From a virus, in IMG/VR virus record IMGVR_UViG_3300013130_001214, positions 1 to 41,212 of that record: 41,212 nt of DNA. One strand, 5' to 3'. The stretch's first letter is position 1, and every line of letters starts with the position of its first letter. Below the pieces are notes generated by a model. It made no database searches and was not told the origin of the DNA. It saw nothing but the letters and a program-made list of their open reading frames with translations. This document shows positions 1 to 41,212 of this stretch, piece by piece. A program made the translations under genes and the position numbers.

Positions 1-150
1 AAGCTGCTTGGTGAGGCGGAGAAAACCTTTCCACATTACAAGTGTCTAGAAGACCATCATTTTGACACATATTACACAGTTTGCCATGCTTGTGCTAATC
101 GGACAGATTGTGAGTGGTTTTTGAGGTGGTTTGGTGATGATGGAAAGTGA
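1..150 (+). CDS. C-terminal end of a Cys-rich protein (5' truncated)
   Basis: An open frame enters from the left edge in frame 1 and ends at TGA 148-150, so only the last 49 residues are seen. They contain Cys residues spaced as YKC, VCHAC and DCEW (a C-x2-C pair with flanking Cys and His), which suggests a small metal-binding or zinc-ribbon tail. The stop overlaps the GTG start of the next gene (GTGA), the tight packing seen across the window, and this supports the frame being real. No family is recognised and the N-terminus is outside the window. Confidence 0.55.
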   Translation, partial: KLLGEAEKTFPHYKCLEDHHFDTYYTVCHACANRTDCEWFLRWFGDDGK

Positions 151-407
151 GTGAAACATATAGTATTAGAGATGATGCTGAGAAGCACTGGAGCTACACT
201 GAAGGAGTTATTAGAAGAGCATTAGAAATTCATTGTCAGGATAAGTTAGATGAAATTTCCTATATTATAGAGCTATGCCACTACCTATACATAGAAGCGA
301 TGGTACATGGGTTTAAACACAATGAGGATTTGAGGAGAATAATTTCTATTAGAGAAGTAACTGAAGAAGAACGGGAAGAAATGAAGAATGCTACTACATA
401 TGGCTAA
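147..407 (+). CDS. Hypothetical protein, 86 aa
   Basis: The gene starts at GTG 147, inside the TGA stop of the previous frame (GTGA overlap), and ends at TAA 405-407. The product is charged and predicted mostly helical, with a His/Tyr/Glu-rich middle (ELCHYLYIEAMVHGFKH) and an acidic end rich in EE pairs. There is no signal peptide, membrane segment or recognisable enzyme motif. It closes the first operon: a 63-base gap with a TATA-like box follows it. Function is unknown; small helical proteins of this kind are common in the early regions of viruses. Confidence 0.6.
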   Translation: MSETYSIRDDAEKHWSYTEGVIRRALEIHCQDKLDEISYIIELCHYLYIEAMVHGFKHNEDLRRIISIREVTEEEREEMKNATTYG

Positions 408-426
408 CTCTTCTAAACTAATATAA

Positions 427-435
427 ATTTATAAG
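427..435 (+). promoter_or_regulatory. Putative archaeal TATA box upstream of the 471 gene
   Basis: ATTTATAAG lies in the 63-base gap between the genes ending at 407 and starting at 471, about 36-44 bases before ATG 471. Archaeal transcription starts roughly 25 bases after the TATA centre, which would give a short leader. The same arrangement recurs before 5759, 10172 and 39759. It is assigned by motif and position only. Confidence 0.45.
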
Positions 436-470
436 TGTGTATTAGCACTATATAATCAAGGAAATAAAAT

Positions 471-677
471 ATGTCTATTAAAGAACCAAGTATTTTTGGT
501 AGATGGATTGGATTACAAGTTAATCCAAATAATAAGAAACAGTTGTATGTTATATTGGATAGAGATGTGCCAATGTCTAAAGAAATTATTCAAGAATTTA
601 ATGAATTGTTTGGCGGAATTAATGTGGCGCTTAATATAAAAGAGATGAGAGAGAGAGAAAATAATGGGATTATATGA
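471..677 (+). CDS. Hypothetical protein, 68 aa
   Basis: ATG 471 follows an intergenic gap and is preceded by AAGGAAATAAAAT, a weak Shine-Dalgarno-like stretch. The 68-residue product begins MSIKEPSIFGRWIGLQV and ends in a charged tail that overlaps the start of the DHH phosphoesterase gene by 14 bases. It has no transmembrane segment, Cys cluster or motif that I recognise. It is the first gene after the putative promoter at 427 and so probably heads the transcript that carries the phosphoesterase and replication genes. Confidence 0.6.
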   Translation: MSIKEPSIFGRWIGLQVNPNNKKQLYVILDRDVPMSKEIIQEFNELFGGINVALNIKEMRERENNGII

Positions 678-2817
678 AGACCTAAAAAGCAAGGAACCAT
701 TTTCTCTATCTACTCACTGGGATGCAGATGGATTATTCTCAGCAGAAATACTTAGACGGATATTTAAAGTTAAGGAGCCTATTCAGATACCAGAGTTCGG
801 AGTATACAAGACCGATGTAGCATTAGATCTTGGTGCTCCAATAGCTCAGGATTGGGCTGGAATACTAATTGATCATCACCCTCAAGATACGGTTATAGAT
901 AGAAAGTATAAATTATATTGGGATTATTGTCCAACTGGAAGAATATTATATAATCATCTTAAACAGTATATTGATCCAAAAGATACGTGGCTAGTATGCG
1001 GAAGCTTAGCTGGGGATGGTCAAGCAGAGCTTACTCCAGATGAGATATGGGATGCTTTCCCAGTCTTGTTCCAAGGAAGAGGAATATTATATCAGAGTCA
1101 ATTCAAGCTTGGAATATCAGATAATCCATTGTATGTGTTCTTATCATCTGGAGTTAATGCTATGTGTCTTGTTAAAGGAACCAAGATATTTCTTAAAGAT
1201 TGTGGAGTTAACGCTATAGATAACATTAATATTGGAGATATAGTATTAACACATGATAATAATTATAAAGAAGTGATTAATATCATGAACAGAAAATATA
1301 ATGGTAAATTATATTCTATCTATAAACTTGGAAGTAATATACCGATTGAGATTACAGAGGAACATTCATTATTAGTAATTAAAGTAAATAAATGTAAAAC
1401 TAGAAATACATTTTGCCATATAAATGGCTGCCCTGATAAAAATATGAGAAAGGATGGGTGTAAGCATTATTATAATACATATAAATTAGAGTGGGTTAAG
1501 GCAAAGAATGTTAGTATAGGAGATTATGTTGTTACTCCAATTATAAATACTAATGACAAAGAAACATATACTTATTCATTTAATTATGGGATTGGAAATC
1601 AAAGAGGAATAAAATATGAACATATTACAATTACATTGCCAGTGAACAATGAATTATTAGAATTGATTGGGTACTTCTTATCAGAAGGTTCAATTAGGAC
1701 ACAGGAAGATAGATATGATGTTTCATTTTCCCTAAACAAAAATGAAGTTCTCTTCTCCGATAGAATACAAGAATTAGTGAAAAATATATTTAATATTGAA
1801 CCATCAGACATCTGTGTTTATAACAACGTAAGAATAATTAGATATTATAAAAAACACATTAACGAATTCTTTAAACAATTCGGATACGGAGCAACCAATA
1901 AATTTATTCCATTATGGATTAAAGAATTATCGCCAGAAAAACTAAAGTTTTTAATCAAAGGAGAATGGATTGGAGATGGTAATAAGTTTCCATCGGAGCA
2001 GGGAAGAAAAATAGAACATGGTATTAGAATTACTACATATTCAGAAACCTTGGCATGGGATATATACCAAATATTAGCTAAACTTAAATGGATGCCAAGA
2101 ATATATAAAGAAAATAATCCAAAGTGTAGAAAGAAACTATCTATAAATCCAGCATTTTCAGTTGACTTTAAATTAACAGATAATATATGTGATTTTCTAG
2201 GGGTTAAGTTTATTTTGCCATCTAGGAGAATAGAATTGGATTATATTTCTGATGATGGTAAATACTTATTAAGTCCTATAAGTAAAATTGAAGTTGATGA
2301 TGTTGTAGATGTTGATGTTTATAACTTAGATGTTAAAGACGATAATTCTTATGTTGCCAACGGAATAATTGTTCATAATTGCCGTCTGGGTTTCCCGGAG
2401 CAAGCGTTAGAAGTGCTTAGAATATGTAAGACTCCAGTAGACCTGTTGGAGAATGATGGTATACGGGATGCTGTTAGGTCAATGAGGTCAGAGGAAGAAG
2501 CTGTTTACAAGAGCAAGCCAATAGTTGAGTCATATGGAAACTTAGTGCTTGTTAGGATAAAGACATCTAGGCCACAGATAAGATTATGTGGTCTAATAGC
2601 TTCTAAGTTACACGGATCAAACTATAACAAGACATTCATAGTGTTTAATGAATTGACTGGAGAAGGAAGTATTAGAGGAACATTGGCAAAGTATTATGCT
2701 AATAAATTAACAGTTGCTGGATTTAAAGCTGGAGGACATGCTGCGCACTGTGGGTTATCTATTCCAGAAGAGAAGATACAGGAATTCTATGCAGTGTTAA
2801 GGATGATTGTTAGATGA
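664..2817 (+). CDS. DHH-family phosphoesterase (RecJ/GAN-like) interrupted by an intein
   Basis: The host protein is 312 residues after removal of a 405-residue intein. Its N-terminus carries the DHH-superfamily metal motifs STHWDADG (residues 16-23) and IDHHPQD (69-75), which bind Mn/Mg for phosphodiester hydrolysis. The C-terminal part contains a Gly/His-rich stretch (KAGGHAAHCG) like the DHHA1 substrate-binding domain. Archaeal members include the RecJ-like exonuclease GAN that works with the replisome, and nanoRNases. Its place just ahead of RadA and PolB favours a replication or repair nuclease, though an oligonucleotide-degrading role is also possible. The start at 664 overlaps the previous gene, and the stop overlaps ATG 2814 (ATGA). 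The intein sits between SGVNAM and CRLGFPE. Confidence 0.85.
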   Translation: MGLYEDLKSKEPFSLSTHWDADGLFSAEILRRIFKVKEPIQIPEFGVYKTDVALDLGAPIAQDWAGILIDHHPQDTVIDRKYKLYWDYCPTGRILYNHLKQYIDPKDTWLVCGSLAGDGQAELTPDEIWDAFPVLFQGRGILYQSQFKLGISDNPLYVFLSSGVNAMCLVKGTKIFLKDCGVNAIDNINIGDIVLTHDNNYKEVINIMNRKYNGKLYSIYKLGSNIPIEITEEHSLLVIKVNKCKTRNTFCHINGCPDKNMRKDGCKHYYNTYKLEWVKAKNVSIGDYVVTPIINTNDKETYTYSFNYGIGNQRGIKYEHITITLPVNNELLELIGYFLSEGSIRTQEDRYDVSFSLNKNEVLFSDRIQELVKNIFNIEPSDICVYNNVRIIRYYKKHINEFFKQFGYGATNKFIPLWIKELSPEKLKFLIKGEWIGDGNKFPSEQGRKIEHGIRITTYSETLAWDIYQILAKLKWMPRIYKENNPKCRKKLSINPAFSVDFKLTDNICDFLGVKFILPSRRIELDYISDDGKYLLSPISKIEVDDVVDVDVYNLDVKDDNSYVANGIIVHNCRLGFPEQALEVLRICKTPVDLLENDGIRDAVRSMRSEEEAVYKSKPIVESYGNLVLVRIKTSRPQIRLCGLIASKLHGSNYNKTFIVFNELTGEGSIRGTLAKYYANKLTVAGFKAGGHAAHCGLSIPEEKIQEFYAVLRMIVR
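1165..2379 (+). mobile_element. Intein with LAGLIDADG endonuclease in the DHH phosphoesterase
   Basis: This 405-residue in-frame insertion starts with Cys1 (CLVKGTKIFLKD) and ends VHN directly before the extein Cys (CRLG), the classic class 1 splice junctions. Block B is visible as EITEEHSLLV (T-x2-H). Two LAGLIDADG motifs, LIGYFLSEGS and GEWIGDGNK, show a full-length homing endonuclease with an acidic residue in each. Block F reads DVYNLDVKDDNSYVANG. Joining the flanks restores a continuous DHH protein. Splicing and homing are predicted, not shown. Confidence 0.93.
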
Positions 2818-3026
2818 GATATACACTTGAAAGTTTGAAGGATTTAATTGGAGACTTTCTTAAAGCATATCCAGATGCAACAATTGACCAATCATTTCTA
2901 TCATGGATGAATGGATTTGAAAATGAGATAAAAGATTTTATGCTTGAACAAGAAATGTGCAATTTCTCTGGATACTACGGTAAGCCTGTATATGATAAAC
3001 TGAAGGAGATTCTGGGTCAGGTTTGA
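2814..3026 (+). CDS. Hypothetical acidic protein, 70 aa
   Basis: The start ATG 2814 overlaps the DHH stop (ATGA) and the stop TGA 3024-3026 overlaps a TTG start of the next small frame. The 70-residue product is helical and acidic with a short aromatic stretch (CNFSGYYGKPVYDKL). I recognise no family. Translational coupling on both sides supports it being a true gene of the replication operon. Confidence 0.6.
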   Translation: MRYTLESLKDLIGDFLKAYPDATIDQSFLSWMNGFENEIKDFMLEQEMCNFSGYYGKPVYDKLKEILGQV

Positions 3027-3190
3027 AGAGAGAAGAATCTAAAGTTTCTAGTCATATGTTCAGGAAATATCTTAATGATTTGTATGGTAAGGTAGATATG
3101 CTTAAGAAAGAATTATCTATAGTTAATTCTAGGATAGATGAAGTGGAAAAGAAACTTAGGGAGTTGGAAGGCATTGAATTTCACCCTTAG
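3023..3190 (+). CDS. Small coiled-coil protein, 55 aa
   Basis: An open frame runs from TTG 3023, overlapping the preceding TGA, to TAG 3188-3190; an in-frame ATG lies at 3056. The last 35 residues (from YLNDLYGKVDMLKKEL on) show regular Leu/Val/Ile spacing with Lys/Glu between, typical of a coiled coil. It is supported by the stop-start overlap and the absence of another good frame here. The true start (TTG 3023 or ATG 3056) is uncertain. Function is unknown, possibly an oligomerising accessory factor. Confidence 0.45.
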   Translation: MKREESKVSSHMFRKYLNDLYGKVDMLKKELSIVNSRIDEVEKKLRELEGIEFHP

Positions 3191-3368
3191 ATGTTTTGAT
3201 TGTATGAGTAAGATGATTGATTTTACTAAGGAATTCCAGGATAAATATGGCATGAAATATTTTACTAGAGCATTTGGAGATCATAAATCTATATATCTAA
3301 TGAAATGTTTGAAGTGTAGTAGAAAGGTTGTAGTGTATAATTATGAGGAATTAACCACTGATGTTTAA
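3138..3368 (+). CDS. Small zinc-ribbon-like protein, up to 76 aa
   Basis: The frame ends at TAA 3366-3368 and contains two C-x2-C pairs, RCFDC and KCLKC, about 40 residues apart, the layout of a four-Cys zinc ribbon. ATG 3138 would overlap the coiled-coil gene by 53 bases; an in-frame TTG at 3174 gives a 17-base overlap and places the first Cys pair near the N-terminus, so I suspect the shorter form of about 64 residues. No enzyme motif is seen. It is one of a series of tiny Cys-rich proteins in this window that may act as transcription or protein-binding adaptors. Confidence 0.5.
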   Translation: MKWKRNLGSWKALNFTLRCFDCMSKMIDFTKEFQDKYGMKYFTRAFGDHKSIYLMKCLKCSRKVVVYNYEELTTDV

Positions 3369-3382
3369 AGCGTGGTATTATT

Positions 3383-3505
3383 ATGAAGGTTAGGTGTAGG
3401 CATTTCTTTACAGTTTATTATCCATGTAATAGTATGAATAGGGAAGGTATATGCGGATTAGATGGAAAGATGTGTGGATTCATGGTGATTAAAGATGGAG
3501 TGTAG
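3383..3505 (+). CDS. Cys-rich micro-protein, 40 aa
   Basis: ATG 3383 to TAG 3503-3505 encodes 40 residues with four Cys and one His: VRCRHFF, YYPCNSM, GICGLDG and KMCGF. Loosely spaced Cys and His of this type could bind one zinc or form an iron-sulfur-like cluster. The frame fills the gap between two better supported genes and ends three bases before the next ATG, which argues for a real gene. No family is recognised. Confidence 0.4.
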   Translation: MKVRCRHFFTVYYPCNSMNREGICGLDGKMCGFMVIKDGV

Positions 3506-3508
3506 AGT

Positions 3509-3757
3509 ATGAGTATAATTTTATCTGAGTATAAAGCACCACATACATATGTAGTTACTAAGACGGGTTATCTCTCATGGACTATAGAGAGAGATGATGG
3601 GGAAGAGTATTTTGTTAATTACCTTATTTTTAAGGAGAAGTTTTCTTGCACGTGTCAAGGCAATGTTTTTGGATATGATTGCAAACATATTAGAATGGTA
3701 AAAGAACATATTGTAAAGGAAGATAAAATAATGAAAGAAGTGATAAAATGTCAGTAG
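3509..3757 (+). CDS. SWIM-type zinc-finger protein, 82 aa
   Basis: The central stretch FSCTCQGNVFGYDCKHI fits the SWIM zinc-finger pattern C-x-C-x(n)-C-x-H. SWIM fingers bind DNA or proteins; in archaea they occur in small stand-alone proteins and in Rad51-paralog partners of the Sws1 type. The position two genes before RadA makes a recombination-partner role attractive, but this is inference. The protein is otherwise short, with a beta-rich N-terminus and a basic helical tail. Its end overlaps the next gene by 10 bases. Confidence 0.7.
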   Translation: MSIILSEYKAPHTYVVTKTGYLSWTIERDDGEEYFVNYLIFKEKFSCTCQGNVFGYDCKHIRMVKEHIVKEDKIMKEVIKCQ

Positions 3758-3978
3758 AAGGCGATTTGTCAGAACTAGAGAGTAGGCTATATCTGTTTGT
3801 GAAGGAAAAGAAAACGGTATCCTTCACAGAAGTCAGGTCTTTGCCAGATGGTGAGAAACTACTAGGAGCATTGGGAAGATTAGTACCAAAGAACCTAGTT
3901 GAAATTATCACTTTAAAGGCAGAGGAACAGCCAGTTAAGGAACTTAGAAAAGTAATTAAAGTAAAGGAGGCAGTTTGA
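3748..3978 (+). CDS. Hypothetical protein, possible winged helix, 76 aa
   Basis: ATG 3748 overlaps the SWIM gene and the stop TGA 3976-3978 overlaps the next ATG by one base. The 76 residues follow a helix-helix-helix-strand order (SRLYLFVKEKKTVSFTEVRS, then LLGALGRLVPKNLVEIITL), which resembles a small winged helix-turn-helix in which KTVSFTEV would begin the second helix. No diagnostic motif is present, so a DNA-binding role is only a suggestion. Confidence 0.55.
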   Translation: MSVEGDLSELESRLYLFVKEKKTVSFTEVRSLPDGEKLLGALGRLVPKNLVEIITLKAEEQPVKELRKVIKVKEAV

Positions 3979-4439
3979 TGAAATTAGAAATAACATATGA
4001 TGACCTTAAGAAATTGATAGAAGAAGAAACTAGAGTTAAGAAGAAGGAAACAATAACCGTATCAAAGAAGGAGTTGCTTGAAGGTCTAGTTAAAAATGAG
4101 AATGAAGTGCTTCAGAAGTTTAATCAGTCAATACAATTGTGGAAGAAAGGAATGAAAATATACCGAAGATTTCTACAAGAAGCTCCTGGATCAAAACAAA
4201 TGAAGTCTCCTGGAGAAATGCTATCATTACCAGAGTCATTTCATGAATTGAAGAATTGGCATAGGTTAATTAAAGCATTTGTTGGAGAAGAATTGGAGAT
4301 GGAGCTTGGAGTACTAAGAGAGATATTTAGGATATCTACACAAGCTGTTACACAGGCCAGAGCAACTAGAGACTCATATCTTATGGCTAGTGCTGGGACA
4401 ACTAGTCCACACTTAAAGATTGATGGGAGTGTGATGTAA
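3978..4439 (+). CDS. Hypothetical helical protein, 153 aa
   Basis: I chose ATG 3978 over TTG 3975 because a strong Shine-Dalgarno AAAGGAGG (3963-3970) lies seven bases upstream. The product is almost entirely helical and charged, with Lys/Glu-rich N-terminal helices and a C-terminal stretch of Ala/Thr/Gln (STQAVTQARATRDSYLMASA). Its TAA stop shares a base with the RadA start (TAATG), so it is probably co-translated with RadA. No family is recognised; a recombination or packaging accessory is possible but unproven. Confidence 0.6.
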   Translation: MKLEITYDDLKKLIEEETRVKKKETITVSKKELLEGLVKNENEVLQKFNQSIQLWKKGMKIYRRFLQEAPGSKQMKSPGEMLSLPESFHELKNWHRLIKAFVGEELEMELGVLREIFRISTQAVTQARATRDSYLMASAGTTSPHLKIDGSVM

Positions 4440-5449
4440 TGTCTGAAGATAAGGAAGAGAAGATAGGACTTAGTCCAGAAATGGTAGCTTTAACAGAAAT
4501 CAAGGGCGTGGGTCCAAAAACTGCTGAAAAATTGATCGAGTGTGGAATAAAGGATCAAGTGCAATTAACGTGTTTGAGAGCAGAAGAATTAGCAGCAATA
4601 CTTAAGATAACTAATAAAGCAGCTAAGGATATAGTCAATGATGCTAAGGCTAAAGCGTTGGATAAAGCTATAATATTAACTTCTATGGCTGATGAAATTA
4701 AGAGAAGGAAAGAAGTGATACAGAGGATACCAACTGGTTCAGCCCAACTTGATAGGATATTTAAGGGCGGAATACCAACAGAGGCAATAACTGTTTCAAA
4801 GGGAGAATTTGCTAGTGGAAAGACTCAGCTTGGGTTCCAACTTGTAGTTAATCTTAAGCGCTACTTCAATAGGAAGACCATATGGGTAGAAACGGAGTCT
4901 AGTACATTTTCTCCAGATAGAATTATGGAAATGGCTAAAGCCTCTGGAGTGCCAATTGATCCAGCTAATGATGTATGGTATATTGGCTCTGGAAACATTG
5001 CAACTCCATATAATCTATACTTAGCATTACAAAGAATTGAGCAGAAGCTTCAGCGAGGAGAGAACTATGGATTGATAGTGATTGACTCTTTCTCTGCTCC
5101 ATTCAGAAGCTTTTACACTGGAAGAGAAATGTTGCCAGATAGAGCTAAGGAAGAAGCTAGGCATTTAGGACTATTAGATAGGTTAGCTAAGACATATAAC
5201 TTGGTTGTATTCATAACTGCTCAAGTGATGGATATACCAGACCCAGGTTCACAGCTTGGTGAGAAGGTTAAGTCAGGTCACTTCAAACGTATGTTTGGTG
5301 GCAACGTGCTTAGTCATGGTGGAACATATTTGATTTCTCTTCAGCAGATGGCTATGCAACAATGGGAAGCAGTAGTTTTCGATGCTCCTGATATACCAAG
5401 GTCAGTGTGTAGATTTAAAATAACTGAATCAGGAATTAGAGATGTATGA
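4439..5449 (+). CDS. radA: RadA/Rad51-type recombinase
   Basis: This 336-residue protein has the full archaeal RadA layout, usually about 325 residues. An N-terminal helix-hairpin-helix (IKGVGPKTAEKL, residues about 20-32) is followed by the RecA core with Walker A GEFASGKTQLG (about 121-131), Walker B LIVIDSFSAPFR (about 210-221), a late FGGNVLSHGGTYL motif and the C-terminal FKITESGIRDV signature. RadA coats ssDNA and carries out ATP-driven strand exchange. One difference: the motif usually read as TNQV is TAQV here (FITAQVMD), changing a residue close to the ATP site. It sits with SWIM, DHH, ParB and PolB genes in one replication-recombination operon. Confidence 0.93.
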   Translation: MSEDKEEKIGLSPEMVALTEIKGVGPKTAEKLIECGIKDQVQLTCLRAEELAAILKITNKAAKDIVNDAKAKALDKAIILTSMADEIKRRKEVIQRIPTGSAQLDRIFKGGIPTEAITVSKGEFASGKTQLGFQLVVNLKRYFNRKTIWVETESSTFSPDRIMEMAKASGVPIDPANDVWYIGSGNIATPYNLYLALQRIEQKLQRGENYGLIVIDSFSAPFRSFYTGREMLPDRAKEEARHLGLLDRLAKTYNLVVFITAQVMDIPDPGSQLGEKVKSGHFKRMFGGNVLSHGGTYLISLQQMAMQQWEAVVFDAPDIPRSVCRFKITESGIRDV

Positions 5450-5727
5450 GTAACTTGATAGTTTTACAGTTCCCAAAGAATTCTAAAGAAGACTATGTCA
5501 TGCAAGTTCTGCATTCTATTGAGAGAGCTCATAATAACGGACAATTGATTGACTATGAATTCATTGCTTTATCAGATAATATAATCGTTAAATCTCTTGA
5601 AGAAGAAATAATTAAATCTGCACATAAGTTAGCTCTAGAGATCATTAATAATTTGAAGGGTAAGAAAATAGAGTCTAATAAAGAGAATGTGATAAAGCAC
5701 CTAGGTTTATTACATAAGTTTAAATAA
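5446..5727 (+). CDS. Hypothetical protein, 93 aa
   Basis: ATG 5446 overlaps the RadA stop (ATGA). The 93 residues form a short beta-rich N-terminus (SNLIVLQFP) and long helices ending in a basic tail. No motif is recognised. The stop codon lies within a TATA-like sequence, so this is the last gene before a new transcription start. Confidence 0.6.
   Translation: MSNLIVLQFPKNSKEDYVMQVLHSIERAHNNGQLIDYEFIALSDNIIVKSLEEEIIKSAHKLALEIINNLKGKKIESNKENVIKHLGLLHKFK
5718..5726 (+). promoter_or_regulatory. Putative archaeal TATA box (GTTTAAATA)
   Basis: GTTTAAATA overlaps the end of the preceding gene and lies 33-41 bases before ATG 5759. The identical nonamer recurs at 15959-15967 and 39715-39723, also at the only sizeable gaps of their regions. 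It probably drives the SSB-like, ParB and PolB genes. Confidence 0.5.
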
Positions 5728-5758
5728 GTGTTTGAATATAATATAAGTTGGAATTAGT

Positions 5759-5995
5759 ATGAATAAAAGATTCCCAGGTAAAGTCACAGAACTTTTAGCG
5801 GTTGACAAAGATCTTTGGGATCAATTGTCTGATATAAGAAATCCTTATGGTAACATCAATGAAATGTTTGAAGATATCATAAGGATATTTCTTGGTCAGA
5901 TGCCTAAGAAACCAGAGATGTTTAGGAGATTGAATGAGTCTGTGACTATACTAAAAATAAAAGAAAAGGAGAATGAAGATGTCAATAGAAATTAG
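5759..5995 (+). CDS. Hypothetical protein, possible ribbon-helix-helix, 78 aa
   Basis: First gene after the TATA-like box at 5718. The 78 residues begin with a basic beta-like segment (PGKVTELLAVDKDLWDQL) followed by two helices (NEMFEDIIRIFLG), an order compatible with a ribbon-helix-helix DNA-binding fold, the usual fold of small archaeal virus regulators. The match is structural guesswork without a diagnostic motif. The 3' end overlaps the next gene by up to 17 bases. Confidence 0.5.
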   Translation: MNKRFPGKVTELLAVDKDLWDQLSDIRNPYGNINEMFEDIIRIFLGQMPKKPEMFRRLNESVTILKIKEKENEDVNRN

Positions 5996-6926
5996 CAAAG
6001 AAACTATACAGAAGTTAGAAGGCTATGCTCAAAAATATAAGGTATCAATTGATGAAGTTGTAGCTAAATTCAATAAGAACTTGGAGAAATTACAAAATGA
6101 AAAGAAAGCTAGAATTGTTACTGTTGGAGATCTTGAAGAGGAGTTTGGTAACTTGGTAACTAATGCACCGTTTTTCTATGTATATGTCTTGGATGATTCT
6201 GGCATACAAGATATTTTTGATATGATGCGGTCCAAGTCATATAGACTATATGATAATGCTGAAACTAGACAAGATGCTATAGATCAAGGGTTCATTACAA
6301 TGGATAGAATTGCCTTAGATTACAGAAAAAATGTTTTTGGTAAACCAAATGAACACAAGGGTGAGCCATTAACTGGTTCTTTATTCAACAGAACTATATT
6401 CTGTATTGCATCAACAACTCCAGACTTTGAACAAGTATTTGTTGCAGAGATTGGAATGAATGGTGAAGATGCAAAAACAACTGATAGCATAGAAAGATGG
6501 ACATTTTATGAAGTAAGAGCTAATCAAGGCAAAAATAGACCAGACAGACTTAACTTAAGCAAAGGCTCAAAGTTCAAGGTCCATAATACTATTGTAACTC
6601 CAGCTGAACTTGCAAACAAGATAATGTCATGTGAATTTGCTTCTCTTGATAAAGAATACAGAGATAACTTTGCTGGTAAAAAGAACACTAATTATGCTAC
6701 GATACTGAAGGGCGATGTGTCGTGGATGTCACTTGATGTGTTTAATGGATCAAGAGTGTTCCTGTTATTTGATGATGATACTGAGAAAGCGGTTAAGTCT
6801 AGAATATCAGATAATATACCAATAACATTCAAAAGTGGAGATACACTTCTAACATTCAATAGGCTATTTGCAAATAGAAAAACTGGAAATATAGATGCTC
6901 AAGTAAAGGCATATATGGTGATTTAA
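5979..6926 (+). CDS. Putative ssDNA-binding (OB-fold, RPA-like) protein
   Basis: I start it at ATG 5979 rather than 5973 because AAAAGGAG just upstream is better spaced; the product is 315 residues. An N-terminal helical hairpin (KYKVSIDEVVAKFNKNLEKL) resembles the helix that opens many archaeal RPA proteins. The C-terminal half alternates strands (VSWMSLDVFNGSRVFLLFDD, then PITFKSGDTLLTFN) as in an OB fold. The place between RadA and ParB/PolB is where a virus commonly keeps its ssDNA-binding protein. No zinc finger is visible. The assignment is from layout and context; a replisome-associated structural protein is the alternative. Confidence 0.4.
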   Translation: MSIEISKETIQKLEGYAQKYKVSIDEVVAKFNKNLEKLQNEKKARIVTVGDLEEEFGNLVTNAPFFYVYVLDDSGIQDIFDMMRSKSYRLYDNAETRQDAIDQGFITMDRIALDYRKNVFGKPNEHKGEPLTGSLFNRTIFCIASTTPDFEQVFVAEIGMNGEDAKTTDSIERWTFYEVRANQGKNRPDRLNLSKGSKFKVHNTIVTPAELANKIMSCEFASLDKEYRDNFAGKKNTNYATILKGDVSWMSLDVFNGSRVFLLFDDDTEKAVKSRISDNIPITFKSGDTLLTFNRLFANRKTGNIDAQVKAYMVI

Positions 6927-7780
6927 TGTCCACAGAAGAAACAGTGAACTCATTTGCGGTTGATTTATTATCTAATTTAGCAAAGACTGTTGAGATTGGA
7001 TTTATAGATCCAGCTAAACTTAAGGTTGCCGATACTAATAATAGGCGAGATGAGATATCTGAATCTGAGAAACTTGAGATGAGAGATTCAGTATCAGAGA
7101 TTGGTATCGTTGATCCAATACTCATTAACATGAATAATGAAATAGTTGCTGGTCAACTAAGATGGGCTTCTGCGCTAGCAGCTGGATTGAAATCTGTTCC
7201 ATTCATTAGGAAGGACTTCAAAGATAAATTCAGTGAGCGTATAGCAAGCATAGTACAAGATTACCTTCATCATCCATTATCTGATGAGGATAAGGGAAAC
7301 TTTGTTAAGAAATGCTTACAGGTTGATGGTAAAACTATACCAGATATTGCTAAGAAGATAGGAGTATCAGAGCTAACAATAAGAAATTGGTTGAAGTTTG
7401 AGGATGTTCCAGATAATATTAAGGATGATCCTCAGACAGTTCAAACTTTTCTGGACTTAGCGATACAGAAGAAGAATGCTGCAACAGCAATATTGTCTAG
7501 GGCACCGTATAAGAACGATGTTCAAAGATCATTGAAGGTGGTAGAACTTATTTCAAAGGCTCCAATGAGAGATGTGAGTCAAATGAGAAAGGATGTAGTT
7601 AGATCCACAACTATAGATGAAGTAGCTAGGATGAACAGATTAGTTGAGAGTTCTGTAGTTATGGAGATACGGATACCTAAAACATTGGACTTTGCATTCA
7701 GACAGAAGATTAAGGCTCAGAAACTAGACTTTGTTGAAACCGTCATAAAGCTTATTCAAGACTTTGTGAGACAACAATAG
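6926..7780 (+). CDS. ParB/Srx-domain protein with helix-turn-helix
   Basis: The 284-residue product has a ParB-type nuclease/CTPase-like N-domain: EIGIVDPILINMNNEIVAGQ followed by LRWASALAAGL, which corresponds to the ParB box with its G-x-R-R-x-x-A core (here GQLRWASA). A helix-turn-helix follows (TIPDIAKKIGVSELTIRNWL, about residues 146-165). Such proteins partition plasmids or prophages, or act as transcription and replication regulators in viruses. No ParA is seen nearby, so a regulator or origin-binding role is at least as likely as partition. ATG 6926 overlaps the previous stop, and GGTGA lies just upstream. Confidence 0.75.
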   Translation: MSTEETVNSFAVDLLSNLAKTVEIGFIDPAKLKVADTNNRRDEISESEKLEMRDSVSEIGIVDPILINMNNEIVAGQLRWASALAAGLKSVPFIRKDFKDKFSERIASIVQDYLHHPLSDEDKGNFVKKCLQVDGKTIPDIAKKIGVSELTIRNWLKFEDVPDNIKDDPQTVQTFLDLAIQKKNAATAILSRAPYKNDVQRSLKVVELISKAPMRDVSQMRKDVVRSTTIDEVARMNRLVESSVVMEIRIPKTLDFAFRQKIKAQKLDFVETVIKLIQDFVRQQ

Positions 7781-7781
7781 C

Positions 7782-10130
7782 GTGATTCACTGTATAGTAG
7801 GAGCATCATACGTTAGGGATAATGGTCCCCAAGTAGTATTGATGCTGAGATCTGAGTCTGGGGAAAGAACCCAGCTTAGGTTTCCATATTCCCCATACTT
7901 TTTTATTAATCAGAATGATTTTAAATTATTCAAAGTTGTTGCTCCAAGTGCTGGTCTAGAGAAGTTTAAGTATCAATCTGGATTCAAAGGCGTTGATGGA
8001 GCAAAATTATTGAAGGTTATTGTTCCTGACCCCTATAATATTGGGTTGATAAATAAGGCTGTAGTTGGAACAAATATTAAATTATATGAATCTAACATTC
8101 CTTTTCACTATAGGTTTATGATAGATAAAGGGTATAAAACTGGGATAGATGAAGGAACAAGGCTTCCAGTTGAATGTGAATCTAGACATAGGATAGTATA
8201 TATTGATATAGAAATGTTGGCCGATAAAGCTCCAAAGGAACCTTTGTATCCTATAGTTGTAGTTGGAATATATGATCAATATACTAAAACATACCACTCG
8301 ATCTTTATTGGAAATGATTTCCCAATAGATTTAGATGTACTTAAAACTGAACCAAAAACAGTTGTTAAGTATCCATGCAGAACTGAAGAGGAACTATTTT
8401 CTATATTCTCACAATTATGGTCTAAACTTGAGCCAGATGTGGTTGTTTCATTCTCTCCATTTGACATGGAAAATATAGTTAAGAGAATGAATATTCTTGG
8501 AATTGACAATTCATTTCTGTCTCCAATATTCAATGTTGTTAATGTAGGAAGATTACACATACATTGCGTGGAGATAGTTGATTATGCAGAGTTATATCGT
8601 AAAGTATTTGGTGAACCAGTGTGGAATACTCTTGATTATATATCCAATAAAGAGATTGGGTATGGTAAATTGCCCATGCCTTCGGTTGTGGAAGGATGGA
8701 AGAGTGATTATAGGAGTGTTGTAGAATATAATCTTAGGGACGTAGAGTTGCTTAAGGATTTAGAAGATAAACTTGGTATGATAAAGGATTATCTATTGTT
8801 TATATGGAAGAACACTGGACTATCATTTTCGGATTGTCTTATACCCAATAGGATAGGTGATATACTGCATCTTAGGCACTCAGCTGGGAAAGAAATATTT
8901 TTATCTGTTTCAGATATTACTGGCAAGAAGTATACTGGTGCTCTTGTTCTATGTGATAAACCAGGACTATATGATTATCTTCTTGTTCTTGACTGGAATG
9001 AATTGTATCCAAGTATAATGGATACTTTCCATATATCATATGACTCGTTCAATCCTCTTGGAGACATTAGCATTATGGAAGGAGTAGGATTTAGTTCTAC
9101 GTCTCCAGGAGCAACTAATGAAATAATGGTTCCTTTACGTAAATATAGACAAGAAGTTAAGTCAATGGCAAAATCAGCTAAATCAGAAGATAAGCACAAA
9201 TATAAGATGCTTAATGCAGCAATTAAAGTAATCATTAATGGATTATATGGGTTATATGGTCAGAAGACAAAGAATTTTACATCGAGGTTCTATGATCCAC
9301 GTATAGCTGGCGCAATAACTTTCATTGGAAGAGATATTTTGATTCATGCTAGTCAAATACTTAAGAGCATAAATTATAGTTTAGTGTATGCTGATACCGA
9401 TTCATTATTTATACAACTTAAAGGTGCAGTTGATGAAGTTGAATATTTAAAGAATACTATACAGTCAGAGATTGCAAATTACATCAAAGAAAAATATAAG
9501 GTAGATGCAAGATTTAGGCTTGACATGGAATATATCTTTAGCAGAGTACTAATCTTAGCTAAGAAAAGGTATCATGGAATAACAACTACTGGAGACAAAG
9601 TGATCAAGGGATTAAATATTATCAGGAAGGATGTTGCATTAATAACGGTTGAGCAACAAGAGAAAGTGGGAGATATGAGATTGTCTGGAGTCCCGGTCAC
9701 ACAGATACATAGGCATATACTCAACTTGTACAACAAAGTTTCTGCTGGGAAGGTTCCATTGAAAGATATAGCTGTAATGGGAAGATGCTCAAAGTCTGAA
9801 TATGCTATGTTAACTAGAAATCAGAAGGCTGTGGAGTATGCTAATTATAGAGGGCTTGATATAGCTACTGGAGAAAGATTCTTCTGGGTTTACATTAAGG
9901 CTCTTGAGCATTTTGTTGTCCCAAAAGCAAAATCCAAAGAACGTAAGATAATAGATGCTGATGTAATAGCGTTTAAGGATCCAGATAAATTTCCAGATGG
10001 TCTACAAATAGACTATAAAAGAATGGCCGACTATACCATTAAGAGTCCACTTATGCCATACATTGGATCTGAGGAATGTATAAATGACCATCGTATATCT
10101 GAGTACTTTAACATAAAGAATTGTACATAA
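7782..10130 (+). CDS. polB: Family B DNA polymerase with 3'-5' exonuclease
   Basis: This 782-residue protein has all main family B motifs in order: Exo I YIDIE (D142, E144), Exo II SFSPFDMENI, Exo III YNLRDVELL, PolII/A DWNELYPSIM (about residue 404), PolI/B KVIINGLYGLYG and PolIII/C YADTDSLF (about 535). The exonuclease and polymerase sites look intact, so it should be the replicative polymerase of the virus. The length is typical for archaeal PolB. The start is GTG 7782, one base after the ParB stop and with no convincing Shine-Dalgarno. Unlike its neighbours it carries no intein, although PolB is a favourite intein host in archaea. Confidence 0.95.
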   Translation: MIHCIVGASYVRDNGPQVVLMLRSESGERTQLRFPYSPYFFINQNDFKLFKVVAPSAGLEKFKYQSGFKGVDGAKLLKVIVPDPYNIGLINKAVVGTNIKLYESNIPFHYRFMIDKGYKTGIDEGTRLPVECESRHRIVYIDIEMLADKAPKEPLYPIVVVGIYDQYTKTYHSIFIGNDFPIDLDVLKTEPKTVVKYPCRTEEELFSIFSQLWSKLEPDVVVSFSPFDMENIVKRMNILGIDNSFLSPIFNVVNVGRLHIHCVEIVDYAELYRKVFGEPVWNTLDYISNKEIGYGKLPMPSVVEGWKSDYRSVVEYNLRDVELLKDLEDKLGMIKDYLLFIWKNTGLSFSDCLIPNRIGDILHLRHSAGKEIFLSVSDITGKKYTGALVLCDKPGLYDYLLVLDWNELYPSIMDTFHISYDSFNPLGDISIMEGVGFSSTSPGATNEIMVPLRKYRQEVKSMAKSAKSEDKHKYKMLNAAIKVIINGLYGLYGQKTKNFTSRFYDPRIAGAITFIGRDILIHASQILKSINYSLVYADTDSLFIQLKGAVDEVEYLKNTIQSEIANYIKEKYKVDARFRLDMEYIFSRVLILAKKRYHGITTTGDKVIKGLNIIRKDVALITVEQQEKVGDMRLSGVPVTQIHRHILNLYNKVSAGKVPLKDIAVMGRCSKSEYAMLTRNQKAVEYANYRGLDIATGERFFWVYIKALEHFVVPKAKSKERKIIDADVIAFKDPDKFPDGLQIDYKRMADYTIKSPLMPYIGSEECINDHRISEYFNIKNCT

Positions 10131-10131
10131 G

Positions 10132-10141
10132 CCTTAAATTA
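10132..10141 (+). promoter_or_regulatory. Putative TATA box after PolB
   Basis: CCTTAAATTA lies just after the polB stop and 31-40 bases before ATG 10172, the same spacing as the GTTTAAATA boxes. The match to the TATA consensus is weaker than at 5718 or 15959. Confidence 0.3.
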
Positions 10142-10171
10142 TTCGTTGTATTTTATTGGAATGTTGATGTT

Positions 10172-10312
10172 ATGCAATCTAAGAATAGAGCAAGAAGTAT
10201 AGAGAAAGTTGAGGATGGTAAAACATCTAACATGTTAGATTGCATAATAAAAAAGATTGATAGCATGGAAGAGAAGATTAACAAAACTATATTAATACAC
10301 AATTCCAAATAG
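10172..10312 (+). CDS. Small charged protein, 46 aa
   Basis: The frame is open from 10121, but I start it at ATG 10172 because the upstream part overlaps polB and encodes an unlikely hydrophobic stretch, while a TATA-like box lies 31-40 bases before this ATG. The product is basic at the N-terminus (MQSKNRARSIEKVEDGK) and then helical with heptad-like Ile/Met spacing (CIIKKIDSMEEKINKTI), suggesting a short coiled coil. Unknown function. Confidence 0.45.
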   Translation: MQSKNRARSIEKVEDGKTSNMLDCIIKKIDSMEEKINKTILIHNSK

Positions 10313-10330
10313 ATTATTGGTGAATTATAA

Positions 10331-10726
10331 ATGAAATATGAATCCAATAATTCTAGGGAAGATCGCAGAGAAGATATTAATAGAATAATTGTCATAGCTG
10401 AGAGGTTAGCAAAGTTAGATGCAAAGTTTGATTCTTTCATAGCCGAATTTCTTAGAAATAGAGAGTTATCAGAACGGGAGATTAAAGATATAATTAACAG
10501 ACTTACATTACTTGAGAAAGAAGGAGCTAAAGTTATGAGGGATGGACTTGCATCTCAGCATACGGCTATGGTCAAACTGGAAGCTGCATTACATGAAACG
10601 GAGAAATGTAGTGAGAAATTAGAAGACAAATATATACGTCTTAAATGGATAATTGGAAGTATAACAGCGTTGGTTGTTCCACTTATTACTGCAATAGTAA
10701 CATATATTATAATTAGGACATTGTGA
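10331..10726 (+). CDS. Coiled-coil protein with C-terminal membrane anchor (holin/XhlA-like?)
   Basis: GGTGA precedes ATG 10331. The 131 residues form a long charged coiled coil (roughly residues 15-105, ending KLEDKYIRLK) and one C-terminal transmembrane helix (WIIGSITALVVPLITAIVTY). This layout, coiled coil then single TM with a very short tail, resembles phage XhlA/holin-associated proteins and membrane-anchored virion proteins. A lysis role is only a guess, since no lytic enzyme is recognised beside it. Confidence 0.55.
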   Translation: MKYESNNSREDRREDINRIIVIAERLAKLDAKFDSFIAEFLRNRELSEREIKDIINRLTLLEKEGAKVMRDGLASQHTAMVKLEAALHETEKCSEKLEDKYIRLKWIIGSITALVVPLITAIVTYIIIRTL

Positions 10727-10747
10727 TTATAGTAATATGGTGATATA

Positions 10748-11839
10748 ATGTATGATGAAATAGTTAAGGAATTAGTTGAGAAGAAATGGTCCGCTATATC
10801 CAAAAAACCAAATGTAATAGGGTATTCGGGCAAGTTACAGTTAAGAGAGACTAATGGTAAACTTATTCCAAACACTAGAGTGTTCAGAGTGTATGTAGTA
10901 AGGAAGTTGCCCGAGTCATGTTTGAAGGAGTCATCTATAATTCCAAGATGTTTATCATTGTCTAATAAACAAATAGAGACAGATGTTGTTAAAATAGGCA
11001 AGCTTACTGCTCCTCCAAGTCCATATAATCTAAGTAAATCTAAGCTTAAGAAATTAGATGTAGATAAGACAGCAAAGATTAGACCAGTGCCATTAGGAGT
11101 ATCAATTGGCAATTGGAGCATTACGGCAGGATCTTTAGGTATGTTGTATAAAGTTAAAGAAGATAATAAATTAGGCATAACTCCTGGAATAAATGTTGCT
11201 GGTACAAATGCACATGTGGCTTCTGATGGACCAGAGAAGAAACCAGAAGAAGTTATAGAGAAGAGGGTATTGCAACCAGGTAGCTACCATGGAGGTAAGA
11301 CTGAGAGCAATATAGTTGGAACATATGTTTGGCATCAAAGAATATTTCCTGATGGCATTCCATCTGAATGTACAATAACAAAGTTGGTTGCTAAAATATA
11401 TAATAAACTATCTAAACAGGCTGGTAGACATGCTAGACTATCTCCTGTGTCAGTTGGAGAAAATAACATAGACTTTGCGGTTTATTTGCCTAGCACTGAA
11501 CATATTAAGAAGGTTGCTGATAATTGCCTAGATGAGGAACCATTTATTGGTCACTTGTTTGCTGGAAGCGAAGCTTATGGAATAATATGTAAAGTTAAGT
11601 ATATTATAGATTTAGGACTTGAGCCTCTTGTTCCAATTGCAGAAGTTAAGGTTGGAGATACTGTTAGAGGATGTAGTTTTTGGTGTCATTATACCACTAC
11701 GGTGTTTGATGACTCTGGAGTTATAACTGTTTCATATGGAGATTGGAATGCTACTTTTACTGATGTAATAATAGTTAGTAATGATGGATCAATACGTGGA
11801 GGATGTTCAGGATCAGGATATAGGAAGTTGAATGTTTAA
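10748..11839 (+). CDS. Trypsin-like serine protease, apparently truncated after the active-site Ser
   Basis: The 363-residue product shows a chymotrypsin-fold triad: His156 in GTNAHVAS, Asp242 in NNIDFAVYLP and Ser354 in GGCSGSG. The stretch before the serine (VFDDSGVITVSYGDWNATF) matches the strands preceding GDSGS in archaeal and bacterial trypsin-like proteases. The usual Asp before the Ser is Cys here. The protein ends nine residues after Ser354, while relatives continue for about 40 residues with strands that complete the barrel and S1 pocket. A homing endonuclease gene begins at the stop. Lying near the portal, it may be a virion-maturation protease or its remnant. GGTGAT precedes ATG 10748. 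Confidence 0.75.
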   Translation: MYDEIVKELVEKKWSAISKKPNVIGYSGKLQLRETNGKLIPNTRVFRVYVVRKLPESCLKESSIIPRCLSLSNKQIETDVVKIGKLTAPPSPYNLSKSKLKKLDVDKTAKIRPVPLGVSIGNWSITAGSLGMLYKVKEDNKLGITPGINVAGTNAHVASDGPEKKPEEVIEKRVLQPGSYHGGKTESNIVGTYVWHQRIFPDGIPSECTITKLVAKIYNKLSKQAGRHARLSPVSVGENNIDFAVYLPSTEHIKKVADNCLDEEPFIGHLFAGSEAYGIICKVKYIIDLGLEPLVPIAEVKVGDTVRGCSFWCHYTTTVFDDSGVITVSYGDWNATFTDVIIVSNDGSIRGGCSGSGYRKLNV

Positions 11840-12471
11840 TGAAAGAAAGAGATAGTTTAGGACGTTTTGTAAAAGGACATAATGGAATTAGGAACTCTGG
11901 AAATTTTAAAATAGGACATGTTGCGTGGAATAAAAATAAGAATGGAATTCATTTATCTCAAATATCTGAATTTAAAAAAGGAAACATTCCTTGGAACAAA
12001 GGAATTCCATGGTCTAAAGTTATTAAACTACATAAAAAAATTGGAGCAAGTAAGGGAGAGCATAGGTCTCCTGAAACAGAAATAAAGAAAGGGCAACATC
12101 TATTCTTTAGAACAGAATTTAAATCAGAAATTGAAAAAGAAAAATGGAAAGATCTAAATTATAAAATTAATACTCTTAAGAAACTTGCTAAATTTAGATG
12201 TATTAGACCAACAAATCCAGAAAAGAAATTTATGAAATTTTGTAAAGATAATAATATAAATTTTAAATATGTTGGAGATGGCTCATTCTATATTGGATAT
12301 TATAATCCAGATTTTATTGATGAAGAAAATAAAATAGTAGTTGAAGTTTTTGGAGATTATTGGCACAATTTACCAAAGGTCAAGGAGCTAGATAATTTAA
12401 AGATTAAAGAATATAGAGATCGTGGATGGATTTCAGTTATAATATGGGAACATGAATTGGAGATTAATTAA
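11839..12471 (+). CDS. Homing endonuclease, NUMOD3 repeats plus Vsr-like nuclease domain
   Basis: The 210-residue protein opens with NUMOD3-type DNA-binding repeats (GRFVKGHNGIRNSG, KIGHVAWNKNKNG, FKKGNIPWNKGIPWSK), found in phage homing endonucleases. The C-terminal half (from about residue 126, NPEKKFMKFCKDNN) is a Vsr-like nuclease: YNPDFI, VVEVFGDYWH and a late VIIWEHELE, as in the I-Bth0305I/EDxHD type that shares the very-short-patch-repair fold. It should cut a specific DNA site to copy itself. Its ATG overlaps the protease stop (TAATG), so it sits exactly where the protease is cut short. By eye it is richer in A/T than its neighbours, as expected of an invader. Confidence 0.85.
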   Translation: MKERDSLGRFVKGHNGIRNSGNFKIGHVAWNKNKNGIHLSQISEFKKGNIPWNKGIPWSKVIKLHKKIGASKGEHRSPETEIKKGQHLFFRTEFKSEIEKEKWKDLNYKINTLKKLAKFRCIRPTNPEKKFMKFCKDNNINFKYVGDGSFYIGYYNPDFIDEENKIVVEVFGDYWHNLPKVKELDNLKIKEYRDRGWISVIIWEHELEIN

Positions 12472-12822
12472 ATGAAGTATACTAATATCCCAAGTGAACC
12501 AGAAAGAATATTCATGGCAATTATAGAGAAGTATAGTATTCCACTTGAATATACTGGTAATGGAAAGTATATTATACATGGGTTCTGCCCCGATTTTATG
12601 AATATTAAACGGAAGAAGATAGTGGAGATATTCGGTAATTATTATCACTTTAAGAAGAGAGTGGCTAATAGGGATAAGATAAGATTGAAGACATATGAGG
12701 CTAATGGATATGATTGTATAGTGATATGGGCATCTGAACTTAAGAATATTAATTTAGTATTAACAAAGTTATCTATATTGTTTCCAGGGGAATATAAGAA
12801 ATGGAAAATAAAAGAGGATTAG
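12472..12822 (+). CDS. Second Vsr-like endonuclease, lacking NUMOD3 repeats
   Basis: It begins immediately after the stop of the previous endonuclease and is a diverged copy of its nuclease half: SEPERIFMAIIEKYSIPLEY, GFCPDFMN, KIVEIFGNYYH and CIVIWASEL align with NPEKKFMKF, YYNPDF, IVVEVFGDYWH and SVIIWEHEL. At 116 residues it contains only the nuclease fold and no visible DNA-recognition repeats. It may be a degenerate homing enzyme, a partner of the first, or a captured repair-type nicking nuclease. The catalytic Asp (CPDF) and His (NYYH) are kept. The 3' end overlaps the membrane protein gene by 22 bases. Confidence 0.75.
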   Translation: MKYTNIPSEPERIFMAIIEKYSIPLEYTGNGKYIIHGFCPDFMNIKRKKIVEIFGNYYHFKKRVANRDKIRLKTYEANGYDCIVIWASELKNINLVLTKLSILFPGEYKKWKIKED

Positions 12823-13265
12823 ACTGGACATATTTCTTCATATTGCTTTTCACTATTTTCTTTCAGAGACTAGATACCTTAGTGTGTCCAGCAATTGATT
12901 ATTCATGGGGACTACTAACTTCATATTGGGTGTTTGCTTCAGCATTGTTTGTGTTATTTGGGTTGTCATTATATGCTGTGTGCAAGATAATCGGTAACTC
13001 TAAACAGGGAGTATGGTACTTTATACTTACTAATGCTATGTGGTTTGGAGGATTCGTTGATTTATTCTATATGTTACAGATACCTATTCCAGACTTCTGG
13101 ATTAATCCAAAGTTTGTATGGTATTGGAACATGTATTATCAGGTAACTGGATATCCTTGGACAATTAAGGAGCAATTAGTGCTATGGGTTATTGTTATAA
13201 TATCATTAGCTATAACATATAAATACCTAAGAAAACGATACAATATCTATGGATTGGTGAAGTAG
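12801..13265 (+). CDS. Integral membrane protein, four TM helices
   Basis: The 154-residue product has four hydrophobic spans: about residues 10-22 (YFFILLFTIFF), 40-62 (VFASALFVLFGLSLYAVC), 73-92 (YFILTNAMWFGGFVDLFYM) and 125-142 (LVLWVIVIISLAITY), with a short basic C-terminus (YLRKRY). It is rich in Trp and Tyr. There are no enzyme motifs. The position between endonucleases and portal is compatible with a holin-like or virion membrane protein, but nothing in the sequence proves this. Confidence 0.7.
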   Translation: MENKRGLDWTYFFILLFTIFFQRLDTLVCPAIDYSWGLLTSYWVFASALFVLFGLSLYAVCKIIGNSKQGVWYFILTNAMWFGGFVDLFYMLQIPIPDFWINPKFVWYWNMYYQVTGYPWTIKEQLVLWVIVIISLAITYKYLRKRYNIYGLVK

Positions 13266-13266
13266 A

Positions 13267-14628
13267 GTGTCATTTCTAAGAAGAAAGAAAGAGAAGTCAG
13301 TTAATTCAGTTCCAGAAACTTCTTGGATAGTAGAGTTGATTGGTGAAAAAGGAATTAGTTCAATTAAGGAAGAACGCACTAAAAGTAAGGAGAAGATTTC
13401 TCAATTCCAGAAGCTATATGCAACTGATGGACTCACATTTGGACTAGTAAATTATCTTGTATCTAAGATAGTTTCTGGAATATTATTTATTGGAGGTACT
13501 GAAACAGTTAAATCCTTAGAAGCATGGGCTGAAGCAATTGGATTCAAAACTATAGCGGAAGATATTGTTAGAGATGTAGTAATAGCTGGCACCGCATGGT
13601 CTGAACCAATATGGTCTGCTATATCTATAGAGGACATTAAGATAATTAATCCAGATACAATGGATTATATTCGTGGCAAAGATGGGAATGCTAAGCTTGA
13701 TGAAGATGGGCATATACTTGGTTATACACAAGAAATTGGTGGAGAGACTAGATACTGGTATAAAGATAGGATAGAAAGTAATGGTAATATTCTATTTACA
13801 TCTAAGACAGAGGATCTTAGAGATAAATTAAAAACTTTTAAGCTTGTGTCATTTGGAGATTCTGAGCTTGGAATAAGTCTCCTTAGAGCTGTGTATAGAA
13901 CTGCTATAATTAGAGCTAATATAGAGGATATGATAGGGGAAAGTGCATTTAGGGGAGGAGGAATAGTGGCATATGTTACTGGACAACCTCCGCCAGAAAC
14001 TACTAAAAAACTTAAGGATGATATGACTAATATCACTTCTAGGAACATATTCATACTTAGGGATTCAATTAAACTTGGCACTGTACCAATCCCAGATCTA
14101 GCCAATTCTCAACAATTAATTTACCTATTGGCAGATCTGGAGACCACTGGAGTTGGAGTGCCATTAGATGCGTTGGTAGCTGGATCTAAATCATATAGGG
14201 GAGACTTAGCTACTAAAATGATTGATATGGAAACTAGGATAGTGTCATATCAAGAAAGGCTTGCTAAACAGTTTAATGAAGCTTTCATATTTCCATTGCT
14301 TAAGTTATGGAAAGTTCCATTAGCATACATGAAATTCTCTTCTCAGGCGCCATCTACACAGCTTAGTAGAGCTAGAGTAATAGCTACATTAGCTAGGAGA
14401 ACATTGATGCAATATGATCCAGAGATGGAGATGCAGCTTAGAAAGGAGCTCGGGTTACCAACTGAACTGTTGGATACTGAATTACAGAAGTGGAAGGCTG
14501 GGTGGAGACCTAATCAAGAAGAAGATGAGGTTGAAGATGAACATGAGTCTAAAGATGTTGATGTATCAGATAAGGTAAATAAAAGTGTACCTAAAAGAAC
14601 AGTTAGTAAACAAGATACTGCGAGGTAA
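13267..14628 (+). CDS. Phage-type portal protein
   Basis: The start is GTG 13267, six bases after GGTGA. The 453-residue protein has the shape of HK97/SPP1-type portals: charged N-terminus, a stretch with NYLVSKIVSGI and an Ala/Trp-rich segment (VVIAGTAWSEPIW), the long central region FGDSELGISLLRAVYRTAII, a later GVPLDALVAGSKSYRGDLATKM stem-like helix, and an acidic disordered tail (EEDEVEDEHES). Portals form the dodecameric DNA channel at the capsid vertex and dock the terminase. Assignment is by overall pattern; no single residue is diagnostic. No terminase or major capsid gene is recognised beside it. Confidence 0.7.
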   Translation: MSFLRRKKEKSVNSVPETSWIVELIGEKGISSIKEERTKSKEKISQFQKLYATDGLTFGLVNYLVSKIVSGILFIGGTETVKSLEAWAEAIGFKTIAEDIVRDVVIAGTAWSEPIWSAISIEDIKIINPDTMDYIRGKDGNAKLDEDGHILGYTQEIGGETRYWYKDRIESNGNILFTSKTEDLRDKLKTFKLVSFGDSELGISLLRAVYRTAIIRANIEDMIGESAFRGGGIVAYVTGQPPPETTKKLKDDMTNITSRNIFILRDSIKLGTVPIPDLANSQQLIYLLADLETTGVGVPLDALVAGSKSYRGDLATKMIDMETRIVSYQERLAKQFNEAFIFPLLKLWKVPLAYMKFSSQAPSTQLSRARVIATLARRTLMQYDPEMEMQLRKELGLPTELLDTELQKWKAGWRPNQEEDEVEDEHESKDVDVSDKVNKSVPKRTVSKQDTAR

Positions 14629-15958
14629 CATTATTGAAGTTCTTCAGAGCATTCCTGGAGACTTCTATGATTGCATAATAACTTCCCCACCCTATTATAG
14701 TCAAAGATTTTATGGGGAAGACAATAATGTAGTATGGGATTCTAAATTAGATTGTGAACATGAATGGATTGAATATAATAGACCTGGGAACACATGGTCA
14801 GTTCCAGGTCCAGGACTATATATTGGCAAAGAAGAATACAATAAGGCATGGGTTAAACCACAGACTCAGAAGATTTGCAGTAAATGCGGGGCATGGTTTG
14901 GTCAATTGGGATTAGAACCTAGTCCAATGTTATATATTGAGCATATGACTGGTATATGCAGAGAACTTAGACGTGTGCTTAAACCCACTGGATTATTCTT
15001 CTTGAATGTTGGAGATACATTTGCTGGGTCAAAGTCTGGATATGGGGAGAAGTTGCCTAATCCGAAGTCTAAACAGTCATTATTTAATGGGCAATACGCT
15101 TCTTCTGTTATGAGACCACCAGCTGATACATGTGTAGGGTCAGAAGAATGGATTAAGCCTAAACAGTTGCTTATGATACCAGCCAGGTTAGCTATATCTT
15201 TACAGGAAGATGGATGGATATTACGTAGAGATGTTATATGGAGGAAGAAGAGTTGTTTGCCTTCTCCAGTTAGAGATAACTTCAATGGGAATCATGAGCA
15301 TATTTTTATGTTTTCTAAAGAAGGAAAATACTTCTTTGACTTAAATAAAGCTAGGAGACCATATGCTAAGAGCACAATTATGAGATTTAACTATAAACAA
15401 AGCTCTTTTGGAGGTCCAGATATGTGTAAAGGAACAGGACCAGAGAAGGCTCCTATTATTTCAGTTTTTGTTAATAAGAACCCTTTAGGTGGAGTTAAGG
15501 GAGATGTTTGGGATATGAATGTGTCACAGTATAAGGGTGCACATTTTGCGTGTTTCTCAGAGGAACTAGTTGAAAATTGTCTTGGTCCAGGATCAGCCAA
15601 GTTAGTATGTAATGAATGTGGAAAACCAAAGATGGAAGTGTTCAAAATGGTAACTAGGAAACTTGAGGAATTGCCAGATGATGAGAAGAAGAAGTGGGAT
15701 AAAGTGCAATGCATGGATTATCCAGATGAGATTAAGAATAGAATGATGGAAAAGATCCTTAGGAAGAAGGTATCTATGGGAGTAGAGCCAATGTGTAAGT
15801 GTAACACTAACTATGTTCCATCTATAATATTGGATCCATTTGCTGGCGCTGGGACATCGCTTATAGTTGCTAAGAGGATGGGTCTTAATTATACTGGGAT
15901 AGAAATAAACAGTAAATATGTTAAGATAATAGAGTCAAGATTGAACAGTATGCTATAA
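14585..15958 (+). CDS. DNA methyltransferase, beta class (N4-cytosine or N6-adenine)
   Basis: The order of motifs is catalytic motif IV TSPPYYSQRFYG at residues about 33-44, then the SAM-binding motif I DPFAGAGTSLIVAKR near residue 417, the beta-class arrangement. A motif around GLFFLNVGDTF and a target region lie between. Two Cys clusters (KICSKCGAW near residue 98; VCNECGKPK with CKCN later) look like zinc-ribbon inserts in the target-recognition part. It probably methylates viral DNA to escape host restriction; no cognate endonuclease is seen. The 457-residue gene starts at GTG 14585 inside the portal gene (44-base overlap). The target sequence cannot be inferred. Confidence 0.88.
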   Translation: MYLKEQLVNKILRGNIIEVLQSIPGDFYDCIITSPPYYSQRFYGEDNNVVWDSKLDCEHEWIEYNRPGNTWSVPGPGLYIGKEEYNKAWVKPQTQKICSKCGAWFGQLGLEPSPMLYIEHMTGICRELRRVLKPTGLFFLNVGDTFAGSKSGYGEKLPNPKSKQSLFNGQYASSVMRPPADTCVGSEEWIKPKQLLMIPARLAISLQEDGWILRRDVIWRKKSCLPSPVRDNFNGNHEHIFMFSKEGKYFFDLNKARRPYAKSTIMRFNYKQSSFGGPDMCKGTGPEKAPIISVFVNKNPLGGVKGDVWDMNVSQYKGAHFACFSEELVENCLGPGSAKLVCNECGKPKMEVFKMVTRKLEELPDDEKKKWDKVQCMDYPDEIKNRMMEKILRKKVSMGVEPMCKCNTNYVPSIILDPFAGAGTSLIVAKRMGLNYTGIEINSKYVKIIESRLNSML

Positions 15959-15967
15959 GTTTAAATA
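15959..15967 (+). promoter_or_regulatory. Putative archaeal TATA box (GTTTAAATA)
   Basis: GTTTAAATA follows the methyltransferase stop directly and precedes GTG 16015 by 48-56 bases. It matches the boxes at 5718 and 39715 base for base. Expected initiation is near 15988-15992. Confidence 0.45.
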
Positions 15968-16014
15968 ATAAATATGAGTAGTATAAGATATGTCTCTAAT
16001 AGAAAATTATATAG

Positions 16015-16371
16015 GTGATATTTTTACCAAGTCTTAATGATTGCATGGAAAAAATTCATACTTTAATTAAAGAGAAGCATCATGAAAGGAGCCTCGGTGA
16101 CAATACACTATTTAAGAAGAATCTATTTGCTATATTGGAGTTGGCTGAGGCAACTGAACTTATTAAGAAGAAGGGTATAAATGGAATGAATGATATGGAA
16201 ATAGCTCATTATGGAGAAGAGCTTATTGATGCAATATTCTATATTCTTGATGCTTATGGCATAGTATATAGGTCTGGTAAACTTAAGATAAGTCCAGATG
16301 AAATGTTTGATTATAAATGGAAGAAGAATATGAACAGGGAGAAGTTTTATGGCAGACCAAAAGAAAAATAA
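16015..16371 (+). CDS. MazG-like nucleotide pyrophosphohydrolase
   Basis: The core LFAILELAEATELIKKK followed by YGEELIDAIFYILDAYG fits the all-alpha NTP pyrophosphohydrolase pattern E-x2-E ... E-x2-D, whose acidic residues bind Mg for hydrolysis of NTPs or dUTP to NMP. The 118-residue size suits the small MazG-like type found in many phages, thought to clean the nucleotide pool or lower ppGpp. The start is GTG 16015, with an in-frame ATG at residue 11; there is no in-frame start further upstream because TAG lies at 16012. The 3' end overlaps the next gene by 23 bases. Confidence 0.7.
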   Translation: MIFLPSLNDCMEKIHTLIKEKHHERSLGDNTLFKKNLFAILELAEATELIKKKGINGMNDMEIAHYGEELIDAIFYILDAYGIVYRSGKLKISPDEMFDYKWKKNMNREKFYGRPKEK

Positions 16372-16564
16372 AACTATCTTATGTAATAGTTGTGGACTAA
16401 GCGGTCAATCTTATGAGGTTCATAATTATAAGGAGAAAGACAAGGTAAAGATAGAGTGTTTATATTGGAACTCTAGAACAAATAAGTTTTGTGGAAGATT
16501 ATTTGATTCTGAAGCAGAGTTTCTATTACATGCTAGAAGGGACCATGCCAGAGATAGATGTTAA
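16349..16564 (+). CDS. Zinc-finger protein, 71 aa
   Basis: The 71 residues carry a CNSCG pair near the N-terminus, IECLYW and FCGRLF in the middle, and a C2H2-like end FCGRLFDSEAEFLLHARRDH with His residues spaced as in classical fingers. It should bind one or two zinc ions and is probably a DNA-binding regulator, as C2H2 fingers are common in archaeal viruses. The start ATG 16349 overlaps the MazG-like gene and the stop TAA shares its last base with the next ATG (TAATG). Confidence 0.65.
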   Translation: MADQKKNKTILCNSCGLSGQSYEVHNYKEKDKVKIECLYWNSRTNKFCGRLFDSEAEFLLHARRDHARDRC

Positions 16565-16785
16565 TGAGCCACGCTCAAATTTGTCCAGTGTATAATGGAA
16601 GAGGATGGTTACCAGGAGAAGTTGTGACCACTGATATAAATAGGGTGGTATGTTATGGATGCCAATGAAGTGGATGGGTAATAGTGCAAGATAATGAAGA
16701 TTATCTACCAACATTACGTCGGAGAAATATTTTTAATAAAGAAGAATATTGGAGTTATTGTTTATTGGTGAGTAAACATCAATGA
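16564..16785 (+). pseudogene. DnaJ-type zinc-finger gene interrupted by in-frame TGA
   Basis: Reading from ATG 16564 gives 34 residues ending VVCYGCQ and then TGA 16666-16668. The same frame goes on with SGWVIV and stays open to TGA 16783-16785, which overlaps the next start as ATGA. Both ends of the longer frame (TAATG in, ATGA out) match the packing of the other genes, so the 73-codon frame is the ancestral gene. The pattern CPVYNGRGW ... CYGCQ-stop-SGW fits the CPxCxGxGW repeats of DnaJ-like zinc fingers if TGA replaces a Gly codon (GGA) and Tyr replaces a Cys (TGT to TAT). Two losses at conserved sites point to decay; a sequencing error or read-through is possible. Confidence 0.6.
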
Positions 16786-17072
16786 TATTTTTCAATATTA
16801 AGAAAGTAAGAGATTTTTTAATGAATAATGAATATGTATATACTATTAGAGATCATATACTAAAGAAGAATGATATTGCCGTAACTGGAAATCGTAGAAA
16901 TCTCAAGAAGTTATGTGACGTTAAAATAGAGTTTGTTGGTTTCGTAGCTTCTCCAGATGACCTGACATCCTATACACACATGTCTGGATTCATCAATTCA
17001 TTAGATTGGTATTATTTAGCACGTGAGATGTGCAAGGGCACAATGATATTATATAAGGTGATTAAATGTTAG
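16782..17072 (+). CDS. Small protein, possibly ASCH/PUA-like, 96 aa
   Basis: The product starts MIFFNIKKVRDFLMNNEYVYTIR, followed by DIAVTGNRRNLKKL, VKIEFVGFV and a C-terminal helix ending in a strand (TMILYKVIKC). This order, with the phrase VYTIR then a strand and a basic turn, resembles small archaeal ASCH/PUA-like proteins thought to bind RNA or modified nucleotides. The resemblance is by eye and modest. The start overlaps the previous frame (ATGA) and GGTGA lies upstream; the end overlaps the FkbM gene by seven bases. Confidence 0.5.
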   Translation: MIFFNIKKVRDFLMNNEYVYTIRDHILKKNDIAVTGNRRNLKKLCDVKIEFVGFVASPDDLTSYTHMSGFINSLDWYYLAREMCKGTMILYKVIKC

Positions 17073-17746
17073 GAACATATATTTGGAATGATATGAAAAT
17101 AACACATAGAGCCCATTCTTTCTGGGATCAAATGGTAATGACTGAAGTGTTTTTTAAAAATGTATATGATGGGTATAAGAAAACTATAGATCCAAAGATA
17201 ATAATTGATATAGGGGCCAATATTGGATGCTTTTCTCTTAGGGCATCATATGATCATAAGGACGCTAAGATATATGCGTGGGAACCATTTCAAGAAAACT
17301 TTAACTTATTACAGATTAACATTAATAATAATAATCTGTTAAAGAGAATAAAAATATTTGAGTTTGCAGTGGGGGCAGAGAACTTAGTTACTATGCTTAA
17401 AGTAGATACTAATGTATTCAACTCTGGTGGAGGACATTTAATAACTAATGAAGAGAAACAATCTGCCATATCACATGTTACACCAGTTGGAGTTATGGAT
17501 TTTGAGAGTGTACTTAACATTACCAGACATGATGATATTGATTTGGTTAAAATGAATATTGAAGGAGGAGAATACCATCTATTGTTAGATAATCCTTCAG
17601 AAGTGATCAAGAGGGTCAAAGTATATGTTGGAGAAAGTCATGATAAGAATAAGGATGAAAAAATGTTTAAAAGAATGGAAGAAGATGGATATGTTGTATC
17701 TAATGAAGGACAAATATTTCTTTTTAAGAGGAGGGATATAGTATAG
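17066..17746 (+). CDS. FkbM-family SAM-dependent methyltransferase
   Basis: The 226-residue protein has the Rossmann SAM-binding motif IIIDIGANIGCFSLRA (about residues 47-62), the acidic end of strand two IYAWEPFQENF, and the FkbM signature IDLVKMNIEGGEYHLL near residue 155. FkbM enzymes O-methylate hydroxyls, often of sugars or polyketides, and are frequent in viral glycan clusters. GGTGATTAA lies just before the ATG. It sits about 5 kb before the sugar cassette and could cap glycans built there, though the substrate is unknown. Confidence 0.85.
   Translation: MLGTYIWNDMKITHRAHSFWDQMVMTEVFFKNVYDGYKKTIDPKIIIDIGANIGCFSLRASYDHKDAKIYAWEPFQENFNLLQININNNNLLKRIKIFEFAVGAENLVTMLKVDTNVFNSGGGHLITNEEKQSAISHVTPVGVMDFESVLNITRHDDIDLVKMNIEGGEYHLLLDNPSEVIKRVKVYVGESHDKNKDEKMFKRMEEDGYVVSNEGQIFLFKRRDIV
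17730..17734 (+). promoter_or_regulatory. Shine-Dalgarno GGAGG that points to an ATA start at 17743
   Basis: AAGAGGAGGGATATAGT ends the FkbM gene. The GGAGG core is eight bases before ATA 17743, the same spacing as in front of ATG 32993. No ATG, GTG or TTG exists in the phosphatase frame until 17887. Confidence 0.5.
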
Positions 17747-18102
17747 TTTATTGGATTACTAGAACGCTTGGGACAAAGGCAGCTGAAGAAGAACTTAATC
17801 CAGAGGAATTTGGTTCTATTATTCTAGATGTTAGGAATCTTATAGATGGCATTAATTCAGATGAGACTACTCTTATTCAAGCAGTAATGAAAACATTTAA
17901 AGTTCTATCGCTCAGGGAAGGAAAAGTAATATTGCAATGTCAAGCTGGATTGTCCAGATCAAATGCTATTGCAGTAGCCATACTTGCAAGTGGTACACAA
18001 ATGGATTGGGAAGACGCTCTAGAGTTAGTAAAGAAGAAGTGTCCTATAGCACAGATTAATCAGGAATTGCTTGATCAACTTAAGAAGATATATCAGGTGT
18101 AA
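17743..18102 (+). CDS. Dual-specificity (tyrosine) phosphatase, non-canonical ATA start
   Basis: The signature CQAGLSRSNAIAVA fits C-x5-R-S of dual-specificity phosphatases; the His usually before the Cys is Gln. The first standard start in frame is ATG 17887, but the frame is open from 17728 and its upstream codons encode YWITRTLGTKAAEEEL and IILDVRNLIDGIN, matching the opening strand-loop-helix of the family. I therefore extend the gene to ATA 17743, eight bases after a strong GGAGG, giving 119 residues. ATA may be a weak natural start or a mutated ATG. The enzyme could dephosphorylate host proteins or RNA ends. It overlaps the FkbM stop by four bases. Confidence 0.7.
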   Translation: MVYWITRTLGTKAAEEELNPEEFGSIILDVRNLIDGINSDETTLIQAVMKTFKVLSLREGKVILQCQAGLSRSNAIAVAILASGTQMDWEDALELVKKKCPIAQINQELLDQLKKIYQV

Positions 18103-18104
18103 AA

Positions 18105-18545
18105 ATGGAAGATACCGATTTAGTTAAGATAGCTATATCAAACATTGATAAGGCATATAAGTTTCATGGAGAAGGCAGGGTTGGAACTGCTATATTGATG
18201 AAAGATGGTAATATAGTAACTGGATTTAATATAGAAAATAGAGCTCAGAAGGCGTATCATGCTGAAGAAGTTGCTATTATATGTGCGATTAAGCTTGGTT
18301 ATGCTCCAGAAGATTTTATATCTATAGCTATAGCATATAATTTCTCAGGCAACTTCCCAGGATGTGCAAGCTGTAGGCAAATGTTATGGGAATACACTAA
18401 CCCAGAATTAAGTGTTATAACCTATAGCGTTATAGATGGTAAAGGAAGCAAGTTTATGTTGAAGGATCTGTATCCATTTCCATATCCAAGTATGGTGATA
18501 AAGGATGAACAGGAGAAAAAGGGAGAATCTAATATTGTTAAGTAA
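18105..18545 (+). CDS. Cytidine deaminase-like zinc enzyme
   Basis: The 146-residue product has the deaminase zinc motifs HAEEVAI (about residues 50-56) and PGCASCRQMLWE (about 85-96), equivalent to H-A-E and P-C-x2-C, here with Gly between Pro and Cys. The size and the ending CRQMLWEYTNPE fit the tetrameric cytidine deaminase (Cdd) group more than dCMP deaminase. It would convert (deoxy)cytidine to (deoxy)uridine, feeding pyrimidine supply alongside NrdD and the MazG-like enzyme. The C-terminal tail overlaps the next small zinc gene by 11 bases. Confidence 0.85.
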   Translation: MEDTDLVKIAISNIDKAYKFHGEGRVGTAILMKDGNIVTGFNIENRAQKAYHAEEVAIICAIKLGYAPEDFISIAIAYNFSGNFPGCASCRQMLWEYTNPELSVITYSVIDGKGSKFMLKDLYPFPYPSMVIKDEQEKKGESNIVK

Positions 18546-18636
18546 GTATACTTGTTCACAATGCACAACCGAGGATTATAGGATGTGCAGTAACTGTGAA
18601 TATTATAAAGCGATAATGGAGTTAATAGAAGAATGA
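18535..18636 (+). CDS. Zinc-ribbon micro-protein, 33 aa
   Basis: TTG 18535 to TGA 18634-18636 encodes 33 residues with two C-x2-C pairs (TCSQC and MCSNC) twelve residues apart, a complete small zinc ribbon. GGGAG lies about nine bases before the TTG, and the stop overlaps the next ATG (ATGA). These features support a real gene too short for usual gene finders. Function is unknown; it may be an adaptor or a transcription-factor-like ribbon. Confidence 0.55.
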   Translation: MLSKYTCSQCTTEDYRMCSNCEYYKAIMELIEE

Positions 18637-19775
18637 CAGTAAGTAAAGAAGAGTTAGAAGATATGTATATTGTTCAGAAGATGAGTATTAGAAATATAGC
18701 TAAGAGCCTTAAACTTACAAGGGGACAAATTGAGGGTTTAATTGAACATTATGGTATAGAAACTAGGAGTGTCTCTGAAGCGCAGAAGATAAGAGCTGAG
18801 AAGGTAAGAGCTGAAAAAGCAGAGTTAGCAAAGATCAAGATAAAGAATATTGTTGGCAACGGGATACAAACTAATTTTGTGCCAGTTAAGAGACATAATC
18901 TGCTTGTTCCTCTAGCACTTAATTCTAGCGATAAAGATTCTGTGGTTACAATAGTTATTTCAGACCTACATATTGGAGACGCTAATCATTTGCCACAATC
19001 ATACTGGTCGTGTATATCTAATGCTGTAGAAATACTTAGGATCATTAATGAGCACTATAATATTAAGAAAGTTAACCTAGTGCTTAATGGAGACATTGTA
19101 TCTGGAAGGGATGTATTCAGGTATCAAGAATTTATGAATCTAGTGCAACGTGGTCATTGGCAAATATTTCTAGCTGAGATAATTCTAAAGGACACTATTA
19201 GGAGATTCTCAGAAATACATAATATAGATGATATGTTATTTCTAAAGGGCACACATGATACGGCGGCCTATAACTTTGTGCTGTACCTAAAAAGAATGTT
19301 TGCTAATAATACAAAGTATATGAGTCAAGGAGGCTTATTTGATATAGGGGATCCACTTGGACATTACAATGTACTGTTTTCACATGGATATGGCTGGTCT
19401 GATACTGCTCCAATATCTGGTCCAATGCTTAGAGATATGTTGAAGGCTTTGTGTACTTATAGAGAGAATGGAATTATAGTTGATAGAGTATGCACTTCTC
19501 ATAGTCATTGGATATCCTCTAATTTGGAGTATGGTAAACTATTCTGGGATGTAACTGGAGGATTCCAGAAGTGGGAGCTAACTATTGCTCAGCGTCCATG
19601 TGGAATCATAATATACTTGTTCAACAATAATGAAGTAGTGTCTATTCCAATTAGACCAGATAGAGCTATAGAGGACGAAGAAAAATCAGATCCAGGTCTT
19701 GAGTACAAGAATTTAGTGTATTATGGAGATTACCTTCTTAAGCACTTAAAGGAAATAGAGAATATAGAAGGATAA
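18633..19775 (+). CDS. Calcineurin-like metallophosphoesterase with N-terminal HTH
   Basis: Metal motifs appear in order: SDLHIGDAN (D-x-H), LNGDIVSGRD (G-D), LKGTHD (normally GNHD), FSHGYG and SHSHW (normally GHTH). An N-terminal helix-turn-helix (VQKMSIRNIAKSLKLTRGQI, residues about 14-33) with a coiled Ala/Glu/Lys linker precedes the catalytic domain. The 380-residue layout resembles phage and plasmid Mre11/SbcD-like or nucleic-acid phosphoesterases. The HTH suggests it acts on DNA. It probably hydrolyses phosphodiesters with two Mn ions; Asn to Thr in the GNHD motif could affect activity. Confidence 0.8.
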   Translation: MTVSKEELEDMYIVQKMSIRNIAKSLKLTRGQIEGLIEHYGIETRSVSEAQKIRAEKVRAEKAELAKIKIKNIVGNGIQTNFVPVKRHNLLVPLALNSSDKDSVVTIVISDLHIGDANHLPQSYWSCISNAVEILRIINEHYNIKKVNLVLNGDIVSGRDVFRYQEFMNLVQRGHWQIFLAEIILKDTIRRFSEIHNIDDMLFLKGTHDTAAYNFVLYLKRMFANNTKYMSQGGLFDIGDPLGHYNVLFSHGYGWSDTAPISGPMLRDMLKALCTYRENGIIVDRVCTSHSHWISSNLEYGKLFWDVTGGFQKWELTIAQRPCGIIIYLFNNNEVVSIPIRPDRAIEDEEKSDPGLEYKNLVYYGDYLLKHLKEIENIEG

Positions 19776-19779
19776 GTAT

Positions 19780-20253
19780 ATGTCAGAAAAGAAGTTATCT
19801 ATTTTATGGCATTCTCCATATGATAAAGGAGTATTGGTTGGACTGTTACTTGGTGAGGGTAATGTATCTATTACATCACAAGGTAGAGGATGGTATACTC
19901 CAAGAATAACAATATGTAACACAGAAATAGAAATTATTAATTTAGCATCAAAAATTTTGAATAGAGCTGGTATAAGATATAGTTTTAGATGTATAGATTA
20001 CAGAAATAAATTAGGAAATAAACCATTATATAGAATAGATATTAAAGGCATTAAATCTGTATTGCCACTGTTAGAAACTCTAAGAGCTTCTCTAGTAGGA
20101 AGAAAAGAAAGATTAAATGATTTAGTAATAGAATTTAGTAGGAGCAGAATAAACCATATGTTAAAACCATATAATAAAAGAGAATTTGACATAATAAAAG
20201 AAATTAGGAGTTTAAATCCCAGAGGAGTAAATATAAAGGAGGGATGCCAATGA
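19780..20253 (+). CDS. LAGLIDADG homing endonuclease fused to a copied glycosyltransferase N-terminus
   Basis: The 157-residue product contains one LAGLIDADG motif (VLVGLLLGEGN, residues about 18-28), so it would act as a homodimer, and a C-terminal helix-turn-helix-like tail (NKREFDIIKEIRSLNPRGVN). Its first residues, KLSILWHS, are identical to the start of the next glycosyltransferase gene, while the codons differ at five of 24 bases, all synonymous. The endonuclease thus appears to have inserted just after the first codons of the transferase and to be translated from the old start signals, with the transferase start rebuilt downstream. Its stop overlaps the new ATG 20250. Confidence 0.8.
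   Translation: MSEKKLSILWHSPYDKGVLVGLLLGEGNVSITSQGRGWYTPRITICNTEIEIINLASKILNRAGIRYSFRCIDYRNKLGNKPLYRIDIKGIKSVLPLLETLRASLVGRKERLNDLVIEFSRSRINHMLKPYNKREFDIIKEIRSLNPRGVNIKEGCQ
20236..20243 (+). promoter_or_regulatory. Shine-Dalgarno for the glycosyltransferase start at 20250
   Basis: AAGGAGGG lies six bases before ATG 20250. It fixes this ATG as the true start of the transferase even though the first 17 codons are out of frame with the remainder. Confidence 0.6.
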
Positions 20254-22482
20254 GCACAAACTCTCATAAGTTATCAATACTATGGCACTCAGTTCGCCCC
20301 ATTTATAAGATGTTATGATGAAGAGACAGAGGTGCTAACGGAGAATGGATGGAAGAAGATCAAAGATGTCTTTATGGAAGAAAAGGTTCTTACCTACAAT
20401 AATGAAGATGAAACATTAGAGTATCAATTGCCAATCAATAAATTTGATTACCCATGCCAAGGATTTATGTATAGGCAAAAATCTAAATTCATTGATCTGC
20501 TAGTTACTCCTAATCATCAAATGCTAGTGCTAAGAAGGCAGAGAGATAACTCATGGAAACTAAAGAAGGTTGAGGCAAGAGACATCTTGAATAAGAGGGT
20601 TAAATACCTTAAAACTGGCAAGTGGCTAAACGGATATTCTCCAGAGAAAGTCGGTATCGAATATGGTAATGATGTTCAGTTTTCTAAGAGCGTGGACTTC
20701 AAGGATTTCTGCAAGTTTATGGGGTATTATCTATCAGAAGGATATGTTGATCATACTCCAATTAATGGGAACTACACTGTTGCCATATGTCAGAATGAAA
20801 CTAAGTTATATGAGATGGCGGAATCATTAAAGAAGATGACTGATAACAAAGTTTACTTTGTTGATAATAGAAAGGCATGTGTTAGGGACAAGGACCTATG
20901 GAAATACCTTAAGCAATTTGGCTATGCCTGGGAGAAACATGTTCCAGATATAATTAAGCAAGCTGATGTAGATTGCATAAAGATATTTTTGAATGCGTAT
21001 ATTGAGGGAGATGGAGGATTTAATGGCGATTCTCCATATATTCTTACTACTTCAATAAGGATGAGAGATGATATTCAAGAGATGGCTATAAAGGCTGGAT
21101 ATGATTCTGATTATTATGTTAATACTCTTAAAGGAAGAGAAGGAAATCTAGGAGTATCAAACTATGATTTGTGGAGAATAACTTTAAGCAAAGGCATTCC
21201 AAGAATAGTTAATAAAGAAAAGAAAACAGATTCCATAGTAAGTTTTGATGGGATGGTATATTGTCTAGAAGTTCCTAATCATAACTTAGTTATTAGGAGA
21301 CGTGGGAAATCTGTTATATGCGGTAATAGTGGCTATGGCAAGACTACTATGCATATATTATCAAGGCTTAAGAAATATGGTTATGGCGTAATATGTTCTG
21401 CATACTATGGAGTGGAACCAGGTGGCTCACTTATATATGAAGGATTTCCAGTGTTATCAAGTAAAGAAGGTCCATTCGGTATTAGTTCAGCAGCAAAGTT
21501 TAGTAAGCAATTCAACATTGACGTAGGAATACTCTTTACAGATTTTTGGGCATTTAGTGATTTTCCAAAAGTCATACCGAATGCTACTCTCTATGGTCCA
21601 ATGGACCATGTGAATTATTGTGAAGAAATATTGAATTTCACCAAAATGTATTATAAGATTATAGGACTGTGTAAATGGCAACAGAAGGAATTGCAGAAGG
21701 TTGGAATAAAATCAGATTACATTTATCATGGAGTAGACACTAAATTGTACGCTCCAACAATAGATAAAATTGAGATAAAAAAGAAATATAATATTCCAGA
21801 AGATGCCTTTGTAATAGGCACGGTTGCAGCTAACTCAGATAAGGAAGATAGGAAGTCACATGGAAGGTCAATGAAGGCGGTTAGGCACTTCTTAGACTCT
21901 AACCCAGATGTAAAGGAGAAGGATATAGTCTGGATATATCATACTGTACCCAATGATCCAAGGGGAATGCCACTTAGCTCAATATGCCACAAGTTCAAGC
22001 TTGACTCCATAATTAGGTTCATGAATCCAGCTATAGCCGATACAATGATTCCAGAAGAACAGTTAGCAGAACTTATGAGCATATTTGATGTTCACCTACT
22101 ATGTAGCAAGAGAGAAGGATTTGGAATGCCCATACTTGAAACAATGAGTTGTTCGGTTCCGAACATATGCCATAATTTCTCTAGCATGACAGAGCTAGTT
22201 CAGGGCAGAGGATGGTTATGTAAGAGTCTTGGAACTGATCTTAACTTAGAAACTACTCCAATAAATGCTGAAACTGCTTCTCCAGATGTATATAGTATTG
22301 CTGATTGTATTAAAGATGCTTATTTTGATGAAAATAAGAGAATAGGATTTGGAATGAAATCTAGAGAATTTGCTAAACAATATGATTGGGATATATTAGT
22401 AAAGGATCAGTGGGTGCCATTATTAGAAGATATTATAGAAGATTTAGGACCAAAATCATTAGATAAGAGGATGATACTTTAA
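20250..22482 (+). CDS. GT4-type glycosyltransferase with intein and +1 frameshift near the start
   Basis: ATG 20250 opens KLSILWHSVRP and then meets TGA within 23 codons, while the body continues in the +1 frame as PFIR, intein, SGYGKTTMHIL. Removing one C from the CCCC run at 20297-20300 restores WHSVRPFIR-SGYG, the normal GT-B N-terminal loop (W-H-S ... T/S-G-Y-G). The downstream 385 residues include HGVDTKLYAP, a nucleotide-sugar-binding REGFGMPILETMSC (E-x7-E) and a C-terminal helix, as in family GT4 retaining transferases. It would add sugars in the viral glycan pathway. The frameshift may be a sequencing error, a real mutation or +1 recoding on CCC-A; the coding quality afterwards suggests it is still selected. 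Confidence 0.75.
20311..21327 (+). mobile_element. Intein with LAGLIDADG endonuclease in the GT4 transferase
   Basis: The 339-residue insertion runs from Cys1 (CYDEETEVLTENGW) to CGN directly before extein Ser (SGYG). Block B is DLLVTPNHQML; endonuclease motifs are FMGYYLSEGY and NAYIEGDGGF; the C-terminal blocks are VYCLEVPNHNLVIRRRGK and VICGN. The penultimate residue is Gly instead of the usual His. It closely resembles NrdD inteins 2 and 5 along its whole length. Confidence 0.92.
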
Positions 22483-23315
22483 TGAAAGTAATGATTGGTA
22501 CAATGGTTAAGAACTCCGCTATGTTTCTTCCATCTTATTTTAATCTATTGCGATCTTTAACTTATCCAAAGAATAATATAAGAATAGTATTCATATATGG
22601 AAATTCTTCTGATAGAACATTAGAAATAATAAAAGAAGAAGAAGCCAAAGGTGATTTAGATATTTGTATATATTCTGAACAGAATGATCAGAATCTTAGA
22701 GTTGGTGGTGCTCAATTAGCTGCAAGTGCTTATAATGATTTTCAAAATGCAATGAAAGAAGATGAAGATTATTTTCTATTATTAGATTCTGATATTAAAG
22801 GAGCGCCAAGTAATTTAATAGAAGAACTTATTGCTGTAAATGCGGATATAGTTGCTCCATATCCCTGGTCTGAGGAACATAGACATTTTTATGATAATTG
22901 GATATTTAGAATTAATAACATAAGGTTCAGTCCAACTCATCCACCAGGAGAAGGATTAAAGTATCCAATAATAGTTGATTCTGTCGGGACATGTTTCTTA
23001 GCTAAGTCACATGTGTTTAAAGGAGTACAAATAGTTAATCCATATCCAAATTTACAATTCTGTAATAAGGCAAGAGAAATGAATTATATGGTTATTGCGT
23101 GTCCATATTTAGAAATTATACATATAGATATTGAAAAATTAGATCCTCCAATAATTCATAATCCACTTCCACAAGAATATGGATTCTATCCAAAAAATGG
23201 ATTTTTAGATAGTAGTAATTATCAACCCAGACGATTTATTCCAATTTCTAAAGAATTAATAAAAGAACAGGAGAAAGATTTTATGAACAATATTATGAGA
23301 GGAGAATGTAAATGA
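22482..23315 (+). CDS. GT-A glycosyltransferase (Anp1/GT2-like)
   Basis: The 277-residue product has a GT-A nucleotide-binding start (KVMIGTMVKNSAMFLPSYF), IVFIYGNSSDRTLEII for the diphosphate-side strand, and a D-x-D motif in YFLLLDSDIKGAP. A later DSVGTCFLAKSHVFKG and a His-rich EIIHIDIEKL are typical of Anp1/GT2-like acceptor sites. It has no membrane segment and so would act in the cytoplasm. It overlaps the stop of the preceding transferase by one base. From here to about 32.2 kb base composition looks more A/T-rich than upstream, perhaps a cassette gained as a block. Confidence 0.75.
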   Translation: MKVMIGTMVKNSAMFLPSYFNLLRSLTYPKNNIRIVFIYGNSSDRTLEIIKEEEAKGDLDICIYSEQNDQNLRVGGAQLAASAYNDFQNAMKEDEDYFLLLDSDIKGAPSNLIEELIAVNADIVAPYPWSEEHRHFYDNWIFRINNIRFSPTHPPGEGLKYPIIVDSVGTCFLAKSHVFKGVQIVNPYPNLQFCNKAREMNYMVIACPYLEIIHIDIEKLDPPIIHNPLPQEYGFYPKNGFLDSSNYQPRRFIPISKELIKEQEKDFMNNIMRGECK

Positions 23316-24478
23316 TACCAGATGAAATAGATTTCTTAATGAGAAGAGGAGATCATCCAAATGCAGAACTTAATACTATTGAAAAACAATTGGCTGAAAA
23401 AGCTTTTATGATGGTAAATACTTTACCGCAATTCGCAGAACTTGGATATAAAAGAACTTATAATTTTATGCATTTATTAACATTTTATGAATCAACAAAT
23501 CCATATATTATAAAATTAATGAATAAGTTAGAACCATATCCATGGTATATAGAAATGGAAATGACTCAGGGAATATGTCCATTAAGATGTAAAATGTGTG
23601 AATTAACATATTGGAATGAAGAGAAAATACAACTTACATTTGATAAATTTAAATATGTTATGGATCAATTTCCAGATCTTAAGTGGGCTGGAAATAATGC
23701 TCTTGGAGATCCATTTACTAATCCAGATTGCTGGAAGATATGGAAATACTTAGATGATAAGGATGTATGTCAAGAAATATATTTAACATGTTATTCATTA
23801 AATGAAGAAGATATGAAGAGATTTTTAGAGCTTAAAGGATTAGTATTTTTTAAAATATCATTTGATGCTGCTACTAAAGAAACATATGAAAAGATCAGAG
23901 TAAATTCTTCATTCGATAAAGTTATAAGAAATATAAAAAGATTTGATTATGAAAAAAGAAAACTTGGAAGATATTTTCCAGAGATACAGTTCCATTATAT
24001 AATAATGAAATCTAATATTGATGAAGCTGTAAAGTTTGTTGATTTTGTAGATTCTTTAGATGTTGATTGTAAAAGTATATGTTATTCTAGATTATTACAT
24101 AATTTCAAAGAAATAAATGATGAGTTCACAAATATTCCACAATCACTAGTAAAAGAAATAATAGCCAGAGGAAAAAGCAAAGGAATTAAAATTAATTTTT
24201 CATTGGATATAGAACCAACTAGACCAGCTAAAGATTGTTTAGCTTGGATGATGCCATATATATTTCCAGATGGTACTGTAATATCGTGTTGTTGTATGAA
24301 TGAACAGAATAGAAGAGACTGGCAAAGAGAAACTTCTATGGGCAATGTATTTAATACTCCATTTAGGAATATTTGGTATGGTGAAAAATATACAAAACTT
24401 AGACATTTATTATATGAAGATAAGCCCCTTGAAGCTCATCCAGTTTGTAATATTTGCAATATATATAAGGTGAAATAA
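23312..24478 (+). CDS. Radical SAM enzyme with C-terminal SPASM-like domain
   Basis: CPLRCKMCELTYW (residues about 90-102) is the C-x3-C-x2-C [4Fe-4S]/SAM motif. A Cys-rich C-terminus (ISCCCMNEQNRRDW, then HPVCNICNIYK) resembles a SPASM domain that holds extra clusters. The 388 residues fit the radical SAM/SPASM family that modifies peptides or sugars. ATG 23312 overlaps the previous stop (ATGA). The sugar-gene neighbours suggest a carbohydrate substrate, such as epimerisation or deoxygenation, but a peptide target cannot be excluded. Confidence 0.85.
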   Translation: MIPDEIDFLMRRGDHPNAELNTIEKQLAEKAFMMVNTLPQFAELGYKRTYNFMHLLTFYESTNPYIIKLMNKLEPYPWYIEMEMTQGICPLRCKMCELTYWNEEKIQLTFDKFKYVMDQFPDLKWAGNNALGDPFTNPDCWKIWKYLDDKDVCQEIYLTCYSLNEEDMKRFLELKGLVFFKISFDAATKETYEKIRVNSSFDKVIRNIKRFDYEKRKLGRYFPEIQFHYIIMKSNIDEAVKFVDFVDSLDVDCKSICYSRLLHNFKEINDEFTNIPQSLVKEIIARGKSKGIKINFSLDIEPTRPAKDCLAWMMPYIFPDGTVISCCCMNEQNRRDWQRETSMGNVFNTPFRNIWYGEKYTKLRHLLYEDKPLEAHPVCNICNIYKVK

Positions 24479-24480
24479 AA

Positions 24481-25476
24481 ATGAATTTATTCATAGAATT
24501 GAGTATGATATGCAATTTAAATTGTAAGTATTGTATAAGAAATGAGCTTACAGCAGAACAAAAAACTAGTTTTATGCCAATAAATGATGTTATTAACTTA
24601 ATAAATAAATTTGATCATTTGGAATCTATAAATATAATTGGATCTGGTGAACCATTTTGTTATCCATATTGGAATGAATTTGTAGAATATATTAAATTAA
24701 AACAAATTCGATTAACGATGACAACCAATGGCGTTTTATTAAACGATAAAAATATAGAATCTTTACCTAATAATTCTGTATTATATTTTTCTATAGATAG
24801 TTTGGATGATGAGAAAAATAAGATAACTAGAGGAATTGGATCATCTATAATCATAAATAATATTAAAAAATTAATTGAAAAAAGACAAGATATAAAAGTT
24901 GTAATTCAACCAGTTATTATAAAGGGATTTAAAGACGAAATTAATAAATTTATTAACTTACTAGATGAAATTAAAGCAGGATTCAGTCCAATATTGCCTA
25001 CATGTTATAGCAAAGAAATGTATGATGAATTATATCCAATAGAAGAAATAGATGATATTGTAAGAATAATAAAAGATGAATGTAATATAAGACAAATATA
25101 TACTAATGCAATATATTCTAAACCAACACTAGATATTTGTGTAGATCCGTTTAATATTATTTTTGTAGCTGTTAATGGAGATGTTTATCCATGTTGTTAC
25201 ATTTATTCAGCTAGACCATATATAGGAAAAACCAATGAAACATTTACAGAATATTATAATGGAGTAGAAGTAAAAGTGCCTGCTTATCAATATAAAATAG
25301 GGAATATTTATAGAGATGAAATAAATAGCTTATTGCACAGTGAAAGAATGAATAGTATAAGATTCAATATTTTAGCTACGCAAAAATCAGATTTTATGAA
25401 TAGAGATAAATTAAATTTGAATCATCCACATAAATATTGTAGGATATGTAGTAATAGATGGGGATGTAGTGGTTAA
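24481..25476 (+). CDS. Second radical SAM/SPASM enzyme
   Basis: CNLNCKYCIRNEL (about residues 12-24) is the cluster motif and lies at the very N-terminus. The C-terminal half holds VYPCCYIYSARPYIG and YCRICSNRWGC, a SPASM-like set of Cys. At 331 residues it is shorter than the previous radical SAM enzyme and only distantly similar, so the pair is not a recent duplication. GGTGA lies 10 bases before the ATG. Substrate unknown; it is likely to act with the adjacent transferases. Confidence 0.85.
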   Translation: MNLFIELSMICNLNCKYCIRNELTAEQKTSFMPINDVINLINKFDHLESINIIGSGEPFCYPYWNEFVEYIKLKQIRLTMTTNGVLLNDKNIESLPNNSVLYFSIDSLDDEKNKITRGIGSSIIINNIKKLIEKRQDIKVVIQPVIIKGFKDEINKFINLLDEIKAGFSPILPTCYSKEMYDELYPIEEIDDIVRIIKDECNIRQIYTNAIYSKPTLDICVDPFNIIFVAVNGDVYPCCYIYSARPYIGKTNETFTEYYNGVEVKVPAYQYKIGNIYRDEINSLLHSERMNSIRFNILATQKSDFMNRDKLNLNHPHKYCRICSNRWGCSG

Positions 25477-25478
25477 AA

Positions 25479-27602
25479 ATGGATAAAAATATAATGTTGA
25501 TACATCCATCATTTTATGTTAATGGTGGAGCAGAAAGGCAGATAGCTGAACTTTGTAATTATTTAACAGATAATAATTACAAAGTAACTATATTTACTGT
25601 AGACTCTATACCAGAATTTAGAAGATCACTTAAGGAAACTAGAATATGTAATTGTACGGATTTTAATACTCTTAGAGAAAGGGCATTGGTTAGAAGTACA
25701 TATTATCAGATAATTAATCCGCATAATCATCCAGCAGAACTGATTCTTTATCCTAGAAAGCATAAGATTATATGGCAATGTTTTCCAAATAATACCATAG
25801 TTTATGCAAATGAAAAACTGGATAGAATACAAAATATATCTATGAACAATATGTTATTATGCGATCAGAAGGTACAAAAACTATATAGTAGAAAATATAG
25901 GGGCAAACTAAAGATAATAAAACCATCATATTTAATGCCAATTAAAATTACTCCAGAACACCCAATTAAAATATTTAAAGCTAAAAGAATTAACAATAAA
26001 TGGAATATTATAGATGATGGCAATTGGGTGGAAGTTAAAAGAATTCCAGAAAGAACATTAACCACTAAATATTGCGTTGCGGTTCCCAAGATAAAAGATG
26101 AATTTGATTATTTGTTAGATTTAACTAAATATAGTAAAAGATCAGTTGATTGTAAATTTAAAGGTGTTATTACAGAAGACATTGCAGAATTATTAGGGTG
26201 GTACTTTGCGGAAGGTAGCGTTAACGGGGGTCATGTAGACTTTGCATTGAATATTAATGAAATTAATTACGCAAACAGAATATTATCTATAGCTAATTCC
26301 ATAGGGATAAATGGAAGGATAAATAAGATTCCAAAGAACAATTCGTTGGTGGTAAGAATAAACTCTACTTCGCTTGCAAGATTCTTAATAGAAAAAATTG
26401 GTCATAATGCCAATGATAAAATAGTTCCAGGTTTTATGTTTGGTGAAAGGAAGTCAATTATACAATCCTTTATTGACGCTATACAGAAAGGAGATGGCGA
26501 TATTAATATTAAACCAAGAAAGACTAAATACAGTGCAATGAAAAGAATAGGAATTAACAGTGAACTTGGCAGTAAAGGAATACAAATATTATTAATGAAG
26601 ATTGGTATAGTCTCTGGTTTATCTAGAAGAAAACAAAAAGAGAGCATGATTGGGGACAGATTAATTAAATCAGATGGTTATGAATATACATTGTATTGGA
26701 GCATAGATGGAAACTTTAACAATTATTTAGAAGATAATAACAATTACTATTTGCCAATTTCCAGGATAACAGAAGAAGATTATAATGGAACAGTGTATAA
26801 TTTAGAAACTACAAACAATTTCTATTGTGTACCATTCATAGTTCATAATTGTAATGAGCCTCCAGAAACTGTACTTAGGGGAGGCAAATTAAATGCTAGA
26901 GAAATAGAAATTGTTAAGGATCAAGTAGATAAAGCATTTGTTATTTCTGATTTTGATAAGCGGAGATTTATAGATACATATGGATTTGAACCAATTGTTA
27001 ATTATCCTGGCATAAGATATTCAATGTTTGCAGATGTTCCAAATATATCCAGAGATGATAAGGAAATTAGAATACTACAATTTGGATATTTCTGTTGGAC
27101 AAAAAATCAAATAAAAACAGTTGAGATATTTAATGAAGTTCTTAAATCTATACCCAATGCTATATTATACTTAGTTGGATATAACAAAGATCCATATTTT
27201 AACAAAGTAAAAGAGAAAATAGCAGAACTTGGAATAGTTGATAAAGTGCGTATTAATGGATATAATACATCCGATAAAGAGATAGTTAATCTGTACAAGT
27301 CAGTTGATATATTCATTAATCCAGTATTAGATCAGGGAGGATATGCTACTAGCTTTGAAGCTGTATCTTCTGGGTTGCCAACTGTTGTTTCTGATAAGTT
27401 TGTAGCTTCTAATTTATGTAAAGATCATAACTTAGCTGAAGTTAGTAAAATAGAGGATTTTGTAAGTGTAATATTATCTATAATAAATAACTTAGATAAA
27501 AATAAAGAAAAAATATCTAATAATAAGTTATGGATTAAAGATAATTTAACATGGAATAACTTTGGTAAAAAGTATGAGTCTGTAATAAGTGAATTGGTAT
27601 AA
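25479..27602 (+). CDS. GT4-type glycosyltransferase interrupted by an intein
   Basis: Without the 357-residue intein the protein has 350 residues. The N-terminus HPSFYVNGGAERQIAELCNYL is the GT-B/GT4 glycine-loop with its GGAE motif; the C-terminal domain shows ILQFGYFCWTKNQIKTVEIF, LVGYNKDPYF and SFEAVSSGLPTVVSD (E-x7-E nucleotide-sugar site). The intein lies in the linker IIWQ-CNEPPE, a conserved stretch of the family. It is a second retaining transferase of the cassette, with a different N-terminus and intein from the first. Start ATG 25479 is two bases after the previous stop. Confidence 0.88.
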   Translation: MDKNIMLIHPSFYVNGGAERQIAELCNYLTDNNYKVTIFTVDSIPEFRRSLKETRICNCTDFNTLRERALVRSTYYQIINPHNHPAELILYPRKHKIIWQCFPNNTIVYANEKLDRIQNISMNNMLLCDQKVQKLYSRKYRGKLKIIKPSYLMPIKITPEHPIKIFKAKRINNKWNIIDDGNWVEVKRIPERTLTTKYCVAVPKIKDEFDYLLDLTKYSKRSVDCKFKGVITEDIAELLGWYFAEGSVNGGHVDFALNINEINYANRILSIANSIGINGRINKIPKNNSLVVRINSTSLARFLIEKIGHNANDKIVPGFMFGERKSIIQSFIDAIQKGDGDINIKPRKTKYSAMKRIGINSELGSKGIQILLMKIGIVSGLSRRKQKESMIGDRLIKSDGYEYTLYWSIDGNFNNYLEDNNNYYLPISRITEEDYNGTVYNLETTNNFYCVPFIVHNCNEPPETVLRGGKLNAREIEIVKDQVDKAFVISDFDKRRFIDTYGFEPIVNYPGIRYSMFADVPNISRDDKEIRILQFGYFCWTKNQIKTVEIFNEVLKSIPNAILYLVGYNKDPYFNKVKEKIAELGIVDKVRINGYNTSDKEIVNLYKSVDIFINPVLDQGGYATSFEAVSSGLPTVVSDKFVASNLCKDHNLAEVSKIEDFVSVILSIINNLDKNKEKISNNKLWIKDNLTWNNFGKKYESVISELV
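25779..26849 (+). mobile_element. Intein with LAGLIDADG endonuclease in the second GT4 transferase
   Basis: Cys1 (CFPNNTIVYANEKL) to VHN before extein Cys (CNEPPE). Block B is PIKITPEHPIKI; endonuclease motifs are LLGWYFAEGS and DAIQKGDGDI; block F reads TVYNLETTNNFYCV. Splice residues are classic (Cys1, His-Asn, Cys+1), like the intein of the DHH protein and unlike the Gly-Asn group. Confidence 0.92.
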
Positions 27603-27604
27603 AA

Positions 27605-28678
27605 ATGAAAATTAACATAATAACAACGACAATAAATAGCAATAAAATATTTGATTCGTTGATTAATAACATTCTAAAATATAATCATGAACAATACACT
27701 AAATTAATTGTAGTAGCAGATAATAAAACTCCTATATATGTACCCAATACATCTAAAGTAAATATAGAATGGTATAGTCCTAAAATGCAATTATATTGGC
27801 TTGAGGAACATAAGTTAAAATATATAAATGATATAATTCCAGAGAATGATCCTAGACGTAGGAACTTTGGTTATCTTGTATCTATTATTTATGATCCAGA
27901 CATCATAATAGTAATGGATGATGATAATATTCCATTTGATAACATAGATTTTGTTGGTAATCATATAAAATGTTTAAGTAAGCATATTGAAAATATAGTT
28001 GGCTCAACTAATAAAATAGTTAATCAATGTAATTTTCTTGATTGTAATTATCATGTCTATACTAGAGGATATCCAATATCAGAATATTTATTTGATGATT
28101 ATTTAATTAAATCAAATAATAATTATAAATCAATATTAAATGAGGGACTTTGGTATAATAAACCAGATGTTGATGCTACATTTAATATAGCATATGAAGA
28201 CTTAGTTAGTAGCGGTATGAAGGTTAATGGAAATTTTATATTGGATAAAGATAATTATATGCCAATAAATACTCAGAATGTATCATATACTAATGAAATA
28301 TCAAAGATATTTTGGAATATATGTCTACAAGAACGAGGCTTTAAAAGATATGATGATATATGGAATGGCATTATACTTAATAAAATAATAAATGTTATGA
28401 ATAAACATAGAATATCATTTGGTAATCCTATGGTTAATCATAATAGAAATTCACATAATTATAATGCAGATCTTAGAGATGAATTTCTTGGAATCATATA
28501 TAATTCAAAATTGTTTGAGACAATTAAGAATATTGATATAGATGGTTCTTCATATGAAGAAATGTATTTGTGTCTAGCTAAAAAACTTAGTGAATCTACA
28601 ATAAAAGAATTTGTAGATATAGGAAAAAGAATGAATAGATGGTTAGATATAGTATATTTATTAGATAAATATACGTAA
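27605..28678 (+). CDS. GT75-like protein (reversibly glycosylated polypeptide / UDP-arabinopyranose mutase type)
   Basis: Landmarks of the plant RGP/UAM family appear in order: VMDDDNIPFDN (the D-D-D metal motif), YTRGYPISEY (family RGYPFS, with the Arg that is glycosylated in plants), GLWYNKPDVDAT (family GLWLNIPDYDAPT), and RYDDIWNGIILNKI (family RYDDMWAGW). The 357-residue length is usual. Plant members interconvert UDP-arabinopyranose and UDP-arabinofuranose. A mutase would give the virus a furanose sugar donor; the alternative is a bona fide transferase. Such a gene in an archaeal virus is uncommon as far as I know. It lies two bases after the previous stop. Confidence 0.75.
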   Translation: MKINIITTTINSNKIFDSLINNILKYNHEQYTKLIVVADNKTPIYVPNTSKVNIEWYSPKMQLYWLEEHKLKYINDIIPENDPRRRNFGYLVSIIYDPDIIIVMDDDNIPFDNIDFVGNHIKCLSKHIENIVGSTNKIVNQCNFLDCNYHVYTRGYPISEYLFDDYLIKSNNNYKSILNEGLWYNKPDVDATFNIAYEDLVSSGMKVNGNFILDKDNYMPINTQNVSYTNEISKIFWNICLQERGFKRYDDIWNGIILNKIINVMNKHRISFGNPMVNHNRNSHNYNADLRDEFLGIIYNSKLFETIKNIDIDGSSYEEMYLCLAKKLSESTIKEFVDIGKRMNRWLDIVYLLDKYT

Positions 28679-28699
28679 TTATTATTGGCGCAATTGATA

Positions 28700-29977
28700 A
28701 TGACAAAGATTTTATTAGTTTATCCTGGAAAGGGAGTATATTTTGAACAACCTCCAATTGGATTATTGCAATTGGCTGGATATACTATACAAAATGGTTA
28801 TGATGTAACTGTGAGATTTAGACCATTAAATGAAGAATATGAAACTATAATAGATAATTATGATATTATAGGAATATCTGGCACTACACAAGTAATAGAG
28901 GATGGATATTGGTGTGCTGATCTAGCAAGATCTAGAGGAAAATTTGTAGTTATGGGTGGACCACATGTAAGTGCTCTTCCAGAAGAAGCAATAAAACATT
29001 GTGATGCTGTTGTAATTGGAGAAGGAGAGAAGACATTTATAGATATAATAAAGGAACGGAAGAAAGGAATATTTAATGGAGACATCTTAGATAATTTAGA
29101 TGAATTGCCATATATACCATGGGAATTAATAAATCATGAATATTTTTTTGATGTTAATAAGAGAAATCCAATATCTATGTCTACTTTCATTCCATCCAAT
29201 GAGAAAGTAAGTTATATCATTTCATCTAGAGGATGTCCATTTAGATGTAAATTTTGTTATAATTCAAAAAGAACATCTCAAATAAGATATCAGAGCGTAG
29301 ATAGAGTAATAAATGAAATATTATATACAATTGATAAATACAAAATTAATAATTTTGTATTTTTAGAAGATAATTTTATTTCCAATAAAAATAGAGCTAT
29401 AGAATTTTGTAATAAAATAATTGCTAATGGCATAGATATAATTTTTGGAATAAATGCAAGAGTAGATAATATTGATGAATCTATAATAAGAATACTAAAT
29501 AGTGCTGGATGTTTACAAATAGCATTTGGATTAGAATCAGTTGAACAGTCAATATTAGATTATTATAATAAAAATATAAATGTTGATCAGATGATTAAAG
29601 CTATAAGTTTATGTAATAAAAATGGAATAATATCACAAGGAAGTTTTATAATAGGACATAAAGATTCTATTTATACATTAAAGAAAATGCAATATTTTAT
29701 ATGCGATAATCCTCTTGATGGAGGAATAGGAATTTGTTATCTCACTCCATTTCCAGGAAGTATGATATATGATGAATTAAAGGAATCTCAGAATTTTAAT
29801 TGGAATAATTTAAAATATGATAATATAACAATACCATTTGAAAGTAGAAAAAATCAAATAGTGGAAATAGCAGAATTTACTAGACATTTAGCTATGTATT
29901 TAGTTATAGGCAGAGAATATTCTAGAATAATGAAATTTAATAGACTTAAAAAATTAAAGGAAATATATAAAAAATGA
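28700..29977 (+). CDS. B12-binding-domain radical SAM enzyme (first of two)
   Basis: I prefer ATG 28700 (MTKILLVYPGKG) to TTG 28685 because it begins directly at the first strand of the cobalamin-binding domain. That domain continues with DIIGISGTTQVIEDG and VVMGGPHVSALPEEAI, VVIGEGE. The radical SAM motif is RGCPFRCKFCYNSKR near residue 180, followed by VFLEDNFIS and FGINARVDN. These enzymes use methyl- or adenosylcobalamin and SAM for methylations or ring rearrangements (BchE, HpnJ and related groups). The substrate is unknown; with glycosyltransferases around, a methylated or branched sugar or a lipid carrier is plausible. Confidence 0.88.
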   Translation: MTKILLVYPGKGVYFEQPPIGLLQLAGYTIQNGYDVTVRFRPLNEEYETIIDNYDIIGISGTTQVIEDGYWCADLARSRGKFVVMGGPHVSALPEEAIKHCDAVVIGEGEKTFIDIIKERKKGIFNGDILDNLDELPYIPWELINHEYFFDVNKRNPISMSTFIPSNEKVSYIISSRGCPFRCKFCYNSKRTSQIRYQSVDRVINEILYTIDKYKINNFVFLEDNFISNKNRAIEFCNKIIANGIDIIFGINARVDNIDESIIRILNSAGCLQIAFGLESVEQSILDYYNKNINVDQMIKAISLCNKNGIISQGSFIIGHKDSIYTLKKMQYFICDNPLDGGIGICYLTPFPGSMIYDELKESQNFNWNNLKYDNITIPFESRKNQIVEIAEFTRHLAMYLVIGREYSRIMKFNRLKKLKEIYKK

Positions 29978-31242
29978 AAATATTGCTAGTTAATCCTTCA
30001 GCTAAAGCTGCATCTGATTCTCCTCCAGTTGGAATAGCCATATTGGCTTCAATATTAGAATTAGAAGGATATGATGTAAAAATAATTGATAGAGCTGCTG
30101 GTCATGACTTTATAAAAGAATTTAATAGTTTTTATCCAGATGTTGTTGGTGTTACTGGTACTACACAAGCAGCGCCAGAAACATATGCTTGTGCTGATTA
30201 TTCAAAGAAGAAAGGGTGTTTTACTATAATTGGAGGGATACATGCTTCTATAATGCCAGAAGAAGCAATGAAATATGCTGATTGTGTAGTTATAGGAGAA
30301 GGAGAAATAGTATTATCGTCAATAATAAAAAATAAAACTAGAGGAATAGTAAGTGGTAAGCCAGTTATAGATCTTAATTCATTACCATTGCCAGCTTATC
30401 ATTTATTAGATATGGCTTACTATACATCTTTATTGCAAAGAAGCTTTATGAATTTTGCATCTATAGCACCATCATGGTTTAAATTAGGAACCATATTATC
30501 ATCAAGGGGATGTACTCATAACTGCTTCTTTTGTTATAATTCATTTAGAACTTTGCCAATAAGATTTAGATCAGCTGAAAAAGTAATAGAGGAAATGAAG
30601 TTTCTAATAGATACTTATGAAGTTGGAGCTATATTTTTTGTTGAGGATAATTTCTTCTTTCATAAGAAGAGAACTATGAAAATATGTGAATTAATTAAAC
30701 AAGAAAAGATAGATGTGATATGGGGAGGAAATTCTAGGGTAGACTGTATAGATAAGGAAGTATTAGAATATTCAAAGAAGAATGGATGTAAACAAGTAAC
30801 ATTTGGATGGGAATCTGGAAGTCAGAGGATATTAGATTTACTTGAAAAGAAAGTAACTGTGGCACAAAATGATGAATCCATAAAGCTATGCAATGAAGTT
30901 GGACTGAATGCATCTGGAACTGTTATGATAGGTAATCCAACAGAAACAATTGATGAAATAAATATGACTGAATCATTTTTGAAGAGAAATAAAATAACTG
31001 GTGGAATAGGTATATGTACAACAACTCCATATCCAGGTAGTAAGATGTGGCAATGGTGTATTGATAATAATAGAATTCCATCTAATTGGAATATTAATAG
31101 ATATTCTGAATTAGATTTTCATCATTTGCCAATAAAACTTACAGATATTCCAGATAATATATTATTAGCTAAGATTAATGAATTAGTAAATTATGCAATA
31201 AATACATTTAGATTGATGGAGAATGAGAGATGGTCAAGATAA
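29974..31242 (+). CDS. B12-binding-domain radical SAM enzyme (second of two)
   Basis: The 422-residue product is a diverged tandem copy of the preceding enzyme: GVTGTTQAAPETYACAD, IIGGIHASIMPEEAM and VVIGEGE match its B12 domain, and RGCTHNCFFCYNSFR, FFVEDNFFF and WGGNSRVDC match its radical SAM core. The later MIGNPTETIDEIN and TTPYPGSKMW are typical of the BchE-like group. Two enzymes of the same type side by side suggest successive steps on one substrate. Start ATG 29974 overlaps the previous stop (ATGA). Confidence 0.88.
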   Translation: MKILLVNPSAKAASDSPPVGIAILASILELEGYDVKIIDRAAGHDFIKEFNSFYPDVVGVTGTTQAAPETYACADYSKKKGCFTIIGGIHASIMPEEAMKYADCVVIGEGEIVLSSIIKNKTRGIVSGKPVIDLNSLPLPAYHLLDMAYYTSLLQRSFMNFASIAPSWFKLGTILSSRGCTHNCFFCYNSFRTLPIRFRSAEKVIEEMKFLIDTYEVGAIFFVEDNFFFHKKRTMKICELIKQEKIDVIWGGNSRVDCIDKEVLEYSKKNGCKQVTFGWESGSQRILDLLEKKVTVAQNDESIKLCNEVGLNASGTVMIGNPTETIDEINMTESFLKRNKITGGIGICTTTPYPGSKMWQWCIDNNRIPSNWNINRYSELDFHHLPIKLTDIPDNILLAKINELVNYAINTFRLMENERWSR

Positions 31243-32138
31243 ATAATATGAATATATTGGTAACTGGATCTAATGGATTCATTGGAAGACATTTATGTAA
31301 TAAATTACAAAGTTATAATGCTAATGAGGTTTATAAAATAGATAATTTCTCTACTTCTATACAAAATAAATTATCTATTGAAATGGACATAACTAATAGT
31401 TTATGTGCGGAGAAAATACTTAGAGATATTGGAAAAGTAGATATTGTATATCATTTAGGTAGTCCATGTAGCAATATACAATTTACTGAAGATAAAAATA
31501 TGATTAATAGGACATTAGCTGGGTTTAGCAATATAATAGATTATTGTAAAAGATCTGATGCCAAACTTATATTTCCTTCATCTGGCAATGTGTATGGTAA
31601 TTCTAGATCTACTTCTGAAAATAAATCAATTCCAATTCCAACTAATGACTATTCTAAAACTAAGATCAAAGCTGAAAATATGGTAAAAGAATCTGGATTA
31701 AATTATATGTGTTTAAGAATATTCTTGGGATATGGTCCTGGAGAGGAACTAAAGGGAAGATTGTCTTCTGTTGTATATCAATTCCTTAATGATATTCGTA
31801 ATAATAATAGTCCAATAATATGGGGAAATGGTATGCAAACTAGAGATTATGTGTATATTGATGATATAGTACAGTGTTTAATTAATGCTATAGATTGTAA
31901 TAATATGACTATAAATATTGGAACTGGAATAAGTTTTAATTTCATAGATCTGATAAAGATGATTAATAAGATATTGAACAAAGATATTATTCCAAAGTTT
32001 ATTGAAGCTCCAAATAATTATGTTATAAATGCTAAGGCAAATAATGTTCTTTCTAGGAAACATTTAAGAATAAAATATACTCCTATAGAATATGGGATTA
32101 AAACATTTAATAGGTACTTAAATGATAAGAAATTGTAG
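31230..32138 (+). CDS. NAD-dependent sugar epimerase/dehydratase (extended SDR)
   Basis: The Rossmann start NILVTGSNGFIGRHLCNKL carries G-x2-G-x2-G, followed by a D-loop-like IDNFSTS, the SSGNVYGN strand with the active-site Ser, and Y-x3-K in NDYSKTKIKAENM. NIGTGISFNFIDLIKMI and the 302-residue length fit the UDP-glucose 4-epimerase/dTDP-glucose dehydratase group. It would interconvert nucleotide sugars for the transferases upstream. ATG 31230 is preceded by GGAG; an in-frame ATG at 31248 is the alternative start and begins right at the Rossmann strand. Confidence 0.88.
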   Translation: MVKINNMNILVTGSNGFIGRHLCNKLQSYNANEVYKIDNFSTSIQNKLSIEMDITNSLCAEKILRDIGKVDIVYHLGSPCSNIQFTEDKNMINRTLAGFSNIIDYCKRSDAKLIFPSSGNVYGNSRSTSENKSIPIPTNDYSKTKIKAENMVKESGLNYMCLRIFLGYGPGEELKGRLSSVVYQFLNDIRNNNSPIIWGNGMQTRDYVYIDDIVQCLINAIDCNNMTINIGTGISFNFIDLIKMINKILNKDIIPKFIEAPNNYVINAKANNVLSRKHLRIKYTPIEYGIKTFNRYLNDKKL

Positions 32139-32247
32139 CAACTGTAAAAAATCTTATTTATTTAAAGATATGCAGGTTAGATATTGTGAATTAAATTGGA
32201 ATATGATATTAGATTCATTTTGTTGTGATAAATATGTTGAATTATAA
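32122..32247 (+). CDS. Cys-rich micro-protein, 41 aa
   Basis: ATG 32122, inside the last codons of the epimerase gene, opens a 41-residue frame ending at TAA 32245-32247. It contains C-x2-C (NCSNCKK), then RYCELNW and SFCCDKY, five Cys in all, compatible with a small zinc or iron-sulfur protein. It accounts for most of the space between two solid genes. Unknown function, and weaker support than for the 18535 ribbon because no clear Shine-Dalgarno is present. Confidence 0.4.
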   Translation: MIRNCSNCKKSYLFKDMQVRYCELNWNMILDSFCCDKYVEL

Positions 32248-32279
32248 TGAATATATTAAATTTCTAAAGTTGGAATACA

Positions 32280-32948
32280 ATGAATAAAAATGAAATATGT
32301 CATGAGGCCATAGTATTATGTGGTGGAGAATCATGGAGACTAAAACCAGATATAGATGTACCAAAGCCAATGCTTAAATTAAATAAATCCACATTGCTTG
32401 AATATCAACTTAAGTGGCTTATACAACATAAGTTTGAACATATTATAATAGCATCTAACACAGAATATCCAATTCATTCAACATTAGACAAATATGTTAC
32501 TTGGAGCATAGAGAAATATAAGAAAGGCACTGGAGGAGCAGTAATGTTAGCTCTAGAGAATCTTAAAGGCAAATCACTCTACTTAATGAATGTTGATGAT
32601 ATCTGCTTCTATAACCCTATAGATCTATGTATGCCATTTAATGTTCAGGCTAGATTGCTTGTTAGTAAACCAAGGGTTGGATTTGGAAGAGTAGAACTTA
32701 GACAGGACCTAGTATTAGGATTCAAGGAGAAGCCACTGCTTGACTTCTATGTTAGCGCAGGACACTACTTCATGAAGAAGCACATAGTAGAGAAGTACTT
32801 CCCAGATAATGGAAACTTGGAGGATACAGTGTTGCCAAGATTAGCTAGAGAAAGAATACTTGAGAACTATAGGCTAAGAGGCAAATGGATAACCGTGAAC
32901 ACTATGAAGGATTACATGGAAGCCTGTGAAGTAGTAGGTAGCCTTTAA
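32280..32948 (+). CDS. Sugar-1-phosphate nucleotidyltransferase
   Basis: The start AIVLCGGESWRLKPDIDVPK matches the NTP-transferase glycine loop (G-G-x(n)-R-L) followed by PKPMLKL. Further family marks are KGTGGAVMLALE, YLMNVDDICF for the metal-binding strand, FKEKP and SAGHYFM. The 222-residue size suits a minimal nucleotidylyltransferase of the HddC/RmlA superfamily without extra domains. It would charge a sugar-1-phosphate with a nucleotide, the entry step of the cassette. It reads in composition more like the replication genes than the A/T-rich genes just before it. Confidence 0.85.
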   Translation: MNKNEICHEAIVLCGGESWRLKPDIDVPKPMLKLNKSTLLEYQLKWLIQHKFEHIIIASNTEYPIHSTLDKYVTWSIEKYKKGTGGAVMLALENLKGKSLYLMNVDDICFYNPIDLCMPFNVQARLLVSKPRVGFGRVELRQDLVLGFKEKPLLDFYVSAGHYFMKKHIVEKYFPDNGNLEDTVLPRLARERILENYRLRGKWITVNTMKDYMEACEVVGSL

Positions 32949-32979
32949 TAGAACTTTAGCTATAGATTGATTTCCTTTT

Positions 32980-32984
32980 GGAGG
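32980..32984 (+). promoter_or_regulatory. Shine-Dalgarno GGAGG for NrdD
   Basis: GGAGG lies eight bases before ATG 32993 and overlaps the alternative TTG at 32978, so the ATG is the likely start. Confidence 0.6.
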
Positions 32985-32992
32985 ATAAAGGA

Positions 32993-35900
32993 ATGGTAGA
33001 TAGTTCCATCAAAGAGTATTTAGATAATTTATCATGGCGCAATAAAGAGAATGCTAACACTAATGAATCATTCTCTAATATGACCAATTATGTGGCTGGT
33101 AAAATATTGGCTCTTGATTTCCTAGATTCTATCCCAGAGGAGCTTAGGAAGGCTCATCTTAACGCTATAATACATATACATAACCTGGAAACAGGAGGCT
33201 ATGTTCCGTACTCCTATAACCCAAAGACTCCACTAATAATAAAGAGAGATAATTGTAAAATGATAGTAGCTATGGAAGATGTCTCTATAGGAGATTATGT
33301 AATTGATAAAGCTGGAGTTGCATGGACTAAAATCACTGATAAAATAGAACATAATTCGCATTGTAACTTGCTAAGAATTAAATTCAGCAATGGCTCTATA
33401 ATAGAGGTAACAGAAGATCATCCTATTATAATGTGGCATCATAACAGAACTAAATTAGCTAGAGATATTATAGTTGGAGACTTAGTACAAGGATGCAACA
33501 TTAGTAGTAGAGACTTTAGTTTTAGTAGCTATGAATTAAATAGAAAACTTAGCTGGATAATAGGAATGTACATTGCAGAAGGAAATAGAAGTAGTTCTTC
33601 ATATGAGATATCCCAAAATAATGTTGATATAGAAACAAAATTAATGAAGTACCTTGAAGATATGTCAATCCATTACTGGAAGCATCACAGTGAACATAAA
33701 ACCTCATATTTCCTATATAACAAGCAGTTAGAATTAGATTGCTTAAGTACCATAAAGGATTATTCAGAGAATAAGAACATTCCATATTTACCATTGTCAC
33801 TACAAACATTCTTTGATATAATAAGCGGAATATTTGATGGAGATGGATGCAGAACAAACTCTAAGTTTGCTACACAATTTAAGATATCTAGCAAATCCTT
33901 TGAGTTGGTACAGCAGATTAAATTAGTATTTGATGTGGCTAGAATAGTTTCTTCTATAAGATTTAACAGTGATAATATCTATGAAATCAACTTTTATCTG
34001 CTTCCCCATCAAGTACCACTGTTTAGAGAAAGCATGAAGATAAATATGGAGCCAATTAAATTCTTTAAAGGAAGTAAAAATCTTGGGTACTTCAGAAAAA
34101 AAGTTAGAGTAATTAAAATAAGTACAGTTCCATATGTCAATAATAAAGTGATGGATATTACTACTGAAACCTCAACCTTTTGTTCCATGGGACTAAAACT
34201 GCATAATTGCGCTGGCCATAATCTGAAGATGCTATTAACTGAAGGAATGAAGACTCCTTCCATTAACTCTAGACCGGCAAAACATTTTAACAGTATAGTT
34301 GATCAAGTGATGAACTGGCTTTATTGTGCTCAAATGGAGTTTGCTGGTGCACAGTCATTCTCAGATTTTGATTCTTTACTCGCTCCTTTCATTAGGAAGG
34401 ACAAGTTAAAGTATTGTGATGTTAAGCAACAAATACAGAAGTTGGTATATAACCTTAATTTCTGTTACGATGAACAAACAGAAGTACTTACTTCTAATGG
34501 ATTCAAACTAATAAGAGATGTAAATGCCAAAGATATGGTTCTTACATTAAATATGGACACTGATGAATTACAATGGCAATTTACAGATGGAAATGTGTAT
34601 AAATTCAATTACAATGGATATATGTATAATTTTACTCATAAAAACATGGACTTGATGGTAACTCCAAACCATAGAATTGTAATATTACACAAGGATAAAT
34701 GGATATTCAAAGAGGCAAGACATCTGGAGAATAAACGATATACACTGCCAATTACTGGAAAATGGTATGCTAAAGATAAGGATTATTTCTACTTGCCAAT
34801 GATTGAAAAGGCAAAGCATGATACACAGTCTAGGCATGTAGAGAGAATACAGATGGATGATTTTCTAAGATTGCTTGGTATATTCTTATCTGAAGGATGT
34901 ACTGTGTGGAGAGAGAAAAAAGGACATTATTACTTAGATATAGCTCAACAGAAGTGCAAGATTAGAGATGAGATAAAAGATCTATTAGATAGATTACCAT
35001 TCAACTATGTAGAACATTATAGAGGATTCCATGTATATAGTAAACAACTAGCAAATTATTTTAGACAGTTTGGTCATGCGTATGACAAATTTATACCATC
35101 AGAGTTTAAGAATCTTTCAATAAGACAGTTAAATATATTATTAGAATGGTTATTCAAGGGAGATGGCTATGTTGGAGAATGTGGAGAAGCGTATTATACC
35201 GTATCAAAGAAACTTAGAGATGATGTGCAAGAATGTTTGATAAAGGTTGGAAATGGAACTAATTGGTCCTATATGAACAACAATAAGATATTTAGAATAG
35301 CTAAGAAGAAGAGGAATGTTGTAACATTATACAGAAAGAACAATCTGGATATAGTTCCATATAATGGGAAAGTATATTGTCTAAAAGTACCAAATGGAAA
35401 TTTTGTTGTAAGGAGAAATGGAAAGATTATAATTTGTGGCAATACTATGAGAGCTTCTAGTCAGTGTTATGTTGAAGGAACAGAAGTATTAACTAAAAGA
35501 GGCTGGGTTGATTTTAGAGAACTAAAAATGTCAGATATAGCAATGACAATAAATACTAATACAAGAAAACTTGAGTGGAAGATACCAAATAGAATAGTAG
35601 CATATGATTATAATGATGAGATTATTACATTAGAAAATCATAGAACTGAACAAAGTGTTACACACAAACATAAAATACTTAGATATATACCAAATACAAA
35701 TACTATGGTGTTACAAGATATTGATGAAACATTAAATTATAAAACTCCGTTACAGCTTCCAATATGTTTTGATAGTAACTTTGAAGAAATAGATGTTATA
35801 GACGATGAAATTAAATTATGGGCATGGATATTATCAGAAGGTAGTAATAGATATACAATAACACAAAGTATAGTTAATGAAGAAAATGCTACAAGAATTA

Positions 35901-38900
35901 AATCTATTTTATGTAATTTAGGTATAAAGTATAATGATAAAATTAGGCAGCATGGAGGATTTGAAGGAAGTCAACCAAGTCATTTAATATCCTTTAGTTT
36001 ACCATTGAAAGGAATGCCATTTAATCCGATGGACTTATCTAAAAGACAAGCAAAGTTATTTTTGGATGAGTTTAGGAAAGGAGATGGAGATAAATCACGA
36101 TTTAGGCTTTATAATAAAAATACAGAAATAGTTGATATATTAACGGCTCTGGCCATCATAGCTGGATATTCATTTCACATGTTAGCTAAAAGAAGTAATG
36201 GAGTGCAGCCAATATCTATTATTACGGATTTGAAAGATAGAGTTTATAATCTAAAGAAGAAATTCACTAGGTATAATGGCAAGGTATATTGCATTACAAC
36301 AGATAATAATACGGTAGTTACTAGAATTAATGGCAAACCAGCCTTTTCTGGCAATACACCATTCACTAACTTAACATTAAATTATTGTATACCAAAGTTT
36401 CTAGGTGATGAAGAAGCTATTATTGGAGGGGTGCCTACTGGAATAAAGTATTCTGATTGCACCAATGAAGTGTTAATGATTGACAGGGCAATCAATGAAG
36501 TTATGAGTGAAAGAGATCCTCAGGGTCTACCATTTAGCGTTATTGGAGATACAATAATTCCAGTTATAAATGGAAATAATGAAATTAAGTTTGTTAAAAT
36601 AAAGGAATTATTTAATAAAACAGATATTAAATACGGAGAATCAGAGATATGTAAACTTAATTATTTAAGGACATGGTCTTTGGATTCAAATAATAAAATG
36701 GTTATATTTCCACTAAAAGAGGTTTCTAGACATAAATTTAAAGGAAAATTAATGAAGATAAGAATAGAAGGTGGGGCAGAGGCAATTGTTACTCCTAATC
36801 ATAGCTTATTTACTCAAGATGAAGAATTTAAGATAAAGGAAATAAAGTCTGTGGATATAAAGAAAAATGATGTTATTATTATAGCCAACAAATTAAGGTT
36901 TGATGAATTTAAATCTTCATTTAAAATTAAGAATATAGATAAAGCCTTCTTAATGGGATATATTTTTGGAGATGGATATACTAAATTTCATCATGTACAA
37001 TTATGCGCATCTAGTAGAGAAGAGGCTGATATCATCCAAGAGAAATTTAGAAGAATATATGGATTTAGTTTAATAGAAAAAGAACATGAAAATTATATTG
37101 AGCTTAGTAAACATGTTAGGTGGGTGGCTAAAGATATACAGAAATATATTGGAAGTAGTCCTAATAAAATAATAAAGAATTGGGTATTTGAATCTAATGA
37201 AGTGTCAAAGGCTTTCTTTGATGGATTAAATTTAGCTGATGGACATAGAAGTATGGACTGCAAAGTATATAAAAACATAGGCTGCCATAATGAGACTAAT
37301 AAATTTAAATTGATATTATTATCTCTTAGGTTAGGATTTTCTATTTCATATGGGAATGATTATATACTAACTGAGAAAAAGAATTTTATATATAAAAAAG
37401 ATCAATTATTTAGGAAGAATAGTAGAAGAGGTTATAAATTAATAGAGAAATACCCAGAGCTTAATTCTTTATATGAAGATGATATTACTCCAGTTAGGGT
37501 TGAGTTAGTAGAGGAAATAGAATATGATGATTATGTTTATGATATATCAGCAAATGGAACATTTATTGATATACAAAGTATTTTGTATAAGAATACGTTC
37601 CCCATTTTAACAGTGAACCTGAATGGAAAGTTCCCTTGGAATGATCCAGCCATAGATTTCCTATGGGACAACTGTTCAGATATTGGAAGCTACTACTTCA
37701 TGAATTATATTGGATCTGGAATATCTGAAGACATAGTTCGTAGTATGTGCTGTAGACTCAATCTTAGCCTAGAAGAGTTTGATGGCCCTAAAGGAATGTG
37801 GAACTGTTATTCTAATGACACTGAAATACTTACAATTAATGGATGGAAACTGTTTAAGAATCTGTTGAAGACAGATAAAGTGGCTACATTAGAAAATGAT
37901 GAATTAAAATTTGTATTGCCAAGCGAATATATAACAACTGACTATAAAGGAAAGATGTTGCATCAGAAAACTAAATTCATAAATCTCCTAGTGACTCCAA
38001 ATCATAGATTGTGGGTAAAGAAGAGAAAGAGCAAAAACTTTGAGTTTATACCAGCTGAAGAGGCTCCTCGCCATATTTCATATAGCAGAACTGCTAAATG
38101 GAATAGTAATGAAGAGAGATATTTTGTATTGCCTCCAATTAAAATTAATAGAAAAAATCAGATTATATATAATAAAATATTAATGGATAATTGGCTTGCG
38201 TTCTTTGGAATATGGACTGCTGAAGGATGTACTATAAGAGACCATTATAAAGTTGTAATAAGTCAACATAAAAAAGAGAATTTGGATACTATAGCAAACG
38301 TAATAAGAAAATGTGGGTTCCATTATAACTACTCTGTGAAAAATGGAGATTTTGTTATAAGGAGCAAACGACTATTTGAATACCTTAAGCAATTTGGACA
38401 TTCAGAAAATAGATTTATTCCAATGGAGATTAAATGTCTATCATCTAGACAACTAAATATATTATATAATTATCTAATGTTAGGGAATGGTTCAATCGGT
38501 AAAGATGGTAAATGTTATTACACTAAATCAAAATCTCTGGCTGATGATTTCCAAGAAATATTATTGAAAATAGGATTATCTGGTCAAATTAAATATAGCG
38601 AACAGAAATTTACTGGTAGAAATAGGCTTAGTACCACTAAGATATATAGGGTTTGTATTAGTAATAAAAAGTCTATTAGAGTTAATTCTGTTAAGGATAA
38701 TAGAGAATGGATAGATTATGATGGGAAAATATATTGTGTAACTGTTCCAAGTCATTTACTATATGTTAGAAGAGAGGGTAAACCAGTTTGGTGTGGGAAC
38801 ACGGGTCAGGGAACAGGAAGCCTGGGAGTTGTTACAATTAATCTTCCAAGACTAGCATATGATTGCAGAGGAAAAGACCTAAGTTTTCTATTTGAAGAAT

Positions 38901-39649
38901 TAGATAACAGATTGCAAATGGCATTAGATATACTTAGAATACGTAAGTCTAGAATACTAAAGTACCAGAATAGGATGATGCCATTTAACATTATGAATGG
39001 ATGGTCAATGAAGAACTACTTCATGACTATAGGGGTGATTGGACTCAATGAAATGTGTCTTAATTATAGTGGCAGATCATTAGTTGAAGACACTTCTTTT
39101 GTAACTGAAGTACTTACTCATATCAGAAATTGGATATCATCAACAAAGAAGGAAACTAAAGAGTTAATTAATCTTGAAATGGTTCCAGGGGAAGGATGTA
39201 GCTATAGATTAGCTAAAATTGATAGAAGCAATAACAGTAATATACATTCTCTTGGAGGAGACGTACCATACTATTCTACGTTATTAATACCAGGAGTATA
39301 CGATATTGATATAATATCTAAGGTTGAGATAGAAGAGAATATTCTTCCATTATTCACTGGAGGCACAATATTTAGAGCATTCATTGGAGACAAGAGACCA
39401 AGCATTGGAAGCACAAGGTCATTTATTAATATGCTTGCTAAATCAAAGATACCATACTTTGACATGACATCAACGTATTCAATATGCACAAAAGATGGGT
39501 CAACTGAGAGAGGAGTGCATACAAACTGCTCTAAATGTGGAAGTAACATGGAAGTGTACTCTAGAGTAGTTGGATACTATAGGCCTGTATCTAAGTGGAA
39601 TCTAGGTAAGGTAGCTGAGTTTCATGATCGTAAATATATAAACATCTAA
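32993..39649 (+). CDS. nrdD: Anaerobic (class III) ribonucleoside-triphosphate reductase with five inteins
   Basis: The five exteins join into about 577 residues of NrdD: AIIHIHNLETGGYVPY-CAGHNLKMLL, then AGAQSFSDFDSLLAPF, VYNLNF-TMRASSQ-TPFTNLTLNY, GLPF-TFPILTVN, the catalytic-thiyl Cys region SMCCRLNLS, and MWN-TGQGTGSLGVVTINLPR. The C-terminus has SICTKDG, a NCSKCG zinc pair and the glycyl-radical motif RVVGYYRPV (Gly 25 residues from the end). It reduces ribonucleotides to deoxyribonucleotides without oxygen, feeding viral DNA synthesis. There is no N-terminal ATP cone, as in phage T4. The activase NrdG is not seen in the window. The start is ATG 32993 from the Shine-Dalgarno. All five inteins must splice for activity. 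Confidence 0.95.
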   Translation: MVDSSIKEYLDNLSWRNKENANTNESFSNMTNYVAGKILALDFLDSIPEELRKAHLNAIIHIHNLETGGYVPYSYNPKTPLIIKRDNCKMIVAMEDVSIGDYVIDKAGVAWTKITDKIEHNSHCNLLRIKFSNGSIIEVTEDHPIIMWHHNRTKLARDIIVGDLVQGCNISSRDFSFSSYELNRKLSWIIGMYIAEGNRSSSSYEISQNNVDIETKLMKYLEDMSIHYWKHHSEHKTSYFLYNKQLELDCLSTIKDYSENKNIPYLPLSLQTFFDIISGIFDGDGCRTNSKFATQFKISSKSFELVQQIKLVFDVARIVSSIRFNSDNIYEINFYLLPHQVPLFRESMKINMEPIKFFKGSKNLGYFRKKVRVIKISTVPYVNNKVMDITTETSTFCSMGLKLHNCAGHNLKMLLTEGMKTPSINSRPAKHFNSIVDQVMNWLYCAQMEFAGAQSFSDFDSLLAPFIRKDKLKYCDVKQQIQKLVYNLNFCYDEQTEVLTSNGFKLIRDVNAKDMVLTLNMDTDELQWQFTDGNVYKFNYNGYMYNFTHKNMDLMVTPNHRIVILHKDKWIFKEARHLENKRYTLPITGKWYAKDKDYFYLPMIEKAKHDTQSRHVERIQMDDFLRLLGIFLSEGCTVWREKKGHYYLDIAQQKCKIRDEIKDLLDRLPFNYVEHYRGFHVYSKQLANYFRQFGHAYDKFIPSEFKNLSIRQLNILLEWLFKGDGYVGECGEAYYTVSKKLRDDVQECLIKVGNGTNWSYMNNNKIFRIAKKKRNVVTLYRKNNLDIVPYNGKVYCLKVPNGNFVVRRNGKIIICGNTMRASSQCYVEGTEVLTKRGWVDFRELKMSDIAMTINTNTRKLEWKIPNRIVAYDYNDEIITLENHRTEQSVTHKHKILRYIPNTNTMVLQDIDETLNYKTPLQLPICFDSNFEEIDVIDDEIKLWAWILSEGSNRYTITQSIVNEENATRIKSILCNLGIKYNDKIRQHGGFEGSQPSHLISFSLPLKGMPFNPMDLSKRQAKLFLDEFRKGDGDKSRFRLYNKNTEIVDILTALAIIAGYSFHMLAKRSNGVQPISIITDLKDRVYNLKKKFTRYNGKVYCITTDNNTVVTRINGKPAFSGNTPFTNLTLNYCIPKFLGDEEAIIGGVPTGIKYSDCTNEVLMIDRAINEVMSERDPQGLPFSVIGDTIIPVINGNNEIKFVKIKELFNKTDIKYGESEICKLNYLRTWSLDSNNKMVIFPLKEVSRHKFKGKLMKIRIEGGAEAIVTPNHSLFTQDEEFKIKEIKSVDIKKNDVIIIANKLRFDEFKSSFKIKNIDKAFLMGYIFGDGYTKFHHVQLCASSREEADIIQEKFRRIYGFSLIEKEHENYIELSKHVRWVAKDIQKYIGSSPNKIIKNWVFESNEVSKAFFDGLNLADGHRSMDCKVYKNIGCHNETNKFKLILLSLRLGFSISYGNDYILTEKKNFIYKKDQLFRKNSRRGYKLIEKYPELNSLYEDDITPVRVELVEEIEYDDYVYDISANGTFIDIQSILYKNTFPILTVNLNGKFPWNDPAIDFLWDNCSDIGSYYFMNYIGSGISEDIVRSMCCRLNLSLEEFDGPKGMWNCYSNDTEILTINGWKLFKNLLKTDKVATLENDELKFVLPSEYITTDYKGKMLHQKTKFINLLVTPNHRLWVKKRKSKNFEFIPAEEAPRHISYSRTAKWNSNEERYFVLPPIKINRKNQIIYNKILMDNWLAFFGIWTAEGCTIRDHYKVVISQHKKENLDTIANVIRKCGFHYNYSVKNGDFVIRSKRLFEYLKQFGHSENRFIPMEIKCLSSRQLNILYNYLMLGNGSIGKDGKCYYTKSKSLADDFQEILLKIGLSGQIKYSEQKFTGRNRLSTTKIYRVCISNKKSIRVNSVKDNREWIDYDGKIYCVTVPSHLLYVRREGKPVWCGNTGQGTGSLGVVTINLPRLAYDCRGKDLSFLFEELDNRLQMALDILRIRKSRILKYQNRMMPFNIMNGWSMKNYFMTIGVIGLNEMCLNYSGRSLVEDTSFVTEVLTHIRNWISSTKKETKELINLEMVPGEGCSYRLAKIDRSNNSNIHSLGGDVPYYSTLLIPGVYDIDIISKVEIEENILPLFTGGTIFRAFIGDKRPSIGSTRSFINMLAKSKIPYFDMTSTYSICTKDGSTERGVHTNCSKCGSNMEVYSRVVGYYRPVSKWNLGKVAEFHDRKYINI
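33212..34207 (+). mobile_element. NrdD intein 1 (332 aa, Ser1, LAGLIDADG)
   Basis: Inserted in VPY-CAGHN. Begins with Ser1 (SYNPKTPLIIKRDN) rather than Cys and ends LHN before Cys+1. Block B is EVTEDHPIIMW; endonuclease motifs are IIGMYIAEGN and SGIFDGDGC. Block F is VMDITTETSTFCSMG. The boundary is set by the conserved NrdD sequence PYCAGH. Confidence 0.85.
34463..35443 (+). mobile_element. NrdD intein 2 (327 aa, Cys1, LAGLIDADG, Gly-Asn end)
   Basis: Inserted in YNLNF-TMRASS. Begins CYDEQTEVLTSNGF and ends IICGN before Thr+1. Block B is DLMVTPNHRIVI; endonuclease motifs are LLGIFLSEGC and EWLFKGDGYV, both with acidic residues. It shares long stretches with intein 5 and with the GT4 intein, such as YFRQFGHAYDKFIP. 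Confidence 0.92.
35465..36355 (+). mobile_element. NrdD intein 3 (297 aa, Cys1, LAGLIDADG, Gly-Asn end)
   Basis: Inserted in ASSQ-TPFTN, only seven extein residues after intein 2. Begins CYVEGTEVLTKRGW and ends FSGN before Thr+1. Block B is QSVTHKHKIL; endonuclease motifs are LWAWILSEGS and DEFRKGDGD. It is the shortest of the set and more diverged than inteins 2 and 5, though the VYCITTDNNTVVTRINGKP end is similar. Confidence 0.9.
36536..37594 (+). mobile_element. NrdD intein 4 (353 aa, Ser1, LAGLIDADG, Lys-Asn end)
   Basis: Inserted in GLPF-TFPIL. Begins SVIGDTIIPVINGN, the opening typical of archaeal DNA polymerase inteins, and ends ILYKN before Thr+1, with Lys in place of the penultimate His. 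Block B is AIVTPNHSLFT; endonuclease motifs are LMGYIFGDGY and DGLNLADGHR. It belongs to a different lineage from the other NrdD inteins. Confidence 0.9.
37805..38800 (+). mobile_element. NrdD intein 5 (332 aa, Cys1, Gly-Asn end, endonuclease probably impaired)
   Basis: Inserted in GMWN-TGQGTG. Begins CYSNDTEILTINGW and ends VWCGN before Thr+1. Block B is NLLVTPNHRLWV. The first endonuclease motif is FFGIWTAEGC; the second reads YLMLGNGSIG, with Asn where the metal-binding Asp is expected. Protein-splicing residues look intact. Confidence 0.92.
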
Positions 39650-39714
39650 ATGAGTAACGCAATACACTACGCTCATATCATTACACTGAAATGATTTTAA
39701 TGGACTGTGTTAAC

Positions 39715-39723
39715 GTTTAAATA
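39715..39723 (+). promoter_or_regulatory. Putative TATA box (GTTTAAATA) before the structural genes
   Basis: The 109-base gap 39650-39758 holds no gene that I can support. GTTTAAATA lies 36-44 bases before ATG 39759 and is identical to the boxes at 5718 and 15959; AGGTG follows about 10 bases before the ATG. It probably starts the late (virion) transcript. Confidence 0.5.
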
Positions 39724-39758
39724 GTTGTTCTATGCCACTCTAATTAGGTGTTAATAAT

Positions 39759-40385
39759 ATGACAGCTATATCAGCATCAGATCTAGTGTTTTATTATACC
39801 AATACTGGTAATTCTATTTCAGCAACCAGCTTAGCGCTAGGAGGAACCATTGGTCTTAATACCATTACAGATAATACCTCACAGAACATATTTACTGATG
39901 TTACTGGCGATCAATCAGCATCTGGTCAAACACTATATAGAGCTATAGCTTTGTTTAATAATCATGCAGATCATAATCTTACATCTGCTAAGTTATGGAT
40001 ATCAGCCTATACGGCTGGTCCCCCAGACACTATATCTATTGCAACTGAACGCCCAATTAATGATCCAGCAGCTATACAAACTATAGCTAGTGAAACTGTA
40101 GCGCCATCAAGCGGTTCTATGATTACTGATTGGAAGACTGAAGTAGTAGCAACTAGTTCTGCTAATTGTTGCACGTTAGGTAGTTCAATAGGAATTGGTA
40201 CAATAGCATTCAAGGAATGGGCTGGAATATGGCTTAAGAGAGAAGTACCAGCAAGTGCTACAGCAGTAAATGATAGAACATTTGTGTTATATGTACAAGG
40301 AGAAACTTCAGCTAGTCCATATATTAGTCAAGTAACTAAAGAATTTAAACTTGTGTGGAGAGAAGACGGTATTTTCTATAGCTAA
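39759..40385 (+). CDS. Putative virion structural protein (beta-rich), 208 aa
   Basis: The 208-residue protein is rich in Ser, Thr, Ala and Ile with few charged residues, and alternates strands. The stretch GGTIGLNTITDNTSQNIFTD followed by VTGDQSASGQTLYRAIALFN resembles a recurrent phage structural motif (VSG-x-x-S-A-x-G-x-x-x-YR). The later EWAGIWLKREVPASA fits the strand that closes such an Ig-like/jelly-roll domain. It probably belongs to tail or capsid-surface proteins. It is the first gene of a new transcript. There is no signal peptide. Exact virion location unknown. Confidence 0.6.
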   Translation: MTAISASDLVFYYTNTGNSISATSLALGGTIGLNTITDNTSQNIFTDVTGDQSASGQTLYRAIALFNNHADHNLTSAKLWISAYTAGPPDTISIATERPINDPAAIQTIASETVAPSSGSMITDWKTEVVATSSANCCTLGSSIGIGTIAFKEWAGIWLKREVPASATAVNDRTFVLYVQGETSASPYISQVTKEFKLVWREDGIFYS

Positions 40386-40641
40386 GTTCTTTAAGTCTAG
40401 AATAGGACCTGGATCTGCAACATATGGAATATTAAAGCGATGTCCTAGGTGTGTTTACCAATACTCCTGGGAACCAATTCTTATTTTTTCTAAGGAACGT
40501 GGACCTAGGATAATAGTAAATTTAGAAGGCAATAATTATGTTAGAGAAGGACCTTGTCCTGAAGGATTTGGACAGTGTGGCAAATGCTTTGAAGCTGCAT
40601 TAGATCCATCTAAATTTAAATGTAAATGGAAAGCCTTTTAG
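40351..40641 (+). CDS. Cys-rich protein with zinc-ribbon pairs, up to 96 aa
   Basis: The frame ends TAG 40639-40641 and carries RCPRCVYQYSWEP, then PCPEGFGQCGKCF and KFKCKW: C-x2-C, C-x6-C-x2-C and a last Cys, a likely zinc-binding protein. The only upstream start in frame is TTG 40351, which overlaps the structural gene by 35 bases and lacks a clear Shine-Dalgarno, so the N-terminus is uncertain. In phages, similar small zinc proteins sit among head-tail connector genes. Confidence 0.5.
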   Translation: MCGEKTVFSIAKFFKSRIGPGSATYGILKRCPRCVYQYSWEPILIFSKERGPRIIVNLEGNNYVREGPCPEGFGQCGKCFEAALDPSKFKCKWKAF

Positions 40642-40675
40642 ACTGCATTAGTCTGGTACAAGTGGAGTAATCTGC

Positions 40676-41212
40676 ATGACTCAGTACACACTTGTTCCAG
40701 ATGGAGTAAGCTTCAAGGTTTACTTTTACACTGCTAATAATCAAACAACTAAGATAACTTCTCCTAATACTGGAACAACAATTCCTTCTGCTGGGTATGC
40801 TACTGTAAATACAGATGATGGAGCATATCGTTCTGATTCTGGTTGTGCTGCAGCTTTTTCCAGATTTGGCAGAGCGTCACATAGGTTTGTAATAGATACT
40901 TCTGCTTATACTCCAACTTCAATCCAGTTGACTTGGGATGGATACATGAGTAATGGTGCTGACCCAGGTTCTTCGCTTGCTGTATATGAAAATGGGGCAT
41001 GGTCAAATAAGGTTATATTACCAACTTGTGATGGAGCAGGATATGAATGGACAGGATCATACGGTACTCCTTCTATTATATTAAATAATGGAACAGTAAT
41101 CTTTGGGATATATTCAAACGTTGGTTTCCCTGGAGAAAGTGCATACACTACCATTAACACTGATTTGGCCAGAGTAATCATAACAACTGAAGATGCTCTT
41201 GGCACAGTCTCG
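40676..41212 (+). CDS. Putative virion structural protein (3' truncated by window)
   Basis: ATG 40676, with GTGGAG about 10 bases upstream, opens a frame that stays open for 179 codons to the window edge. The sequence is beta-rich and low in Lys/Glu: FKVYFYTANNQTTKITSPN, a DDGAYRSDSGC segment, SIQLTWDGYMSNGADPG and NGTVIFGIYSNVGFPG. This composition is typical of tail-fibre, tail-tube or decoration proteins with Ig-like repeats. It follows another beta-rich virion candidate and probably belongs to the same late operon. Confidence 0.55.
   Translation, partial: MTQYTLVPDGVSFKVYFYTANNQTTKITSPNTGTTIPSAGYATVNTDDGAYRSDSGCAAAFSRFGRASHRFVIDTSAYTPTSIQLTWDGYMSNGADPGSSLAVYENGAWSNKVILPTCDGAGYEWTGSYGTPSIILNNGTVIFGIYSNVGFPGESAYTTINTDLARVIITTEDALGTVS

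Follow-up and report, generated by a model that had tools for sequence, protein, structure and literature searches.

The window, the whole 41,212-nucleotide stretch of viral DNA analysed here, contains a class III ribonucleotide reductase (NrdD) gene interrupted by five inteins (a–e). We consider it very probable that these represent independent invasions by LAGLIDADG homing inteins, each of which is spliced out so that a functional NrdD is restored. The gene forms a single ORF of 2218 codons (32993–39649) with no stop in its translation; at the 32% GC of the window, a stop-free run of this length rules out chance. It comprises 577 extein residues and 1641 residues of intein, the latter making up about three quarters of the gene (Table 1). 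These figures had been given in a first-pass annotation of the DNA, and are exact to the residue. The ATG at 32993 agrees with the start of the NrdD of a related virus (L172).

Table 1. Extein segments and inteins of the interrupted NrdD gene (window coordinates).
Feature	Coordinates	Strand	Description
NrdD extein segment 1	32993..33211	+	73 aa, ends Tyr73 just before the catalytic Cys; gapless relative to L172
Intein a	33212..34207	+	332 aa; Ser1, C-terminal HN, +1 Cys74; two LAGLIDADG motifs, with E and D
NrdD extein segment 2	34208..34462	+	85 aa
Intein b	34463..35443	+	327 aa; Cys1, GN, +1 Thr159
NrdD extein segment 3	35444..35464	+	TMRASSQ, 7 residues between inteins b and c
Intein c	35465..36355	+	297 aa; Cys1, GN, +1 Thr166
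NrdD extein segment 4	36356..36535	+	60 aa
Intein d	36536..37594	+	353 aa; Ser1, KN, +1 Thr226
NrdD extein segment 5	37595..37804	+	70 aa; MCCR motif inside
Intein e	37805..38800	+	332 aa; Cys1, CGN, +1 Thr296
NrdD extein segment 6	38801..39649	+	282 aa + stop; finger loop, RVVGYYRPV glycyl-radical motif

Joined, the six extein segments matched the NrdD profiles PF13597 (Pfam, 376 bits) and TIGR02487 (NCBIfam, 328.0 bits, cut-off 326.35). With the unspliced ORF, the NrdD matches in both databases came in pieces, with intein and LAGLIDADG domains between them. In an alignment using Cys79 of T4 and Cys125 of T. maritima as the reference catalytic Cys, the catalytic residue corresponds to Cys74, the MCCR motif to residues 276–279, and the glycyl-radical Gly to Gly553 within RVxGY. 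Judged from its sequence, the ORF is a class III (NrdD) ribonucleotide reductase with an MCCR motif. The predicted ligated product would contain junction-spanning peptides, for example YNLNFTMRASSQTPFTN.

The junctions read GGYVPY/S...HN/CAGH (a), YNLNF/C...GN/TMRASSQ (b), RASSQ/C...GN/TPFTN (c), GLPF/S...KN/TFPI (d) and GMWN/C...GN/TGQGTGS (e). All five inserts contain the complete set of class 1 intein motifs, namely Cys or Ser at position 1, a block-B TxxH, a terminal Asn, and a Cys or Thr at +1. The penultimate residue is His in a, Gly in b, c and e, and Lys in d. The GN ends do not indicate a defect, because a phage intein with a penultimate Gly has been reported to splice, and replacement of this Gly with His slows its splicing (PMC5050341). 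Some phage inteins with a penultimate Gly have been shown to splice. Class 3 (WCT) chemistry is not supported for the Cys1/GN inteins, as Cys1 is present and there is no Trp at block B position 12.

Each insert gave at least a weak match to Hint/intein or LAGLIDADG profiles. Profile support was strongest for intein d (Intein_splicing, 1e-18, above the Pfam cut-off). Inteins a and b passed with LAGLIDADG_3 and fell below the cut-off with Intein_splicing, giving moderate to weak support for a (LAGLIDADG_3, 7e-7; Intein_splicing, 1e-5, 25.7 bits against a cut-off of 35.8), and moderate support for b. Inteins c and e were the weakest by profile, matching as LAGLIDADG or Hint fragments, and e passed with LAGLIDADG_3 only. 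The AlphaFold model of intein c, built with 21 sequences (pLDDT 89.7), found its best solved matches in Foldseek among the intein homing endonucleases TliVMA, PhoVMA, PI-SceI and PI-PfuI, and intein c is confidently predicted to adopt a Hint fold with an inserted endonuclease domain. A single-sequence model of intein a (pLDDT 34) was discarded, and since its profile match is also weak, this intein is identified by its motifs and by the empty site in relatives. Both LAGLIDADG catalytic acids are kept in inteins a, b, c and d. In intein e, the second acid is replaced by Asn (GNG, not GDG), so its endonuclease is probably dead.

The intein boundaries are settled by natural empty sites in the relatives L172, L012 and L064, against which removal of the inserts restores an uninterrupted homologue in frame. 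L172 (IMGVR 3300014913_000806; the whole contig is L260) encodes an NrdD extein 62% identical to the joined extein of the window; the alignment is continuous across all five junctions, its sole gap being a single residue elsewhere. L172 contains an intein at site b only, 53% identical to intein b, and is empty at sites a, c, d and e. All five sites are empty in L012 (3300033156_000231), with 47.5% extein identity to the window, and in L064, whose contig stops before d and e, sites a and b are empty and the only intein is at c (47% identical). Uninterrupted, more distant NrdD sequences spanning all five sites are present in an Oceanotoga phage and a human faecal phage.

L260 and the window belong to one virus family, with portal, methylase, glycosyltransferase and nucleotidyltransferase genes in common, and for L012 and L064 the genes in common are those for the polymerase, portal and protease. 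The allele series runs from no intein in L012, through b in L172 and c in L064, to a–e in the window. Scans for close relatives with the unaligned extein, DNA polymerase and portal gave no useful matches. The L172 extein natively has Thr at the +1 positions of b, c, d and e as well, so insertion needs no extra substitution. A need for an altered +1 residue was rejected, because L172 has Thr at its intein-free site e; in relatives further removed, Ser, Ala, Phe or Met occurs at +1.

An intein profile search and an alignment of the joined exteins with NrdD had been proposed as checks in the first-pass annotation. Both identify the inserts as inteins, with the relatives ungapped at the junctions, and not as ordinary NrdD domains, L172 and L012 being without them. 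The profile and motif matches agree with the empty sites, and bear out its claim of five inteins in one anaerobic ribonucleotide reductase gene.

By alignment, site a lies between the equivalents of Tyr124 and the catalytic Cys125 of T. maritima NrdD (Tyr73 and Cys74 here), and site e falls where the finger loop begins (T. maritima residues 351–364). With Tyr73 parted from the catalytic Cys74 and an intein at the finger-loop start, splicing is predicted to be required for a working enzyme, as had been proposed. A conserved motif had also been claimed at every junction. This is correct for the named residues, with site a adjoining an invariant Cys, but not for local conservation, which was no higher at the five sites than at random positions (p about 0.12–0.46 for several window sizes). 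When ten viral NrdD sites were pooled, conservation was significant at wider windows only (p about 0.002–0.008).

To place the inteins, a maximum-likelihood tree of 38 sequences was constructed. Intein b grouped with the b-site intein of L172 (support 100/100), intein c with the c-site inteins of L064, L055, L048 and L078 (100/99), and intein e with L173, an intein of an unrelated gene (97/94). Inteins a and d fell outside on long branches, and their placing is unsure. The intein of the first glycosyltransferase in the window grouped with others, in a clade apart from b, c and e. Duplication of one intein inside the virus was rejected, because b, c, e and the glycosyltransferase intein are in different clades. 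The most plausible reading is that the five inteins arrived separately out of a pool shared among viruses, and are not internal copies. The earlier count of at least three lineages was right in that several are present, but three is too low, as the tree gives five separate acquisitions.

Inteins b, c and e and the first glycosyltransferase intein belong broadly to a Cys1/GN lineage that is frequent in phage genes, and intein a has distant similarity (24%) to an intein of an Eggerthella phage NrdD. An unrelated Cys1 HNH-type intein is present at site a in L025 and L056, and therefore this site has been invaded more than once. L078 (8316–9248) has a c-family-related intein whose insertion point is one residue further upstream than site c and whose last residue is Gln, not Asn.

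We propose that LAGLIDADG homing inteins entered the NrdD gene in five separate events, and that translation would yield a single precursor of about 2218 residues. In each intein, Cys1 or Ser1 would start an N–S or N–O acyl shift, the +1 Cys or Thr would receive the branched intermediate, and the terminal Asn would then cyclise. The six extein pieces, one of seven residues, would thereby be ligated into the 577-residue enzyme. The inteins would be maintained in two ways: their endonucleases would insert copies into vacant alleles in related viruses, and loss of splicing would cost a virus its dNTP synthesis. Homing invasion with faithful splicing would account for three features: occupancy is sporadic, the extein is intact, and the endonuclease motifs have been preserved.

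Sites b and c are separated by 7 extein residues, placing their DNA homing targets 21 bp apart, from which ordered splicing and a mutual effect on homing could follow. The splicing of all five inteins might then be interdependent, with b and c setting the order and blocking or enabling each other's homing, and an ordered programme limiting NrdD. We regard such interdependence as unlikely.

Gating of the dNTP supply by redox or temperature had been suggested in the first-pass annotation. The inteins would then act as a post-translational switch, with oxidation, temperature or another signal slowing splicing. Conditional splicing is known, for example in mycobacterial DnaBi1, in which, on exposure to H2O2, the catalytic Cys enters a disulphide bond (PMC6195587), and in the present gene Cys1 occurs in three of the five inteins, while intein a takes the catalytic Cys74 as its +1 nucleophile. 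However, occupancy varies among close relatives (0, 1, 1 and 5 inteins), and an apparently conserved extra Cys, third from the end in inteins b and e, is Ser in the L172 b orthologue. Glycyl-radical enzymes are sensitive to oxygen in any case, and redox control of the precursor would add little on top of this. The sequence contains no pointer to gating; the sporadic occupancy and the two LAGLIDADG acids kept in four of the five inteins, as in mobile elements, fit selfish elements better. A switch is thus quite improbable.

Very improbable, because the 2218-codon frame is intact and free of stop or frameshift, is a dispensable and decaying NrdD in which inteins pile up under relaxed selection. 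The large intein share of the gene would suit decay, and Campylobacter phage nrdA has been suggested to be degenerating while propagating inteins (PMC3653736). No gene for the NrdG activase was recognised among the scanned window genes, which also points this way; the contig may be a fragment, and nrdD without nrdG is common in phages (PMC3653736). Against decay, Cys74, MCCR and the glycyl-radical motif are present, the alignment with L172 has its only gap, of one residue, outside the junctions, and none of the five inteins lacks a splicing motif. An assembly chimera, or ordinary NrdD insertions taken for inteins, has a negligible probability: the sequence does come from one metagenome contig (virus record), but all six extein pieces keep the reading frame and follow the order seen in L172 and L012, the inserts contain intein domains and motifs, intein c is modelled as an intein-endonuclease, and inteins at the b and c sites are found again in other, independent contigs.

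Some observations count against invasion with faithful splicing: the weak profile match of intein a, the lack of a recognised NrdG gene among the scanned window genes, and a sign that this contig is not free of decay or sequencing error, in the first of two neighbouring intein-bearing glycosyltransferase genes. In that gene, at about 20285–20310, a short homopolymer immediately preceding the intein contains a one-base frameshift, which is either a sequencing error or a real lesion; L260 and L261 are intact at this point.

To investigate the occurrence of interrupted NrdD genes, 77 viral NrdD loci were examined. About 20 contained at least one large insert, at sites 73, 158–165, 277, 302, 117, 428 and others. 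The maximum among the other surveyed viral NrdD genes was three inteins per gene, in L074 (4848–8876), with inserts near sites 117, 277 and 302. Two of these three are Cys1/GN inteins of small size, with no room for a complete endonuclease. Across 148 genomes from a single phylum, the one to which a Woesearchaeota genome belongs, NrdD was nearly always uninterrupted, with a few genes split once and none split several times.

Trichodesmium erythraeum RIR1 is an aerobic-type ribonucleotide reductase. It also has several inteins in one ribonucleotide reductase gene, four according to Liu 2003 (as cited in PMC1635734 and PMC4649490), but it belongs to a cellular cyanobacterium, and has group II introns in addition to the four inteins, whereas the gene in the window is a viral anaerobic NrdD with five. 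Haloarchaeal MCM genes, with up to four inteins (PMC3972481, PMC10643990), similarly show stacked inteins in one replication gene and sporadic multi-site occupancy, with LAGLIDADG in the case studied. MCM is a host helicase, however, and its closest listed sites are 14 residues apart (401 and 415), compared with 7 for b and c. No published case of more than four inteins per gene was found in the open-licence literature, and five is provisionally the most recorded in one gene, one above the published maximum found.

Inteins in phage NrdD are known from Clostridium phage c-st, Lactococcus phage 949 and Jug phages (PMC3653736, PMC12363816). These phages and Eggerthella phage EL753P1 resemble the present virus in having inteins or intein-like inserts in NrdD, but the reported inserts are single, putative or fragmentary, and none has five clean inteins. 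Corynebacterium phage P1201, mycobacteriophage thymidylate synthase and Lak phage inteins share the Cys1/Gly-Asn ends and the broad lineage of b, c and e, but reside in other host genes, with about 25–29% identity. Every insert is of a known kind, and the whole is an extreme case of a known kind.

The allele series (none, b, c and all five) within one virus family offers a handle on how inteins accumulate, and also bears on the competition of neighbouring homing sites and on the shortest extein between two inteins. Several new penultimate-Gly inteins become available for splicing work, and the ribonucleotide reductase of probable archaeal viruses joins the intein hot spots. The window is likely from an archaeal tailed virus, because its RadA and family-B polymerase have their best matches in the phage collection among haloarchaeal tailed viruses (22–26% identity). 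Rfam and tRNA scans of the window gave no matches.

Three further inteins are present in the window, in a DHH-like phosphoesterase gene (1165–2379) and two glycosyltransferase genes (20311–21327 and 25779–26849), bringing the total to 8 inteins and 2742 aa, about 20% of the 41.2 kb. In the first glycosyltransferase, the intein lies near the N-terminus (SGYG). The same glycosyltransferase in L260 (5121–7412, minus strand) contains an intein towards the C-terminus (INAE/C...GN/TAM), and each gene is empty at the intein site of the other. A free-standing LAGLIDADG-like ORF (19780–20253) starts with MSEKKLSILWHS, a near-copy of the N-terminus of the following glycosyltransferase, as if it were the remnant of an insertion or duplication. 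Two adjacent Vsr/DUF559-like endonuclease ORFs (11839–12471 and 12472–12822), directly behind the protease gene, are possibly free-standing homing endonucleases. Two SPASM radical SAM genes and two B12-binding radical SAM genes are found among the glycosyltransferase genes at 23312–31242.
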